Shown here piece after piece: positions 1 through 64,000 of a stretch of 64,000 nt of DNA (position 1 is its first letter; each line of letters starts with the position of its first letter). The translations under genes were made by a program, and so were the position numbers. The stretch is taken from positions 4,836,001 through 4,900,000 of the forward strand of contig NZ_CP011072.1 in the NCBI RefSeq assembly GCF_001190925.1, read 5' to 3'. Origin of the DNA: Azoarcus sp. CIB. GTDB taxonomy: Bacteria > Pseudomonadota > Gammaproteobacteria > Burkholderiales > Rhodocyclaceae. The notes under the pieces were generated by a model. It searched no databases and was not told where the DNA came from. It was given only the letters and a program-made list of their open reading frames with translations.

Positions 1-71
1 CGCAGCAAGACGACGCAAGTTTGACGGCACAAAGACCCGGAGGGAAGCGGGGTAGGTTGGCGAGGCGACGC

Positions 72-917
72 TCAGGGTCGCAAGGGACGAACCCGCGAGC
101 GCTGCTCCCCCAAGCCCGCGATAGTGAGCTGCATCGTCTGACCGGGCCGCAAGTGGCGCGACGGCGATTGCAGGAAGCCGCTGCCCGGCGGGGTGCCGGT
201 GAGGAGCACGTCGCCGGGGTGCAGCGTCATGTAGCGGCTGGCGCAGGCGACGAGTTCGGCGCAGCTGAAAAGCATGTCTGCGGTGTTCGAGGCCTGCATG
301 GTTCCGCCGTCGAGGGTGAGGCGGAGGTCCAGCGCCTGCGGGTCGGGCACTTCGTCGCGGGTGACGAGCCAGGGGCCGAGCGGGCAGAAGGTGTCGCAGC
401 TCTTGCCCTTGTCCCAGGTGGGGCCGCGATCGAACTGGAAGCCGCGCTCGGAGACGTCGTTGGCGATGCAGTAGCCGGCGACGTGCGCGAGCGCGCGGGC
501 GGCGGGGACGGCGCTGGCGCGGCGGCCGATCACCAGCGCGAGCTCCACTTCCCAGTCGCAGCGGGTGGCGCCCGGCGGCAGGCGCACGGCGTCGCGCGCG
601 CCGCACAGCGCGGACGGGGCTTTCAGGAACAGGATGGGCTCGTCGGGCAGGGTGTAGCCTGCCGCGACGTGCGCGCGGTAGTTGAGCCCGGCGGCGACGA
701 TCTTGCCCACGCCGGCGACCGGCACGCCCAGACGCGGGCGGCCGGGCACCGCGGGAAGGGTCCGCGGGTCGAGGCGGCGCAGCAAGGCGAGGCTACCGGG
801 GGCGAGCGTCGCAGATCCGATGTCCGGGACGTGCGCGGAGAGATCGCGCAGCACGCCGTCGGCGTCGATCAGCCCCGGGCGTTCGCGGCCGCGCGGGCCA
901 TAGCGGACGAGCTTCAC
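72..917 (-). CDS. Fumarylacetoacetate hydrolase (FAH) family protein
   Basis: 281 aa. FAH-family enzymes use a divalent metal to hydrolyse, decarboxylate or isomerise beta-keto acids and enols, often late in aromatic ring breakdown. The probable metal ligands are visible: Glu123 and Glu125 in WEVELALVIG and Asp154 in IANDVSER. The lid lysines lie near 170-172 and the family signature TGTPPGSG near residue 240. Length fits the single-domain bacterial family. It is the last gene of a minus-strand run, 16 bp after the SDR gene, so it probably acts on the product of that cluster rather than in a standard catechol pathway; no ring-cleavage genes are present. The substrate cannot be told from sequence. 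Confidence 0.88.
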   Translation of the reverse strand: MKLVRYGPRGRERPGLIDADGVLRDLSAHVPDIGSATLAPGSLALLRRLDPRTLPAVPGRPRLGVPVAGVGKIVAAGLNYRAHVAAGYTLPDEPILFLKAPSALCGARDAVRLPPGATRCDWEVELALVIGRRASAVPAARALAHVAGYCIANDVSERGFQFDRGPTWDKGKSCDTFCPLGPWLVTRDEVPDPQALDLRLTLDGGTMQASNTADMLFSCAELVACASRYMTLHPGDVLLTGTPPGSGFLQSPSRHLRPGQTMQLTIAGLGEQRSRVRPLRP

Positions 918-933
918 GCTTCTGCCATCTCCA

Positions 934-1788
934 TCACGCGGGCCAGGTGTGGCTGCCGCCGGCGTTCATCGCGAGGTTGCCTCCATCGACCGGCAGCAGT
1001 ACGCCATTCACGGCGCGGGCGGCGTCGGAGGCAAGGAAGATGGCCGAGCCGACGTAGTCCTCGGGATCGAGCAGGCGCCCCTGCGGCAGCCCGGCGAGGA
1101 TGCGCGGCAGGACGTGGTCGCGGAAGCGCGGGTTGTCGAGATGGCCGCGCAGTCCGGGCGTGAGGGTCTGCGCCGGGAGGATCGCGTTCACGCGGATGCC
1201 CGCCCCGGCGTATTCGACGGCGAGTTCGCGTGTCATCTGGTGCACCGCGGCCTTGGTGCAGCCGTAGGGCAGCGCGCCGCGCCCGAGCGCCGATTCCCCC
1301 GCGTTGGAACCGATGTTGATGATGCTGCCCTGCCCCGCCGGCAGCATGCGGCGCAGCGCGGCCTGGCAGCACAGGAAGTAGCCGGTGAGGTTCACGGCGA
1401 GCATGCGCTCCCAGTCGGCGGCGGCCAGTTCGTGCGGGCGCACGCGCGCGGGGAAGGCGAAGGGGACGTTGACGAGGATGTCGAGACGGCCGATGTCGTC
1501 GTCGATCGTAGCGAACAGCCCCTCGACGGCGGCGGAGTCGGCGATATCGACGACGCGCGCGAGCGGCGCGGGCCCGATCTCAGCGAGTTCGCGTGCGGTC
1601 TGCGCGAGGCCGTCGGCGTCGATGTCGGCGATCGCGACGCGGGCGCCGGCGCGCGCGAGGCCCAGCGCAAGGGCGTGACCGATGCCGCCGTTGGCGCCGG
1701 CGCCCGTGACGAGGGCGACGCGGCCGTCGAGGTCAAACCGCGGCGAGTTGGGCGGGAAGTCGCGCTGAGAGGTCGTCGGGGGGTTCAT
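934..1788 (-). CDS. Short-chain dehydrogenase/reductase (SDR)
   Basis: 284 aa classical SDR: NAD(P)-dependent oxidation of an alcohol or reduction of a ketone, cytoplasmic. The Rossmann glycine motif GAGANGGIG is at 29-37, an acidic residue after beta-2 (IADID, about 53-57) suggests NAD(H) preference, and the catalytic Ser161, Tyr175 and Lys179 (YGCTK) are present. Odd point: the usual NNAG stretch reads NVPF around 107-110, and the loop after it is proline-rich. The ATG chosen overlaps the end of the preceding phosphotransferase gene by 56 bp; no later in-frame ATG leaves the glycine motif intact, so the overlap is probably real and implies coupled translation. Substrate unknown. Confidence 0.88.
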   Translation of the reverse strand: MNPPTTSQRDFPPNSPRFDLDGRVALVTGAGANGGIGHALALGLARAGARVAIADIDADGLAQTARELAEIGPAPLARVVDIADSAAVEGLFATIDDDIGRLDILVNVPFAFPARVRPHELAAADWERMLAVNLTGYFLCCQAALRRMLPAGQGSIINIGSNAGESALGRGALPYGCTKAAVHQMTRELAVEYAGAGIRVNAILPAQTLTPGLRGHLDNPRFRDHVLPRILAGLPQGRLLDPEDYVGSAIFLASDAARAVNGVLLPVDGGNLAMNAGGSHTWPA

Positions 1789-4372
1789 TTGCAGGGTCTC
1801 CGGGAGCGGGTTCGAGTACGGCGATGCGACCGCTGGCGCCGTCGAGGACGATGCGCGCGCCGTCGGCGATCAGGCGCGTCGCGTCGGGCAGCGCGATCGC
1901 CGGGATGCCGGCTTCGCGCGCCTGGCAGGCGCTGTGGGCGAGGAGCCCGCCGACTTCGACGACGAGCCCCGCGACGATGCGGAAGAGCGGCGTGACGCCG
2001 AGGTTGGCGGCGCGCAGGACGAGGATCTCGTCGCCGCGCCAGCCCTCGGCCGGCACTGGGTCGCCGGGGGCGAACACGCGTGCGACGCCGCAGACCTTGC
2101 CGGGGGACAGCGGTTCGCCGCTCCAGGCACTCCCCTCCGCCCCGTCGCTAGCACGCGCCGTCGGCACGCCGATGGCGTCGAGGCGCGCGCCGAACACGAC
2201 GGCCGGGACGCAGTGCAGGCGCGCGGCGAGACGTGCCATCGCGTGCTCGGCGGCGCGGCGCTCGGCGCGGCGGCGCAGCGCTGCGGGGTCGCGCAACGCG
2301 GCAGGCAGTTCGCGCGTGTGGAGATGGAAGATCAGCGCCTCGGGCCAGTCGAGATGCGCGGCAAGGTGCAGCGCGGCGTGGCGGATCAGCGCATGGACGG
2401 CGGTGTAGTGGTGCTTGATCGTCTCGCGCAGTGGCAGGAAGTGCTGCGCGAAGGCGAGCGCCTCGAAGAGCGCCGCGCGCGCGGCATCGTCCACGCCGGC
2501 AGCGGCGAGGCGTTCCCCGAGTTCCGCCTCGGCCGCGCGGCGGGCGGCCTGCTGGCGCGCGAATTCGGCCGCCGGCCGGCGGCCGCTGGTGCGCAGGTTC
2601 GCGAGCAGTTCGTCGAGGCGAGCGGGATCTTCGGCGAGCCGCGGCTCGGCGAGTTCGAGTTCGTTGTCGGCTCCGTGGCCGTAGGCGGCGAGGTAATCGG
2701 CACGGCTACGGCGCCTCTCTGCGACCTCCTCCAGCCACAGCGCCTGGCGCGTGATGTGGCTGCCGGGCAGGCCGGACAGCAGGCGCGCGCACACGGCTTC
2801 GCTGTCCGATCCGAGCAGGGCTTCGAGCGTGCGGCGAACCTCGGCCGCGAAGTGGAAGCCGAGCCGGGCGGCGATGACGAATTCGACACAGGGGCCGGTG
2901 CGCAGGAAGCGCACGAGATCCGACACGGCGGCGACGACCCGGCAAGGCTCGGTCGACGCGACGGCTTGCTCGAGCGCCGCCGGCACGCCGAGGCGTGGCA
3001 CGACCTGCGATTCGTAGCGCGCGAGGTAGGCGCGTGCCGCCGCGCGCAGGCCGCGCTCGAAACGCTCCCGCACTGCGGCGGCGGGAGCATCGAGGGGAAG
3101 CCGGCCGTACAGGCGCACTTCCGGATAGTTCGCGAGCGAGGGGTCGGCTACGACGCGGTCGAGGTAGTCGTCCACCGGCGGCTCCGCGCCGTCGCCGAAA
3201 GTCGCGGCGTCAACTTCGACATTGAAGCAGAGTTGCCCGGCGACCAGCTCGTACAGGTGATCGACGCAGCGCGGGTCGAAGCGGTAGCCGAGGCGCCGGC
3301 GCCCGGTCACGATCGCGCCGCGACGCCCGGCGAAGATGTCGCGGAACAGGCCGAAACTCATCGCGGTCGGCGTCGGCAGCAGCTCGCCGACGTTGCCGTT
3401 GCTAAGCACGAGCTGGCTGCCGTGCAGCACACCGCGCCGGCGCAGGTCGGCGAACTTGCGCGCGAGGCGCCGCCGCTCGCCGGCGAGGTAGTTTTCCAGC
3501 CCTGCGCCGCCTGCCGTGCTCGCGGCGACGAGCGGGCGCGCCTGCAGCAGCCACACGCCGCACAGGTCGACGGCGAACTCGACATCCTGCGGGCCGCCGA
3601 AGAAGGCTTCGGCGCGCAGCGCGAGCAGTGCGACCTCACGCGACTCGGCGGGCGTCAGGCAGGCGACGCGCGCGCGTTGCGGACGCACCGGGTGTGGACC
3701 GTCGGCTGCAAGCGCCTCGCGCTTGTGGCCGATGCGCTTGCGCAGCAGGCGGCCGGCGTGGGACAGGACGAAGCTGTCGCCGACGTGCCGCCCCGCGGCG
3801 AGCGGTTCCGCCAGCCCCCAGACGGCATCGACGTGCACCTCGCGGCGCCTGGTGTCGAGCGGCGCGCGCGTATAGGCGATACCAGCGGCGACCGCGGGGA
3901 CGAGGCGTTGCACGAGGATCGCCAGCGCCGCATCGGCATGCCCCAGCCGCGTGCGGTACTCGGCCGCGGCCGGTTCGGCCCACGAGGCGATGCAGCGTTC
4001 CAGCGCGGCGAGCAGCGCCGCCTCGCCGTGCACGCCGAGTTCGGTGGCGTACACGCCGGCATAGCTCGCACCCTCGCCGTCCTCCTCGATCGCGGAGCTG
4101 CGCACCGCGACGCGCCCGCCGAGCGCGCGATAGGCCGCCAGCAGCGCAACGCACACCGCTTCGCGGTCCGCCCCGCCCTCGCGCCACGCCGCGACGGCTG
4201 CCGCGGTGACGCAGAAACCGGGACTCACCGGGAAGCCCGCCGCGAGCAGAAGGCCCTGGCGCAACGCCTTATTGCCCACCGCGCGGGCGTCCGCCGGCGT
4301 GAGCGCGGCGAGGTCGCGGATCCAGTCCGACGACACCGGCGCGCTCCCGGCCGCGCCCTCCGCGGCTGTCAC
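1733..4372 (-). CDS. ATP- and PEP-utilising-enzyme-type phosphotransferase (rifampicin phosphotransferase-like layout)
   Basis: 879 aa from a GTG start whose bases form a GTGA overlap with the stop of the preceding U32 gene. A longer open frame continues upstream, but its first 112 residues are arginine-rich and antisense-like, so I reject them. The N-terminal part is the PPDK/PEP-synthase ATP-binding domain, with VRSSAIEEDG at about 90-99 followed by SYAGVYAT. The C-terminal part is the swivelling phosphohistidine domain, GGLLAHSACQAREAGIPA, with the likely phosphorylated His near 813. The PEP-binding TIM barrel is absent. ATP domain, unique middle, then His domain is the layout of rifampicin phosphotransferase, which moves the beta-phosphate of ATP to a small molecule; phenylphosphate synthase of Thauera splits similar parts over subunits. 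The acceptor is unknown; drug inactivation is possible, but the operon suggests a biosynthetic or catabolic step. Confidence 0.82.
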   Translation of the reverse strand: MTAAEGAAGSAPVSSDWIRDLAALTPADARAVGNKALRQGLLLAAGFPVSPGFCVTAAAVAAWREGGADREAVCVALLAAYRALGGRVAVRSSAIEEDGEGASYAGVYATELGVHGEAALLAALERCIASWAEPAAAEYRTRLGHADAALAILVQRLVPAVAAGIAYTRAPLDTRRREVHVDAVWGLAEPLAAGRHVGDSFVLSHAGRLLRKRIGHKREALAADGPHPVRPQRARVACLTPAESREVALLALRAEAFFGGPQDVEFAVDLCGVWLLQARPLVAASTAGGAGLENYLAGERRRLARKFADLRRRGVLHGSQLVLSNGNVGELLPTPTAMSFGLFRDIFAGRRGAIVTGRRRLGYRFDPRCVDHLYELVAGQLCFNVEVDAATFGDGAEPPVDDYLDRVVADPSLANYPEVRLYGRLPLDAPAAAVRERFERGLRAAARAYLARYESQVVPRLGVPAALEQAVASTEPCRVVAAVSDLVRFLRTGPCVEFVIAARLGFHFAAEVRRTLEALLGSDSEAVCARLLSGLPGSHITRQALWLEEVAERRRSRADYLAAYGHGADNELELAEPRLAEDPARLDELLANLRTSGRRPAAEFARQQAARRAAEAELGERLAAAGVDDAARAALFEALAFAQHFLPLRETIKHHYTAVHALIRHAALHLAAHLDWPEALIFHLHTRELPAALRDPAALRRRAERRAAEHAMARLAARLHCVPAVVFGARLDAIGVPTARASDGAEGSAWSGEPLSPGKVCGVARVFAPGDPVPAEGWRGDEILVLRAANLGVTPLFRIVAGLVVEVGGLLAHSACQAREAGIPAIALPDATRLIADGARIVLDGASGRIAVLEPAPGDPANEPPDDLSARLPAQLAAV

Positions 4373-5349
4373 GCGGCGACCCCGGCGCGGATCGCGCGGC
4401 CCGCCCGTTCCGCCCCGCGGATACGGGAGTCGTCGCGGTTGTCGCGCTCGCCGCTCCAGCGGTCCTTGAGTTCCAGCCATTCCGGCGCGAAGCCTTCGAT
4501 GCGTTCGCCACGCAGCGACGCGTCGATCACGCGCCGATAGAAGCCAACGATATCCGCGACGAGCGCTGCGGTGCGCTCGCGGCCGGGAATCTTGAAGCGT
4601 TCGACGCCCATCGCGACGTATTCGGGCACTTCCCACAGCAGCAGCTCGGGGCTGCTCTTCAGGCGCGGCGAGTCGGGATGAAGGCGATCGCCCGCGGTGA
4701 GCGACCACTCGCCGCGACAGATACGGTAGCAGCTGCCGCCGCGCGCCGCCGAGCCGAGGTAGAGATCCTTGTCGTCGTCGCCGCGCAGGTGCTTGACGTG
4801 GAAGTAGCTGCTCGAATAGCAGCGCCCCGGGCAGATGCGGCCGCGATGCGGGTTCTGGAACAGGAAGGCTTCGAGCTTCATCGGGCTCGCGGCACGGATC
4901 TGCGCGGCCTCGGCGACGCCCCAGCGGTAGGGCAGCACGACGTAGTCCGCTCCCAGCTCGTCATAGAAGCGCACGTCCTCGACGTTGAACACGCCGGCGG
5001 TGACGCTGACGTGGATGTCCAGCGCGGGATGCGCGCGGCGCACCAAGGGGATCAGGCCGGGGTCGCACGCCATCACGCCGCTCACGCCGATCTTCGCGAA
5101 GCTCGCGACGCGGTCGAGGAACAGGCCGACTTCGTCGGGCGCGGGCATCACGTTGATCGCGACGCGCACGTCCTTGCCGTCGCGCGCGGCCTCGGCGACC
5201 AACTCGGCGATCGCGCCGTCGTCAAGCTCGTCGGTGGCCGGACGGCGGCTCCAGCCGCGCGGCCCGACGTAGACGGAGTCGGCGCCGCGCGCGAGCGACG
5301 CGAAGGCCATTTCGAGGCTGCCACCGGGGGCCATCAGGATCGGCATCAT
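4369..5349 (-). CDS. U32-family protein, UbiU-like (paralogue C)
   Basis: 326 aa. Annotation pipelines call this peptidase family U32, but studied relatives (UbiU, UbiV, RlhA, TrhP) take part in hydroxylation, several with an Fe-S cluster. The TIM-barrel start MAPGGSLEMAFASLARGAD and the VYVGPRGWSRR segment match the two other UbiU-like paralogues in this cluster. Four cysteines form two CX3C pairs, Cys173/Cys177 (CPGRC) and Cys207/Cys211 (CYRIC), a plausible [4Fe-4S] site. Two adjacent ATGs exist; the second is better placed after GAGGTGA. It starts 5 bp after the NMT1-like gene and ends overlapping the phosphotransferase start. The C-terminal 30 residues are Arg/Asp-rich and not shared with the paralogues. 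Confidence 0.85.
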   Translation of the reverse strand: MMPILMAPGGSLEMAFASLARGADSVYVGPRGWSRRPATDELDDGAIAELVAEAARDGKDVRVAINVMPAPDEVGLFLDRVASFAKIGVSGVMACDPGLIPLVRRAHPALDIHVSVTAGVFNVEDVRFYDELGADYVVLPYRWGVAEAAQIRAASPMKLEAFLFQNPHRGRICPGRCYSSSYFHVKHLRGDDDKDLYLGSAARGGSCYRICRGEWSLTAGDRLHPDSPRLKSSPELLLWEVPEYVAMGVERFKIPGRERTAALVADIVGFYRRVIDASLRGERIEGFAPEWLELKDRWSGERDNRDDSRIRGAERAGRAIRAGVAA

Positions 5350-5354
5350 TCACC

Positions 5355-6284
5355 TCAGGGATGGAGACCGGCGGCGAGGAGGCCGGCCGGCAGTGCATGT
5401 CGGGGAGCGCCGGGCGGCGCCATCAGGTCGGCGAGTTCCTGCAGCCGCGCGGCCATCTGCGGCGCCCACGGAAGGCCGACGCGGGCGAGCCACTTGCGCC
5501 GCAGCACGGCGCCGGCCCAGCTGCCCGCCGGCACGCCGGCGACACGCGACCACAGGCCGGGATCGGCGCGCAGGCGATCCGCCGCGGCGGCGGCCGAGCG
5601 GGCGAAGCCCTGCAGCAGGGCGGGCGCCGAGCGCGCCAGCGCCTCGTGGCAGACGAAGAAGCTCGTCGGCACCTGGGGCCGCGGGACGGGAAGCGCGGCA
5701 AGCAGCGCGGCCAGGTCGCACACCTCGCGGAACGCACCGCCCGCGACGAGCGCGGGCACCTGGTGCCAGTACAGGAGGGCCGCGTCGAGCGCGCCGCCAC
5801 ACAGGGCGTCGTGCAGGTCGCTCTTCGAGCCGGCGGCGATGCAAGGCGACGCTTCAGCCGGGTCGAAGCCGTGGCGCAGCCGGCACGCGGCGCGCAGCAG
5901 CAGCCAGTTCTTGTCCTGCGCGTGGACGACGCCGATGCGCTTGCCCGGCAGGTCCGCGAGACCGCGCAGCGCGCTGCCCCGTCGCGCGACGAGGCCGCCG
6001 AAGATCGCGCCGTACGGGGCGGCCGCCACCAGCGGCAGGCCGGCGGCGCGATGACGCGCGAGCGACAGCCAGTCGGTGTCGATGAGATCGACCTCGCCGT
6101 CGATCAGCCGCGCCTCGGTCGCCTGACGCTCGCCGCGCATGCGGTCGTCGCCCAGCTGCAGCGCCAGGCGGTAGCCGTTGGCCTCGTCGAGGCCGCAGGC
6201 GACGATCGCGCGCATCAGCCAGGCGCCGCTGCCAGTGGCTTCGAAGGCCGCGCGCAGGGTCGGGAGGGCACTAACGGCGGACAT
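5355..6284 (-). CDS. NMT1/THI5-like (SsuA-type) binding-fold protein without signal peptide
   Basis: 309 aa with features of the periplasmic-binding-protein family of SsuA/ThiY/NMT1: an early RAAFEATGSGAWL strand-helix, the GEVDLIDTDWLSLARHR segment (about 63-79) and DLPGKRIGVVHAQDKNW (about 115-131). It has no N-terminal signal peptide: the start MSAVSALPTLRAA runs straight into the fold, after a good GGAGGG ribosome site. No ABC permease or ATPase gene is nearby. Binding-fold proteins lacking export signals can be cytoplasmic enzymes (THI5, MqnA, MqnD), so an enzymatic or carrier role inside the operon is as likely as transport. It lies between two U32 genes, after a palindromic repeat. Confidence 0.72.
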   Translation of the reverse strand: MSAVSALPTLRAAFEATGSGAWLMRAIVACGLDEANGYRLALQLGDDRMRGERQATEARLIDGEVDLIDTDWLSLARHRAAGLPLVAAAPYGAIFGGLVARRGSALRGLADLPGKRIGVVHAQDKNWLLLRAACRLRHGFDPAEASPCIAAGSKSDLHDALCGGALDAALLYWHQVPALVAGGAFREVCDLAALLAALPVPRPQVPTSFFVCHEALARSAPALLQGFARSAAAAADRLRADPGLWSRVAGVPAGSWAGAVLRRKWLARVGLPWAPQMAARLQELADLMAPPGAPRHALPAGLLAAGLHP

Positions 6285-6312
6285 CCAACCCTCCGCTGAG
6301 AGTGCCGTGCTC

Positions 6313-6424
6313 CGTAGGGCGGGAGGAGCCGCAGGCGGAATGTGCCAACTGCGCCGCCACGCGGCGGTTGGGCGGTGTCGGACGCGCCGGCTGGCGGGAT
6401 ACGCTGCGCTCCTGCCGCCCTACG
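6313..6424. repeat. Dispersed palindromic intergenic repeat, family 1 (copy 1)
   Basis: 112-bp element with complementary ends: CGTAGGGCGGGAGGAGC at the left and GCTCCTGCCGCCCTACG-like sequence at the right (ending CCTGCCGCCCTACG). The inner part contains GGCGGGATACGCTGCG. A second copy with nearly identical ends is at 26644-26740. It lies between the U32 gene that ends at 6446 and the NMT1-like gene, so it would fold as a large hairpin within the probable operon mRNA and might lower expression downstream or act as a processing site. Confidence 0.8.
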
Positions 6425-6445
6425 CGGTCCGCCTCGAAGGCTGGC

Positions 6446-7405
6446 TCAAGCCACATAATTCGCCGCCCGATCCATCAAGGTGTCGACGCGCTTCGCCTTC
6501 TCCCGCACCCAACGCCCGCGCAGCTCGGCGAGTTCCCCGGCGTGGTGATCGAGATCGCTCACGCCGGCGACGACCTCGTCGATCGCACGGCGGTAGAAGC
6601 GGACGAGGTCGCGGATCATGCCGACCGGCCGCTCGCGCCCCGACAGCTTGAAACAGGTGACGCCGGCGGCGACGAAGCCCGGCAGCTGCGCGAGCATCAG
6701 TCGCGCGTCGCGGCGCAGCTTGATCTCGACCGGGTCCGCCCCCGCCGCGCCGAATTCCCAGTTCGCCTGGCACACGCGGTAGCACTCCTTCGCGCCGCGG
6801 TTCGCGCTGCCGTGGAAGTCGCGGCTGCCCTCGACTTCCAGCCAGTCGCGAAAGCGCAGGTAGCTGCTCATGATGCATTTGCCGGGGCACAGCTTGCCGG
6901 TCTGCACCGTCTCGAAGAGGAAGGTCTCCAGCCCGATATCGCTCGCACGGCGCACGGCTTCGATCTCGGCGACGTCCCAGCGGTAGGGCAGGATGATCAC
7001 GTCGGCGCCGGCGTCGCGGTAGAAGGCCGCGTCGGCGAGGTTGCTGATGCCGCTGCCGATGCTCACGTGCAACACCGTGTCCGGGATCTCGCGGCGCAGC
7101 GCGCGCATCAGACCGACATCGGTGACGATGAAGCCGGACGCGCCGTCGGCCGCGTAGCGCACGGCCTTGTCGACGAAGCGGCCGAAGTCGTAGGGCGTCG
7201 GGAAGGTATTGAGCACCACGCGCAGTTCCGCGCCGCCCGCCCGCGCATAGGCGGCCGCCTCGCGGATCGCGTCGTCGCTCATCTCGGACTCGTAGGGGCG
7301 GCGCGAGAAGCCGAGCGGGCCGACGTAGATGATGTCGGCGCCCTCGTCGACCGCCGCGCGCGCCATCTCCAGCGAGCCAGCCGGGGCGAGCAGCTTTACC
7401 ATCAT
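6446..7405 (-). CDS. U32-family protein, UbiU-like (paralogue B)
   Basis: 319 aa, starting at an ATG that shares one base with the TGA of the UbiV-like gene (TGATG), a typical coupled start; the 18 residues of open frame further upstream are unlikely to be used. It begins MMVKLLAPAGSLEMARAAV, then IIYVGPLGFSRRP. The cysteines are Cys173/Cys177 (CPGKC) and Cys208/Cys212 (CYRVC), with spacing as in paralogues A and C. The KLSGRERP segment near 255 corresponds to KVPGRDR and KIPGRER of the other two. Family knowledge suggests Fe-S-dependent, oxygen-independent hydroxylation in partnership with a UbiV-like protein; the immediate coupling to the UbiV-like gene supports a heterodimer. Substrate unknown. 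Confidence 0.86.
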   Translation of the reverse strand: MMVKLLAPAGSLEMARAAVDEGADIIYVGPLGFSRRPYESEMSDDAIREAAAYARAGGAELRVVLNTFPTPYDFGRFVDKAVRYAADGASGFIVTDVGLMRALRREIPDTVLHVSIGSGISNLADAAFYRDAGADVIILPYRWDVAEIEAVRRASDIGLETFLFETVQTGKLCPGKCIMSSYLRFRDWLEVEGSRDFHGSANRGAKECYRVCQANWEFGAAGADPVEIKLRRDARLMLAQLPGFVAAGVTCFKLSGRERPVGMIRDLVRFYRRAIDEVVAGVSDLDHHAGELAELRGRWVREKAKRVDTLMDRAANYVA

Positions 7406-8349
7406 CAATTCCGCCCGATGTAGCGCTGGCCCGCGCCTTCGAAGTAATAGCCGTTGCACAGCCCTTCGCGCGCGAGGCCCGCGAGCGTGTCGAGCGCCGG
7501 CGCGAAATCGGGCGCCGCCTCGCCGGCGAAGGCCCGCGTCAGCGCGTCGCGGTAGATGCGCCCCACCGCCGCCGCGTAGCCCGGCGCCTCGCCCTTGTTA
7601 TGCACGTAGAAGTGCTTCAGGCCCATGTCTGCCAGCCGGCCGCCGTGCTCGACCATGCACAGGTCCTTGCCCGACAGCGTCATGCGGCCGGTGTCCTTCA
7701 GCGACCAGTCGGCACGGCTGCCGTCATCGCGGCCGCGCTTGAGCCAGTGTTCCTGCGTGCACTGATACGAACAGCTGCCGTCGCCGCATGCGCCCTCCGC
7801 GCCCTCCTCGGCGTGCTCGAGGATGAAGCAGGTCTCGGAGATCACCAGCGGGATCTTGCCGTGCACCGGCACCAGCACCTCGATGTCGGCGTGCTCGGCG
7901 ATGTAGCGCACCTCGTCGAGCGACAGCTCCGGATTCGGATACACGCGCGTGACGCCGAAGTCCTTGAGCACCTTCGCGGTCTCGTGCGTGTACAGGTTGC
8001 CGAACACGCCGAGGTGGATCGGCGCCGTGCAGCCGCGCTCGCGCAGCATGCGCAGCACGCCCAGGTTGTGCACCTCCAGCGCGTCGAAGGGCAGCTGGAG
8101 TGCGGTGTCGATGACGTCGCCGACCCATGCGAGGTCGTCGTTGCCCGGCACCGCGTACAGGCGCAGGTAGGCCTTCTGGCCGCGCGCATGCACGTGCTGC
8201 AGCCCCGCTTCGAGCAGCTCCGCATGCGAGCTGAAGTTGTTGGGATACTCGGGACAGGAGAAATCGCCGAGGTAGATCGCGTCGTAGGCCGAGAAATCGC
8301 CCTCGCGCAGTTCCTTGAGGTTGCCGACGTCGGTCGAGAGTTCGAACAT
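7405..8349 (-). CDS. U32-family protein, UbiV-like
   Basis: 314 aa, shorter and distinct from the three neighbouring U32 proteins. It begins MFELSTDVGNLKELREGD and has Cys32 in GDFSCPEYPNNF plus a downstream group Cys174, Cys188, Cys193 and Cys197. In E. coli UbiV the [4Fe-4S] ligands are Cys39, Cys180, Cys193 and Cys197, so Cys32, Cys174, Cys193 and Cys197 fit well, with CX3C spacing kept; Cys188 is extra. AAGGAG lies 8 bases before the ATG. Translation is coupled to the next UbiU-like gene. No ubiT (SCP2-like) gene is nearby, so a role in ubiquinone synthesis is not indicated; the protein probably partners one or more of the adjacent UbiU-like proteins. Confidence 0.84.
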   Translation of the reverse strand: MFELSTDVGNLKELREGDFSAYDAIYLGDFSCPEYPNNFSSHAELLEAGLQHVHARGQKAYLRLYAVPGNDDLAWVGDVIDTALQLPFDALEVHNLGVLRMLRERGCTAPIHLGVFGNLYTHETAKVLKDFGVTRVYPNPELSLDEVRYIAEHADIEVLVPVHGKIPLVISETCFILEHAEEGAEGACGDGSCSYQCTQEHWLKRGRDDGSRADWSLKDTGRMTLSGKDLCMVEHGGRLADMGLKHFYVHNKGEAPGYAAAVGRIYRDALTRAFAGEAAPDFAPALDTLAGLAREGLCNGYYFEGAGQRYIGRN

Positions 8350-8364
8350 GGTGTGTCTCCTTGC

Positions 8365-9357
8365 TTATTGGGTCACGGCCGCGGCGGCGGCGGAAACGCG
8401 TACGGATTCGTCGATCGCCTGGCGCAGCAGGCGGTTGTCGCGCTTGTTGCGCTCGGTCATCCAGCGCCCGCGCAGGATCTCGAGCTCCGTGGCGAACACC
8501 GAGAGGTCGGGGCGATCCGTTTCGAGGATGGCGTCGACCGCGCGCCGGTACACGCGCACGATGTCGCGCACCAGCACCGCCGAACGGTCGCGCCCGGGCA
8601 CCTTCAGGCAGTCGACACCGGCGGCGAGGTAGTCCGGCAGTTCCTCCAGCCACAGCGCCGGATTGGTCTTGATCGTCATCGGCATGCGGTAGTCGATGTC
8701 GTCGACGTTGAAGTTCCACTCCGTCTGGCACACGCGCAAGCAGTCGCCGCCGCGCGAGGCCGAGCCGAAGAAGTGGTCCTTGCCCTCGGTGTCGAGCCAG
8801 CGGCGGAAGCTGAAATAGCTGCTCATGTTGCATTTGCCGGGGCAGATCTTGCCGCCCGACGGCGTCTTGAACAGGAAGACCTCGATGCCGACCTTGCCCG
8901 CGCCCTTGATCTGGCGGATCTCCTCCACCGACAGGCGGTAGGGCAGCACGACGTAGTCCGCGCCGAGTTCCCGCAGGAAGCGCACGTCCTCGTAGTTGGT
9001 GATCCCGCAGCCGACGCTGGTATGCACGTTCACATGCGGCAGGCGCTCCTTCACCAACCGCATCGCGCCGAGGTCGCTGATCATGAAGCCCTGCGCGCCC
9101 CAGCCCGCGTAGCGCTCGACGCGCTCGACGAACATCGGCAGCTCGGTCGAACTCGGCAGCGTGTTCACGACCACGCGCACCTCCTTGCCGCGCGCCATCG
9201 CGTAGTCGATCGTGTGGCGGATCTCGTCGTCGTTGAGCTCGTCCTGCGCGCCGCGCCGGCTCCAGCCGACGACGCCGACGTACACCGCGTCCGCCCCTTC
9301 GTCGAGCACCGCCTTCGCCATCTCCAGCGTGCCGCCGGGGGCCATCATCATCACCAT
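8365..9357 (-). CDS. U32-family protein, UbiU-like (paralogue A)
   Basis: 330 aa. The ATG chosen is 8 bases after GGAG; a GTG two codons earlier sits too close to that site. It begins MVMMMAPGGTLEMAKAVL, then AVYVGVVGWSRRG, matching paralogues B and C. The cysteines are Cys172/Cys176 (CPGKC) and Cys206/Cys210 (CLRVC). It is the first U32 gene after the phosphatase/aminotransferase fusion, 13 bp away, and 15 bp before the UbiV-like gene. Family evidence points to Fe-S-dependent hydroxylation or related chemistry; peptidase activity is possible but has weaker support. Three diverged copies in one operon argue for successive or alternative steps on related substrates. Confidence 0.85.
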   Translation of the reverse strand: MVMMMAPGGTLEMAKAVLDEGADAVYVGVVGWSRRGAQDELNDDEIRHTIDYAMARGKEVRVVVNTLPSSTELPMFVERVERYAGWGAQGFMISDLGAMRLVKERLPHVNVHTSVGCGITNYEDVRFLRELGADYVVLPYRLSVEEIRQIKGAGKVGIEVFLFKTPSGGKICPGKCNMSSYFSFRRWLDTEGKDHFFGSASRGGDCLRVCQTEWNFNVDDIDYRMPMTIKTNPALWLEELPDYLAAGVDCLKVPGRDRSAVLVRDIVRVYRRAVDAILETDRPDLSVFATELEILRGRWMTERNKRDNRLLRQAIDESVRVSAAAAAVTQ

Positions 9358-9370
9358 CTTCACGTCTCCT

Positions 9371-10738
9371 TCAGGCCGGGATCGCTGCCCGGCATTCGTT
9401 GTCCTCGCGCAGCAGCTCACCCAGCACGGCGAGGAAGCGCGCGTTCTCGGCAGGCAGGCCGACGCTGACGCGGATGTGCTGCGGCAGTCCGTAACGGGCC
9501 ATGCACTTCACGGCGACGCCGCGCTCGGCCAGGCGCGCCAGCGCATCGCGCGGCGCTCGCAGCAGCACGAAATTCGCCGCGGAAGGCACGAAATCGACGC
9601 CGAGGCGCGCGAGGGCGCTCATCAGCACGTCGCGCTCGCGCGCATTCGCCGCGATGCTGTCGCGGCGGTGCCCTTCGTCCTGCAGCGCTGCAAGCGCAGC
9701 CGCCTGCGCGAGCGAGCCGAGGTGGTATTGCGGGCACAGCGCCGTCATGCGCTGCACGATCTCCGGAGGCGCATAGCCGTAGCCGATGCGCAAGCCCGCG
9801 AGCCCCTCGACCTTGGAGAGCGAACGCAGGACGAGCACGGGCGCCCCGTCGCGCAGGTCGGCGATACCGTCGATCAGTTCCTGGTCCATCGCATAGTCGC
9901 GATAGGCCTCGTCCAGCAGTAGCGCCGCGCCAGGGGGCAGCGCGTGGCGAAGACGCGTCCAGTCCGCCGGGGCCATCAGCGTTCCGGTCGGGTTATGGGG
10001 CGATGCAACGACGACCATCCGTGTCGCCGGCGTGATGCGTTCGCGGAAGGCGTCGAGGCTGTAGTCCGCGCCGTCGAGCGGCACGCGAACCACCCGCGCA
10101 CCGGTTCGATCCGCTGCGGAGCGATAGGCCGGAAAGGCCGGGTCGGGGATCAGCACCTCGCCGCCGGGGCCGACGAGGCTGCGCATCGCCAGATCGATCA
10201 GCTCGCACGCGCCATTGCCTATCAGCACGTGCGCCGACGACAGCCCCGCACGCCCGGCGAGCAAGGTGCGCAGCTTCGCCGCATCGACGGACGGATAGCG
10301 GTGCAGCTTCGCCAGCTCGCGCGTGATCGCGGCGCACGCCGCGGGCGAGGGTCCGAAGGGGTTTTCGTTGCCGGACAGATCGATGGCGGGCACAGCCGCC
10401 CCGGCGTAATGCGCGCGGATCGACGCGAGCAGCGCGGGATGGGGGTCCGCCTGGGGGCGGGCGGCGCGCACCCGGGTGAAGGCCTCGTCGAGGGGCAGGC
10501 CGAGGTATTCGTGCAGGAAGCACGCGGCCAGCGCCGGCGAGCGCGAGATTCCCTGCTCGCAATGCATCAGCACCCGGTGTCCGGCGGCGACGCGGCCGGC
10601 GAGGAACGCGGCGGCCTCACGGATCGTCGCGGCGGGCAGCGCCACACGGTCGGCCACCGCCCGTCCCAGCTGCAGCGCCGCACCGTCGGCGGCGTCGGCA
10701 CGGCTGCCCACGGCCAGCTGCGGCATCACGAAATCCAT
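9371..10738 (-). CDS. Fusion: dual-specificity-phosphatase-like domain plus HisC-like PLP aminotransferase
   Basis: 455 aa. Residues 1 to about 112 form a compact phosphatase-like domain with the P-loop HCEQGISRSP: catalytic Cys60 and Arg66 of the CX5R motif are intact. From about 118 a full class I/II aminotransferase of the histidinol-phosphate type begins (DLSGNENPFGPSP), with ASPHNPTG (Asn249), DEAYRDY (Asp276, Tyr279) and SLSKVEGLAGLRIGYG, where Lys309 should bind PLP. HisC acts just before histidinol-phosphate phosphatase in histidine synthesis, so the fusion could couple transamination with dephosphorylation, but no his genes lie nearby. It is the first gene of the cluster and probably sets its input. 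No frameshift is seen. Confidence 0.85.
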   Translation of the reverse strand: MDFVMPQLAVGSRADAADGAALQLGRAVADRVALPAATIREAAAFLAGRVAAGHRVLMHCEQGISRSPALAACFLHEYLGLPLDEAFTRVRAARPQADPHPALLASIRAHYAGAAVPAIDLSGNENPFGPSPAACAAITRELAKLHRYPSVDAAKLRTLLAGRAGLSSAHVLIGNGACELIDLAMRSLVGPGGEVLIPDPAFPAYRSAADRTGARVVRVPLDGADYSLDAFRERITPATRMVVVASPHNPTGTLMAPADWTRLRHALPPGAALLLDEAYRDYAMDQELIDGIADLRDGAPVLVLRSLSKVEGLAGLRIGYGYAPPEIVQRMTALCPQYHLGSLAQAAALAALQDEGHRRDSIAANARERDVLMSALARLGVDFVPSAANFVLLRAPRDALARLAERGVAVKCMARYGLPQHIRVSVGLPAENARFLAVLGELLREDNECRAAIPA

Positions 10739-10812
10739 TCCATCGCCCCCCCGGCCACGCCTGCGAACATGTCGACATCATCGACACATGCGCTCAGGCG
10801 CGACACGGCAGG

Positions 10813-10834
10813 ATCATGAAGCGGAGCTCATGAT
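10813..10834 (-). promoter_or_regulatory. Inverted repeat upstream of the U32 cluster, possible operator
   Basis: Perfect 7-bp arms ATCATGA and TCATGAT separated by 8 bp, in the 186-bp gap between the first cluster gene and the transporter gene. The gap is AT-richer than its surroundings. On the minus strand TTGCAG lies just before the dyad and could be a -35 box, which would put the dyad across the promoter. A second symmetrical stretch around ATGTCGACAT (10769-10778) lies closer to the start codon. The regulator is unknown. Confidence 0.4.
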
Positions 10835-10924
10835 TTTCTGCAAATCCATCTCGTCATTATGGTTATGACCCTCCCGCCGGGCCTGCGTGCTGCCCCGCAG
10901 CACACGCATGCCTCGGCTCGCGTC

Positions 10925-12118
10925 TCAGCGCATGCAGCCGCCGGCGCGGCGGCACCACGCGACGAAGCCGATGCCGCCGAGCGTCAGGAAACCCGCCATG
11001 CCCGCCGCCAGCGTCAACGGCGAATGCCACAGCAGCGGCGCGAAGATGCCGGCGATCGTCGAATTGATGCCGACCTGCAGGAAGCTCTGGCAGCTCGACG
11101 CCAGCCCGCGGTGCGAGGGGAACAGCTCCAGCGCCAGCAACGTCATGCTCGGCATCGACAGGGCCATGCCGAAGGTGTACAGCACGATCGGCAACACCGA
11201 CCACGGCAGGCCGGGCGGCAGCAGCGTTGCGACCAGCAGGTTGGCGAGCGCCGCGGTCGCCATGATCGTCATGCCGACCGCGACCGTGCGGCGCACGTGC
11301 CAGCGCCCGGCAACCCGCTCCGACAGCGCCGAGCCCGCGCTCATGCCGACCACCGCGGGCACGAACAGCCAGCCGAACTCCTGCGGGCCGAGTCCCAGGT
11401 GCTGCATCAGGAAGGCCGGCGCGGACAGCACGTAGAGGAAGAAACCGTTGAAGTTGAAGGCTGCCGCCGCACTGAGCAGCACGAAGGCGCCGCTGCCCAG
11501 CACCCGCCGATAGGCGCGGCCGAGCAGCACCGGATGCAGCGGATGGCGATGCCCCGGCGGCAGGGTCTCGGGCAGGAAGCGCCAGGTGAGGACGGCCAGC
11601 ACGGCGCCCAAGAAGGCGAGGAAGAAGAAGATCGCGCGCCAGCCCGCCGCGGCCAGCAGCAGGCCGCCGATGATGGGCGCGATCGCCGGGGCGACGCCGA
11701 AGATCAGCATCACGCGCGACATCAGCCGCTGCGCATGCGCGCCGTCGAACAGATCGCGGATCACCGCGCGCCCGACCACCATGCCCGCACCGCCGACCAT
11801 GCCCTGCAGCGCGCGACCCACCCACAGCCACTCGATCGACGGCGCCAGCGCGCACACCAGCGAGGCCAGCGCGAACAGCACGCTACCGGCGATGAGCACG
11901 TGCCGGCGCCCGAAGTGGTCGGCGAGCGCACCATGCCACAACACCATGAAGGCGAAGGTCGCCATGTAGGCGGTGAGCGTCTGCTGGATTTGCAGCGGCG
12001 AGGCGCCGAGCTCCGCCCCCATCGCGCCGAACGCAGGCAGGTAGGTGTCGATCGAAAACGGCCCGATGGCAGCGAGCGCCGCGAGGACAAACGCTAGCCA
12101 GGGCGAGGTGGCGGGCAT
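10925..12118 (-). CDS. Bcr/CflA-type drug-resistance MFS transporter
   Basis: 397 aa, about 12 hydrophobic segments. The first helix reads LAFVLAALAAIGPFSIDTYL, and the DTYLPAFGAM stretch is typical of the Bcr/CflA (DHA1) group. The loop 2-3 motif appears as GALADHFGRRHVL and the loop 4-5 segment as VGRALQGMVGGAG. Such inner-membrane proteins use the proton gradient to export small molecules. It is on the same strand as the U32 cluster, 186 bp upstream of it, so it may export the cluster's product or an inhibitor, but an independent role is equally possible. Confidence 0.88.
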   Translation of the reverse strand: MPATSPWLAFVLAALAAIGPFSIDTYLPAFGAMGAELGASPLQIQQTLTAYMATFAFMVLWHGALADHFGRRHVLIAGSVLFALASLVCALAPSIEWLWVGRALQGMVGGAGMVVGRAVIRDLFDGAHAQRLMSRVMLIFGVAPAIAPIIGGLLLAAAGWRAIFFFLAFLGAVLAVLTWRFLPETLPPGHRHPLHPVLLGRAYRRVLGSGAFVLLSAAAAFNFNGFFLYVLSAPAFLMQHLGLGPQEFGWLFVPAVVGMSAGSALSERVAGRWHVRRTVAVGMTIMATAALANLLVATLLPPGLPWSVLPIVLYTFGMALSMPSMTLLALELFPSHRGLASSCQSFLQVGINSTIAGIFAPLLWHSPLTLAAGMAGFLTLGGIGFVAWCRRAGGCMR

Positions 12119-12182
12119 CAGGGGGATCTCTGGGGTCGATGTTGTCCGTACCGGGCATCCCCCGAACGCCCTGGAGGCCGCG

Positions 12183-13682
12183 TCAGCGCGAGTCGAGGCC
12201 GCGCCGGTACTGGATCGCCTCGGCCAGATGCGCGGGACCGACGCGCTCGGCGCCGGCCAGGTCCGCGATCGTGCGGGCGACCTTCAGGATGCGATGATAC
12301 CCGCGTGCGGACAGATTCAGCCGCCGGATCGCATGATCGAGCAGCGCCTTGCCCTGGTCGTCGGGCGCGCACAGCGTATCGACGCGGCCCGGCGCGAGAT
12401 GGCTGTTCGCCCCGCCCTGGCGCCCGCGCTGCACCGCCCAGGCCTGCGCGACGCGCTCGCGCACGGTCGCGCTGGGTTCGCCCGCCGCCTGCCCGGTCAT
12501 CTCGGCATGGTCGAGCAGCGGCACCTCGATGACGATGTCCATACGGTCGAGCAGCGGCCCCGACAGGCGTCCGCGATAACGCGCGACCTGATCCGGCGTG
12601 CAGCGGCAGCGTCCGCCCTTGTCGCCGGCGTGGCCGCAGGGACAGGGATTCATCGCCGCGACGAGCTGGAAGCGCGCCGGGAACTCGGTGCGCTGGCGTG
12701 CGCGCGACACCGTCACGGAGCCGGTTTCCAGCGGCTCGCGCAGCGCCTCGAGGACGCGGCGGTCGAACTCCGGAAGCTCGTCGAGGAAGAGCACGCCGCG
12801 GTGCGCAAGGCTGATTTCGCCGGGCCGCGGTGTCGTGCCGCCGCCGACGAGCGCCGGCGCAGAGGCCGAGTGGTGCGGCGCGCGGTACGGCCGACGGGCC
12901 CAGCGGCGGGCGTCGAAACCGCCTTCGAGCGACTGGATCGACGCACACTCGATCGCCTCGGCCTCGTCGAGCGGCGGCAGCAGGCCCGGAAGGCGGCGCG
13001 CGAGCATGGACTTGCCGGTCCCCGGCGGACCGAACATCAGCAGCGAATGCTGCCCGGCAGCCGCGACCTCGAGCGCGCGGCGGGCCTGCAGCTGCCCCTT
13101 CACCTCGGCCAGATCCGCTTCGTCGTCCCGCCCCTCGGCGACCGCCGGCGGCAGGCGCCGAGTGAGCGCCGTGTGGCTGTTGAGGTGTGCGCACACGGCA
13201 AGCAGGCTGGCGGCGGGCAGTACGCTAGCGCCGCGCGCGAGCGCCGCCTCGTCGGCGTTGGCGGCCGGCAGCACCAGCGCGCGACCGGTGCGACCGCTCT
13301 CCAGCGCCATCGCGAGGCCGCCGCGCACCGCGCGCAGGCTGCCGTCGAGCGAGAGTTCGCCGACGAACTCGTGCTTCGCGAGCCCCGCCGCATCCACCTG
13401 CCCCGATGCCACAAGGATCCCCAGCGCGATCGGCAGGTCGAAGCGCCCGCCCTCCTTGGGGAGGTCCGCGGGAGCGAGATTGACGGTGATGCGGCGTTGC
13501 GGGAATTCGAACTGCGAGGTCGCGATCGCGGCGCGCACGCGTTCGCGCGCCTCGCGGACTTCGGTGTCGGGCAGGCCGACCAGGTTGAATGCGGGCAGGC
13601 CGTTGGCGAGATGGACTTCCACCGTCACCTCGGGCGCGCCCATGCCTGCGAGCGCCCTGGTGCGTACGAGAGCCAGCGACAT
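12183..13682 (-). CDS. comM: ComM/YifB family Mg-chelatase-like AAA ATPase
   Basis: 499 aa. ComM is a hexameric helicase that promotes branch migration when donor DNA is integrated during natural transformation. The N-terminal domain (MSLALVRTRALAGMGAPEV, then FNLVGLPDTEVREARERVRAAI) is typical. Walker A is GPPGTGKSMLARRLPG near 226-241, Walker B is HRGVLFLDELPEF, and the four-cysteine region NPCPCGHAGDKGGRCRC follows. Length is normal. GGAGG lies 5 bases before the ATG but within an inverted repeat (see 13688-13721). It reads away from the neighbouring transporter gene as an independent unit downstream of ubiK. Confidence 0.95.
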   Translation of the reverse strand: MSLALVRTRALAGMGAPEVTVEVHLANGLPAFNLVGLPDTEVREARERVRAAIATSQFEFPQRRITVNLAPADLPKEGGRFDLPIALGILVASGQVDAAGLAKHEFVGELSLDGSLRAVRGGLAMALESGRTGRALVLPAANADEAALARGASVLPAASLLAVCAHLNSHTALTRRLPPAVAEGRDDEADLAEVKGQLQARRALEVAAAGQHSLLMFGPPGTGKSMLARRLPGLLPPLDEAEAIECASIQSLEGGFDARRWARRPYRAPHHSASAPALVGGGTTPRPGEISLAHRGVLFLDELPEFDRRVLEALREPLETGSVTVSRARQRTEFPARFQLVAAMNPCPCGHAGDKGGRCRCTPDQVARYRGRLSGPLLDRMDIVIEVPLLDHAEMTGQAAGEPSATVRERVAQAWAVQRGRQGGANSHLAPGRVDTLCAPDDQGKALLDHAIRRLNLSARGYHRILKVARTIADLAGAERVGPAHLAEAIQYRRGLDSR

Positions 13683-13687
13683 CGGTA

Positions 13688-13721
13688 CCTCCGGAATGGA
13701 CTGCGCTCAGTCTACCGGAGG
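13688..13721 (-). promoter_or_regulatory. Hairpin that can hide the comM ribosome-binding site
   Basis: CCTCCGG and CCGGAGG arms (13688-13694 and 13715-13721) enclose a second perfect hairpin, GACTG-CGCT-CAGTC (13699-13712). On the minus strand the arm nearest comM is the GGAGG ribosome site of that gene. Folded RNA would therefore mask translation initiation of comM. Seen directly; a regulatory effect is inferred. Confidence 0.45.
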
Positions 13722-13794
13722 CTCCGACAATGACGAAAGATTATCTACAAGACATCGATGCGACGCCGTGCGGCGCTCGGAGGGGCGTTGCCGC

Positions 13795-14058
13795 TCACTC
13801 GCCTTCGCGGTCGGCGCGGGCGCGCGCGAGTTCGGACTCCAGCGTGGCGACGCGGTCTTCCAGTTCGGCGAGCTTCTGGCGCGCGTGCGCGAGCACCTCG
13901 CGCTGCACGTCGAACTCCTCGCGCGTGACCAGATCGAGCTTGCCGAAGGCGCTGCCGAGCAGGGCCTTCGCGTTCTTTTCGAAATCCCGGGCGGGATTGC
14001 TGGCGGCGAGTTCGGACAGCTTGGCGCCGATGTCATCGAGGAAGCGGGGGCCTGCCAT
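13795..14058 (-). CDS. ubiK: Ubiquinone biosynthesis accessory factor UbiK (BMFP/YqiC)
   Basis: 87 aa. UbiK binds UbiJ and is needed for efficient aerobic ubiquinone synthesis. The layout fits: an amphipathic N-terminal part (MAGPRFLDDIGAKLSELAA), LVTREEFDVQREVLAHAR in the middle, and a C-terminal coiled coil (KLAELEDRVATLESELARA). Length is typical. It lies alone between comM and the divergent torF-like/glnK/amtB operon. Its presence indicates a normal oxygen-dependent ubiquinone route in this organism, separate from the U32 cluster. Confidence 0.9.
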   Translation of the reverse strand: MAGPRFLDDIGAKLSELAASNPARDFEKNAKALLGSAFGKLDLVTREEFDVQREVLAHARQKLAELEDRVATLESELARARADREGE

Positions 14059-14197
14059 GAAGTTACCTCTGGGGCGAAAACAAAGGGGAAAAGTCTAGCA
14101 CGGGCGCGGGTTCCGGAACGGACGGACACCCGCTCCGCCCCATTGCGGTGAGCGCTCTGCCCACCCGGCGCGTCACGCACCACGAAATTGGCTATAA

Positions 14198-14214
14198 CGC
14201 ACCATGACGGTGCA
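14198..14214 (+). promoter_or_regulatory. NtrC-type binding site
   Basis: CGCACCATGACGGTGCA matches the NtrC dyad TGCACCA-N3-TGGTGCA at all but two positions. It lies about 130 bp before the -12 element of the downstream sigma-54 promoter, the usual enhancer distance. A weaker half-site (CTGCATGTGCACA) follows near 14233-14245. These sites suggest activation of the operon under nitrogen limitation. Confidence 0.7.
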
Positions 14215-14322
14215 TTCGACGGCCGAGCGCTCTGCTGCATGTGCACAAAAACGCCCGAAAAACCCTTTCTGAACGCCTTTTTCTCACATACAAACAGTTA
14301 CTTACGACAACAACCGAAGGAC

Positions 14323-14339
14323 TTGGCACGCCGCGTGCA
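14323..14339 (+). promoter_or_regulatory. Sigma-54 (-24/-12) promoter of the torF-like/glnK/amtB operon
   Basis: TTGGCACGCCGCGTGCA has the invariant GG and GC elements separated by ten bases. It ends 48 bp before the first start codon. The rest of the 329-bp gap (14059-14387) holds the NtrC-type sites and an AT-rich stretch near 14280-14310, and no gene that I can support. Confidence 0.75.
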
Positions 14340-14387
14340 AAGGAGGACTTGCCAGCAATCAAACACCAACCATCAAGGAGCAACATC

Positions 14388-15131
14388 ATGCACAAGCGCA
14401 TCCTCGCCCTTGCCGTCGCCGCAGCCCTTCCGCTGATCGCCTCCGGCACGGCCGCCGCCGGCGACAGCCCGATCGCCGCGAACGTCGCCCTCGTGTCCGA
14501 TTATGCCTACCGCGGCATCAGCCAGACCGACGAGAAGCCGGCGCTGCAGGGCGGTTTCGATTATGCGCATGCGAGCGGCCTGTACGTCGGCGTGTGGGGG
14601 TCGAACGTGTCGTGGCTGAGCGACCTTGAGCGCGGCACCGGCGAAAACTCCGGCAACAGCCTCGAACTGGACGTCTACGGCGGCTACAAGGGCACGATCG
14701 GCGACATCGGCTACGACGTCGGCCTGCTGCAGTACGTCTATCCGGGCGAGTTCGACTCGGGCTGGCGCAACACCATCGGCCTGAAGCACCCGAACACGCA
14801 GGAAGGCTACCTCGGCCTGTCGTGGCAGTTCCTGTCCTTCAAGTACTCGAACTCCTTCACCAACCTGTTCGGCGCGCCGGACTCCAAGGGCAGCCAGTAC
14901 TTCGACCTGTCGGCCGCCTACGAGGTGATCCCGGGCACGACGCTGAACGCCCACTACGGCCACCAGATGATCGCCGGCCCGGTCGAGTCCTACTCCGACT
15001 GGAAGGTCGGCGTCAGCCAAGCCGTCGCGGGCGTGACGCTGGGCCTGCACTACGTCGACACCAACATGAAGGACAAGAGCGACTTCGACGCCGACGGCCG
15101 CTACGTCGTGAGCGTCAGCAAGACCTTCTGA
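14388..15131 (+). CDS. TorF-family putative outer-membrane porin (NlmA-like)
   Basis: 247 aa from the ATG 7 bases after AAGGAG; open frame upstream of it overlaps the promoter and is not coding. A signal peptide covers about residues 1-24 (HKRILALAVAAALPLIASG, then TAAAG). The mature start NVALVSDYAYRGISQTDEKP and the alternating aromatic strands ending VSVSKTF, with a terminal Phe, are typical of the TIGR02001/TorF family of predicted beta-barrels. It precedes glnK and amtB by 50 bp; in Herbaspirillum a similar gene, nlmA, heads the NtrC-controlled nlmA-glnK-amtB operon. A role in nitrogen-compound entry is inferred. Confidence 0.85.
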   Translation: MHKRILALAVAAALPLIASGTAAAGDSPIAANVALVSDYAYRGISQTDEKPALQGGFDYAHASGLYVGVWGSNVSWLSDLERGTGENSGNSLELDVYGGYKGTIGDIGYDVGLLQYVYPGEFDSGWRNTIGLKHPNTQEGYLGLSWQFLSFKYSNSFTNLFGAPDSKGSQYFDLSAAYEVIPGTTLNAHYGHQMIAGPVESYSDWKVGVSQAVAGVTLGLHYVDTNMKDKSDFDADGRYVVSVSKTF

Positions 15132-15169
15132 GCCTGCAACGCCGCGGGGCTCCGGCCCCGCAAGACTGA

Positions 15170-15520
<351 letters not shown>

Positions 15521-15531
15521 GGGAGAACACC

Positions 15532-16989
15532 ATGAAAAAACTGTTTGCCATACTGTTTGCGGTGCTCGCGCTCGGCTTCGCCGGGCTCGCCAGCGCCGAG
15601 GATGCCCCGGCTGCGGCCGAGGCCGTCACTGCGATCGCCGACGCGGCTGCTGCCGCCCCCGCGGCCGCGGCGCCCGCCCCCACGGTCAACAAGGGCGACA
15701 CCGCGTGGATGCTGACCTCCACCGCGCTCGTCGCCTTCATGGTGATCCCGGGCCTCGCGCTGTTCTACGGCGGCCTGGTGCGCTCGAAGAACATGCTATC
15801 GGTGCTGATGCAGGTCTTCGTGATCTTCTCGCTGATGATCGTGCTGTGGTTCGTCTACGGCTACAGCCTCGCCTTCACCGAGGGCAACGCGTTCATCGGC
15901 GGCTTGTCGAAGGCCTTCCTCAGCGGGGTGACGGTCGATTCGATGGCCGCGACCTTCAGCAAGGGCGTCGCGATCCCCGAGTTCGCCTACATCATCTTCC
16001 AGGCGACCTTCGCGGCGATCACCCCGGCGCTGATCGTCGGAGCCTTCGCCGAGCGCATGAAGTTCTCCGCGGTGCTGCTGTTCATGGTGCTGTGGTTCAC
16101 CTTCTCCTACCTGCCGATGGCCCACATGGTGTGGTACTGGGCGGGCCCGGATGCCTACATCGACGCCGCTGCGGGTGAAGCCGCCGCCGCGACCGCGGGC
16201 TTCCTGTTCCAGAAGGGCGCGCTCGACTTCGCCGGCGGTACCGTGGTGCACATCAACGCCGCCGTCGCCGGCCTGGTCGGTGCCTTCATGATCGGCAAGC
16301 GCATCGGCTACGGCCGCGAATCGATGGCCCCGCACTCGCTGACGCTGACGATGGTCGGTGCCTCGATGCTGTGGATCGGCTGGTTCGGCTTCAACGCCGG
16401 CTCCAACCTCGAAGCCAACGGCCTCACCGCGCTGGCCTTCCTCAACACGATGGTCGCGGCCGGCATGGCGGCGATGTCGTGGATGACCGCGGAATGGCTG
16501 ATGAAGGGCAAGCCCTCACTGCTGGGTGCGGCTTCGGGTGCGGTGTCGGGTCTGGTTGCGATCACCCCGGCCTGCGGCTGGGTCGGCCCGATGGGCGCGA
16601 TGGTGATCGGCCTGCTGTCAGGCGTGATCTGCCTGTGGGGCGTGAATGGCCTCAAGCGCATGCTCGGCGCCGACGACGCGCTCGACGTGTTCGGCGTGCA
16701 TGGCGTGGGCGGCATCCTCGGCGCGATCCTCACCGGTGTGTTCGCCAACCCGGACCTCGGCGGCGTCGGCGTGTATGACTACGTCGCCAACGCGGTGGCC
16801 CCGTTCTCGACCTCCGCGCAGGTCACCAGCCAGGTCTGGGGCGTGGTCGTCGCGATCCTGTGGTCGGGCGTCGTGTCCGTGGTCGCCTACAAGATCGTCG
16901 ATGTGCTGATCGGCCTGCGCGTGCCGGAAGAAGAAGAGCGCGAAGGCCTCGACATCACCGCCCACGGCGAGACCGCCTACCACGTCTGA
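15532..16989 (+). CDS. amtB: Ammonium transporter AmtB
   Basis: 485 aa. It has a cleavable signal peptide (about 1-22, ending GLASA) and an Ala/Pro-rich linker to about residue 53, then eleven predicted membrane helices starting TAWMLTSTALVAFMVIPGLA. The ammonium-transporter signature DFAGGTVVHINAAVAGLVGA is at about 233-252, with the first pore histidine in it; the second is in FGVHGVGGILGAI. The C-terminal tail LRVPEEEEREGLDITAHGE binds GlnK in homologues. It forms one operon with glnK and ends before a strong terminator. Confidence 0.96.
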   Translation: MKKLFAILFAVLALGFAGLASAEDAPAAAEAVTAIADAAAAAPAAAAPAPTVNKGDTAWMLTSTALVAFMVIPGLALFYGGLVRSKNMLSVLMQVFVIFSLMIVLWFVYGYSLAFTEGNAFIGGLSKAFLSGVTVDSMAATFSKGVAIPEFAYIIFQATFAAITPALIVGAFAERMKFSAVLLFMVLWFTFSYLPMAHMVWYWAGPDAYIDAAAGEAAAATAGFLFQKGALDFAGGTVVHINAAVAGLVGAFMIGKRIGYGRESMAPHSLTLTMVGASMLWIGWFGFNAGSNLEANGLTALAFLNTMVAAGMAAMSWMTAEWLMKGKPSLLGAASGAVSGLVAITPACGWVGPMGAMVIGLLSGVICLWGVNGLKRMLGADDALDVFGVHGVGGILGAILTGVFANPDLGGVGVYDYVANAVAPFSTSAQVTSQVWGVVVAILWSGVVSVVAYKIVDVLIGLRVPEEEEREGLDITAHGETAYHV

Positions 16990-17024
16990 ACATCTCCGGA
17001 TCGATCCCTCGTCCGGTGCTGCAG

Positions 17025-17056
17025 CGGGCGCCCCTTCGGGGGCGCCCGTTTTCGTT
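17025..17056 (+). terminator. Rho-independent terminator of amtB
   Basis: Perfect 10-bp stem CGGGCGCCCC / GGGGCGCCCG with a TTCG loop, followed by TTTTCGTT, 35 bp after the amtB stop. Confidence 0.9.
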
Positions 17057-17103
17057 CACGCGGCCGCGCAGCAGGGCGAGGCAAAACATCACCACTAAGT
17101 CGA

Positions 17104-17125
17104 AATAGGTATTACTATTCGAATA
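17104..17125. promoter_or_regulatory. AT-rich palindromes before the rhodanese gene
   Basis: AATAG-N6-CTATT (17104-17119) overlaps the palindrome TATTCGAATA (17116-17125). AT-rich palindromes of this kind in a GC-rich genome are common ArsR/SmtB-type operators, and some regulators of that family control sulfide or persulfide genes including rhodaneses. The operator role is an inference. Confidence 0.35.
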
Positions 17126-17167
17126 TGCATGATTGCTTACTTTTTCTTACACACGCCGAGGGATTTC

Positions 17168-17614
17168 ATGATTCGCATCCTGTCACGCATCGCCGCCGCC
17201 ACGCTGTTCTCCTTCACTGCCCTTGCTGCACACGCCGTCGACAACCCGACCAGCCTGGCCGGGGCAACCGTCGTGACTCCGGAGCAAGCGCGCGATCTGC
17301 AGTCGAAGGGCGCAGTGGTCATCGACGCCCGTTCGGCGGCCGAATACGCTGAAGGGCATATCGACGGCGCCATCAACGTACCCTACAAGGAAAAGAGCGA
17401 GAAGAAGCCGGACTTCGACGCCGCGGCCGACAGCGTCGACCTCGGCAAGCTGCCCGGGAACAAGGCTCAGCCCATCGTGACCTACTGCAACGGCCACGAC
17501 TGCTGGAAGAGCTACAAGCTGTCGATTGCCGCCATGAAGGCCGGCCACACCAAAGTCAACTGGCTGCGCGACGGCCTGCCGGGCTGGAAGGCGAAGGGCC
17601 TGCCGGTCAAGTAA
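17168..17614 (+). CDS. Periplasmic single-domain rhodanese-like protein
   Basis: 148 aa from the ATG just after GAGGGA; an in-frame ATG 13 codons upstream would spoil the signal peptide. Residues 1-23 (RILSRIAAATLFSFTALAAHA) form an export signal. The rhodanese domain has VVIDARSAAEYAEGHIDGAI at about 50-69 and the active loop CNGHDCWKS, with the persulfide-forming Cys107 and a second Cys112. Such proteins transfer sulfur from thiosulfate or persulfides, here in the periplasm. It stands alone between two terminators, with AT-rich palindromes in its promoter region. Confidence 0.9.
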   Translation: MIRILSRIAAATLFSFTALAAHAVDNPTSLAGATVVTPEQARDLQSKGAVVIDARSAAEYAEGHIDGAINVPYKEKSEKKPDFDAAADSVDLGKLPGNKAQPIVTYCNGHDCWKSYKLSIAAMKAGHTKVNWLRDGLPGWKAKGLPVK

Positions 17615-17635
17615 TTCGCTCCACTGCAGTAACTG

Positions 17636-17665
17636 AGGCTGCGCGCCACGCGCAGCCTTTTTTTT
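17636..17665 (+). terminator. Rho-independent terminator of the rhodanese gene
   Basis: 10-bp stem AGGCTGCGCG / CGCGCAGCCT, loop CCA, then a run of eight T. It ends 12 bp before the chemoreceptor start codon. Confidence 0.92.
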
Positions 17666-17676
17666 GAGGAATACCG

Positions 17677-19311
17677 ATGCGCCCGACATTTTCGCTGAAG
17701 GCAAAACTTTATGCCCTGGCGGCCTTTGCCCTCGTGATGATCGTCGCCATAGCGGCCATGCAGTTCTATGGCAACGCGTCCTCCACCGAAGCGCTGCGCC
17801 GGGTGTATGAAGAGAACGTCATCCCGCTGCGCAAGATCCAGACAGTGAGCGACCAGCTCGGCGAGGTGCGCTTCCGCATCGCCGGCGTCATTACCGACCA
17901 GATGCCTGCTCCGGGCTCGCGCCGCCACCTCGCGGAAGTGCGCGAGGCACTGCCCCAGTTGTGGTCCGAGTACCGCCAGATGTCCGCGACCGGCGCAGAC
18001 GAAACGGACGAACTCGCGCTGACCGGAAAAGTCGAACAGGGCCTCGCGACCCTGCCCGGACTTTTCGCCAAGCTCGATGCGGCCTACTCGGCGAGCAACG
18101 ACAAGGAACTGCTCACAGCCATCCTCGAGGACGACTGGCCGCCCGTCATCACCAGCGTCTCCAAGCCCCTCGCGGAACTCATCGCCCTGCGCACGCAGGA
18201 GGTTGAGCAGGTCTATCACGAGGCCGCGCGCATGGAGCGCGAGCTGAACCGGTACGCCACGATTCTCGTCGGCGGCGCCGTCGTGCTGCTCGCGATCTTC
18301 ACCACGCTGATCATCCGCGCCATCACCCGCCCCGTCGCGGACGTGCAGCGCGCCCTGGCGCAGGTCGCACTGGGGGACCTGACGGCCAAGAGCACGGTGC
18401 ACAGTGGCGACGAACTGGGGGAAATGGCACGCGCCATCAACGCCTCGCTCGAGACGCTGTGCGGCACGCTGGCGCAGGTGCGCAGCGGATCGGACCGCGT
18501 CGCCGAGGCCTCGGACAACGTGCGCACCAGCGCGCAGGACATCCACGACCGCGCGCAGATGCAGTCCGACGAGGTCATGAAGATGACGGCTGCGATGGAA
18601 CAACTCACCGTCTCCGTCGGCGAGATCTCGACCGGCTCGGCGCAAGTCTCCGAGGCCGCCAACAGTGCCCATGAGGCGGCGGAACGCGGCAGTCAGCTGA
18701 TGCGCGAGAGCCGCGTTGCCACCGAACGCGCCCAGCGTGCCTCGGGCGAGGCGACCGAGGCCGTGAGCGCCCTGTCCGCATCCATCCAGCAGATCAACGC
18801 GATCTCCACCGTAATCCGCGAGATCGCGGACCAGACCAACCTGCTGGCGCTCAATGCGGCCATCGAGGCGGCGCGCGCGGGCGAAGCCGGGCGCGGTTTC
18901 GCCGTGGTGGCCGACGAAGTGCGCAAGCTCGCCGAGCGCACCGGCCACAGCACGACCGAGATCGCGAACATCGTGCGCGGCGTGGAACAGCAGGCCGCCT
19001 CGGCGGTGCAGGCCATGCGCGCGGTGGATGCCGACGTCGCCGAGGATGCCGACAAGATCGGCCGGCTCGAAGCGGCATTCACGCAGATCGTCGCGGCCGC
19101 GGGTCGGGTATCGTCGCTGTCGGAAGATATCGCGCACTCGACGAAGGAGCAGCGCATCGTCGCCGAGCAGACCGCAAACGGCATGGAAGCCATCTCGCAG
19201 GCGGTCGAGCACACCAGCGCGACCATTGCACAAATGGCCGCTGCGGCCGAGGATTCGGCGCACACCGCGAATTCGCTGCGTCAGGTGGTGAGCAACTTCC
19301 GCACCGCCTGA
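17677..19311 (+). CDS. Methyl-accepting chemotaxis protein
   Basis: 544 aa transmembrane chemoreceptor. Helix 1 is at about 9-30, the periplasmic part (about 31-190) is all-helical and resembles the four-helix-bundle sensor class, helix 2 is at about 193-213, then HAMP ([20 protein letters not shown]). The signalling hairpin tip is conserved: [20 protein letters not shown] followed by [20 protein letters not shown]. It should relay a small-ligand signal to CheA/CheW. No C-terminal CheR-binding pentapeptide is present (it ends SNFRTA). The ligand is unknown. It is a single-gene unit, convergent with purU across a long hairpin. Confidence 0.94.
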
Positions 19312-19317
19312 GGCAAA

Positions 19318-19353
19318 GGTTCGCTGAACGGCGTGGCCGCCGTTCAGCGAACC
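19318..19353. terminator. Long hairpin between the chemoreceptor gene and purU
   Basis: Perfect 15-bp stem, GGTTCGCTGAACGGC / GCCGTTCAGCGAACC, with a 6-base loop, ending at the last base before the purU stop codon. It can form in both transcripts and probably ends both, although neither side has a strong T run. Confidence 0.75.
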
Positions 19354-20229
19354 TCAGCGGAACACGACCGTCTTGTTGCCGTGCCGCAGCACGCGGCCTT
19401 CGAGGTGGTAGCGCAGCCCGCGCGCGAGCACGGTCTTCTCGATGTCCTTGCCGTAACGCACCATGTCCTCGACCGAGTCGGAATGGTCGATGCGGATCAC
19501 GTCCTGCTCGATGATCGGCCCCTGGTCGAGTTCGGACGTGACGTAGTGGCAGGTCGCGCCGATCAGCTTCACGCCCTTCTTCCACGCCTGGTGGTAGGGC
19601 TTCGCGCCGACGAAACTGGGCAGGAAGCTGTGGTGGATGTTGATGATGCGCCCCGGATAGGCGGCGCACAGGTCCGGCGACAGCACCTGCATGTAGCGCG
19701 CGAGCACGATCGTGTCGCCGCGCACCTCCTCGACGATGCGCCGCACCTCGGCATAGGCGGACGTCTTCGTGTCCGGGGTGACCGGCACGTGGTGGAAGGG
19801 GATGCCGTGCCACTCGACGAAGCCGCGGAAGGTGTCGTGGTTCGAGATCACGCACGGGATCTCGATGTCCAGTTCCTTCGACTGCCAGCGCGCGAGGAGA
19901 TCGTAGAGGCAGTGCTCCTGCTTCGACACCAGCACGACGACGCGCTTCTTTACCGCCGAGTCGGTGATGCTCCAGTCCATCTCCAGCTCTTCGGCGATCG
20001 GGCGGAAGCGTTCGCGGAACTCGGCGAGGTGGAAAGGCAGCGAGTCGGCCTTGATCTCGATGCGCATGAAGTAGCGCGCGACCGCCTCGCCGTCCTCCGG
20101 CGGTTCGGCGTGCAGCGAGGTCTCGAGGATCCAGCCGCGGTGCTCGGCGATGAAGCCCGACACGCGCGCGACGATGCCGACGCGGTCGGGGCAGGACGCC
20201 GACAGGGTGTAGAAGCGGTCGCGATGCAT
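19354..20229 (-). CDS. purU: Formyltetrahydrofolate deformylase
   Basis: 291 aa. PurU hydrolyses 10-formyl-THF to formate and THF, balancing one-carbon pools and giving formate for purine synthesis. An N-terminal ACT domain (FYTLSASCPDRVGIVARVSGF) is followed by the formyltransferase fold with IINIHHSFLPSFVGAKPYHQ, which carries the catalytic His, and LIGATCHYVTSELDQGPII with the catalytic Asp. Length is normal. It starts 4 bp after the thrH stop, so the two form an operon. Confidence 0.95.
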   Translation of the reverse strand: MHRDRFYTLSASCPDRVGIVARVSGFIAEHRGWILETSLHAEPPEDGEAVARYFMRIEIKADSLPFHLAEFRERFRPIAEELEMDWSITDSAVKKRVVVLVSKQEHCLYDLLARWQSKELDIEIPCVISNHDTFRGFVEWHGIPFHHVPVTPDTKTSAYAEVRRIVEEVRGDTIVLARYMQVLSPDLCAAYPGRIINIHHSFLPSFVGAKPYHQAWKKGVKLIGATCHYVTSELDQGPIIEQDVIRIDHSDSVEDMVRYGKDIEKTVLARGLRYHLEGRVLRHGNKTVVFR

Positions 20230-20233
20230 CGGA

Positions 20234-20845
20234 TTACGCGACGCGCGCGAAGGCCTTGTCGATCTCGCGGCGCAGCTCGGCGTAGCTGCGCGTGACGGGG
20301 AACTGCGGGAATTCGCGGATGACGTTCTCGGGCGGGTGGAACAGGATGCCGCCGTGCGCCTCGCCGAGCATCGCGGTGTCGTTGTACGAATCGCCGGCGG
20401 CGACGACGGTGAGCTTCAGCTCCTTGAAGCGCTTCACGGCTTCGCGCTTCTGGTCGGGCATGCGCAGGTGGTAGTTCACCAGCACGCCGTTCTCGTCGGC
20501 TTCGAGGCGGTGGCACAGCAGGGTCGGCCAGCCGAGCTGCTTCATCAGCGGCTTGGCGAACTCCTGGAAGGTGTCGGAGAGGATCACGACCTGGTAGCTC
20601 TCGCGCAGGTCGTCGAGGAAGTCGCGCGCACCGGCCATCGGGCCCATGCTGGCGATCACGTCCTGGATGTCCGGCAGGCCCAGCTTGCGCTCGGCAAGGA
20701 TCTTGAGCCGATACTTCATCAAGGTATCGTAGTTCGGCTCGTCGCGCGTCGTGCGGCGCAGTTCCGGGATGCCGGTACGCTCGGCGAATTCGATCCAGAT
20801 TTCGGGGACCAGCACACCTTCGAGGTCGAGACAGACGATCTGCAC
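20234..20845 (-). CDS. thrH: Bifunctional phosphoserine phosphatase / homoserine phosphotransferase ThrH
   Basis: 203 aa from a GTG with AGGAAG about 7 bases upstream; longer frames upstream lack a ribosome site and family similarity. HAD-superfamily enzyme: motif I is CLDLEGVLVPE, with Asp7 and Glu9 (DXE rather than DXD, as in ThrH), motif II is VVILSDTFQEF, and motif IV is VVAAGDSYNDTAML. It dephosphorylates phosphoserine and can pass the phosphate to homoserine. It forms an operon with purU, linking serine and one-carbon metabolism. Confidence 0.9.
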   Translation of the reverse strand: MQIVCLDLEGVLVPEIWIEFAERTGIPELRRTTRDEPNYDTLMKYRLKILAERKLGLPDIQDVIASMGPMAGARDFLDDLRESYQVVILSDTFQEFAKPLMKQLGWPTLLCHRLEADENGVLVNYHLRMPDQKREAVKRFKELKLTVVAAGDSYNDTAMLGEAHGGILFHPPENVIREFPQFPVTRSYAELRREIDKAFARVA

Positions 20846-20992
20846 GGCAAGCTTCCTGTATCGGCGAATAAATGAACCGTGGATTTTAGCAGTCGCCGGC
20901 CACCGCAACGCCGCACGCGAAGGCCTCCGCGCTCAAAAAATTTAATCTACCGGGAACCAATTAGGTGACCGGCGGTCTGGGGAATATGGCCC

Positions 20993-20998
20993 TATAAT
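20993..20998 (+). promoter_or_regulatory. -10 box of a candidate small-RNA promoter
   Basis: A perfect TATAAT lies 6 bases before the predicted RNA start. No good TTGACA-like -35 is found at 16-18 bp spacing, so an activator or an extended contact may be needed. No coding sequence follows on this strand before the terminator at 21043. Confidence 0.45.
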
Positions 20999-21003
20999 GG
21001 CAG

Positions 21004-21075
21004 GGCTAAATGCGTAACCCTTGGCCGATGGAGGCCATTTCGCGGGACGACTCCGGTCGTCCCGTTTTTCTTTCT
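21004..21075 (+). ncRNA. Candidate small RNA between thrH and ilvA
   Basis: A stretch of about 70 bases with its own TATAAT box and ending in a strong intrinsic terminator, in a gap where both flanking genes run on the other strand. Predicted folds: AGGG-N12-CCCT, then TGGCC-GATGGA-GGCCA with a GGA in the loop, then the terminator hairpin. It has no start codon with a ribosome site and no useful open frame. I do not recognise a named RNA family. Confidence 0.42.
21043..21075 (+). terminator. Rho-independent terminator (plus strand)
   Basis: Perfect 9-bp stem CGGGACGAC / GTCGTCCCG with loop TCCG, followed by TTTTTCTTT. On the minus strand no T run follows, so it does not serve ilvA. Confidence 0.88.
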
Positions 21076-21106
21076 GCCGCCTCCCCGTCGGCCGTTGTTC
21101 CCGTGC

Positions 21107-22348
<1,242 letters not shown>

Positions 22349-22556
22349 GCAGGGGACCTCGGAGCAAGGGTTGCGCGCAGGCGCGACGGGCGGGCGTGAG
22401 GAGACTTTAGCGCCACTTTAGCCGCAAACGGCCCGCACCCGGCAGCGCGTCGCGGACGCCGCCGCACGCCGGGAGCGGTCGCGCGACACCCCCGATATGC
22501 GGTATAAATCGGAACTACCCCACAAACCACACGCAGTCCCGCACCGCCTCCCGCCG

Positions 22557-23768
22557 ATGATCAAACTGATACGCACCGAACAGCTCGCGCGGGGCATGTT
22601 CATCCACGACCTGAACTGCGACTGGATCGACCACGATTTCGTGCTCAGCCGCTTCCTCGTCAAGGACGCGGCAACGCTGGCGCGCGTGCGTGCGATCGGC
22701 GTGCGCGAGCTCTACATCGACACCGCACGCGGCGGAGACGTGGCCGACGCGCCGAGCGCAGACGACGCCGCGCGCGAAGTCGACGCCACGCTGGACCGCA
22801 TCGCGACGACGCGGCCGACCGAGGAACTGGCGATCTCGCCCGAGGCCGAACGCTATCGCGCGCGGCGCCTGCACGGGGAGGCCCGCCGCATCGTGCACGA
22901 CATGATGGGCGACATCCGCCTCGGCAAGCAGATCGAACTGGAACAGATCGAACCACTGGTCGAGAACATCGTCGCGTCGATCTTCCGCAAGTCCGACGCG
23001 CTGCTGCCGCTGCTGCACCTGAAGGATCACGACGACTACACCTTCATGCATTCGGTGTCGGTGTGCGCGCTGATGACGAGCTTCGCGCGCACGCTGGAGC
23101 TGCCACGCGAGGTGATCCACGAGATTTCGATCGGCGCCCTGCTGCACGACGTCGGCAAGGCGAAGGTGCCCGAGGACATCCTCAACAAGCCGGGCAAGCT
23201 CACCGACGCCGAGTTCGAGGCGATGAAGTCGCACGTCGTGCAGAGCAAGATCATCCTGCAGAACACGCCCGGCATCAGCGAGATCGCGCTCGCCGTCGCC
23301 GCGCAGCACCACGAGCGCTTCGACGGCACGGGCTACCCGAACCGCCTCGCGGGCGACGGCATCAGCCTGTACGGGCAGATGGCCGCGATCGTCGACGTGT
23401 ATGACGCGATCACGTCGAACCGCGTCTACCACCAGGGCATGCCGCCGACCCTGGCGCTGCGCAAGCTGCTCGAATGGAGCAAGTTCCACTTCGCGCCGAA
23501 GCTCGTGCACGCCTTCATCCGCTCGATCGGCATCTACCCGACCGGCTCGCTCGTGAGCCTGGAGAGCAAGGCGCTCGCGGTCGTGCAGGAGCAGAACGCG
23601 GACAACCTGCTCAAGCCACGGGTGCTGGTGATCTTCGACCTGAAACAGCGCTGCTACACGACGCCGCGCGAGCTGAACCTCGCGGACTCGTCGGACGCGA
23701 TCGTCGAGCACGAGGATTTCGCGCAGTGGCAGATCGATCCTGCGCGCTGGATCCCGGCGACGGCCTGA
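22557..23768 (+). CDS. HD-GYP domain protein (probable cyclic-di-GMP phosphodiesterase)
   Basis: 403 aa starting MIKLIRTEQLARGMF; frame upstream of this ATG has no ribosome site. The N-terminal about 130 residues match DUF3391, which commonly precedes HD-GYP domains. The metal-binding HD pair is at 197-198 (ALLHDVGKAKVPEDIL) and the GYP motif at 259-261 (HHERFDGTGYPNRLAG), so all core residues for c-di-GMP hydrolysis are kept. No membrane segment or receiver domain is present. It is a single-gene unit followed by a palindromic repeat. Confidence 0.93.
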   Translation: MIKLIRTEQLARGMFIHDLNCDWIDHDFVLSRFLVKDAATLARVRAIGVRELYIDTARGGDVADAPSADDAAREVDATLDRIATTRPTEELAISPEAERYRARRLHGEARRIVHDMMGDIRLGKQIELEQIEPLVENIVASIFRKSDALLPLLHLKDHDDYTFMHSVSVCALMTSFARTLELPREVIHEISIGALLHDVGKAKVPEDILNKPGKLTDAEFEAMKSHVVQSKIILQNTPGISEIALAVAAQHHERFDGTGYPNRLAGDGISLYGQMAAIVDVYDAITSNRVYHQGMPPTLALRKLLEWSKFHFAPKLVHAFIRSIGIYPTGSLVSLESKALAVVQEQNADNLLKPRVLVIFDLKQRCYTTPRELNLADSSDAIVEHEDFAQWQIDPARWIPATA

Positions 23769-23848
23769 GCACGGCCAGACGAGGGGCCGGCTCAATTATC
23801 AAGGCGGCAAACAAGCAGGTGATGTCAGGTTGAGTGCGGCACGGTCAC

Positions 23849-23945
23849 TCCCTCCCCTTCAAGGGGAGGGCTGGGGTGGGGATGGGTCTAGCCGGCGCAG
23901 CAGAAACCCATCCCCATCCTGTCCTTCCCCTTGAAGGGGAAGGGA
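23849..23945. repeat. Dispersed palindromic repeat, family 2 (paired copies)
   Basis: The left half 23849-23888 starts TCCCTCCCCTTCAAGGGG and runs to GGGGATGGGTC. The right half 23906-23945 is its approximate inverse, starting ACCCATCCCCATCC and ending CCCCTTGAAGGGGAAGGGA. It lies between the convergent HD-GYP and ABC-F genes. A single half-copy, 37 of 40 bases identical to the left half, lies inside hsdM at 38801-38840. Confidence 0.85.
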
Positions 23946-23970
23946 CGTGCTAAGTCGGTTCGACGGACAC

Positions 23971-25902
<1,932 letters not shown>

Positions 25903-25967
25903 GTCAGCGCATCTTCGGGCAAAGGCGTTATTCTACGCATCCCCGAACCCGACCGCCGCCGGACATC

Positions 25968-26600
25968 GTGCCCCCTCTCCTCCTGCCCCTGCTGCTCGCC
26001 CTCGCCTGCGGAGGCGCCATGGCCGCCGACGCTGCCGCGGATGCCAACCCCGAGCTGGAACGCGCCGCGACGCTGCGCGACGAAGCCAAGGCACTGCGCC
26101 AGCAGGCCGACGACACGCTCGCCGCCGAGCTGCCGAAGTGCTACGAGCGCTTCCTCGTGAATCGCTGCATCGCCCAGGCAAAGGACGCGCGCCTGGAGGC
26201 CGTGGGCAAGGCGCGCGCGCTCGAAGCCGAGGCGAGCCGCACCGAACTGGCGCAGAAGCAGCGCGCCGCCGCGGAAAGCGGGCGCACGCGCACCGACGCG
26301 CCGACCGAGCCCGCGGCACCCACGCCGGAAGGCGCCTTCACGATCCAGCCCGACCCGATGGCGGAAAGCACGCGCCGCCAGCGCGAGGCCGACGCGGTGC
26401 GCGCGAAGGAGGCGCAACAGACGGAGCGCAAGCAGAAGGACGCGGAAAAGGCCAAGGCGCGCACGCAGGCCGAGGCCGAAGCGGCCGGCCGCGCGGAAGC
26501 GGCGGCACGCGACCGCGCGCGTTACGAAGAGCGCATCCGCGAACGCGAGGCCGAGAAGGCGCGGGATGCAGCCAAGGACGCGGCCAAGCCGGCAAACTAG
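25968..26600 (+). CDS. Exported coiled-coil protein of unknown function
   Basis: 210 aa from a GTG. The start PPLLLPLLLALACGGAMAAD looks like a signal peptide cut after AMA; the cysteine in it is not in a good lipobox. The rest is rich in Ala, Glu, Lys and Arg and should form long helices or coiled coils (about 28-105 and 125-205), separated by a Pro/Thr-rich stretch APTEPAAPTPEG. Two cysteines in KCYERFLVNRC (about 57-67) may form a disulfide. I recognise no domain. It lies alone, divergent from the ABC-F gene, 65 bp away. Confidence 0.72.
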   Translation: MPPLLLPLLLALACGGAMAADAAADANPELERAATLRDEAKALRQQADDTLAAELPKCYERFLVNRCIAQAKDARLEAVGKARALEAEASRTELAQKQRAAAESGRTRTDAPTEPAAPTPEGAFTIQPDPMAESTRRQREADAVRAKEAQQTERKQKDAEKAKARTQAEAEAAGRAEAAARDRARYEERIREREAEKARDAAKDAAKPAN

Positions 26601-26643
26601 CGGCAATACGCGAACAACCCTCGCCCTGAGCCTGTCGAAGGAC

Positions 26644-26740
26644 CGTAGGGCGGGAGGAGCAGAAGGCGTATCCCGCCAGGGCGGGATCTCGGGCCGGAAC
26701 CTGCGTGTGGCGGGATTCGCTGCGCTGCTCCCGCCCTACG
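26644..26740. repeat. Dispersed palindromic intergenic repeat, family 1 (copy 2)
   Basis: 97 bp starting CGTAGGGCGGGAGGAGC and ending GCTGCTCCCGCCCTACG, with inner GCGTATCCCGCC and GGCGGGATTCGCTGCG. The ends match the copy at 6313-6424. Its last bases give the TAG stop codon of the isomerase gene on the minus strand. Just before it, CTGAGCCTGTCGAAGGAC (26626-26643) looks like another short sequence common between bacterial genes. Confidence 0.8.
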
Positions 26741-27338
26741 AAGGGCGCCGCGCCCACGCGAGCGCATCTTCCAGCCGGTCGTTGCCCCAGAAGAGTTCGT
26801 CGCCGACGCGGAAACTCGGCGCGCCGAACATCCCGAGTTCGGCGGCACGCTCGGTCTGGCGGCGCAGCGCGCGCTTGTTGTCCTCCGTCACCGCGGCGGT
26901 CAGCAGCTCCTCCACCGGCAGACCGAGTTCCGCGAGGATCGCGCCGATCACCTCGGGCTCGCCGATCTCGCGGTCTTCGGCGAAGTTGGCGAGCATCACC
27001 TTGCGCGAGAACTCCGCCACCCAGCCCTGCTCCGCTCCGAGCAACGCCAGCCGCGCCGCGAGCAGGCCGTTGCGCGGGAAACGGCTCGGCATGCGGAACG
27101 GCAGCCCGTACTTGTCGGAGAGCCGCGCGAGGTCGCGCCACATGTAGCGCCCCTTGGGCGGATAGATATTGAACGGCGAATCGTTCCAGCCCATCGCGAG
27201 GAACACCGGGCCGAGCAGGAAAGGCTTCCACTCGACCGCCACGCCGGCGTCACGCGCCAGCGCCTCGATGCGCATCACCGACAGGTAGGAATACGAGCTC
27301 GCGAACTCGTACCAGAACTCGATCTTCGGGCCTGACAT
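26736..27338 (-). CDS. 2-hydroxychromene-2-carboxylate isomerase family protein (DsbA-like fold)
   Basis: 200 aa. Family members, related to kappa-class glutathione transferases, isomerise 2-hydroxychromene-2-carboxylate in naphthalene breakdown using glutathione. Visible features: IEFWYEFASSYSYLS, where a serine replaces the DsbA CXXC, the long helical insert MGWNDSPFNIYPPKGRYMWRD, and the cis-Pro strand GMFGAPSFRVGDELFWGNDR. It follows the gshA-gshB-apbE-eamA operon on the same strand, so glutathione supply is local. No other naphthalene genes are present; the substrate may differ. Its stop codon lies inside a palindromic repeat, so the end of the protein may have changed. Confidence 0.85.
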   Translation of the reverse strand: MSGPKIEFWYEFASSYSYLSVMRIEALARDAGVAVEWKPFLLGPVFLAMGWNDSPFNIYPPKGRYMWRDLARLSDKYGLPFRMPSRFPRNGLLAARLALLGAEQGWVAEFSRKVMLANFAEDREIGEPEVIGAILAELGLPVEELLTAAVTEDNKRALRRQTERAAELGMFGAPSFRVGDELFWGNDRLEDALAWARRPS

Positions 27339-27400
27339 CTTGTTGCTCCCCCTTGAAGAGGCGGAAGAACGATCACTTTAGCCGATCCGCGGGGCCGCTG

Positions 27401-28300
27401 TCAGGCCGTCGGCGCGGGGCGGTTGGCGATCCAGATGCCGGTACCGACGAACACCAGCGCAAGCCAGATCGCCGGGGTCATGGCCTCGCCGAGCACGACG
27501 ACGCCCGCCAGCACGCCCATCACCGGAGTGAGGAAGGAAAACGAAGACAGGCGCGTCGCCGGGTACTGCGAGATCAGCCAGAACCACGCGAGGTAGCTCG
27601 CCGCCGCGACGATCACGGTCTGAAAGGCGAAGGCCGTCCACACGCGCGCGTCGGCGGCGAACACGCCCGCCTCGCCGAGGGCGAGCGACAGCAGCGTCAG
27701 CGTCAGCGCCGAGACGCCGAGCTGGTACAGCAGCGTCTTCTCCGCCGACGCGCGCGCGAGCGGACTCAGCTTCACCGTGAGCGTCGTCGCGGCCCACGCC
27801 ACCGCCGCACCCAGCATCATCAGGTCGCCGATCCAGGCCTTTCCGGACGGCTCGAGCAGGCCCTCGCCGAACAGCACCAGTACGCCCGCGAACGCCAGCC
27901 CCATGCCAATCCACTGCGCACGGCGCATGTGCTCGTGCGGCAGCAGCCGCACTGCCCCGAGTGCCACCATGAAGGGCGCGGTGTAGAGGAAGATCACGCC
28001 GCGCGAGGCGGTGGTGTACTGCAGCGCGGCGAAGATCAGCGCGAACTCGGCGGCGAACAGCAGGCCGGCGATCACGCCGGGCGCGAGCGTGCCGTCGGGC
28101 TCCACGAGCCTCACCCCGCGCAGGCGCGCCCACAGCAGGATCAGCACCGTCGCACCGGCCGAGCGCCAGCCGGCCTGCCACAGCGGCGAGATGCCGACGT
28201 TGGTGATCTTGATCGCCGCCTGTTGCAGGCCCCAGATCGTGCACAGCACGACCATCATCGAGATCGCGAGGCGATCGAGATGGGGGCGCAGCGGCGGCAT
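27401..28300 (-). CDS. EamA/DMT-family transporter
   Basis: 299 aa from the ATG that shares one base with the apbE stop (TGATG); the longer upstream frame is antisense-like. About ten membrane helices form two EamA repeats, the first starting LAISMMVVLCTIWGLQQAAI and the second around WIGDLMMLGAAVAWAATTLT. Members of this family export amino acids, metabolites or toxic compounds. It is last in the overlapping gshA-gshB-apbE run, which suggests a link to thiols or flavin, but the substrate cannot be told. Confidence 0.88.
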   Translation of the reverse strand: MPPLRPHLDRLAISMMVVLCTIWGLQQAAIKITNVGISPLWQAGWRSAGATVLILLWARLRGVRLVEPDGTLAPGVIAGLLFAAEFALIFAALQYTTASRGVIFLYTAPFMVALGAVRLLPHEHMRRAQWIGMGLAFAGVLVLFGEGLLEPSGKAWIGDLMMLGAAVAWAATTLTVKLSPLARASAEKTLLYQLGVSALTLTLLSLALGEAGVFAADARVWTAFAFQTVIVAAASYLAWFWLISQYPATRLSSFSFLTPVMGVLAGVVVLGEAMTPAIWLALVFVGTGIWIANRPAPTA

Positions 28301-29355
28301 CAGTCGACGACCGTGACGGGCGCCGTGCCGGACGGGAACTGCAGGCGCGCGCGCAGCTCGCGCGTGACCTCGATGTGCCCATTGGCGGCGACGCGCAGCG
28401 CGTGGTCGATGCCGTAGCGGCGCGTGTATTGGCGCCAGTTGTCGCCGGCAATGAAGGGCGGCTTGCTCGCGGCGTCGGACAACGTGCCGGCCCCTTCGCG
28501 CGGGGTCACGAGCACGCTCATGGACTGCGTCGCCTCGGCGGGCCCGCCGCTGCGCGGGTCGAGCAGATGCGAGTAGCGCTTGCCGTCGAGTTCGAAGTAA
28601 CGCTGGTAGTCGCCCGAGGTGCCGATCGCCTCGCCGTCGTAGAGCGGCAGCGTCGCCAGCGGTTGCGGCTCGCGCGGGTGCTGCAGGCCGATGCGCCACG
28701 GGCTATCGCCCTTCTTGCCCAGCGCCAGGACGTTGCCGCCGATGTTGATGAGCGCGTTCTCGATGCCCTTCGCGCGCAGGATCGCCGCCGCGCGGTCGAG
28801 CGCGTAGCCCTTGGCATAGCCGCCGAGGTCGAGCTTCACCGCCGGATTGCGGCTTTCGACCTGATTGCCGTTGATGACGAGGTCGGACATGCGCGGCGCC
28901 GCGTCCAGCACCGCCCGCAACGCGGCGGGGTCGGGGCGGCGCGGCACGAACTCGTCGGCCTGGAAGCCCCACATCTCGATCAGCGCACCCATCGCGGGAT
29001 TGAACAGGTTGTCACCCAAGTCCGCCAGCCGGCCCGCGTCCGTCAGCATGGCCGCGAGTTCGCTCGACACGGTCACGACCTCGCCGCGCGCGATCGCGTC
29101 GTTCAGCACGGTCAGCTCGGACGGCTGCCACGCATGGTAGGCGCGATGCAGGCGGTCGAACTCACGCAGCACCTCGGCCATCGCCGCCTCGGCCGTCTCG
29201 CGCGTCTCGCCATACACGGTCACGTCGACGCGCGTGCCGAACACGTAGGCCTCCTGCTTGTGCAGTTCGGCATTGGTGCACGCCGTCAGCACTGCTGCGC
29301 ACAGCAGGGCCGTCAGGACGGTAGCGGCATGCCGCAGCGCCTCGCGCACGTTCAT
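28300..29355 (-). CDS. apbE: FAD:protein FMN transferase (ApbE), lipoprotein
   Basis: 351 aa. ApbE attaches FMN to Thr or Ser residues of membrane flavoproteins such as Nqr or Rnf subunits, in the periplasm. The signal peptide ends in a lipobox, LTAC, about residues 23-26. Core segments are present: VFGTRVDVTVYG, LDLGGYAKGYALDRA, ALINIGGNVLALG and the metal-binding SHLLDPRSGGPA. The ATG overlaps the gshB stop by four bases (ATGA), showing coupled translation. No flavoprotein target gene lies in the window. Confidence 0.93.
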   Translation of the reverse strand: MNVREALRHAATVLTALLCAAVLTACTNAELHKQEAYVFGTRVDVTVYGETRETAEAAMAEVLREFDRLHRAYHAWQPSELTVLNDAIARGEVVTVSSELAAMLTDAGRLADLGDNLFNPAMGALIEMWGFQADEFVPRRPDPAALRAVLDAAPRMSDLVINGNQVESRNPAVKLDLGGYAKGYALDRAAAILRAKGIENALINIGGNVLALGKKGDSPWRIGLQHPREPQPLATLPLYDGEAIGTSGDYQRYFELDGKRYSHLLDPRSGGPAEATQSMSVLVTPREGAGTLSDAASKPPFIAGDNWRQYTRRYGIDHALRVAANGHIEVTRELRARLQFPSGTAPVTVVD

Positions 29356-30308
29356 CGGGCGCAGGCCTCCTCGAGCATGTCGACGAGCAGCGCGGCGACC
29401 GAAAAGCCGCTCTGCTCGGCGATCTCGACGAAGCAGGTGGGGCTCGTGACGTTGATCTCGGTGAGCTGGCCGCCGATCATGTCCAACCCCACGATCAGCA
29501 GCCCGCGCCCCCACAGCACCGGCGCCAGGTACGCCGCGACCTCGCGTTCGCGCTCGGTGAGCGGCATCGCGACGCCGCGCCCGCCCGCGGCGAGGTTGCC
29601 GCGCGTCTCGCCGGCCTTGGGGATGCGCGCGAGCGAATACGGCACGACCTCGCCACCGACGATCAGCACGCGCTTGTCGCCTTCGGCGATCTGCGGCAGG
29701 AAGCGCTGCGCCATGATCGTGCGGACGCCCTCGTGCGTGAGCGTCTCGACGATCACGTTGCGGTTCGGGTCGTCGGCGCGCACGCGGAAGATCTGGCTGC
29801 CGCCCATGCCGTCGAGCGGCTTCAGGATCACGTCGCCGAGTTCGTCGATGAAGGCATGCACGTCGGCGCCGTCGCGCGCGATCAGCGTGGTGGGAGCGAA
29901 CTGCGGGAATTCGCAGATCGCAAGCTTCTCCGAATGGTCGCGGATCGCGCGCGGGTCGTTGAACACGCGCGCACCGGCCGCGACCGCGCGCTCGAGCATC
30001 CAGGTCGCAGTCACGTACTCGAAGTCGAAGGGCGGATCCTGGCGCATCAGCACCGCGTCGAAGGCCGTGAGCGGCAGCACCGCCTCCTCGCCGGGAACGT
30101 ACCACGCGTGGTCGTCAGCGGTCGGGCGGATCGCCAACGCACGCGCCGACACGACGCCATCACGCCAGGTCAGCGCCTCGCGCCGGATCGCGAACACCTC
30201 GTGCCCGCGTGCGTGGGCCTCGCGCATCATCGCGATGCTCGAATCCTTGTAGGCCTTCAGGCGGTCGAGCGGGTCGACGATGAAGGCGATCCTGAGACGG
30301 TCGGTCAT
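29352..30308 (-). CDS. gshB: Glutathione synthase
   Basis: 318 aa ATP-grasp ligase joining gamma-glutamylcysteine and glycine. The N-terminal IAFIVDPLDRLKAYKDSSIA and VLMRQDPPFDFEYVTATWML are signatures of bacterial GshB. The ATP-grasp core has VILKPLDGMGGSQIFRV, RVLIVGGEVVPYSLARIP and LIVGLDMIGGQLTEINVTSP. Length is normal. It starts 9 bp after the gshA stop and overlaps apbE. Confidence 0.96.
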   Translation of the reverse strand: MTDRLRIAFIVDPLDRLKAYKDSSIAMMREAHARGHEVFAIRREALTWRDGVVSARALAIRPTADDHAWYVPGEEAVLPLTAFDAVLMRQDPPFDFEYVTATWMLERAVAAGARVFNDPRAIRDHSEKLAICEFPQFAPTTLIARDGADVHAFIDELGDVILKPLDGMGGSQIFRVRADDPNRNVIVETLTHEGVRTIMAQRFLPQIAEGDKRVLIVGGEVVPYSLARIPKAGETRGNLAAGGRGVAMPLTEREREVAAYLAPVLWGRGLLIVGLDMIGGQLTEINVTSPTCFVEIAEQSGFSVAALLVDMLEEACAR

Positions 30309-30317
30309 GGGCGCACT

Positions 30318-31610
30318 TTACGCGACGTCCGCTTCGGCCGGTTCGGTCTCCTCGATCTCGACCGAGGCCGCGAGCAGCGCGAGGCGCGCGACCACGCCGT
30401 AGGCGTAGAAGCGGTTCGGCGCGGCATCCGGCGCCTGGCGGCAGTCGGGCAGCGAGCAGCAGGTCTGGAACGCCAGCGGCTTGAAGTGCATGCCCGGCGC
30501 GTTGAGGTTCTCGTCGCGGCCGCGTTCGGTATGCACGCGGTAGAAACCGCCGACGACGAAGCGGTCCATCATGTACACGACCGGCTCGGCGACCGCGTCA
30601 TCGACCGTCTCGAAGGTATGCACGCCTTCCTGGATGATCACTTCCTGCACCTGCAGGCCTTCCTTCACGACGCTCATCTTGTTGCGCTGGCGCCGGTTCA
30701 GCCCGATCACCTCGGAGGCGTCGCGCACCGTCATCACGCCCATGCCGTAGGTGCCCGCGTCGGCCTTGACGACCACGAAGGGCGTCTCGTCGACGCCGTG
30801 CTCCTTGTATTTCGCGCGGATGCGCGTGAGCAGGCTGTCGACCTCGGCCGCGAGGCTTTCCTCGCCGGTGCGCTCCTGGAAGTTGATCTGGCTGCACGCG
30901 CCGAATTCGGGGTTGATGCGCCACGGGTCGATGCCGATCACCTCGCCGAACTCGCGCGCGACGCGGTCATAGGCCGCGGCATGGCGTGTTTTGCGCCGCG
31001 TGTGCCAGCCGGCGTGCAGCGGCGGGATCAGCCATTGCTCGTCCAGGCCTGTGAGGATAGCCGGCGTGCCGCCCGACAGGTCGTTGTTGAGCAGGACCGC
31101 GCAAGGATTGAAGCCGGCGACTCCGACGCGGTTGCCGGTGCGCAGCAGCGGCTCCAGCGTCAGCGTGCCGCCGTTGGCGAGTTCCAGCGTCGTCGGCGCG
31201 GTGATCTCGGGCAGCAGCGAGCCCACCCGCACCTCGAGGCCGGTGAGCTGCAGCACGGACACGAGCTTGGCGACGTTCTGCAGGTAGAACTGGTTGCGCG
31301 TGTGGTTCTCGGGGATCAGCAGCAGCTGGCGCGCGTCCGGGCAGATGCGCTCGATCGCGTCCTGCGCGGCCTGCACGCACAGCGGCATGAACACGTCGTT
31401 GATGTTGTTCCAGCCGCCGGGGAAGAGGTTGAGGTCGACCGGCGCGAGCTTGAAGCCCGAATTGCGCAGATCGGTCGAGGCGTAGAAGGGCGGCATATGG
31501 TCCTGCCACTGCACGCGCATCCAGCGCTCGATCTCCGTGGCATGGCCGAGGAAGTGCTTCTCCAGCTCCAGCAGCGGACCGGTGAGGGCCGTCGTAAGGT
31601 GAGGAACCAT
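30318..31610 (-). CDS. gshA: Glutamate-cysteine ligase, proteobacterial GshA type
   Basis: 430 aa from the ATG that gives MVPHLTTALTGPLLELEKHF; an earlier in-frame ATG adds 16 poorly conserved residues. This is the class found in Acidithiobacillus and many beta-proteobacteria, unrelated in sequence to the E. coli enzyme. Characteristic segments are PPFYASTDLRNSGFKLAPVD, LFPGGWNNINDVF and VVVKADAGTYGMGVMTV, an ATP-grasp-like loop. It makes gamma-glutamylcysteine, the first and rate-limiting step of glutathione synthesis, and heads the operon with gshB. Confidence 0.93.
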   Translation of the reverse strand: MVPHLTTALTGPLLELEKHFLGHATEIERWMRVQWQDHMPPFYASTDLRNSGFKLAPVDLNLFPGGWNNINDVFMPLCVQAAQDAIERICPDARQLLLIPENHTRNQFYLQNVAKLVSVLQLTGLEVRVGSLLPEITAPTTLELANGGTLTLEPLLRTGNRVGVAGFNPCAVLLNNDLSGGTPAILTGLDEQWLIPPLHAGWHTRRKTRHAAAYDRVAREFGEVIGIDPWRINPEFGACSQINFQERTGEESLAAEVDSLLTRIRAKYKEHGVDETPFVVVKADAGTYGMGVMTVRDASEVIGLNRRQRNKMSVVKEGLQVQEVIIQEGVHTFETVDDAVAEPVVYMMDRFVVGGFYRVHTERGRDENLNAPGMHFKPLAFQTCCSLPDCRQAPDAAPNRFYAYGVVARLALLAASVEIEETEPAEADVA

Positions 31611-31700
31611 GGAAATTTTCCCGTAATGGATGCCGCCGGCGAGGCACGCCAACGGCAATGGATTTGTCCGAATACTACAACACCCTATCCTCGCTGGGAT

Positions 31701-32942
31701 TCAGACCGCGGCAAAGGCGCGAAAGTGCTCGGGCAGGGGCGCATTTTCGAGGCTGCGTTGGGTGAACAGGTAACGCCCATCGCACACGAAACCGAGGTCG
31801 CCCCAGTCGACGGCGTTGAGCGCGTCGCGAAAGGCCGCGAGATCGATGTCCTCGCGGCGCGGAAACACCGCCAGCACGGAGCCGTCGTAGTGCCGGCAGT
31901 CGTGCAGGAAGAAGGGCTGCGCCTGGCGCGTACGTCCATTCACATACACCCGCGGTCGCGCCGACTGGAAATAGCTGCGCCCCCAGTGCCACCAGTTGCG
32001 TTCGTCGAAGGAATTCACGCGCCGCGCGATCAAGCGCGCCTTGTGCGGCAACAGCGCCGCGGGCGGCGGATCGGCGGGCTCCACCCACAGCATGCGCCGC
32101 GTGTGGCCGGTCTTCACCGTCGCCGAGCACACGAAGTCGCGGTTGCCGGCGAGCACGTCCGCATAGAGATCGTCCGCTCCCGACACCGCGCCGACCTTCA
32201 CGAAGGCGACGTCCGACAGCCGCAGCGGGTAGTCGCCGCGCGCGAACATCAGGTGGCCGGCGCACTCGACGAGGTGGCGCGTCTGCCATGCCGGCGCCGC
32301 GAGCGCATCGGCGAGGCGGTCCGCGACGCCGATCTCCGCGTAGCGCACGTTGCGCTCGAAGTTGTCCTTCTCGAAGCGCCAGATCAGACAGTTCGGCACC
32401 GCATCGTCGAACACGCGCGCGTCGCCGAGTTCGATCGCGTCGGTGATCGTGCCGCCCGCCATCATCAGGCGGTTGAGTTTCACCGCCGAAGTCACCTTGA
32501 GGAAGTCGCGCGGCGTGATGAAGATCAGCTCGCCGCCCGGCGCGAGGTGGCGCAGGCACTTTTCGATGAAGAACAGATACAGGTTGGAGCGCCCGTCGAA
32601 ATGCTCGTCGTGCAGCAGCGCGCGCGTCGCCGCCGGGATGTCCTGGAAGCGCACGTAGGGCGGATTGCCGATGATGGTGTCGAAACGCTCGCTTGCCGGA
32701 TACGCGAAGAAATCGATGTTCGTCGCGCCGGGCGGGCAGTGCGCGCCGTCGTACTCGATGCCGACCGCGCCCGGCAGGTGGCGCAGGAAGGCGCCGTCGC
32801 CGCAGGACGGCTCCAGCACGCGCCCGTGCTTGCGACGCAGCGCGAGCATCGTGCGCACGACCGCCTCGGGCGTGAACACCTGGCCGAGCACGGCGACGTC
32901 GCGCGGGTGCGCGGGGGCATTTGCGTTCATGTCAGGCTGCAT
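31701..32942 (-). CDS. Orphan N6-adenine DNA methyltransferase (Eco57I/TaqI-like)
   Basis: 413 aa. Conserved motifs: GQVFTPEAVVRTM (about 20-32), SAM-binding LEPSCGDGAFL (43-53) and catalytic NPPY (93-96), followed by a C-terminal part that should contact DNA (WWHWGRSYFQSARPRVYVNG near 310-329). The order SAM motif, NPPY, then recognition region is the gamma class, as in M.TaqI. No restriction nuclease gene is adjacent, so it is orphan or regulatory. Start alternatives are ATG 32942 and ATG 32930. It is followed by gshA on the same strand but separated by 90 bp. Site specificity is unknown. Confidence 0.85.
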   Translation of the reverse strand: MQPDMNANAPAHPRDVAVLGQVFTPEAVVRTMLALRRKHGRVLEPSCGDGAFLRHLPGAVGIEYDGAHCPPGATNIDFFAYPASERFDTIIGNPPYVRFQDIPAATRALLHDEHFDGRSNLYLFFIEKCLRHLAPGGELIFITPRDFLKVTSAVKLNRLMMAGGTITDAIELGDARVFDDAVPNCLIWRFEKDNFERNVRYAEIGVADRLADALAAPAWQTRHLVECAGHLMFARGDYPLRLSDVAFVKVGAVSGADDLYADVLAGNRDFVCSATVKTGHTRRMLWVEPADPPPAALLPHKARLIARRVNSFDERNWWHWGRSYFQSARPRVYVNGRTRQAQPFFLHDCRHYDGSVLAVFPRREDIDLAAFRDALNAVDWGDLGFVCDGRYLFTQRSLENAPLPEHFRAFAAV

Positions 32943-33239
32943 TCGGGGCGATGGGGGAGGACGTGCGCGCAGCGGAACGGAGGGAAGCGCTTCGGCATGG
33001 AGCGACAGAGAGGCCCTGAGCGGATGGCGCGGAAGATATACCGCGCGCGCGCCGCACGCAAATCGGCGGCGCGCCTCGAGCGGGAGGCCAATTGCGTCGG
33101 CATTTTTTACACACCGGGATCAATTCCTGCCTCTCTGCATAACATTACGTTTTAAATACAGCCACATGCAGAATGCGGCACGAATAATGCACCGAAATGG
33201 GGCAGATAGCTCCGCCATTTCGGGAAGTGCCGCCACATC
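32943..33239. other. Intergenic region between methyltransferase and PEP-CTERM genes
   Basis: About 300 bp between divergent genes. The right half (33080-33240) is AT-rich compared with the genome, with TTTTTTACACACC and ACGTTTTAAATACAGCC, and probably holds the PEP-CTERM gene promoter. I find no convincing gene, repeat or hairpin here. Confidence 0.5.
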
Positions 33240-33890
33240 ATGCCAATGCTCGCCAAACTCACGCGCTACGCACTCGCGTCCGCCCTCATCGCGACCTTGC
33301 CCCCTGCCCAGGCGCAGCTGGCCACGGACGCGGAGAGCCTCGCGGGCTATGCGGGGATTGCGACGCTGACGGTGACGCGCGCCGGTCCGACGCGCTCGTC
33401 GACCGAGTCGGGCACCGTTTCCGGCCTCGAAGCGGGAACCACGTTCTCCATTGCATGGACGGCGGCAGGCCCCTATGCCGGCCCGGTCGACGACGCGACG
33501 GGTTTGCCGCTGTACGCGATCGACTTCGGATCGGTACTGCCAGGCTACGCGCCGACCAGCCTCGGCAGGCATGTTTTCGACCTCTCGCTCGCTGCAGCCG
33601 ATCTCGACGTGGATGATCTCGACCTCGCCGGACCGTCGGGCGGAGATCTGCTCGAGCTCGCCGCGCTCCTCGCGGCCGAACACGAGCACGCCGCATGGAC
33701 GGACGAAGCGAAGCAGGGAATCTTCACCGCGAGCTACCAGTTGATCCTGTTCGACATGCCGGCCGGGCTGCTCACCACGCAGGTCACGGCCGTCGATGAC
33801 ATCAGCGTCGCCGCGGTCCCGGAACCCGGCGTTCTCGCACTCATCGGCATCGCCCTCGTCGGCATCGGACTGAGTCGGCGGCGCCGCTGA
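33240..33890 (+). CDS. PEP-CTERM sorting-signal protein
   Basis: 216 aa. An N-terminal signal peptide (about 1-25, ending PPAQA) and a C-terminal sorting signal at 193-216: VPEPG, a hydrophobic helix, then a short Arg cluster. Such proteins are cut and anchored by an exosortase (EpsH/XrtA type), often in bacteria making extracellular polysaccharide. The middle part is rich in Ala, Asp, Gly and Leu and resembles no enzyme I know; DLDVDDLDLAG is acidic. No exosortase gene is in the window. It is a monocistronic gene. Confidence 0.88.
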   Translation: MPMLAKLTRYALASALIATLPPAQAQLATDAESLAGYAGIATLTVTRAGPTRSSTESGTVSGLEAGTTFSIAWTAAGPYAGPVDDATGLPLYAIDFGSVLPGYAPTSLGRHVFDLSLAAADLDVDDLDLAGPSGGDLLELAALLAAEHEHAAWTDEAKQGIFTASYQLILFDMPAGLLTTQVTAVDDISVAAVPEPGVLALIGIALVGIGLSRRRR

Positions 33891-34031
33891 AAGGTGCCGC
33901 AGCAGCGCCCGTCGCGACACTGGCGCGAACCTGGCGACGTCTTACCGCGTCGAACGGCGGATGTGGCGTGACAATACACGCTGCCGGGTGCCCCACCATT
34001 CGCGCCATCGCCAACTTTCCGGATCTTCACC

Positions 34032-34823
34032 ATGTCGCTTTCCCCAGCGGAAGTCGCAGAGTTGCGGCATGCCCGCGAACTCCTCGAACACCCCGGCCTC
34101 GCCGCACGCATCAGCGATGCCCTCGGCTCACCGATCGAGCGCGGTTTCGAGATGCTGCCCAAACGCTGGAACGCCGCCGTGACCAGCGCGACGCACAAGG
34201 CCATCGCAACCGCCCTCGACGTCGCACTGCGCACCCTGGACCACGAGCGCACCGACGCCCCCGCAAACCGCTGGCACAAGCTCGCCGTCGGCACGACCGG
34301 CGCGGCCGGCGGCGCCTTAGGGCTCGCGGCGCTCGCGATCGAACTGCCCGTATCGACGACGATCATGCTGCGCTCGATCGCCGACATCGCACGTAGCGAA
34401 GGCGAAGACCTGCGTGACCTCGACACACGCCTGCAATGCCTGCAGGTGCTTGCGCTGGGCGGCCGCGCCGCCGGCGACGACGCCGCCGAAACCGCCTACT
34501 TCGCCGCCCGCGCCGCGATGGCGAAGGCGGTGTCGGAGGCCGCACGCTACCTCGCGCAGCAGGGCGCCGTGCAGCACGGCGCACCGGCCATCGTGCGCCT
34601 GATCGCGCAGGTCGCCTCGCGCTTTTCGATCACCGTGTCGCAGAAGGTCGCGGCGCAGGCCGTGCCCGTGCTCGGCGCCGTCGGCGGCGCGCTGGTCAAC
34701 ACGGTCTTCATCGGCCACTTCCAGGACATGGCGCGCGGGCACTTCGTCGTGCGGCGGCTGGAACGCCGTCACGGTGCGGAAGAGGTGCGGCGCGTCTATG
34801 ACGAGATTGCGAGCCGCCGGTGA
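34032..34823 (+). CDS. EcsC family protein
   Basis: 263 aa matching the EcsC family, whose molecular function is not established (the Bacillus gene is beside an ABC transporter). Features are glycine- and alanine-rich amphipathic helices, including KLAVGTTGAAGGALGLAALA and AVPVLGAVGGALVNTVFIGH, which could lie in or on a membrane, and the family segment LPVSTTIMLRSIADIARSEG. No signal peptide. ATG is preceded by a weak site in CGGATCTTCACC. It is followed 135 bp later by the DUF488 gene. Confidence 0.82.
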   Translation: MSLSPAEVAELRHARELLEHPGLAARISDALGSPIERGFEMLPKRWNAAVTSATHKAIATALDVALRTLDHERTDAPANRWHKLAVGTTGAAGGALGLAALAIELPVSTTIMLRSIADIARSEGEDLRDLDTRLQCLQVLALGGRAAGDDAAETAYFAARAAMAKAVSEAARYLAQQGAVQHGAPAIVRLIAQVASRFSITVSQKVAAQAVPVLGAVGGALVNTVFIGHFQDMARGHFVVRRLERRHGAEEVRRVYDEIASRR

Positions 34824-34958
34824 GGCCCTGGATCGCCGTCCGGACGAGTACCGAACCCGAGGCGGGCCTCCACATCCCGTGACGCACGCGGCGCGCGTAA
34901 GATGCCCGCATTCACCGCCGGCCGGCCCCGGGGCTGCCGGCAACGAGGAGAGAACACC

Positions 34959-35375
34959 GTGGTCCTGCGCATTGTCCGCCTGGGTACGCCGCGTGCAGCC
35001 GACGAGGGCCTGCGCATCGGCACCGTGCGGCGCCCGCCGCGCGGCGTGCCGAAGGCCGAGTTCGCGTCGCAGAACTGGTACGACGTGTGGTATCCGAACC
35101 TTGCGCCCAGCCTGGAGACGATGAAGCTCGCGCAACAGGCGCAGTCCGCCGCCGAGTGGCAGGCCTTCGTGAAGCGCTACCGCGCCGAGATGTCGACGTC
35201 CGACAACAGCCGCTCGCTCGACGTGCTGGCCGCGCTGTCGCACCAGACGAACTTCTCGGTCGGCTGCTACTGCGCCGACGAGGCGCACTGCCACCGCTCG
35301 GTGTTGCGCACGCTGCTTGCCGAGCACGGCGCTGCGATCGCTGCGACCGCGCCTGAAACGCGCAGCGAGATATGA
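34959..35375 (+). CDS. DUF488 family protein
   Basis: 138 aa from a GTG 8 bases after GAGGAGA; the ATG upstream lacks a ribosome site. It begins VVLRIVRLGTPRAADEG, with NWYDVWYPNLAPS in the middle, matching the shorter DUF488 group (YeaO-like). The C-terminal cysteine region GCYCADEAHCHRS carries three Cys and two His, a likely metal or redox site typical of the family. Function unknown. It ends 14 bp before a hairpin shared with the convergent subtilase gene. Confidence 0.83.
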   Translation: MVLRIVRLGTPRAADEGLRIGTVRRPPRGVPKAEFASQNWYDVWYPNLAPSLETMKLAQQAQSAAEWQAFVKRYRAEMSTSDNSRSLDVLAALSHQTNFSVGCYCADEAHCHRSVLRTLLAEHGAAIAATAPETRSEI

Positions 35376-35389
35376 ACCTCGGGGGTGAT

Positions 35390-35416
35390 GCCCCGCCGCT
35401 CACTGAACGGCGGGGC
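35390..35416. terminator. Hairpin between DUF488 and subtilase genes
   Basis: Perfect 9-bp stem GCCCCGCCG / CGGCGGGGC with a 9-base loop in the gap between convergent genes. It may end both transcripts; no T run follows on either side. Confidence 0.6.
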
Positions 35417-35427
35417 TGAGGCCGGAA

Positions 35428-36567
35428 TCAGCGGTGGCAGATCGGGTCCGGATTACTGTCCCGATCGCCATTGGCGCTGCCGCTGAAGATCGGCGTGCCC
35501 AGCAACAGCAGGCCGGCAACGTGCGGGGCCGCCATCGACGTTCCCGACATCGTCGTCACGCCCCCGCCATTGCGCGTCGACACGATACTGACGCCCGGCG
35601 CGGCGCAGTCGACGGGCGGATTGCCGTAATTCGAGAACCACGCGAACGTGTCGGTCGAGTCGATCGCCGACACCGTGTAGATGTTGTCGCCGCTGGCGCT
35701 GGCCGGCGAATACCCCGCCGCGTCGGCGCTCTCGTTGCCTGCCGCGAGCGCGAACCGGATGCCTTTCGCTGCAGCCCTTACGACTGCGTTGTTGAGCGTC
35801 GCGCTGTATCCCCCGCCCAGGCTCATGTTGGCGACGTCACCCGATTTCCCGTTTGCCGCCACGTAGTCGATCCCCTTGATCACGCCGGAGTAGCTCCCTG
35901 ATCCGTTGTTGTCGAGCACGCGCACCGCGACCAGCGTCGCCCCGGCGGCAACGCCGACGACGTCGCAACCGTTGTCGAGTGCACCGATCGTGCCAGCGAC
36001 ATGGGTACCGTGGCCGTTGCCGTCGTCCGCCGAGGTCTTGCGCAGCAGGAAGCTCTTGCTATTGGTGCGATCCACGATGAGATCGGGATGTTCGAAGTCG
36101 ATGCCGGTATCGATGACCCACGCTTTGGGCCCGACCGGTGCAGGCTCCCCTCCGCCTACCCGCGTAATACCCCACGGCTTCTGCGGCGCGGTACAGGGAT
36201 AGGCCGCGGCCGCGCCCGGCTTGCCGAAGGCGTAGGCGATGGCGTCGGGTTCGTAGGACTCGATCAGCGGATTGGCCGCAAGCATGCGCGCGGCGGCCTC
36301 GTCGGGCATCTTCGCCGCAAAGCCCTTGATCGACGCAGCGTAGATGTGGGTAACCCTGCCGCCCGCCCCCACCGCGAGTGCGTTGGCGTGACGCCCCACC
36401 TCGCTCGCGGGAACATCGTCGCGCAGCACGAAGATGAAGCTGTTCCGCACTTCTTCGCGCACTTCCACCGATACGCCGAGATTCCCCGGCTGCGTCTGGG
36501 CCGCGACACCGGCGGGCAAACCGGCAAGACTGCCGATCACGGTCGCCGCAAGTATTCCGTTCCTCAT
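35428..36567 (-). CDS. Secreted S8 family serine peptidase (subtilase)
   Basis: 379 aa from the ATG opening a signal peptide (about 1-24, ending GVAAQ). A propeptide-inhibitor-like segment covers about 42-113 (SFIFVLRDDVPASEVGRHAN). The catalytic triad is complete: Asp153 (VIDTGIDFEH), His186 (GHGTHVAGT) and Ser344 (SGTSMAAPHVAG), with oxyanion Asn278 (AAGNES). The protein ends about 35 residues after the Ser, so no extra C-terminal domain or sorting signal is present; cysteines at about 125, 201 and 321 may form disulfides. Probably an extracellular protease. Single gene, divergent from the C_GCAxxG_C_C gene. Confidence 0.93.
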   Translation of the reverse strand: MRNGILAATVIGSLAGLPAGVAAQTQPGNLGVSVEVREEVRNSFIFVLRDDVPASEVGRHANALAVGAGGRVTHIYAASIKGFAAKMPDEAAARMLAANPLIESYEPDAIAYAFGKPGAAAAYPCTAPQKPWGITRVGGGEPAPVGPKAWVIDTGIDFEHPDLIVDRTNSKSFLLRKTSADDGNGHGTHVAGTIGALDNGCDVVGVAAGATLVAVRVLDNNGSGSYSGVIKGIDYVAANGKSGDVANMSLGGGYSATLNNAVVRAAAKGIRFALAAGNESADAAGYSPASASGDNIYTVSAIDSTDTFAWFSNYGNPPVDCAAPGVSIVSTRNGGGVTTMSGTSMAAPHVAGLLLLGTPIFSGSANGDRDSNPDPICHR

Positions 36568-36775
36568 TTTCTGCTCCGATCTATGACTGGGCGGGGACGC
36601 CGCTCCGCATGGCACGCACGGATGCTTCCACAACACTGAAATCGTGGTCGCAATCACCGCCCTGCGCGAGCGAAATCCTTGCGATCATGCGGCGTTCCGC
36701 ACGTCAGCGCAAACATTTTAATGTCATAATTTGTATGCATTGCGATACACCCTATCAGCATATCCTGGAGCGACA

Positions 36776-37264
36776 ATGGACCGGCATATCCACTCGGCAC
36801 AGAGCAAGGCGGAAGCGGCCTTCGACGGGGGGTTGTATTGCGCCGAAAGCGTGGTGCGGGCGCTCGTGGGCACGGCCGCGGACGCGGACCTGCTGACGCG
36901 CGCCGCCACGGGATTCTGCAGCGGCGTGGCGCGCACCTGCGGCCCCTGCGGCGCGCTGAGCGGCGCCATCATCGGCATCGGCCACGTGCTGGGCCGCGAG
37001 CACGCCGGCCAACCGGTCGCCGCCGCCTACGGCGCGGTGCAGGATCTGGTCGGCGAGTTCGAGCGCATCTTCGGCGCACGCGACTGCAAACGGCTGCTGG
37101 GCTGCGACCTGGGCAGCCCCGAAGGCCAGGCGTTCTTCCGCGAGCAGCAGCTGCAACGGCGCTGCCGCGAATTCACCGCAACCGCGGCCGAACTGGCGAC
37201 CACCGCGATCGCCCGCCACCTGCCGGCGGCGGAGCCGTCCACATCCGATCGCGTCTCGGCATAG
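36776..37264 (+). CDS. C_GCAxxG_C_C family redox protein
   Basis: 162 aa from the ATG after TGGAGCGACA; frame upstream is AT-rich promoter DNA. Cysteines at 22 (YCAESVV), 48 (GFCSG), 55 and 58 (TCGPCGALSG), 104, 110 and 130 match the family, whose members are thought to bind metal or Fe-S or to act in redox reactions and often sit near molybdoenzyme or anaerobic genes. CGALSGAIIGIGHVLG is the family core. No membrane anchor. Nothing adjacent reveals a partner; the restriction-modification locus begins 155 bp downstream. The gap (37265-37419) shows no clear gene. Confidence 0.82.
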   Translation: MDRHIHSAQSKAEAAFDGGLYCAESVVRALVGTAADADLLTRAATGFCSGVARTCGPCGALSGAIIGIGHVLGREHAGQPVAAAYGAVQDLVGEFERIFGARDCKRLLGCDLGSPEGQAFFREQQLQRRCREFTATAAELATTAIARHLPAAEPSTSDRVSA

Positions 37265-37419
37265 AGATCGCATAGCATCTTTGGCTGCAGCTAGAGTTTG
37301 TCGGACAATACCTTCACCCCTCGACTGCCCGGTTATTGGAAGCATCCGGGCATCCAGACCCGTGAAGATGCCCGCATTGACCGTAACGCCGGGCTTGAAC
37401 TCATAGAAGCAGACAGAAC

Positions 37420-39081
37420 ATGCATTGGATCGCCCCCTCCGGAAAAGACGCCGCCACCGCCTCGCTCGAAAAGCGCCTGTGGGATGCCGCCGACCAGTTC
37501 CGCGCCAATTCCGGCCTCAAGGCGCAGGAATACTCCGGGCCCATTCTCGGCCTGATCTTCCTGCGCTTTGCCGAGGTGCGCTTCGCCATTCAGCGCACCA
37601 AGCTCGAAGCGGCCGGCGCCAGTTCCCGAGAATTTTCCAGACGAAGCAGCCGGGTCGATGAAACTGCCGCCTACCACGCCGAAGGCATCCTCTACCTTGC
37701 ACCCGAAGCGCGTTTCGACTACCTGCTGACCCTGCCCGAGGTGTCCGACATCGGCGCCAAGGTCAACGCCGCGATGCGCGAGATCGAGAAGCACAACCCG
37801 CAGCTCGCTGGCGTGCTGCCCAAGACCTACAACCTGTTCACCAGCACCCTGCTCAAGGAACTGCTGAAGAAGGTGTCCGAGATTCCGGCCACGCTCGACT
37901 ACGACGCCTTCGGCCGCATCTACGAATACTTCCTCGGCGCCTTCGCCATGACCGAGGGCCAGGGCGGCGGCGAGTTCTACACGCCCTCCAGCATCGTCAA
38001 GCTGTTGGCCGAAATCATCGAACCCTTTCACGGTCGCATCCTCGACCCCGCCTGCGGCTCCGGCGGCATGTTCGTGCAGTCGGCGCGCTTCGTCGCCGAG
38101 CACCAGAAGAACCCGGCCGCCGAACTCGCCATCTGCGGCGTCGAGAAGACCGACGAAACCGGCCGCCTGTGCCGCCTCAACCTCGCCGTGCATGGACTGG
38201 AAGGCGACATCAAACACGGCGGCAACATCAACAGCTACTACGACGACCCGCACAGCGCCACCGGGGCTTTCGACTTTGTCCTCGCCAATCCGCCCTTCAA
38301 CGTCAATGCGGTAGACAAGGAACGGCTCAAGGACATGGTCGGCACCGGTCGCCGCTTCCCCTTCGGCCTGCCGCGCACCGACAACGCCAACTACCTGTGG
38401 ATTCAGCTCTTCTACTCGGCGCTCAACGCCACTGGCCGCGCCGGCTTCGTCATGGCCAACTCGGCCTCCGATGCCCGCTCCAGCGAGCAGGAACTGCGGC
38501 AGAAGCTGATCGAGGCGCGGGCGGTGGATGTCATGGTCGCCGTCGGCCCCAACATGTTCTACACCGTCACGCTGCCCTGCACGTTGTGGTTCTTCGACAA
38601 GGGCAAGGCCAAGACCCCACGCGCCGACACCGTGCTTTTCATCGACGCCCGCCACATCTACCGGCAGGTCGATCGCGCCCACCGCGACTGGACCCCGACG
38701 CAGATCGGCTTCATCGCCAACCTCGTCCGCCTCTATCGCGGCGAGGCACTGGACACGACCGTCGGTGGCCCTGAGACAACGGCCAAGCTACGCGAAGTTT
38801 TCCCTCCCCTTCAAGGGGAGGGCCAGGGTGGGGATGGGTTGCCCGCCTATCGCGACGTGCCCGGCCTGTGCAAGGCCGCGACGCTGGCCGAGATCGAAGC
38901 GCAGGGCTGGTCGCTCAACCCCGGCCGCTACGTCGGCGTCGCGCCGGGCGAGGACGTGAGCGACGAGGACTTCAAGGAACAGCTCGAAACCCTGAACGAG
39001 GAACTGGAATCGCTGAACGCCCAAGCGCGTGAATTGGAGCAAACCATCGCCGTGAATGTGGCGGGAATTCTAGAGGCGTGA
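37420..39081 (+). CDS. hsdM: Type I restriction-modification methyltransferase subunit HsdM (carries an inserted repeat)
   Basis: 553 aa. HsdM methylates adenine at sites chosen by HsdS. The N-terminal helical domain ([20 protein letters not shown]) precedes the SAM motif [11 protein letters not shown] (208-218) and NPPF (290-293). Near 461-474 the sequence [14 protein letters not shown] is encoded by a 40-bp dispersed repeat that also occurs between genes at 23849; its insertion keeps the frame. A C-terminal coiled coil ([20 protein letters not shown]) should contact HsdS. The stop forms a GTGA overlap with hsdS. It may be functional, but the insert lies in the region before the last domain. 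Confidence 0.93.
38801..38840 (+). repeat. Family 2 repeat half-copy inside hsdM
   Basis: Forty bases starting TCCCTCCCCTTCAAGGGG and ending GGGGATGGGTT, identical at 37 of 40 positions to 23849-23888. The element contains the palindrome CCCCTTCAAGGGG. It is read in frame and adds about 13 residues to HsdM. Confidence 0.85.
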
Positions 39082-39395
39082 AAGTGGCCGAGTTTTCGCG
39101 TATTCCCGTCGGTGAGCTTGTTGCATCAGGCGAAGCTGAGTTGAAGACTGGCCCTTTCGGCACACAACTCAAAGCCAGCGATTACACGGAGAACGGTACT
39201 CCTGTCATCAATGTCCGCAATATCGGCTTCGGTAGCATCAAGGCCGACAAACTGGAGTTCATTTCCCCGTCAACACGCGACCGTCTTTCGTCCCACGTTC
39301 TCAAAAACGGGGACATTGTTTTCGGTCGGAAGGGCGCAGTGGAAAGGCATGTGTTCATCCGCCAAGAACAAAACGGGTGGTTTCAAGGCTCTGAC
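39078..39395 (+). pseudogene. hsdS: hsdS, 5' part (interrupted by IS66-family element)
   Basis: First 106 codons of the type I specificity subunit, starting at a GTG in a GTGA overlap with hsdM. It encodes most of the first target-recognition domain (IPVGELVASGEAELKTGPFG, then NGTPVINVRNIGFGSIKADK and VLKNGDIVFGRKGAVERHVF). After codon 106 the frame enters the insertion element and stops within it. Joining 39395 to 42461 removes the element and one copy of the 8-bp duplication and restores one open frame of 429 codons, so the ancestral gene was intact. The truncated product should not give a working specificity subunit. Confidence 0.93.
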
Positions 39396-39445
39396 GTAAG
39401 CGTCCGCCCATCACCGTCTTTCGTTGGTGACAGGGATCGCCCAGA

Positions 39446-39898
39446 GTGGTGCCCACCAAATTTCTGGTGGGGACCACTTTGGCCACGAATAGCATCACCC
39501 GGGTGACCCGCAAGGGGCGGCCGAACTACCCGATCGACTTCAAACGCCACCTTGCCGCGCTCGCCTGCGAGCCGGGGGTCTCGGTGGCTAAGCTCGCCCT
39601 CGAACACGGCATCAACGCGAACCTGCTGTTCAAATGGCGTCGTCACTACCGTGCCGGGTGGTTCGGCGAGCCGGGCCCGGCGCATCACGCGGCCCCTCGG
39701 CCGCGTGTGGGTGAAGCGCCGAAACTGCTGCCGGTGATGACCGTGTCGCCGACAGTCGGCCTGCAGTTGGCGTCGAAGAGCGTCAAGCCGGCAGCCGCGC
39801 TCGAGATCGTTATCGGCGGCGCGACCGTGCGGGTGCTCGGCGAGGTCAGTCGCGACGCACTGCGTACGGTCCTCGACTGTCTGGCCGAGCGGGCATGA
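39446..39898 (+). CDS. tnpA: IS66 accessory protein TnpA
   Basis: 150 aa. It has an N-terminal helix-turn-helix (YPIDFKRHLAALACEPGVSV, then AKLALEHGINANLLFKWRRH), as in IS66 Orf1/IS3-group-like TnpA, and a C-terminal beta part (LEIVIGGATVRVLGEVSRDA). It is required with TnpB for IS66 transposition. It begins 50 bp inside the element, and its stop overlaps the tnpB start by four bases. The true start may be a few codons later. Confidence 0.9.
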   Translation: MVPTKFLVGTTLATNSITRVTRKGRPNYPIDFKRHLAALACEPGVSVAKLALEHGINANLLFKWRRHYRAGWFGEPGPAHHAAPRPRVGEAPKLLPVMTVSPTVGLQLASKSVKPAAALEIVIGGATVRVLGEVSRDALRTVLDCLAERA

Positions 39899-40242
39899 TT
39901 GGCTTGCCGGCAGGCACGCGCATCTGGCTTGTGGCCGGCGTGACCGACATGCGTCGCGGCATGGACGGTCTGGCGGCGATCGTGCAAGGGGCGCTCACTG
40001 AGAACCCGTTCTCCGGGCACGTCTTCATCTTCCGCGGGCGGCGGGGCGATCTCGTGAAACTGCTGTGGTGGAGCGGCGACGGGCTGTGCCTGTTCGCGAA
40101 GCGCCTCGAACGGGGGCGCTTCATCTGGCCGCAGGCGACCGCGGGGGCGGTGCATCTGACCGCAGCGCAGCTGTCGATGCTGCTCGAAGGCATCGACTGG
40201 CGTCGGCCCGAGCGGACCTGGCAGCCCGACTGCGCGGCCTGA
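39895..40242 (+). CDS. tnpB: IS66 accessory protein TnpB
   Basis: 115 aa, the usual length. The family motifs are all present: IWLVAGVTDMRRGMDGLAAI near the start, DLVKLLWWSGDGLCLFAKRL in the middle and LLEGIDWRRPERTWQP at the end. It overlaps tnpA by four bases (ATGA), indicating coupled translation. It supports transposition by the TnpC transposase. Confidence 0.95.
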   Translation: MIGLPAGTRIWLVAGVTDMRRGMDGLAAIVQGALTENPFSGHVFIFRGRRGDLVKLLWWSGDGLCLFAKRLERGRFIWPQATAGAVHLTAAQLSMLLEGIDWRRPERTWQPDCAA

Positions 40243-40305
40243 AGATCGGAGCATGCCGCCCCCCGGAGGCTGTTCACACGCCACGGCATCGCGTAGACTC
40301 ACGTC

Positions 40306-41835
40306 ATGCACGCGACGACGCCCCTTCCCGATGACCAGGCTGTGCTCAAGGCCCTGGTGACGGCCCAGCAGGCCGAGATCGCGCGCCTGAACTTCATCAT
40401 TGCCAAGCTGCGCCGGATGCAGTTCGGTCGCCGCTCGGAACAATTAGACGGCACGCTCGCCCAGCTCGAACTCGCCCTTGAGGGCATCGAGACTGCCCGG
40501 CGCGAAGCCGCTGCAGACGTCTCGCCGGACACGACCGCCGGCACAGCGTCGTCACCGAAACGCCCCGCCCGCAAACCCTTGCCCGATCACCTGCCGCGTG
40601 AGACGGTCGAGCATGCGCCCGCCGAAGGCGACTGCCCCGACTGCGGCAGCACCTTCGTGAAGCTCGGCGAGGACGTCTCGGAGATGCTCGAGTACGTGCC
40701 GGCCCACTTCAAGGTCATCCGGCACGTGCGCCCGAAGCTCGCCTGCTCGCGTTGCGAGTGCATCGTGCAGGCGACTGCACCCGCGCGGCCGATCGAACGC
40801 GGACTGCCCGGGCCGGCCTTGCTCGCGCATGTGCTGGTGGGCAAGTTCTGTGACCACCTGCCGTTGTATCGGCAGAGCGCCATCTATGCTCGCTCGGGCA
40901 TCGAGCTCGACCGCTCGACGCTCGCCGACTGGGTCGGGCAATCGGCACAACTGCTCGCGCCCTTGGTCGAGGCGCTGCGCCGCTACGTGCTCGCCGCCGA
41001 CAAGGTCCATGCCGACGACACCCCGCTGCCGGTGCTCGCGCCCGGCGAAGGACGGACCAAGACTGCCCGGTTATGGACTTACGTACGCGACGATCGCCCG
41101 GCGGGTAGCAATGACCCTCCGGCGGTGTGGTTCGCGTACTCGCCCAATCGCAAGGGCGAGCACCCGCAGCGCCATCTTCGCGCCTTCTGCGGCATCCTGC
41201 AGGCCGACGCCTATGCGGGTTTCAATGCGATTTATGCGACTGGGCAGGTGCAGGAAGCCGCTTGCTGGGCCCATCTGAGACGCAAGTTCTTCGATGTGCA
41301 CCGGGCACAGGCTTCGCCGATCGCTGCCGAGGCGCTCGCGCGGATCGGTCAACTCTACGCGATCGAAGCGAGCGTCCGCGGCGAACTCCCGCCGATCCGC
41401 CGCGTGGTGCGGCAGGCCCAGGCGCGTCCATTACTGGAGGATTTGCGGGCTTGGTTGGAAGCGCAGAGCCGGCGCGTGTCGCGCAAGTCCGGCATCAGCG
41501 AGGCGATCCAGTACGGCCTGAACCACTGGCAGGCGCTCGTCCGCTACGCAGACGACGGTCGCATCGAAATCGACAACAATGCCGCCGAACGCGCCCTGCG
41601 CGCGGTGGCCTTGGGAAGAAAGAATTTCCTCTTCGGCGGTTCGGATGCCGGAGGCAATCGCGCGGCGACCCTCTACAGCCTGATCGGCACCGCCAAACTC
41701 AACGATCTCGACCCGGAAGCGTATCTACGCGACGTGCTGGCACGCATCGCCGAGCATCCGATCAACCGGATCGAAGACTTGCTGCCCTGGAATCTGGGCC
41801 GCGACCAATCCGACCCCCTGCGCAAGGCCGCCTGA
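40306..41835 (+). CDS. tnpC: IS66 family transposase TnpC
   Basis: 509 aa DDE transposase. An N-terminal leucine-rich helix ([20 protein letters not shown]) is followed by a zinc-binding domain ([12 protein letters not shown], then [11 protein letters not shown]) and the catalytic core, with [15 protein letters not shown] giving the first Asp and [20 protein letters not shown] near the catalytic Glu. The C-terminal IS66 domain ends [11 protein letters not shown]. Full length and without frameshift, so the element may still move. Confidence 0.95.
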
Positions 41836-41837
41836 CC

Positions 41838-42422
41838 ATGGGCACTGTTGTACGACTTCCCAAGGCGCGACCCGCGCCGCATCTGCTGCAACTGCGGATC
41901 GAGCTAGCCAGGATCAAGCCGGCCATCTGGCGTCGGGTGGCGGTCCCGGAAACCATCACGCTGCCGAAGCTGCATCAGGTCATCCAGGCCGTGATGGGCT
42001 GGCACGACTGCCATCTGCACGAGTTCGAGATCACCGGCGAGCGCTATGGCGTCCCCGATCCCGATTACGACTTCGAGCCCGTTCGCAACGAACAACGCGT
42101 GCGGCTCGCGACCGCGCTCGGCGGCGCCAAATCCTTCCGCTACGTCTACGACTTCGGTGACGACTGGGAGCATCGCATCAAGGTCGAACGCCGCCTACCA
42201 CCCGACTCGCTCTTCGATACGGCGCTCTGCCTTGGCGGCGCCAACGCCACCCCGCCTGAGGATGTCGGCGGCGCACCCGGCTACGCCGACTTCGTCGCGG
42301 CAATGGCCGATCCGGACCATCCTGAACACCACGACATGCTCGAATGGTACGGCGCACCGTTCGATCCGGCCGCCTTCGACATCGCGGCGGTCGATCTGCG
42401 CCTCCACAAAATCAAGGTCTGA
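41838..42422 (+). CDS. pRiA4b ORF-3 family passenger protein (IS1096 TnpR-like)
   Basis: 194 aa from an ATG two bases after the tnpC stop. The core reads LLQLRIELARIKPAIWRRVA, then VIQAVMGWHDCHLHEFEI and YVYDFGDDWEHRIKVERRLP, the signature of the plasmid pRiA4b ORF-3 family. Relatives occur in and around several insertion sequences, and in IS1096 the gene is called tnpR; its molecular role is not known. It ends 30 bp before the right end of the element and is therefore a true passenger. Confidence 0.9.
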   Translation: MGTVVRLPKARPAPHLLQLRIELARIKPAIWRRVAVPETITLPKLHQVIQAVMGWHDCHLHEFEITGERYGVPDPDYDFEPVRNEQRVRLATALGGAKSFRYVYDFGDDWEHRIKVERRLPPDSLFDTALCLGGANATPPEDVGGAPGYADFVAAMADPDHPEHHDMLEWYGAPFDPAAFDIAAVDLRLHKIKV

Positions 42423-42460
42423 GCGTCAAGACGGTCTCGGGCGGACGCTTACGCTCTGAC

Positions 42461-43428
<968 letters not shown>

Positions 43429-43432
<4 letters not shown>

Positions 43433-45309
43433 TGCGCGCCGCAGAAGACTTGCTGCAGGAACTCTCGGCGCTGGACGAGTCGCATCGCATCGAGGCCAAG
43501 CAGGCCCGCCAGATCGACCGCTCGGTCATGGAAACGATCTGCGCGTTTGCCAACGAACCCGGTCTGGGCGGTGGTTATCTTCTGCTGGGGGTAAGCCGCG
43601 ACCCGCAAGACCTGTTCACCAACGGCTACAAGATCGACGGCATCGGCAACCCCGACAAGCTTCAGTCCGACCTGGCCAGCCAGTGCGCCAGCGTCTTCAA
43701 TCGCCCGCTTCGCCCTCGCGTTTCGGTTGAGGAAGTGGGCGGCAAGACGGTCGTCGTGGTGTATGTGCCCGAGGCGGCGCCGACCGACAAGCCCGTCTAT
43801 ATCCAGAACCTGGGACTCCCACGGGGCGCTTACCGGCGCGTCGGCCCGACAGACCAGGAGGGAACGGAAGACGATCTGGTCGCCCTCTACGCCGGTCACC
43901 AGCTCGACACCCTGGATGCCGCGTTGCTCCCCGATGCCGACATGGACGACATCGACCCGGCCGCCATCGACGATTACCGACAGCAGCGCAGGGCGATCAA
44001 TCCGGATGCCGAAGAACTGGTCTGGTCGAACGAAGACCTGCTGCGCTCCCTGGGATGCGCCAAGCGCGACAACGGGCAACTCAAACCCACGGTTGCCGGC
44101 ATCGTGCTTTTTGGCTCCACCATGGCCTTGCGCCGCTGTTTTCCCATGATGCGCATCGATTACATCCGGGTCCCCGGCCGGCAATGGGTCGAAAACCCCG
44201 ATCACCGGTTCGACACGCTGGAAATCCGCGCCCCGCTGTTCACCGCCATCCGCCGCGCAACCAATACGGTCCGCGATGAGCTGATCCAGTCTTTCTCCCT
44301 GCCCGAAGGCGCACTGGCGCGAGAGGATGAACCCACCTTGCCGCTCAGGGTCATCCGCGAGGCCATCGTCAACGCCGTCATGCATCGCAGCTACCGCATT
44401 CACGGCGCGATCCAGATCATTCGTTATGCCAATCGTCTCGAAATCCGCAACCCGGGACATTCCATCAAGGCGGAAGAACAATTGGGCGAGCCCGGCTCGG
44501 AAACCCGCAATCCGCGCATCGCCGCCGTGCTGCACGAAGTCAATATCGCCGAGACCAAGGGCAGCGGCATCCGCGCCATGCGCGAGCTGATGCTCGCGCA
44601 CGGGCTATTGCCGCCCACCTTCGAGTCTTCACGCCGCCCCGATCAGTTTGTCGCCACCTTCCTGTTCCATCACTTCCTGGGGCCAGACGATCTGGCCTGG
44701 CTGCGGCAACTGACCCGCGAACCCATCAGCGACGAGGAATCCCGCGCGCTGGTGTTCGTCCGGGAACTGGGCGCCATCGACAATGCGGCGTACCGGGCCA
44801 TCAACCGTACCGACACCCTGAACGCCTCCGGTCACCTCCGTCGCTTGCGCGACCTGGAGCTGCTGGAGATGAAAGGTGCCGGCAGCCGTACCTACTATGT
44901 GCCGGGCCCGCGATTCCTCGTTGCACAAGTGGCGCCGGTACGCGAAATCGTCCCTGATGAGTCAAATAGTTACCAGCCCACCGAGAATAGTCACCAGCCT
45001 ACCCGGGATAGTCACCAGCCCCTGGTAACTATCCCCCCGGAACTGGCCGATCGAATCCCGCCGGCCGGCAGCAAACCCCGGCGGGACATCTTGCGTGCCG
45101 TGATCGTCGATCTATGCCGCTGGCGCGCCTTGAGCGCCCGGGAACTGGCGATCATCCTGCACGGGCGGGAACACAAACCCCTGGTGCGGGATTACTTGAC
45201 CCCTATGGTCGATGAAGGGCTGTTGGCCTACACGATCCCGGAAATGGAGAAGCACCCGGATCAGCGTTACACCGTGCCGGCCGAGACAGCGGAGGGGCCC
45301 CGTGAGTAA
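43429..45309 (+). CDS. AlbA_2 / RecG-like ATP-binding domain protein in the hsd operon
   Basis: 626 aa from the ATG overlapping the hsdS stop. An N-terminal AlbA_2 (Schlafen-like) domain covers about 1-125 (ESHRIEAKQARQIDRSV, LLLGVSRDP, GLPRGAYRRVGPTD). An HATPase_c_4-like segment near 300-350 reads REAIVNAVMHRSYRIHGAIQ, then LEIRNPG. Winged-helix-like regions follow. Near 513-533 a 7-residue unit is repeated three times (NSYQPTE, NSHQPTR, DSHQPLV), matching 21-bp DNA repeats. Such genes often sit in type I loci; whether they aid restriction or another defence is unknown. Confidence 0.85.
44965..45027 (+). repeat. Three 21-bp tandem repeats in the AlbA_2 gene
   Basis: Units AATAGTTACCAGCCC..., AATAGTCACCAGCC... 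and GATAGTCACCAGCC... each code for seven residues, so a change in copy number keeps the frame. ATAGTTACCAG in unit 1 and CTGGTAACTAT just after unit 3 are exact inverse copies and could form a hairpin enclosing the array. Confidence 0.8.
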
Positions 45310-45351
45310 GGGTAGGACCTAAATCGCCGCAATGACCGACGGAACGACGCC

Positions 45352-48300
45352 ATGAGCCCCCACGCCTACACCGAAGACCAGCTCGTCGAGCAGCCCGCCA
45401 TCGGGCTATTCGCCGCCCTTGGCTGGCAAACCGTGTCGGCGCTGGAGGAAACCTTCGGCACCGGCGGTACCTCAACGGCCACCCTTGGCCGCGAAACACG
45501 CGGGGAAGTGGTGCTGGTCGAGCGCCTGCGCGCTGCCCTTGGCAAGTTCAACCCGGCCCTGCTGCCGGAGGCGATCAACACCGCCATCGACGAACTGACC
45601 CGCGACCGCTCTGCGATGAGCCTGGAGGCGGCCAACCGCGAGGTCTATCACCTGCTCAAGGAAGGCATCACGGTATCCGTTCCCGACCGCGAGAACGGCG
45701 GACAAAAGACCGAACGCCTGCGCATGGTGGATTGGGAACATCCGGAGAACAACGATTTCCTGCTGGTCAGCCAGTTCAGCGTGACCGGCGCGCTGTATAC
45801 CTGCCGGCCCGACTTGGTCGGTTTCGTCAATGGCCTGCCCTGGGTGGTGATCGAACTCAAGAAGCCCGGCGTGCCGGCGCGGGCCGCCTTCGACGAGAAC
45901 CTGACCCATTACAAGCAGCAGATTCCTTCGCTGTTCTGGAGCAACGCGCTGCTCATCGCCAGCAACGGCACCGACAGCCGCGTCGGCTCGCTGACCGCCG
46001 ACTGGGGGCGCTGGGTGGAGTGGAAGCGCATCGAGCGCGAGGACGAAGCGCGCCGCGTGTCGCTGGAAGTGATGCTGCGCGGCACCTGCGCGCCCGCGCG
46101 CCTGCTCGACCTGGTCGAGAACTTCACGCTGTTCTCGGAGCACAAGGCGGGGCTGGTCAAGATCATCGGCCAGAACCACCAGTTCCTCGGCGTCAATAAC
46201 GCCATCGCCTCAATGCTCGAAGCCCGCAAGCTGGGCCACGGGCGCGGCGGCGTGTTCTGGCAAACGCAGGGCAGCGGCAAGAGCTTCTCGATGGTGTTCT
46301 TCGCCCAGAAGGTGCTGCGCAAGCTGGCCGGCAACTGGACCTTTGTGGTCGTTACCGATCGCGTGGAACTGGACGAGCAGATCGCCAAGACCTTCAAGAC
46401 GACCGGCGCGGTGAGCGAGGCCGAAGGCGACGCATGCCACGCCGCCAGCGGCGCGCACCTGCGGGAACTCTTGCGGGGCAACCACCGCTATATCTTCACG
46501 CTGGTGCACAAGTTTCAGACACCGGAGCTGCTGTGCGACCGCTCCGACGTCATCGTGCTGACCGACGAAGCGCATCGCAGCCAGTACGACACGCTGGCGC
46601 TCAACATGCGCGCCGCGCTGCCCAAGGCGATGTTCCTGGCCTTTACCGGCACGCCGCTGATCGCGGGCGAGGAACGCACCAAGGAAGTCTTCGGCGACTA
46701 CGTCTCGATCTACGACTTCCAGCAGTCCATCGAAGACGGTGCCACCGTGCCGCTGTTCTACGAGAACCGCACGCCCGAATTGCAGCTCGTCAATCCCGAT
46801 CTGAATGAAGACATTTACCAACTGATCGAGGATGCCGACCTCGACGCAGAGCAAGAGGCCAAGCTGGAGAGGGTACTGGGGCGGCAATACCACCTGATCA
46901 CGCGCGATGACCGGCTGGAAACGGTGGCGCAGGACATCGTGCGGCACTTTCTCGGCCGCGGATTGTTGGCCGATTCGGTCGGCAAGGCGATGGTGGTATC
47001 GATCGACAAGGCCACCGCGCTGCGCATGCACGACAAGGTGAAGGCGCACTGGACCGCGGAAACCGCACGAGTGGAGAAGGAACTGGGCGAGCTCGCCTAC
47101 CAGCCACGTGGCGGCGAGATGATGCCCGAGCAGGCACGGCGCGACCTGCGCATGGCCGAGCTGAAACAGCGGCTGGAGGTGCTGACCAGCACCGACATGG
47201 CGGTGATCGTCTCGCCGGGGCAGAACGAAATCCAGCAGATGCAGACCCTGGGTCTCGACATCGAACCGCACCGCAAGCGCATGAATCTGTCGTCTTCCAC
47301 CGGGCAGCCGGGGCTGGACGAAAAGTTCAAGGACACCGACGACCCGCTGCGCCTGGTCTTCGTCTGCGCCATGTGGCTGACCGGCTTCGACGCGCCGAGC
47401 TGCTCGACGGTGTATCTCGACAAACCGATGCGCAACCACACGCTGATGCAGACCATCGCCCGCGCCAACCGCGTCTTCCCCGGCAAGCACAGCGGCGTCA
47501 TCGTCGATTACGCCAACGTCTTCGCCTCGCTGGAAAAGGCACTGGCGATCTACGGCGCGGGCAAGGACGGGCAGACGCCGGTCAAGGACAAACAGCAGTT
47601 GGTCGACGAGTTGCGCAAGGCGGTGGTCGCTGCCACGGCCTTCTGTGCCGCGCACTGCGTGATGCTGGGCGAGATCGAGGCGACGGCGGTTGGCAGCATG
47701 GAGCGCCTGTCGCGCATCGAGGACGGCATGAACGCGCTGATCTCTCCCGACCGGCTGCGGCGCGATCTGTTTGCCCACGAGCGCCTGGTGAGCACGCTCT
47801 ACCGCGCCGTCACGCCCGACCCGTCGGCGCTGGAATTCGCCAGCCGCGTCGCCTGCCTGACGACCTTGGCCGAGACCATCCGCGCCAGGCTGAACCCGAA
47901 CCCGCCGGACATTTCGCAGGTGATGGGCCGGATCAACGGCCTGCTCGACGAATCCATCACCGGCCACGAAATTCGCGATCAGGGGCCGCCGGCACTCGAC
48001 CTGTCGAAGATCAACTTCGAGGCCCTGGCGCAACGTTTCAAGGAATCGAAGCACAAGAACACCGACCTCGAGGTGCTCAAGGCCGCGATCCGCGCCCAGC
48101 TGGAAAGGATGATTCGCTTGAACCGCACCCGCGCCGACTTCGCCGAGAAGTTCGAGGCGCTGATCGAAACCTACAACGCCGGCAGCGCCACCATCGAGGC
48201 GCTGTACAACGAGCTGCTGGCACTGAGCAACAGCCTGAACGACGAACAGCAGCGCCATGTCCGCGAGAACATGAGCGAGGAAGAGCTGGTGATCTTCGAC

Positions 48301-48576
48301 ATCCTGACCCGGCCTGCGCCCGAACTGTCGCCTGCCGAGCGCGCTGCGGTGAAAAAGGCCGCCCGGGAACTGCTTGCGCGGCTCCAGGCTTTGCTGGTGT
48401 TGAACTGGCGGCAAAAGTCCTCCGCCCGTTCGCAGCTCAAGCTGACCATCGAAGACATCCTCGATACCGGCCTGCCGCGCGCCTACACGCCGGAGCTATA
48501 CCACCAGAAGTGCTCGGCGGTCTTCGAGCACGTGTATGAGAGCTACCCGGAGCGGAATGCGGGCGTGTATGCCTGA
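45352..48576 (+). CDS. hsdR: Type I restriction endonuclease subunit HsdR
   Basis: 1074 aa, normal length. The N-terminal nuclease of the PD-(D/E)XK type has Asp154, Glu168 and Lys170 (RPDLVG...VVIELKK). The SF2 motor follows: Walker A TQGSGKS with Lys310, motif II DEAH at 405-408 (TDEAHRSQYD), FTGTPLIAGEE, and motif VI QTIARANRVFPGKHSGVIVD. A C-terminal helical region binds the HsdM/HsdS core. HsdR needs HsdS to recognise DNA, so with hsdS split it should be idle unless another specificity subunit exists. The nuclease and motor motifs are intact, so no decay is visible. Confidence 0.95.
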   Translation: MSPHAYTEDQLVEQPAIGLFAALGWQTVSALEETFGTGGTSTATLGRETRGEVVLVERLRAALGKFNPALLPEAINTAIDELTRDRSAMSLEAANREVYHLLKEGITVSVPDRENGGQKTERLRMVDWEHPENNDFLLVSQFSVTGALYTCRPDLVGFVNGLPWVVIELKKPGVPARAAFDENLTHYKQQIPSLFWSNALLIASNGTDSRVGSLTADWGRWVEWKRIEREDEARRVSLEVMLRGTCAPARLLDLVENFTLFSEHKAGLVKIIGQNHQFLGVNNAIASMLEARKLGHGRGGVFWQTQGSGKSFSMVFFAQKVLRKLAGNWTFVVVTDRVELDEQIAKTFKTTGAVSEAEGDACHAASGAHLRELLRGNHRYIFTLVHKFQTPELLCDRSDVIVLTDEAHRSQYDTLALNMRAALPKAMFLAFTGTPLIAGEERTKEVFGDYVSIYDFQQSIEDGATVPLFYENRTPELQLVNPDLNEDIYQLIEDADLDAEQEAKLERVLGRQYHLITRDDRLETVAQDIVRHFLGRGLLADSVGKAMVVSIDKATALRMHDKVKAHWTAETARVEKELGELAYQPRGGEMMPEQARRDLRMAELKQRLEVLTSTDMAVIVSPGQNEIQQMQTLGLDIEPHRKRMNLSSSTGQPGLDEKFKDTDDPLRLVFVCAMWLTGFDAPSCSTVYLDKPMRNHTLMQTIARANRVFPGKHSGVIVDYANVFASLEKALAIYGAGKDGQTPVKDKQQLVDELRKAVVAATAFCAAHCVMLGEIEATAVGSMERLSRIEDGMNALISPDRLRRDLFAHERLVSTLYRAVTPDPSALEFASRVACLTTLAETIRARLNPNPPDISQVMGRINGLLDESITGHEIRDQGPPALDLSKINFEALAQRFKESKHKNTDLEVLKAAIRAQLERMIRLNRTRADFAEKFEALIETYNAGSATIEALYNELLALSNSLNDEQQRHVRENMSEEELVIFDILTRPAPELSPAERAAVKKAARELLARLQALLVLNWRQKSSARSQLKLTIEDILDTGLPRAYTPELYHQKCSAVFEHVYESYPERNAGVYA

Positions 48577-48729
48577 GCTTTTACCTTAGCGATGGCTGCC
48601 ATGTCCGTTTCGCCGATGCTGCCGTCTTCCTGCATTCCCGACGCCCCCATGCGGCGCCGGGAATTCGGTCTGAGGTCGCTGAAGCGATAGTGGAGGCTGG
48701 CAGCCGGTCGGGGCCGGAAATGCCGGACA

Positions 48730-49596
48730 CTATTCGATGTTCTGCACCTGCTCGCGCATCTGCTCGATCAGCACCTTCATCTCCATCGCGATGCCGGTGA
48801 CGTCGGTTGCGGAGGACTTCGAGGCGAGCGTGTTGGCCTCGCGATTGAGTTCCTGCATCAGGAAATCGAGGCGCTTGCCGGCGGCGCCGCCGGCCTTGAG
48901 GATGCGCTGCACCTCGTCGATGTGCGCGGTCAGGCGCGACAGCTCCTCGGCGACGTCGATGCGCTGGGCGAAGAGGGCGACTTCCTGACGGATGCGGTCC
49001 TCGTCGAGCGAGGCGACCGCTTCGCGCAGGCGCGTCGTGAGCTTCTCCTGGTACTCGGCGACCAGCTCGGGGACGCGCGGCTGGGCCTGGGCGACCAGTT
49101 CGCGCATGCGGTCGAGGCGTTCGCGGATCATCGCCGCGAGCTTGTCGCCTTCGCGGCGCCGCGTCGCGACCAGCTCGTCGAGCGCGGCCTTCGCGAGTTC
49201 GAGCACGGCCGGCTGCAGTTCGTCGAAGCCGACGCTGTCGTCGGCCAGCATGCCGGGCCAGCGCAGGATCTCGGCCACCGACAGGTGTGAGGCGGAGGGC
49301 ATGCGGTCGCGCACGCGGGCTTCGGCATCGCTCAGCTGGTCGAGCAGCGCGGCGTTGAGGGCGAGGCTGCGCGGGCCGGCACCGTTGGTCTGCAGGTTCA
49401 GCCGGCATTCGACCTTGCCGCGGGTCAGGCGCGCGGAGATCAGCTCGCGGATCCCAGGCTCGGCCTGGCGCAGTTCGTCGCCGATGCGGAAAAACAGGTC
49501 GAGGTAGCGCGAATTCACGCTGCGCAGCTCGAGGTGGATGCTGACGCGACCGAGGTCGCGGGTCTGCACGGCGAAGCCGGTCATGCTGTGGATCAT
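48730..49596 (-). CDS. yicC: YicC family protein (endoribonuclease-type)
   Basis: 288 aa from the ATG giving MIHSMTGFAVQTRDLGRVSI, the invariant start of the family; frame upstream overlaps the divergent kinase promoter. RSVNSRYLDLFFRIGDELR and the C-terminal LDFLMQELNREANTLASKS, then MKVLIEQMREQVQNIE, are signatures. YicC is reported as an endoribonuclease acting on RNA, including small RNAs. It is divergent from the kinase gene, 93 bp apart. The gap 48577-48729 toward hsdR holds no gene I can support. Confidence 0.92.
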   Translation of the reverse strand: MIHSMTGFAVQTRDLGRVSIHLELRSVNSRYLDLFFRIGDELRQAEPGIRELISARLTRGKVECRLNLQTNGAGPRSLALNAALLDQLSDAEARVRDRMPSASHLSVAEILRWPGMLADDSVGFDELQPAVLELAKAALDELVATRRREGDKLAAMIRERLDRMRELVAQAQPRVPELVAEYQEKLTTRLREAVASLDEDRIRQEVALFAQRIDVAEELSRLTAHIDEVQRILKAGGAAGKRLDFLMQELNREANTLASKSSATDVTGIAMEMKVLIEQMREQVQNIE

Positions 49597-49689
49597 CGGT
49601 AGTGTCTCCGGGAAGCCGCTGCGATCCTGTACACTGCGGGTTCCAAACAAAAAAATGCCGCGGAAAGCCGGGTTCCAGCCTTCCTCCAA

Positions 49690-50640
49690 ATGTCTGCGCA
49701 AACAAACTGCCCTCTTCCCGCCGGTTTCCAGCTAGACCAGTACCGGATCGAGCGGCAGCTTTCGCTGGGCGGCTTCTCCATCGTCTACCTCGCCAACGAC
49801 CAGGAAGGCACGCCGGTGGCGATCAAGGAGTACCTGCCCAATTCGCTCGCCTTGCGCAAGGACGGCGAATTCGAACCGCAGGTTTCCGAGGAGCACTTGC
49901 CCGCGTTCCGCTACGGAATGAAGTGCTTCTTCGAAGAGGGCCGCTCGCTCGCGAAACTGATGCACCCCAACGTCGTTCAGGTGCTGAATTTCTTTCGCGC
50001 CAACAGCACAGTTTACATGGTGATGAAGTTCGAGCGCGGGCGCACGCTGCACGACTATATCCAGAAACATCGCGGCGAGGTGAGCGAAAGCTTCATCCGC
50101 GTGGTGTTCACGCGCCTGCTGAACGGCCTGCGCGAGGTGCATGCGCACAAGCTGCTGCATCTCGACATCAAGCCGTCGAACATCTACCTGCGCAACGACG
50201 GCACGCCGGTGCTGCTGGATTTCGGCGCGGCGCGGCAGACGCTGATGAGCGATCAGCCCATCCTGAAGCCGATGTACACACCCGGCTTCGCATCGCCCGA
50301 ACAGTTCGAGCACCGCGACGCGCTGGGGCCGTGGAGCGACATCTACAGCGTCGGCGCGAGCCTGCACGCATGCATCACGGGCAACCCGCCGCTGCGCTCG
50401 GACGAACGCATCAAGAACGACACCTTCGTGCCGCTGCGCAGGACGCACGGCGCACAGTATTCCCCGCAACTGCTGGACACCATCGACTGGTGCCTGAAGC
50501 TCGACCCGCTGGCACGCCCGCAGAGCGTGTATTCGCTGCAGAAGGCGCTGATCCGCCGCGACGACGACGGCGACACGGTGCACGCGGGGCTGTTCGGCGA
50601 CCTCGGCGCACGGCTGAAGTCGTTTATCGGACGTACATAA
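49690..50640 (+). CDS. Hanks-type serine/threonine protein kinase
   Basis: 316 aa soluble kinase with no membrane segment or sensor domain. The glycine loop is LSLGGFSIVYLA, the ATP lysine is Lys46 (AIKEYLP), the catalytic loop is HLDIKPSN with Asp159, and the metal site is DFG with Asp177. FASPEQF follows the activation loop, and GPWSDIYSVGASLHA is subdomain IX. It is 14 bp before a PP2C phosphatase gene, so the two form a reversible phosphorylation pair. The targets are not known; the genes that follow in the operon act in RNA maturation, nucleotide cleaning and heme supply. Confidence 0.93.
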   Translation: MSAQTNCPLPAGFQLDQYRIERQLSLGGFSIVYLANDQEGTPVAIKEYLPNSLALRKDGEFEPQVSEEHLPAFRYGMKCFFEEGRSLAKLMHPNVVQVLNFFRANSTVYMVMKFERGRTLHDYIQKHRGEVSESFIRVVFTRLLNGLREVHAHKLLHLDIKPSNIYLRNDGTPVLLDFGAARQTLMSDQPILKPMYTPGFASPEQFEHRDALGPWSDIYSVGASLHACITGNPPLRSDERIKNDTFVPLRRTHGAQYSPQLLDTIDWCLKLDPLARPQSVYSLQKALIRRDDDGDTVHAGLFGDLGARLKSFIGRT

Positions 50641-50654
50641 GGAAGGACGCGACC

Positions 50655-51572
50655 GTGAAATTCACGATCTACCAGGAAAGCCGGGTTGGCCAGCGCAAGA
50701 ACAACCAGGACCGGCTCGCCTACAGCTATTCGCGCGACGCGCTGTTGATGGTGGTGGCCGACGGCATGGGCGGGCACCTGCACGGCGAGGTCGCCTCGCA
50801 CATCTGCGTACAGTTCATCACCGAGGCCTTCCAGCGCGACGCGCGGTCGGTGCAGCGCGACCCGTCGATGTTCCTGTCGCGCGCGCTGACGAACGCGCAT
50901 AACGCGATCCTCGACTACGCCTTCGACAAGAACCTCGACGAGGCGCCGCGCACGACCGTGGTCGCGTGCATCGTGCAGGACGGCTTCGCCTACTGGGCGC
51001 ACGCAGGCGATTCGCGCCTGTACGTGCTGCGCCAAGGCAGGATCGCAATGCACACGCGCGACCATTCGCGCGTGCAATTGATGATAGACCAGGGCCTCCT
51101 CAACGCCGAGGAGGCCGCGCGCCACCCGGGGCGCAACCGCGTGTATAGCTGCCTCGGCGGCAACCACGCGCCGCAGGTCGAATTCTCCAAGCGCCTGCCG
51201 CTGCGCGACGGCGACGTGCTCGCGCTGTGCTCCGACGGCGTATGGGGGCCGCTCGGCGACGCGGCCCTGAGCGAGGGGATGTCGGCCCCCGACATCATGA
51301 GGGCGGTCCCTGCCCTGCTCGACCGTGCCGAGGCAATCGCCGGGGCGAGCTGCGACAACCTGTCGATGATCGCGATGCGCTGGCACGACGACGCCACCCA
51401 GCCGCACGGCGATGCGGTATCGACGCAGACGATGGCGCTCGACAACTTCACGACGCAGCTCGAAAGCTTCGACACCTCGCGCGCACCCGCATCGCGCTTC
51501 GACATCAGCGACGACGACATCGAAAAGGCGATTTCCGAAATCAACGCCGCCATCCAGAAATTCAGCAAATAG
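50655..51572 (+). CDS. PP2C-family serine/threonine phosphatase
   Basis: 305 aa from a GTG 8 bases after GGAAGGA. Metal-binding motifs are kept: KNNQDR near 15-20, VVADGMGGH, WAHAGDSRLYVLR, LCSDGVW and CDNLSMIAM. A tail of about 60 residues after the catalytic domain (after MRWHDDATQP) ends in DDDIEKAISEINAAIQKFSK and could be a docking helix. It should reverse the action of the kinase encoded just upstream. Confidence 0.93.
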   Translation: MKFTIYQESRVGQRKNNQDRLAYSYSRDALLMVVADGMGGHLHGEVASHICVQFITEAFQRDARSVQRDPSMFLSRALTNAHNAILDYAFDKNLDEAPRTTVVACIVQDGFAYWAHAGDSRLYVLRQGRIAMHTRDHSRVQLMIDQGLLNAEEAARHPGRNRVYSCLGGNHAPQVEFSKRLPLRDGDVLALCSDGVWGPLGDAALSEGMSAPDIMRAVPALLDRAEAIAGASCDNLSMIAMRWHDDATQPHGDAVSTQTMALDNFTTQLESFDTSRAPASRFDISDDDIEKAISEINAAIQKFSK

Positions 51573-51581
51573 GAAAACCGC

Positions 51582-52301
51582 ATGCGCCCGAGCCACCGCC
51601 ACGCCGACGAACTGCGTATCGTCCGGATCACCCGCAACTTCACCTGCCACGCCGAGGGGTCGGTGCTGGTCGAATTCGGCGCGACGCGCGTGTTGTGCAC
51701 GGCCAGCATCGAGGAATCCGTGCCGCCCTTCCTGCGCGGCAAGGGCCGCGGCTGGGTGACCGCCGAGTACGGCATGCTGCCGCGCTCGACCCACACGCGC
51801 AGCGCGCGCGAGGCTGCCAAGGGCAAGCAGAGCGGGCGCACACAGGAGATCCAGCGCCTGATCGGGCGCAGCCTGCGCGCAGTGGTGGACCTCGCCGCGC
51901 TGGGCGAGCGCCAGATCATCGTCGACTGCGACGTGCTGCAGGCCGACGGCGGCACGCGCACCGCGGCGATCACGGGCGCCTGCGTCGCAGTGCATGACGC
52001 GATCGCGAAACTGATCGCGGCCGGCAAGCTCGCCGCCAGCCCGATGCGCGACTTCGTCGCCGCGGTGTCGGTGGGCATCCACAAGGGCGTGCCGGTGCTG
52101 GACCTCGACTACGCGGAGGATTCCGACTGCGACACCGACATGAACGTGGTGATGACCGGCGCCGGCGGCTTCGTCGAGGTGCAGGGCACGGCCGAGGGCA
52201 CGCCGTTCACGCGCAAGGAACTCGACGCGCTGCTGGCACTCGCAGAAGGAGGCATTCGCGAGCTGTTCGCAGCACAGCGCGCGGCCATTGCGGAGCAGTG
52301 A
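51582..52301 (+). CDS. rph: Ribonuclease PH
   Basis: 239 aa, standard length. Phosphate-dependent 3'-5' exoribonuclease that trims tRNA precursors. It begins [20 protein letters not shown], with [17 protein letters not shown], the phosphate-binding segment, then [17 protein letters not shown], and the catalytic acidic stretch [20 protein letters not shown]. It starts 9 bp after the phosphatase stop and is followed 4 bp later by rdgB, so it belongs to the same transcript. Confidence 0.97.
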
Positions 52302-52305
52302 CACG

Positions 52306-52902
52306 ATGAGCAAACGACTGGTACTCGCGAGCAACAACGCCAAGAAGGCCGCCGAGATGGTGGCACTGCTGGCGCCGCTGGGCATCGAGGTGATGCCGCA
52401 GTCGGCCTTCGACATTCCGGAGGCGGAGGAGCCGCACAACACCTTCGTCGAGAATGCGCTCGCAAAGGCGCGCCACGCTGCCAGGTTGAGCGGCCTGCCG
52501 GCCGTCGCGGACGACTCAGGCCTGTGCGTGACGGCACTGGGCGGCGCCCCGGGCGTGCAGTCGGCGCGCTTTGCCGGCGAACCGAAGTCCGACGCGCGTA
52601 ACAACGCGCTGCTGATCGAGCGCCTCGCCGATGTCAGCGACCGGCGCGCCTTCTTCTATTCGGTGGTCGTGCTGGTGCGCCATGCGGACGACCCGCGCCC
52701 CCTGATCGCAGACGGCGAATGGCACGGCGCGATCCTCGACGCACCGCGCGGCGAGACCGGCTTCGGCTACGACCCGCTGTTCTACGTGCCGCAGCTGGGC
52801 CAGACCGCCGCCGAACTCGACGCGAAGCTGAAGAACACGCTCAGCCACCGCGGCGCGGCGATGCGCCACCTGTTGTCGAGGCTGGAAACCGACCCGCTGT
52901 GA
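52306..52902 (+). CDS. rdgB: XTP/dITP pyrophosphatase (RdgB/HAM1)
   Basis: 198 aa. It removes non-canonical purine triphosphates (dITP, XTP) from the nucleotide pool. LVLASNNAKKAAEM binds the substrate phosphates, ADDSGLCVTALGGAPGVQSA carries the catalytic acidic residues, and GETGFGYDPLFYVP and LSHRGAAMRHL close the site. The ATG 4 bp after the rph stop is chosen; an in-frame ATG six codons earlier overlaps rph. The last codons overlap the hemW start (GTGA). Confidence 0.96.
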   Translation: MSKRLVLASNNAKKAAEMVALLAPLGIEVMPQSAFDIPEAEEPHNTFVENALAKARHAARLSGLPAVADDSGLCVTALGGAPGVQSARFAGEPKSDARNNALLIERLADVSDRRAFFYSVVVLVRHADDPRPLIADGEWHGAILDAPRGETGFGYDPLFYVPQLGQTAAELDAKLKNTLSHRGAAMRHLLSRLETDPL

Positions 52903-54125
52903 GCGAACGCCGCATCATCCCGCTGGCAGTCGCGCCGGCCGCGGGCAAGGCGTCGAGCGAACTGCCGGCGCGCCCGCAGCTGACCACCCCGCCGCCGCTC
53001 GCGCTGTACGTGCATTACCCGTGGTGCGTGAAGAAGTGCCCGTACTGCGACTTCAACTCGCACGCCCCGCGCGGCGGCGAGATTCCCGAAGCGGCCTACA
53101 TCGACGCGCTGCTCGCCGACCTCGAAAGCGCCCTGCCGCAGGTGTGGGGGCGGCGCGTGCATTCGATCTTCTTCGGCGGCGGCACCCCCAGCCTGATGTC
53201 GGCGCAGGGGCTGGACCGGCTACTGACGGGCATCCGCACGCTGCTGCCGCTCGACCCGATGGCCGAGGTCACGCTGGAGGCCAACCCCGGCACCGTCGAG
53301 GCGGCCCGCTTCCGCGACTTTCGCGCGGCGGGCGTGAACCGCCTGTCGCTGGGCATCCAGAGCTTCGACGACCGGCAGCTCGTCCGCCTCGGCCGCATCC
53401 ACGGCGGCGACGAGGCGCGCCGGGCAATCGACATGGCGCTCGCGCACTTCGAGCGCGTAAACCTCGACCTGATGTACGCGCTGCCCGAGCAGACGCTCGC
53501 CGAAGCGCTCGCCGACCTCGACACCGCGCTGGCGTTCGGCGTCACGCACCTGTCGTGCTACCACCTGACGCTGGAGCCCAACACGCCCTTCGCGCACGCG
53601 CCGCCGCCGCTGCCCGACGACGACCTGTCGGCCGACATGCAGGAGGCGATCGAGGAGCGGCTCGCCGGCGCGGGCTTCCGCCACTATGAGACTTCGGCCT
53701 TCGCGAAGCCGGGCCAGGAGTGCCGGCACAACCTCAACTACTGGACCTTCGGCGACTACCTCGGCATCGGCGCCGGCGCGCATGGCAAGCTGTCGAACCA
53801 CGAGGGCATCGTGCGCGAGATGCGCCACAAGCATCCGACGCGCTACCTCGACGGTGCGCAGCGGCGCGAGTTCGTGCAGGAACGCCGCGAGGTCGGGGTC
53901 GCCGAACTGCCCTTCGAATTCATGATGAACGCGCTGCGGCTCACCGGCGGCTTCCCGCGCCGGCTGCTCGCGGACCGCACGGGCCTGCCCTTCGCGGCGA
54001 TCGAGGCGGAGTTGATCGAGGCGCGGCAGCGCGGGCTGGTGCAGGTCGACGGCGACGAGATCCGCCCCACCGAACAGGGGCGGCGCTTCCTCAACGACCT
54101 GCTGACGCTGTTCCTGCGCGACTAG
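52899..54125 (+). CDS. hemW: Radical SAM heme chaperone HemW
   Basis: 408 aa from a GTG in a GTGA overlap with rdgB. The radical SAM cluster motif CX3CX2C is CVKKCPYC, within YVHYPWCVKKCPYCDFNSH. FFGGGTPSLMS, EANPGT and LSLGIQSFDDRQL are the following core motifs. The extra Cys after CPYC that marks HemN is absent (DFNSH), in line with HemW, a heme-binding protein that delivers heme rather than oxidising coproporphyrinogen. The first about 35 residues form a variable lead. It is the last gene of the operon; sppA converges on it 3 bp away. Confidence 0.95.
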   Translation: MSERRIIPLAVAPAAGKASSELPARPQLTTPPPLALYVHYPWCVKKCPYCDFNSHAPRGGEIPEAAYIDALLADLESALPQVWGRRVHSIFFGGGTPSLMSAQGLDRLLTGIRTLLPLDPMAEVTLEANPGTVEAARFRDFRAAGVNRLSLGIQSFDDRQLVRLGRIHGGDEARRAIDMALAHFERVNLDLMYALPEQTLAEALADLDTALAFGVTHLSCYHLTLEPNTPFAHAPPPLPDDDLSADMQEAIEERLAGAGFRHYETSAFAKPGQECRHNLNYWTFGDYLGIGAGAHGKLSNHEGIVREMRHKHPTRYLDGAQRREFVQERREVGVAELPFEFMMNALRLTGGFPRRLLADRTGLPFAAIEAELIEARQRGLVQVDGDEIRPTEQGRRFLNDLLTLFLRD

Positions 54126-54128
54126 CGC

Positions 54129-55940
54129 CTACGGCGCATCGCACAGGCAATGCCCGTACAGGTGCTGCGGGTCGTTCCAGCGCAGCAGGTCCGCGGCCTG
54201 CGCCTGCAGGTTGCCGAGGAGGCGTGCGAGTGGCGACTCGGTGGTGATGCCCGCGGGGCCGGCGACCGACATCAGGCGGCGCAGCAGCAGCTGGCGGAGG
54301 TTGATCTCCCCGGAGGGCCACACCGTCTCGTAGCGATCGAGCTGCGCGCGCTTCGCCGCGGCGGCGATCGCGTCCTCGATCCCGCCGAGCTTGTCGACGA
54401 GGCCCAGGCGCAGCGCTGCCTCTCCGGTCCATACGCGGCCGCGGGCGACGGCATCGACCTCGCCGAGGTCCTTCCTGCGCGCGCTCGCGACGATCTCGAG
54501 GAAGCGCCGGTAGCTGTGCTCGACGCCCAGCTGCATCGCCTTCGCCAGCGCGGGGTCGAGCGGACGGCGCGGGTCCAGCGTGCCGGCGAGCGGGCCGGTC
54601 GCGACGCGGTCGGTGGTGACGCCGAGACGGGCGAGCGGTTCGGTGAGCTCGGGGAACATCGCGAACACGCCGATCGAGCCGGTGAGCGTCTCCGGCCGTG
54701 CCCAGATCTCGTCCGCGCCCGCCGCAACCCAGTAGCCACCGGACGCGGCGACGGAACTCATCGACGCGACGACCGGCTTGCCCGCGCGGCGCGTGAGTTC
54801 CAGCTCGCGGCGGATCACCTCCGACGCCCAGGCGCTGCCGCCGGGGCTGTCGATGCGCAGGACTATGGCCTTCACGGCCTCGTCCTCGCGCGCCGCGCGG
54901 ATCTGCGCCGCGAGGCTGTCGCCGCCGACCGAATCCTCGTCCGCCGCGCCATCGACGATCGCGCCCTGGGCGACCAGCACCGCGACGCGCGCATTCTCGT
55001 GCGGGCGCGCGGCGCGCACCGCAGCAAGGTAATCGTCCGCGTCGATGCGCCGGTAGTCCTTGTCATCGGCCCCCTCGCCGACGCGTGCCTTGAGCAGCTC
55101 GCGCCATTCGTCGCGCTGGGTCAGCGCATCGACGAGACCGGCGTCGCGCGCGGCACCGGCTGCGTCGCCGCCGGCCGCCTGCAGCAGCCCGGCGTAGTCG
55201 TCGACATAGCGGTCGAGCGCCTCGGGGGCGAGCTTGCGGCTGCCTGCGACCCGCTCGCGCATGCCTTTCCACAGCGCGTCGAGCAGCACGCGCGAGGACT
55301 CGCGGTCCTCGTCGGACATGTCGGTGCGCGTGAACGGTTCGCTGAAGGACTTGTACTCGCCGACGCGGAACACATGCACCTTCACGCCCAGCGCATCGAG
55401 CGCGCCCTTGAAATAGCTGACGTTGCGCGCGAGACCGGGCAGCAGCACGAAGCCGTCGGGCGCGAGATGAACCTCGTCGGCGATGCTCGCGAGGAAGTAC
55501 TGTCCCTGCAGGAAGCGCTCGCCGCGCGCATACACCGGCTTGCCGCCGCTCTTGAAGTCGAGCACCGCCTCGCGCAGCTCGGCGAGCTTGGACAACCCGC
55601 CCTGGCCGAGGAGATCGGTCTCGATGACCAGCGCCTTGATGCGCTTGTCCTCGCGTGCGGCGCGGATCGCCTCGAGCAGGTCGGGCAGCGAGGTCTGGGC
55701 TACGGAGACCCCGCCCGAGCGGATGATGCCCAGCGGATCATTGACGCGCACGCGCTCGACCAGGGTGCCCGCAGGCCGCAGCACCAGCGCCGCACCGTCG
55801 GGCACGGACGGCCCCGGATACAGCGCGAAGGCCAGGACCAGCGCGAGCGCCAGCACGAACACGAGCGTGACGACGACGCGCCGCAGCGAGTCCACCAGCC
55901 ACCAGACCCCGCGAAAGACCCTGCCCAAAAAGCTCCACAT
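54129..55940 (-). CDS. sppA: Signal peptide peptidase SppA, 67 kDa type
   Basis: 603 aa from the ATG 6 bases after GAGGTGA; an ATG 16 codons earlier has no ribosome site. One N-terminal membrane anchor (VVVTLVFVLALALVLAFAL, about 23-41) precedes two tandem S49 peptidase-like domains. The catalytic Ser is in the second domain, MSSVAASGGYWVAAGADEI, and the general-base Lys in the first, GEYKSFSEPFTRTD. It breaks down cleaved signal peptides in the inner membrane. It follows trmB on the same strand after a palindromic repeat. Confidence 0.95.
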   Translation of the reverse strand: MWSFLGRVFRGVWWLVDSLRRVVVTLVFVLALALVLAFALYPGPSVPDGAALVLRPAGTLVERVRVNDPLGIIRSGGVSVAQTSLPDLLEAIRAAREDKRIKALVIETDLLGQGGLSKLAELREAVLDFKSGGKPVYARGERFLQGQYFLASIADEVHLAPDGFVLLPGLARNVSYFKGALDALGVKVHVFRVGEYKSFSEPFTRTDMSDEDRESSRVLLDALWKGMRERVAGSRKLAPEALDRYVDDYAGLLQAAGGDAAGAARDAGLVDALTQRDEWRELLKARVGEGADDKDYRRIDADDYLAAVRAARPHENARVAVLVAQGAIVDGAADEDSVGGDSLAAQIRAAREDEAVKAIVLRIDSPGGSAWASEVIRRELELTRRAGKPVVASMSSVAASGGYWVAAGADEIWARPETLTGSIGVFAMFPELTEPLARLGVTTDRVATGPLAGTLDPRRPLDPALAKAMQLGVEHSYRRFLEIVASARRKDLGEVDAVARGRVWTGEAALRLGLVDKLGGIEDAIAAAAKRAQLDRYETVWPSGEINLRQLLLRRLMSVAGPAGITTESPLARLLGNLQAQAADLLRWNDPQHLYGHCLCDAP

Positions 55941-55962
55941 ACGCTTCACCTCGGTTGATCCG

Positions 55963-56034
55963 GTGGGAGCGGCGTCAGCCGCGGACAAGATGCATGCGGA
56001 ATGCTATCCGATTCGCGGCTGAGCCCGCTCCCAT
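55963..56034. repeat. Palindromic repeat between trmB and sppA (family 3, REP-like)
   Basis: Arms starting GTGGGAGCGGCGTCAGCCGCG (first 20 shown differ little from its partner) at 55963-55983 and CGCGGCTGAGCCCGCTCCCA at 56014-56033 pair with few mismatches around a 30-base loop. The GTGGGAGCGG core is like widespread REP sequences. Only this copy was found in the window. Confidence 0.7.
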
Positions 56035-56061
56035 TGCCATATTCGACGGCATTCCGGGCGT

Positions 56062-56823
56062 TCACCCACGCCGCCGGAACACCAGATCCCACACGCCGTG
56101 ACCCAGTTTCAGGCCGCGGTTCTCGAACTTGGTCAGCGGCCGGTAGTCCGGGCGCGGCGCGAAGCCGTCCGCGGTGTTCTCCAGCGCCGGCTCGGCGGAG
56201 AGGATCTCCATCATCCAGTGCGCGTACTCCTCCCAGTCCGTCGCGCAGTGCAGGTAACCGCCCGGGGCGAGGCGCGAGGCGATCAGCGCGACGAAGTCGG
56301 ACTGGATGATGCGCCGCTTGTGGTGGCGCTTCTTGTGCCAGGGATCGGGGAAGAACACATGCACGCCGGCGAGCGCGCCTTCCGGGATCATGTCGCGCAG
56401 CACTTCGACGGCGTCGTGCTGCATGATGCGCAGGTTGGCGAGGCCGTTGTCGGCGATCAGCTTGCACAGGCTGCCGACGCCGGGGCCGTGCACCTCGATG
56501 CCGAGGAAATCCTTGTCGGGCAGCGCCGCGGCGATCTTCGCGGTGGTCTCGCCCATGCCGAAGCCGATCTCGACGATCGTCGGCGCATGGCGGCCGAAGG
56601 CGGCGTCGAGGTCGAGCGGCGCGAGGCGGTAGGGAATCGAGACCCTGGGGAAGGTCTCCTCCATGTGGCGCTGCTGGGCGACGGACATGCGCCCCTGGCG
56701 CAGCACGAAGCTGCGGATCGAGCGGCTGGAGAAGCGCGCCTCGGGGTCGCCCGGCGGCGCGTGATGAGGTTCGGCGGAGGCGGTCGGATCGGTATCCGGG
56801 TGGTCGGGAGTGGTTGCGGTCAT
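56062..56823 (-). CDS. trmB: tRNA (guanine-N7-)-methyltransferase
   Basis: 253 aa. It methylates G46 in the variable loop of tRNAs. The SAM motif is [19 protein letters not shown], and [18 protein letters not shown] and [19 protein letters not shown] are the family signatures. The first about 45 residues are Pro/Ala/His-rich and probably disordered; the ATG at 56823 is chosen over one ten codons earlier, but neither has a strong ribosome site. It follows thiG on the same strand after 112 bp. Confidence 0.95.
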
Positions 56824-56935
56824 CTTTGCAGGGCAGGAGGCGACGGCACGCAAGCGGCCGCGCTCGGCAGGCGGAACGGAAATGGAGGAATCCGGCAGTC
56901 GCAGCGGCCCGCAATGCGCGCCGCTGCGACAAGAC

Positions 56936-57721
56936 TTACGAGCCGATCAGGCCGCTCGTCGGCGAGCTCGGGTCGGCGGTATAGAACTTGCGCGGCATGC
57001 GGCCGGCGAGGAAGGCTTCGCGGCCGCACTCGACCGCCTTCTTCATCGCACTGGCCATCAGCACGGGGTTCTTCGCGTGTGCGATCGCGGTGTTCATCAG
57101 CACGCCGTCGCAGCCCAGCTCCATCGCGATCGCGGCATCCGACGCGGTGCCGACGCCAGCATCGACGAGCACCGGCACGCTGGCTTGGTCGATGATGAGG
57201 CGCAGGTTCCACGGATTCAGGATGCCCATGCCGGAGCCGATCAGCGACGCGAGCGGCATCACCGCGGCGCAGCCCATGTCCTCCAGCATCTTCGCCTGGA
57301 TGGGGTCGTCGGCGCAGTACACCATCACGTCGAAGCCGTCCTTCACGAGGACCTCGGCGGCCTTGAGCGTTTCGGGCATGTTCGGGAACAGCGTCTTCGG
57401 ATCGCCCAGCACTTCGAGCTTGCACAGCGGATGGCCGTCGAGGAGTTCGCGCGCGAGGCGCAGCGTGCGCACCGCGTCGTCCGCCGTGTAGCAGCCGGCA
57501 GTGTTCGGCAGGATCGTGAAGCGTTCGGGCGGCAGGACGTCGAGCAGGTTGGGCTCGCCGGGGTTCTGGCCGATGTTGGTGCGGCGGATCGCGACGGTGA
57601 CGATCTCCGCACCGCTCGCGTCGATCGCTTCGCGCGTCTCGGCGAAATCCTTGTACTTGCCGGTGCCGACGAGGAGGCGGGAGCCGTAGGACTTGCCGGC
57701 GATGACCAGGGAGTCGTTCAT
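56936..57721 (-). CDS. thiG: Thiazole synthase ThiG
   Basis: 261 aa. ThiG builds the thiazole phosphate of thiamin from deoxyxylulose phosphate, dehydroglycine and the ThiS thiocarboxylate. It begins [20 protein letters not shown], with the Schiff-base Lys within VTVAIRRTN...[15 protein letters not shown] to [13 protein letters not shown], and the phosphate-binding [20 protein letters not shown] near the C-terminus. Start ATG 57721 fits the family; the frame upstream overlaps thiS spacing. thiS lies 55 bp before it on the same strand. Confidence 0.96.
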
Positions 57722-57776
57722 GTTCGACCTGCGGGATTTCGGGGTTGGGGGATATCCAGGAAAGGCAAGGCGGCGT

Positions 57777-57980
57777 TCAGCCGCCACCCACTGCGACGAC
57801 TATCTCGAGCCGGTCGCCGTCCGCGAGCAGGGTTTCGGCATGCCGGCCCTTGGGGACGATCTCGCCGTTGCGCTCGACCGCCAGCCGCTTGCCGGCGAGT
57901 TGGCGCGCCTCGAGCAGGGCATGCACGGTCAGCGCCTGATCGAGGCGTTCCGGCTGGCCGTTGATAATGAGCTGGATCAT
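57777..57980 (-). CDS. thiS: Sulfur carrier protein ThiS
   Basis: 66 aa ubiquitin-like carrier. It starts [19 protein letters not shown] and ends in VAVGGG, giving the diglycine tail that is adenylated by ThiF and thiocarboxylated before sulfur passes to the thiazole. The [20 protein letters not shown] loop is typical. GAGG lies close before the ATG region on the minus strand. No TPP riboswitch motif is visible between it and the tRNA gene. Confidence 0.94.
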
Positions 57981-58107
57981 GAGGAAACTGTCTGAAGCGT
58001 CGAATGAAAATCTTACCACGGCCTGCGGCACCGCCCCGACCACGCATTGCGTCGCACTGCGCCAGTCATTAGAATAGCGCCCTGCCCGACGCAAACCGGG
58101 CCGCCGA

Positions 58108-58181
58108 GCGGGCGTCGTATAATGGTAATACCCTAGCTTCCCAAGCTAGAGCCGTGGGTTCGATTCCCATCGCCCGCTCCA
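58108..58181 (+). tRNA. tRNA-Gly (anticodon CCC)
   Basis: 74 bases with acceptor stem GCGGGCG / CGCCCGC, anticodon stem CTAGC / GCTAG with loop TTCCCAA (anticodon CCC), T-arm GTGGGTTCGATTCCCAT and encoded CCA. It is the likely attachment site of the adjacent integrase, whose gene begins 223 bp downstream. Confidence 0.97.
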
Positions 58182-58404
58182 ATTAGGCTTCCATGGAGAT
58201 CCACTGAGCTCCATAAGCTGTTGTCAGCAAAGAATTTTTCGCTAGACAACATTCCAATGAGATCCACCGAAATCCACCCACTGCTGGACTAAATTAGTCC
58301 ATCCGGCAGTCCATCAAAGCGGTTGTGTTCGAGTCCGGATTGTTCCTTGGGCCGAGCGGGTGCCGGGATGAGCATCTGACTCCTGACTCTGTTCAGGAGC
58401 AAGC
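58182..58404. other. Left end of the integrated element; possible integrase arm sites
   Basis: A 223-bp non-coding stretch, AT-richer than the genome, between the tRNA and the integrase gene. Short related words recur: GAGATCCACTGAG, GAGATCCACCGAAATCCAC, GGACTAAATTAGTCCAT (with the palindrome GGACTAAATTAGTCC) and GCAGTCCATC. Such repeats are expected of arm-type integrase sites. The matching right-hand attachment copy was not found in the window. Confidence 0.5.
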
Positions 58405-60273
58405 ATGGCACTCACCGACATGTTCGTCCGGCAGGCGAAGGCCACCGGAAAGGACTACACGATCCCCGATTTCGACGGCCTCTCGTTGGCCGTCTCGGAC
58501 AAGGGCACCAAGTCCTGGCACTTTCGTTACACCTGGCTGGGCCGACAGAAGCGGATGTCCCTGGGGACGTACCCGGAGATCAGCCTGCGCGAAGCGCGGG
58601 AGCGCCGCGACAATGCGCGGGCGCTGGTGGCCAAGGGCATCAACCCACAGCGGCAGCGAGAGAAGGATCGGCGCATCGCCACCCAGGCCGAGCAGAACAC
58701 CTTTGAGGCGGTGTACGACAAGTGGCTCGCCTTCCGGGCGCAGGGGCGCCTCAAGAAAGGCCGGCAGACCACGCTGTCGATGATCCCGCGCATCTTCAAG
58801 AACGACATCCTGCCGAGCCTGCGCAAGCGTTCGATCTACGAGATCACCCGCGCCGACCTACTTGAAATCGTCGGCCGCATCGAGAAGCGCGGCGCGCCAT
58901 CCATCGCCGAGAAGGTGCGCACCTGGTTCAACCAGCTCTTCCGGTATGCCCTCGTGATCGTGCCGGGCCTGGAACAGAACCCGGCCTCCGACCTGGATGT
59001 GGTCGCCATGCCCCAGCCGCCGGTACGCCACAACCCCTTCCTGCGCATGCCCGAATTGCCCGAGTTCTTGCAGTTGCTGCGCAAGTACCCCGGCAAGCTG
59101 AAAACGCAGCTTGGCCTCCGCCTGCTGTTGCTGACCGGCGTGCGGACCGGGGAACTGCGGCTGGCGACGCCAGACCAGTTCCACCTCGACGATGGCCTGT
59201 GGATCATCCCGCCGGAGGTGGTGAAACAGCTGGAATTGAAGATGCAGAAGGAGAACGTCCGGCCGGAGGACATCCCACCCTACATCGTGCCGCTGTCCGT
59301 GCAGGCGATCGAGATCGTTCGGCACATGCTCGACCAGTCCAAGCCAGCCCAGACGTACCTGTTCCCGGGGGACAAGAGCCTCAAGCAGCGCATCAGCGAG
59401 AACACCCTCAACAAGGCACTGCATCGCTTGGGATACGAGGGCCGGCTGACCGGCCACGGCATCCGCGGAACCATCTCGACCGCACTCAACGAACTGGGGT
59501 ATCCCGAGAAGTGGGTGGATGCACAGCTTTCCCACGTCGATCCCAACCAGGTTCGCGCAACCTACAACCACGCCAAGTATGTGGAGCAGCGCCGACGCAT
59601 GATGCAGGACTGGGCGGACCGGCTGGACCTGTTCGAGCAGGGGCAGGTCGAAGCGGCCAGTACGCTGCTGACCATTCAACTGGATGGCTTTCCCGTGGTC
59701 GCCACCGAAGCGGAGGAGCAACCGTTGTCGGCGGCCAGGGCTGCTCCCACGCTGGTGGTGTCGCAACCGCTCCAGGGGGCCATGGCGCTGGCCACGGCTC
59801 CGGTGCAGCGCCTTTCCGCAGTGCGCGTGCCCAAGATCGAGCCGGCCATCTCCAACGTCCAGCGCGAGCGGATGATCCTGCTCGACATTCTGGAGGCTCC
59901 GCACAACCTGTCGGTCGCCGACTATGCCAAGCTCGCAGGCAAGTCCCGTCGCTGGATCACTTACGAAATCCAGGCCGGCAACCTCCTGTCGATCAGCCTG
60001 GGCAACCGGGGACAGCGCGTGCCGGATTGGCAGCTCGATCCGCTCAAGCGCAGGCTGATCCAAACCATCCTCAAGCAGATGCCCCCGGGAGTCGACACTT
60101 GGCACATCTACCATGCCCTTATACGTCCGAACGATCTCTTCCAAGGGCAGTCCCCCATCGAGGCGGTGACGCCGGAGAATCTGCACCTCGCCGTCCATCT
60201 GGTATGCAGCGCCGTCAGCGAAAGGGTGGTGCAACGCGATAGTCGGACTCCACAACTGCCCCGGTACGCCTAG
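58405..60273 (+). CDS. Tyrosine-type integrase with long C-terminal extension
   Basis: 622 aa; common P4-type integrases have about 400. The N-terminal DUF4102 arm-binding domain (YTIPDFDGLSLAVSDKGTKS) and core-binding domain precede the catalytic domain: Arg247 (TGVRTGEL), His351-X2-Arg354 (HGIRGT), His377 (LSHVD) and Tyr387 (ATYNHAKY). Residues about 410-622 are extra. Within them ILEAPHNLSVADYAKLAGKS looks like a helix-turn-helix, and WHIYHALIRPNDLFQGQSPI resembles the C-terminal part of MbcA/ParS/Xre-type (DUF2384) antitoxins. AGGAG precedes the ATG. It likely mediates insertion at the tRNA-Gly 3' end. Confidence 0.92.
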   Translation: MALTDMFVRQAKATGKDYTIPDFDGLSLAVSDKGTKSWHFRYTWLGRQKRMSLGTYPEISLREARERRDNARALVAKGINPQRQREKDRRIATQAEQNTFEAVYDKWLAFRAQGRLKKGRQTTLSMIPRIFKNDILPSLRKRSIYEITRADLLEIVGRIEKRGAPSIAEKVRTWFNQLFRYALVIVPGLEQNPASDLDVVAMPQPPVRHNPFLRMPELPEFLQLLRKYPGKLKTQLGLRLLLLTGVRTGELRLATPDQFHLDDGLWIIPPEVVKQLELKMQKENVRPEDIPPYIVPLSVQAIEIVRHMLDQSKPAQTYLFPGDKSLKQRISENTLNKALHRLGYEGRLTGHGIRGTISTALNELGYPEKWVDAQLSHVDPNQVRATYNHAKYVEQRRRMMQDWADRLDLFEQGQVEAASTLLTIQLDGFPVVATEAEEQPLSAARAAPTLVVSQPLQGAMALATAPVQRLSAVRVPKIEPAISNVQRERMILLDILEAPHNLSVADYAKLAGKSRRWITYEIQAGNLLSISLGNRGQRVPDWQLDPLKRRLIQTILKQMPPGVDTWHIYHALIRPNDLFQGQSPIEAVTPENLHLAVHLVCSAVSERVVQRDSRTPQLPRYA

Positions 60274-60358
60274 CGATACGCGCGATGGCGAACTTGCACT
60301 GCAAGATGCCGCGTGCCGCTTTCGTCTGGAAACACGCGAACGTACGATGGACGCCTCA

Positions 60359-61009
60359 TCACGCCGGCTTGGTCTCCGTGATCTTCGCCGCCCGTTCGGC
60401 AAACCTCTCGACAGCCGGCACACACCCTCGCGACGGCAGCAGCAACTGGGTTCGGATGAGATAGGGACCGCCGGCCAGGGGGCGCATGGCAACACCCCAG
60501 CCACGTGCCTGCGCGATGCGCGATCGGGGCGCAATGCCGACACCGTAGCCTGCCGCCACCAGCAGAGCCATGAGTTCGAAGGAATTGACCTCCCGGGCAG
60601 AACGGTCTTCAGGCCCAATGACAGCATCAACCTGCTGGCTCAGCGCTTCACATGCCCGTGGGCACCGCCGAACCAATGGATAGTGCAGCAGCGCATCCAA
60701 TGACACCTCGACGTGGGCAAGCAGCGGCGAGCGTAACGGAACCGCCAAAGCCAGTTCGTCACCCCAAAGTGGCTGAGTGTCCAACGCCAGGTGCGTTGAC
60801 GTCGTCCCCACCGCCATGCCCATGTCGCAATCGCCGTTTTCCAGGCCACGGACCAGATCGCCGGCAGTGGCCTCCTGCAGCAGGACGAGGGTTTCCGGCT
60901 CCTCGACACGCTGCAGGGCAAGCAGTGTCGCCAGCTGTGGCGACAGCGCGTCAGCCGAAACGGCGAGTTTGAGTATCGACGATTGGCTGGGGGCACTCAT
61001 GGATGCCAT
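60359..61009 (-). CDS. LysR-type substrate-binding domain protein without DNA-binding domain
   Basis: 216 aa. The whole protein matches the effector-binding half of LysR regulators: ILKLAVSADALSPQLATLLA at the start, FELMALLVAAGYGVGIAPRS near 155 and LIRTQLLLPSRGCVPAVERF at the end. No helix-turn-helix precedes it, and upstream DNA is the operator region of the XRE gene, so the domain was lost or was never present. Similar proteins occur in integrative elements. It could bind a ligand or form a mixed oligomer with the full LysR protein encoded nearby. Start could also be ATG 61000. Confidence 0.75.
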   Translation of the reverse strand: MASMSAPSQSSILKLAVSADALSPQLATLLALQRVEEPETLVLLQEATAGDLVRGLENGDCDMGMAVGTTSTHLALDTQPLWGDELALAVPLRSPLLAHVEVSLDALLHYPLVRRCPRACEALSQQVDAVIGPEDRSAREVNSFELMALLVAAGYGVGIAPRSRIAQARGWGVAMRPLAGGPYLIRTQLLLPSRGCVPAVERFAERAAKITETKPA

Positions 61010-61054
61010 TTCGTGATGGAGGCCAGACCGTGGCAGCAAGCATCATAGCAAAGA

Positions 61055-61087
61055 GTTAAATTTAACGTGGTTAAAAGTATCGCGATA
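61055..61087. promoter_or_regulatory. Two palindromes in the divergent XRE / LysR-like promoter region
   Basis: GTTAAATTTAAC (61055-61066) and TATCGCGATA (61078-61087), with GTTAAAA between them, in a short AT-rich gap between divergent genes. The XRE-type protein encoded to the right is the natural candidate to bind here and control both directions. Confidence 0.5.
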
Positions 61088-61103
61088 TTCGACGCTTTTG
61101 CCG

Positions 61104-61397
61104 ATGCAAAAGCGTACTGTCCAGCGAGGCCGCCCTGTCGGATCGACCACCTACGAACCTGAGCCTGCGCTGGCCTTCGGCCTGGCGGTTCGTGCGGCAC
61201 GGATGGAACAGGGAATGGCTCAGGAAGAGCTGGCGTCCTTGGCGGAAATCGAGCGCTCCCACATGGGAAAGATAGAACGGGGTGAGCACATGCCCACGCT
61301 GGCGCTGATCCTCAGAATCGCCGGAGCTCTGAACAGAAGTGCCGCTGATCTGATCGCTGTGACGGAGGATAACCTGCGCTCGGGGCCAAAGACGTAA
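61104..61397 (+). CDS. XRE-family helix-turn-helix regulator
   Basis: 97 aa from an ATG; a TTG two codons upstream is an alternative. A basic N-terminal tail (QKRTVQRGRPVGSTTYEPEP) precedes a complete HTH_3 domain: LAVRAARMEQGMAQEELASL, then IERSHMGKIERGEHMPTLAL and LILRIAGALNRSAADLI. The protein is small and cytoplasmic, like repressors that control transfer or excision of integrative elements. It lies divergent from the truncated LysR-like gene and convergent with the full LysR gene. Confidence 0.88.
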   Translation: MQKRTVQRGRPVGSTTYEPEPALAFGLAVRAARMEQGMAQEELASLAEIERSHMGKIERGEHMPTLALILRIAGALNRSAADLIAVTEDNLRSGPKT

Positions 61398-61424
61398 CCG
61401 GTGAACGGCACCGGGCTTTGCCCG

Positions 61425-62324
61425 TTACTCGTCGATTTGAGCGTGTAGACGCGCCATAAAGCGGTCCAGAGGTATGGCGGAAGGGGTGTCAGCGCCACTG
61501 TCCGGTCGTAACAGGTACGTGGTGTGGGTGACATTTTGGGCCGCGAGAGGACGAGTCACCACGTCGGGGCGATGACAAACTCTAATTCGTGCAGCGTTCG
61601 CGAACCCAACGCCATAACCAGCTGCGACCAGCGTCAGCATCATGTCCATCGAGGCGACGTGCTCGACGGCGCCGGGTTTGCCCATCGCGGTGTGCAGCAA
61701 TCGATCCAGCTCGCAATTGCTCCGCCCGAACAACCGGGGATCAGCCATTACGAGCGGATAACGCACCAACTCCTCCAAGGGCACCTGCTTGTGAACGAGC
61801 AGCGGATGCCGTGCCGATACGGCCACGACCAGCGGATCAATCCAGATCGGTTCGGCAACGATTCCATCCCCGACGTCGGTGGTATGTGCAAACCCCACAT
61901 TGAAGCTGCCCGAACGCAGTCCGCGCACCTGCTCGGCCAGCGTCGCTTCTGTCAAACGTATCTCGACTTCCGGATCTTCCTCGCGACAGCGTGCGAGAAA
62001 GCCAGATAGCCGCGGATCGATGCAGCCGCAGGGGACGGCGATGCGAAGAATCCCCTGATAGCCTGACGAAACCGCTTTTACGTTTTCACGGGCAAGTTCC
62101 AGCGTCGAGAACAACCGAAGCACATCCTGGAGAAAAACTGCACCGGCCTGTGTCAGCCGTGTGCCGCGGCGGTCACGATCGAATAGCAGTGCGCCAAGTT
62201 CGTCTTCGAGCTCCTTGATGGTACGGGACAGGGGGGACTGCTCGATATGCAGCCTTTCAGCAGCACGGGTGAAGTGCAGTTCCTCCGCCAGGACAGCGAA
62301 GCAGCGAAGGTGGCGCAACTCCAT
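61425..62324 (-). CDS. LysR-family transcriptional regulator
   Basis: 299 aa, complete. The winged HTH is at about 1-60 (MELRHLRCFAVLAEELHFTR, then AAERLHIEQSPLSRTIKELE), followed by a linker helix and the effector-binding domain (GILRIAVPCGCIDPRLSGFL, and VAAGYGVGFANAARIRVCHR). Ligand unknown. It shares the effector region type with the HTH-less protein at 60359, which suggests a common origin within the element. An AT-rich stretch and then the IS630 element lie upstream, so its former target operon may have been separated from it. Confidence 0.92.
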   Translation of the reverse strand: MELRHLRCFAVLAEELHFTRAAERLHIEQSPLSRTIKELEDELGALLFDRDRRGTRLTQAGAVFLQDVLRLFSTLELARENVKAVSSGYQGILRIAVPCGCIDPRLSGFLARCREEDPEVEIRLTEATLAEQVRGLRSGSFNVGFAHTTDVGDGIVAEPIWIDPLVVAVSARHPLLVHKQVPLEELVRYPLVMADPRLFGRSNCELDRLLHTAMGKPGAVEHVASMDMMLTLVAAGYGVGFANAARIRVCHRPDVVTRPLAAQNVTHTTYLLRPDSGADTPSAIPLDRFMARLHAQIDE

Positions 62325-62442
62325 GGTTTGTCCTCCATCGTGATGTTACCGTACGGTTCCACTTGCAGCCTCGGGATACTTGCAGTTCTAGTCAAATCAC
62401 GAGGCCTGTCGGTTGGACCGCCTATCCAGAAGCGATGAATTA

Positions 62443-63555
62443 CTAAGAAGTGCGTTGGTTAGCGAACATTGATTGAAGGCGACATGCGATAATTCGGCAT
62501 GGAAAAGAGAGACGGTCGCTCCCTGTCGCATGCCACGCTCGAAGAAATGCGGATTCGGGCGGTGCAACGAGTTGAAGCGGGCGAGTCGCCCGAAGTCGTG
62601 GTCAAGGCGCTCGGCTTTTCGCGCCCGCGCATCTACGAGTGGCTGGCGCTGTACCGTGAAGGCGGGCTCGACGCGCTGCGTGCCAAACCTGTGCCGGGTG
62701 CCAAGCCCAAGCTCGACGGCAAGGCGCTCGATTGGCTGTACTGCACGATCACACTGTCGAACCCGCAGCAGTTCAAGTTCGAGTTTGCGCTGTGGACGCG
62801 GGCGATGGTTCGAGAACTGATCCGCACCCAGTTCAAAGTGGCAATGTCGGAGGTGAGCGTTGGGCGTCTGCTTCGCAAGTTGGGGCTGTCGCCGCAACGG
62901 CCGCCGATGCGCGCCTACCAGCGCGACCCGGCTCTGGTGACCGACTGGATCAAGAATGAGTTTCCGCGCATTCGCGCCGAAGCCAAAGCGGTCGGGGCGG
63001 AGATCTTCTTCGGCGACGAGGCCGCGGTGCGCTCGGACTACCATACCGGCACGACCTGGGCGCCGGTGGGGGTGACGCCGGTGGTGAAGACGACCGGCGC
63101 CCGCTTCAAGCTCAATCTGATCTCGGCCATCAGCCCAAAGGGGCAGTTGCGGTTCATGTGTACTGAGGGGAACGTCACCGCGGACGTCTTCATCGAGTTT
63201 CTGAAGCGACTGATGCAGGGCACAACGCGGCCAATCTTCTTGGTGGTCGATGGTCATCCGGTGCATCGCAGCGCCAAGGTCCGAAAGTTCGTCGAGGGGT
63301 TCGATGGCAAATTGCGGCTGTTCCGGCTGCCGGCCTACTCGCCCGATCTGAATCCCGACGAGCACGTCTGGGCACATCTGAAAAGCCACAAACTGGGCCG
63401 CAGCATCATCAAGGGGCCCGAGCAGATGAAGAAGCTCGCGCTGCGCTTCATGCACTCGCTGCAGAAAACCCCGGACATTGTGCGTGCGTTCTTCAGGCAT
63501 CCGAGTACCCGCTATGCGGCCGAATAGAATGTACGGTAACCAACGCACTTTTTAG
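62443..63555 (+). mobile_element. IS630-family insertion sequence
   Basis: 1113 bp. Inverted ends: CTAAGAAGTGCGTTGGTTA at the left and TAACCAACGCACTTTTTAG at the right, with one mismatch. The element is flanked by the TA dinucleotide (62441-62442 and 63556-63557), the target duplicated by IS630/Tc1-type elements. It carries one transposase gene. Confidence 0.92.
62499..63527 (+). CDS. IS630 family transposase
   Basis: 342 aa, full length. Two N-terminal helix-turn-helix domains (VQRVEAGESPEVVVKALGFS, then GFSRPRIYEWLALYREGGLD) precede a DDE core: Asp in FFGDEAAVRSDY, Asp in FLVVDGHPVH, and Glu in YSPDLNPDEHVWAHLKSHK. No frameshift, so it should be active. It starts 56 bp inside the left end of the element. 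Confidence 0.95.
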   Translation: MEKRDGRSLSHATLEEMRIRAVQRVEAGESPEVVVKALGFSRPRIYEWLALYREGGLDALRAKPVPGAKPKLDGKALDWLYCTITLSNPQQFKFEFALWTRAMVRELIRTQFKVAMSEVSVGRLLRKLGLSPQRPPMRAYQRDPALVTDWIKNEFPRIRAEAKAVGAEIFFGDEAAVRSDYHTGTTWAPVGVTPVVKTTGARFKLNLISAISPKGQLRFMCTEGNVTADVFIEFLKRLMQGTTRPIFLVVDGHPVHRSAKVRKFVEGFDGKLRLFRLPAYSPDLNPDEHVWAHLKSHKLGRSIIKGPEQMKKLALRFMHSLQKTPDIVRAFFRHPSTRYAAE

Positions 63556-63639
63556 TACTCGTCAGGCGCTACTGAAATACTAGCAGCCTGTCGGACTATC
63601 GCCCGGTAAAATGCCGTGTCACCCTTGGAGCCTGACTGC

Positions 63640-64000
63640 GTGAGCCGCTTCCGCCCGATCGACCGCCAAACGGACTACCTGCTGCCGCCGTCGGTGCAGG
63701 ACTGGCTACCCGAATCGCACCTGGCGCGCTACGTGGTCGATGTGGTCGACGGGCTGGACCTGTCGGAACTGGAGCGAGCCTACGCCGGCCGTGGAAGCGA
63801 CGCCTACCATCCGGCGCTGCTGCTGTCGCTGCTGATCTACGGCTACGCGACGGGGACGCACTCGAGCCGCAAGATCGAGCGGGCCACCTACGATTCGCTG
63901 GCCTTCCGCTTCATCGCCTGCGACCAGCACCCGGACCATGACACCTTGGCGAGCTTCCGGCGCCGCTTCGGCGAGCAGTTCGCCGATATCTTCGTGCAGG
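63640..64000 (+). CDS. IS1182-like transposase, partial at window end
   Basis: The first 120 residues from a GTG, cut by the window end. SRFRPIDRQTDYLLPPSVQD, then WLPESHLARYVVDVVDGLDL and YHPALLLSLLIYGYATGTHS are characteristic of IS1182-type transposases, whose DDE core should lie beyond 64000. CACCCTTGGAG provides a possible ribosome site. The left end of this element is probably near 63585-63600, where CAGCCTGTCGGACTATCGC occurs, 30-45 bp after the IS630 element. Completeness cannot be judged. Confidence 0.85.
   Translation, partial: MSRFRPIDRQTDYLLPPSVQDWLPESHLARYVVDVVDGLDLSELERAYAGRGSDAYHPALLLSLLIYGYATGTHSSRKIERATYDSLAFRFIACDQHPDHDTLASFRRRFGEQFADIFVQ

Follow-up and report, generated by a model that had tools for sequence, protein, structure and literature searches.

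In ubiquinone synthesis, UbiUVT replaces the O2-dependent hydroxylases, and denitrifiers with PQQ enzymes exist. For UbiV, the cysteine pattern CXnCX12CX3C was described (PMC6747719), and the available part of a report on the U32 enzyme family states that its mechanism is not yet known (PMC11574389). In PQQ synthesis, PqqB and PqqC use O2, Klebsiella pneumoniae and Pseudomonas aeruginosa are without PQQ in anaerobic growth, and an O2-independent finish via pqqAED-puuD-serC-pyrD was proposed for Hyphomicrobium and other denitrifiers (PMC12423496). A PqqT structure with PQQ, 9b1v, is named in the part of its report at hand (PMC12828617).

In this study, we analyzed nine neighboring genes in a 64,000-nucleotide stretch of Azoarcus sp. 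CIB DNA (NZ_CP011072.1, positions 4,836,001 to 4,900,000; the window). No description of this cluster was found in the open-access literature. The genes were compared with UbiUVT, with the known PQQ systems and with related loci in other genomes.

Materials and Methods

The U32 tree comprised eight loci and the window, with RlhA trimmed to residues 1-420; for two TrhP rows, the last 460-470 residues were kept. For the alignments of U32, NMT1, aminotransferase and PPDK proteins, L031, L036 and L037 were used out of seven Aromatoleum/Azoarcus loci, while L047 was left out. FNR-type boxes were searched with TTGAT-N4-ATCAA, allowing up to 2 mismatches, in the 400 bp upstream, and simple base shuffles served as control.

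Results and Discussion

Structure and distribution of the cluster

All nine minus-strand genes (72..10738; Table 1) are open, intact and nearly contiguous. Their Pfam/NCBIfam assignments, namely a DSPc + Aminotran_1_2 fusion, four Peptidase_U32, NMT1, PPDK_N + PEP-utilizers, SDR and FAA_hydrolase, agree with the gene families named in an earlier sequence-only reading of the window. The overlaps GTGA (4369-4372) and TGATG (7403-7407) given there are both real. The tight packing it described holds for seven of the eight junctions, which overlap or are spaced by 5-16 bp, but not for the NMT1-U32c junction, where a gap of 161 bp (6285-6445) is occupied by a repeat with a second copy at 26615-26740. 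From orthologue starts, start positions are suggested at 7405 for U32c (319 aa) and at 9357 for U32a (330 aa).

Table 1. Genes of the cluster and the neighboring transporter gene, with positions in the window
Gene product	Position	Strand	Basis of assignment
DSP-type phosphatase fused to HisC/CobD-like PLP aminotransferase (P0009), first gene	9371..10738	-	Pfam DSPc + Aminotran_1_2
U32a, UbiU-like (P0008); longest frame from 9420	8365..9357	-	Peptidase_U32
U32b, UbiV-type cysteine pattern (P0007)	7405..8349	-	Peptidase_U32
U32c, UbiU-like (P0006); longest frame from 7459	6446..7405	-	Peptidase_U32
Signal-less NMT1-fold protein, PqqT relative (P0005)	5355..6284	-	Closest solved structure 9b1u
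U32d, UbiU/TrhP-like (P0004)	4369..5349	-	Peptidase_U32
PPDK_N ... PEP-utilizers phosphohistidine-type protein, Rph/PigC-like layout (P0003)	1733..4372	-	Pfam, NCBIfam, PDB relatives
SDR oxidoreductase (P0002), link to pqq operon	934..1788	-	Orthologues, pqqE neighborhood
FAH-family enzyme (P0001)	72..917	-	FAA_hydrolase
MFS transporter, possible exporter, uncertain cluster member	10925..12118	-	Pfam MFS_1

The cluster is carried by 10 of the 17 genomes of the genus. The same gene order, whole or as contig pieces, occurs in nine distant beta- and gammaproteobacterial genomes, eight of which are MAGs of unstated completeness, with identities of 39-83% (38-54% for FAH). The nine genes are inherited as one unit. 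Conserved co-occurrence in related genomes, checked as a point on which the earlier observation could have failed, is present, and the observation of a real cluster whose order recurs in distant genera is confirmed. Orthologues of the SDR P0002 were found in 10 of the 11 cluster-bearing genomes tested and in none of the seven cluster-negative genus genomes. For the other 368 genomes of the class sample, neither a U32b match at E ≤ 1e-60 nor a P0002-type SDR was among the matches listed; the class-wide scans for U32b, SDR and pqqE covered five or six scored candidates of each genome, so that these zeros are not absolute. A tblastn search at 1e-30 gave no match for the cluster on a plasmid. The cluster-bearing genomes resembled the diazotrophic Aromatoleum group, as far as the accessible part of its description goes (PMC7825797). 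A link to nitrogen fixation was considered and rejected: among the 17 genus genomes, nine have both cluster and nifD, one only the cluster, two only nif and five neither, so there is no strict link. A nifD match is present in four of the nine distant cluster genomes (three above cut-off).

Upstream of the cluster, the exporter gene of the earlier reading is represented by an MFS transporter gene, separated from the fusion gene by 186 bp. This MFS gene is kept within the genus, lying beside the cluster in all eight other genus loci searched, but had no match in ten distant cluster loci. Also, a histidine kinase gene adjoins the cluster in four distant genomes, in three of them together with a response regulator gene. 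These genes, the patchy distribution and the lack of a physical pqq link in the window genome, where pqqE is 3.4 Mb away from the cluster, favor the sequence-only view of a specialised metabolite or signal apart from PQQ that is made via O2-independent hydroxylation, with any PQQ links coincidental. The PQQ links described below speak against this.

U32 proteins and comparison with UbiUVT

U32a, U32b, U32c and U32d each form an own clade in the tree and have at least four invariant Cys per family. These are C193/C197/C227/C231 of P0008 in 12 U32a sequences (plus C138 and C271), C32/C174/C193/C197 of P0007 in 13 U32b sequences (plus C231 and C298), C191/C195/C226/C230 of P0006 in 13 U32c sequences, and C173/C177/C207/C211 of P0004 in 11 U32d sequences (plus C95). 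Judged from their sequences, the four proteins are probably hydroxylase-type Fe-S proteins.

Features in common with UbiU-UbiV-UbiT are the joint encoding of several U32 proteins, the four-Cys sets and, as proposed below, a quinone-type target, and the cluster may work like UbiUVT. C32 and C174 of U32b align with C39 and C180 of UbiV. The CX3C pair of the window protein is located 5 residues further on than that of UbiV, while a part of the U32b orthologues keeps the UbiV spacing CX12CX3C and thereby the whole pattern CXnCX12CX3C. C193, C197 and C231 of U32a align with C169, C176 and C232 of UbiU. However, U32a, c and d form a clade of their own, with CX3CX28-30CX3C instead of the CX6CX16CX38C of UbiU, and no SCP2/UbiT protein is encoded among the nine genes. 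All four proteins score far under the equivalog cut-offs of the NCBIfam models, with 110.1 (P0004), 112.2 (P0006), 50.2 (P0007) and 130.8 bits (P0008) for UbiU (cut-off 440), 56.3 (P0007) and 27.2 bits (P0008) for UbiV (cut-off 275), and 94.5-122.9 bits for TrhP (cut-off 534). The former labels, three UbiU-like proteins and one UbiV-like, are less strict than they seem: U32a and U32c are nearest to UbiU by model score, whereas U32d reached 111.0 bits with TrhP vs 110.1 with UbiU, and U32b 101.7 bits with TrhP, more than the 56.3 with UbiV. The UbiV label of U32b is based on the cysteine pattern and on a join of long branches in the tree.

Canonical anaerobic ubiquinone synthesis was rejected as role of the cluster, since the window genome also has its own UbiU/UbiV, which pass both models. 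In each of the nine distant genomes, a UbiU-type match outside the cluster was found by score and size (model-confirmed in G434 and G436).

The NMT1 protein and PqqT

The nearest solved-structure relative of P0005 is PqqT, with E = 2.2e-22 to 9b1u as single sequence and 1e-38 as profile; at 0.01, the PDB matches were 9b1u/9b1v and 9ooz only. THI5-type pyrimidine synthesis was rejected as function, with only E = 0.002-0.004. K125 and W127 (DKNW) of P0005 are invariant in 12 sequences, and the K-x-W motif occurs in all eight cluster-type and five PqqT-like sequences compared. P0005 differs from PqqT by the lack of a signal peptide and by a changed pocket motif. The peak 12-residue hydropathy at the N-terminus is 0.22-1.69 in the eight cluster-type proteins (1.69 in P0005) vs 2.46-2.81 in the five PqqT-like ones; this absence of a strongly hydrophobic N-terminus bears out the protein's description as signal-less. 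The pocket motif is GAPPL in the five periplasmic forms, while the cluster form mostly has GSKT/GSKS and an invariant Lys154. No ABC permease or ATPase gene is among the nine genes, and the cluster form thus does not qualify as a periplasmic PqqT. Apart from P0005, the window genome encodes a periplasmic relative of PqqT among PQQ-alcohol-dehydrogenase-system genes (E = 2.6e-68 to 9b1u).

A PqqT-type protein without signal peptide would suit a cytosolic system that repairs, recycles or turns over PQQ, for instance PQQ-amino acid adducts, as would the aminotransferase, the FAH-type enzyme and the occurrence of PQQ users without pqqE match. In such a role, it is difficult to see a task for four hydroxylase-type U32 proteins and a phosphotransferase, and we regard it as very unlikely.

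Linkage to PQQ synthesis

In Motiliproteus and Neptunomonas, the sole SDR orthologue found in each draft genome (60-68% identity) comes after pqqE and an S9 peptidase gene (G433, G434). A Sideroxydans MAG has its pqq operon 4.3 kb from the cluster FAH gene, with the series pqqBCDE-MFS-HK-RR-FAH running up to the cluster. Thereby, three genera have an SDR or FAH gene in a shared location with a pqq operon. Within the distant nine, the SDR gene is behind pqqE in only two genomes and a pqq operon is nearby in one. The tree places Motiliproteus next to Neptunomonas as its sister row, and the placement of the SDR gene at pqqE may be one event. The Neptunomonas contig ends within the PPDK-like gene, the downstream part being unseen there.

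A pqqE match at 1e-30 was obtained in 16 of the 19 cluster genomes (G430 by a fragment below cut-off) and in none of the MAG records G428, G431 and G432. It was present in six of the nine distant cluster genomes vs 50 of 368 class genomes among the matches listed (Fisher p = 5e-4, ignoring relatedness). PQQ-dehydrogenase matches were found in all 19 cluster genomes (E ≤ 1e-60; G433 only via fragments below cut-off). Among the cluster-negative genus genomes, pqqE and PQQ dehydrogenases each occur in five of seven.

Upstream reading from pqqE in six operons (G000, G429, G430, G434, G435, G436) showed pqqB and pqqC in each; therefore, the cluster is not the sole route. The nine genes are without match to the Pqq enzyme models (for SDR and aminotransferase, among the best 25 NCBIfam rows), and the O2-dependent synthesis by pqqABCDE differs from the chemistry proposed for the cluster. 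The proposed pqqAED-puuD-serC-pyrD finish includes an aminotransferase, as does the cluster, but names no U32 protein, phosphotransferase or phosphatase. Loci of the type pqqDE-Urate_ox_N-Aminotran_5 are present in four genus genomes, in two of them with a PyrD-like gene alongside. Of the 17 genus genomes, eight have only the U32 cluster, two only a set of this type, two both and five neither.

The main rival to PQQ completion is a new PQQ-like cofactor, either PQQ that is further hydroxylated or aminated, or a PQQ-like compound from aromatic amino-acid precursors without PqqA/PqqE. It would account for the three cluster genomes without a pqqE match yet with a PQQ-type dehydrogenase, for the changed pocket of the PqqT-like protein, and for catalytic genes that outnumber the needs of PQQ completion. 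No product is known, however, and PQQ itself explains the linkage to normal pqq operons equally well, so that this cofactor appears rather unlikely.

The earlier reading of the cluster as a pathway stands insofar as it is one conserved unit with hydroxylase-type U32 proteins, phosphotransferase, aminotransferase-phosphatase, SDR and FAH. Its pathway had been left nameless, in place of which PQQ is indicated because of the PqqT-like NMT1 protein, the SDR gene that follows pqqE and the proximity of a pqq operon to the cluster. These three separate links and the PQQ-dehydrogenase matches make a specialised metabolite apart from PQQ unlikely.

Further enzymes of the cluster

P0009 shares the motif HCX5R with six fused orthologues and with three DSP proteins that are encoded separately, and the PLP lysine K309 of P0009 is invariant in 11 sequences. 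DSP is encoded by a separate gene in Neptunomonas, Motiliproteus and Thiodictyon, and in two MAGs with an aminotransferase without DSP part, a Y_phosphatase3 gene adjoins the SDR gene. With the HisC model TIGR01141, P0009 reached 268.2 bits, below the cut-off of 276.55. In P0003, His813 is invariant in nine sequences. The C-terminal PEP/pyruvate-binding domain of PEP synthase is absent, Pfam at 0.001 giving PPDK_N and PEP-utilizers only. ATP-binding, middle and phosphohistidine regions are arranged in the same order as in Rph and PigC/RedH, but P0003 stays under the cut-off of every model listed (199.8/999, 200.5/1300 and 208.9/1350 bits for the Rph/PigC/RedH models).

The FAH gene adjoins the SDR gene in the genus, is one gene away from it in a Rhodocyclaceae MAG and is on the opposite strand in the Sideroxydans and Ferrovum MAGs. 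In Neptunomonas and Motiliproteus, a gene for a 38-39% identical FAH protein is located between the phosphatase and aminotransferase genes; in L041/L042, no FAH gene was seen. A tautomerase gene accompanies the cluster in two genomes. FAH and tautomerase are typical of aromatic degradation pathways, Aromatoleum is an aromatic degrader, and phosphorylation of phenol is a known step of its degradation; together with the SDR, this would agree with a role in breaking down an aromatic growth substrate anaerobically. Such a role is highly improbable, as the nine genes include no CoA ligase, ring reductase or ring-cleavage gene and the cluster also occurs in MAGs of Ferrovum and Sideroxydans, which are iron-oxidising autotroph lineages.

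Possible oxygen control

In the window, the scan gave no FNR-type box ahead of either the first gene or the MFS gene, and seven Aromatoleum/Azoarcus loci likewise had none ahead of their first gene. According to its controls, the scan is not sensitive: the ubiU of the window genome has a box with 1 mismatch, E. coli ubiU none. Of the other loci, L038-L042 have no box, L043 and L044 one each (2 mismatches) and L045 two (1 mismatch).

Proposed function

Weighing these data, we tentatively propose that the nine genes form one pathway on the PQQ line, which most likely would be an O2-independent completion of PQQ, parallel to UbiUVT; we hold this to be possible rather than probable. The cluster would thereby replace the steps in which PqqB and PqqC use O2. 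Counting against PQQ completion, we know of no place for phosphotransferase, phosphatase, aminotransferase and FAH in known PQQ chemistry. Worded for PQQ or a PQQ-like product, and with likewise somewhat less than even confidence, an O2-independent quinone cofactor pathway may be envisaged: conversion of a phenol to its aryl phosphate as a mask, successive hydroxylations with an organic O donor, and removal of the mask. The PPDK-like P0003 would phosphorylate the hydroxyl of the presumed phenol substrate. U32b would then pair with U32a, c and d, each with [4Fe-4S], and these three putative pairings would hydroxylate the tyrosine-derived ring, with prephenate perhaps as O donor. The HisC-like domain may act on the alpha-amino-acid part, the PTP-type phosphatase would take off the aryl phosphate, and SDR and FAH enzyme, in two genomes with the tautomerase, would oxidise and isomerise. 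Finally, the PqqT-like protein may hold the quinone product or an intermediate in the cytosol.

The cluster is a concrete, deletable candidate for the making of PQQ without O2. If the proposal is true, ubiquinone and RNA would be joined by a soluble redox cofactor as targets of U32 oxidases, one UbiV-type protein would have three distinct partners, and new material for studying the mechanism of the U32 family would be available.

Cluster layout and conservation

The source genome is one contig of 5257030 bases, of which the window spans bases 4836001-4900000. All nine cluster genes (see table) have open reading frames with a GC3 of 0.86-0.95, and seven of their eight junctions are overlaps or gaps of 5-16 bp. 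The NMT1-U32c junction contains a 161 bp repeat element (GTAGGGCGG...CCGCCCTAC type). Similar copies occur further along the window and in L058, close to the pqq operon of this genome, with partial copies in the loci L031 and L034. Since no match was obtained in L032, L033 and L035-L037, the element resembles a repeat inserted between genes. In the genus, Gcw_chp-GlnK-AmtB genes precede the cluster at a distance of about 3.5 kb; an AmtB gene adjoins the cluster in a Rhodocyclaceae MAG too.

Coordinates of the cluster and of other features
Feature	Sequence	Positions	Strand
Phosphatase-AT fusion, U32a, U32b, U32c, NMT1, U32d, PPDK-like, SDR, FAH (in this order, 10738 to 72)	Window	72-10738	minus
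161 bp repeat	Window	6285-6445	
Similar copy of repeat	Window	26615-26740	
Gcw_chp-GlnK-AmtB	Window	14241-16989	
Orphan U32 protein (L004)	G000:C1 (window's genome)	3309136-3309876	
Tautomerase, betaproteobacterial MAG	L039	17131-17520	
Tautomerase, betaproteobacterial MAG	L065	8047-8433	
AmtB, Rhodocyclaceae MAG	L065	5298-6518	
Nitroreductase-CobT fusion, Ferrovum	L040	5551-7383	

U32b orthologues (E<1e-180) were found in 10 of the 17 genomes of the genus, and the best match in the other 44 sampled genomes of family and order reached only E=8e-25. Among the matches listed for the class sample at 1e-60, one of 369 genomes matched, the window's own; a plasmid search gave no match. A peptide-pattern scan of genome contigs yielded 17 cluster loci, a count in which some Aromatoleum loci duplicate stretches of the sampled genomes. 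The nearest named loci are those of Aromatoleum/Azoarcus, with all nine genes present in 7/7. The cluster also occurs in nine distant genomes, namely Rhodocyclaceae, Sideroxydans, Ferrovum (two copies), two Proteobacteria MAGs, Neptunomonas, Motiliproteus, a Gammaproteobacteria MAG and Thiodictyon. The order AT-U32a-U32b-U32c-NMT1-U32d-PPDK is unbroken in six of them (L038 stops inside the PPDK-like gene) and visible as contig pieces in Neptunomonas, Thiodictyon and the Gammaproteobacteria MAG, among whose pieces no AT gene was seen. Judged by gene content and order, the nine genes form one conserved unit.

The four U32 proteins

In a 48-row tree, U32a, U32c and U32d each formed one clade and jointly another (100/99), and U32b formed a separate clade (100/99) joining UbiV via long branches flagged as unsafe by the tree program. 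Invariant cysteines number six in U32a and U32b, five in U32d and four in U32c; CX3CX28-30CX3C is common to U32a, U32c and U32d. The spacing in U32b is C-X141-C-X12 to 23-C-X3-C, the X12 form of which equals the UbiV motif CXnCX12CX3C as stated in PMC6747719. By direct alignment, UbiV C39 and C180 correspond to C32 and C174 of the window's U32b, with the CX3C pair of the latter displaced five residues further on, and UbiU C169, C176 and C232 correspond to U32a C193, C197 and C231.

The cluster U32 proteins score far under the model cut-offs of UbiU, UbiV and TrhP (TrhP being the best-scoring of these for U32b), and the genome's own UbiU, UbiV and TrhP pass their models. By score and size, a UbiU-type match outside the cluster is present in 9/9 distant genomes (cut by a contig end in G428) and adjoined by a UbiV-type match in 7/9; the UbiU-type match was model-confirmed in G434 and G436, the only two tested. 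U32 oxidases carry out O2-independent hydroxylation with prephenate as known or suspected oxygen donor (PMC11574389, excerpt). The window's genome also encodes an orphan U32 protein (L004, ~348 aa) with a very long branch, for which no NCBIfam model matched at 1e-60. In the Thiodictyon MAG (L051), the PPDK-like gene of the cluster is followed on the same strand by a radical SAM gene and ubiU.

The NMT1 protein and the cluster product

The first of four links between the cluster and PQQ is the NMT1 protein (P0005). Searched alone, it matched only 9b1u/9b1v and 9ooz in the PDB; 9b1v is PqqT with PQQ and Gd (figure legend, PMC12828617). The genome encodes a second NMT1 relative, to which P0005 is 32% identical over 241 aligned residues. 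This relative matches 9b1u at E=2.6e-68, begins with a signal-like stretch and is accompanied by ABC genes; it adjoins ExaC, PQQ_ABC_ATP, PQQ_ABC_repeats and PQQ_ABC_bind genes, all over model cut-offs. K-x-W is retained in 13/13 NMT1/PqqT-like sequences, and Lys154 is invariant in the cluster form. By the offset of the second relative, in which it is Lys141, the DKNW lysine probably corresponds to PqqT Lys142, a residue engineered in work described in PMC12828617. The five periplasmic PqqT-like forms carry GAPPL, whereas the cluster form mostly has GSKT or GSKS.

A PQQ-derived or PQQ-like new cofactor as product would account for this changed pocket as well as for the extra enzymes. Several points count against the reading that the cluster completes PQQ without O2, in which we infer the order of steps: half of the cluster enzymes have no assigned step, three cluster genomes gave no pqqE match, pqq and cluster are separated by 3.4 Mb in the window's genome, and a scan for FNR boxes found none in the genus, although it did not detect the box expected for E. 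coli ubiU, used as a control, either. Among the open-licence papers listed in literature searches, none dealt with a U32 cluster of like composition or placed U32 proteins in PQQ metabolism.

Phosphotransferase and phosphatase

In the PPDK-like protein, the ATP-binding region and the phosphohistidine region are arranged as in Rph/PigC, with His813 invariant (n=9). The phosphatase part of the fusion shares HCX5R with six orthologous fusions and three stand-alone DSP proteins. Neptunomonas, Motiliproteus and Thiodictyon have the phosphatase as a stand-alone DSP gene. Two MAGs have an AT gene without DSP part and a Y_phosphatase3 gene adjoining the SDR. Because the phosphatase form is swapped between genomes, the dephosphorylation step seems to matter; from the enzyme family, its substrate would be an aryl phosphate.

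Links to pqq genes

Of the 11 genomes with the cluster in which P0002-type SDR genes were looked for, all but G435 have one, versus 0/7 cluster-negative genomes of the genus and, among the matches listed at 1e-70, 0/368 other class genomes. In Motiliproteus, the SDR lies downstream of pqqB-C-D-E and an S9 peptidase gene, which it overlaps by 4 bp. The Neptunomonas SDR likewise lies downstream of an S9 peptidase gene and of pqqE, which the end of the contig truncates; it is the sole orthologue found in either draft. In Motiliproteus, no SDR orthologue occurs in the 4.3 kb that could be read beyond the PPDK-like gene, a stretch outside the Neptunomonas contig. In Thiodictyon, the SDR is located elsewhere. 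The Sideroxydans MAG carries pqqB-C-D-E, MFS, histidine kinase, response regulator and FAH genes on one strand and then, on the opposite strand, tautomerase, SDR and the remaining cluster.

Two betaproteobacterial MAGs carry a small tautomerase gene between their SDR and FAH genes. A histidine kinase gene, possibly for a regulator of the cluster, adjoins it in four distant genomes, three of which also have a LuxR-type response regulator gene (L039, L040, L041, L042, L047, L060); the L042 kinase resembles UhpB. In Ferrovum, a nitroreductase (BluB-like)-CobT fusion gene lies upstream of the cluster.

Within the genus, pqqE is present in 10/10 cluster-bearing and 5/7 cluster-negative genomes. It was found in 6/9 distant cluster genomes versus 50/368 class genomes among the matches listed (window's own excluded; p=5e-4, relatedness not corrected for), with no match in G428, G431 and G432. 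TIGR03075 PQQ-dehydrogenase matches occur in 19/19 cluster genomes and 5/7 cluster-negative ones.

According to section 2.9 of PMC12423496, the PqqC step needs O2, PqqB probably hydroxylates, two well-known species do not make PQQ anaerobically, and pqqAED-puuD-serC-pyrD is proposed as an O2-independent PQQ set, with Azoarcus DN11 named. Resembling this set as given there, second pqqDE loci (L085, L086, L087, L088) followed by Urate_ox_N and Aminotran_5 (aminotransferase V) genes occur in four relatives (G010, G012, G014, G015), with a PyrD-like gene under model cut-offs in G010 and G012. Five of the 17 genomes of the genus have neither set. Since the other 12 divide into eight with the U32 cluster alone, two with the other set alone and two with both, the split hints, no more than suggestively, that the same need may be covered by two gene sets of unrelated origin or kind.
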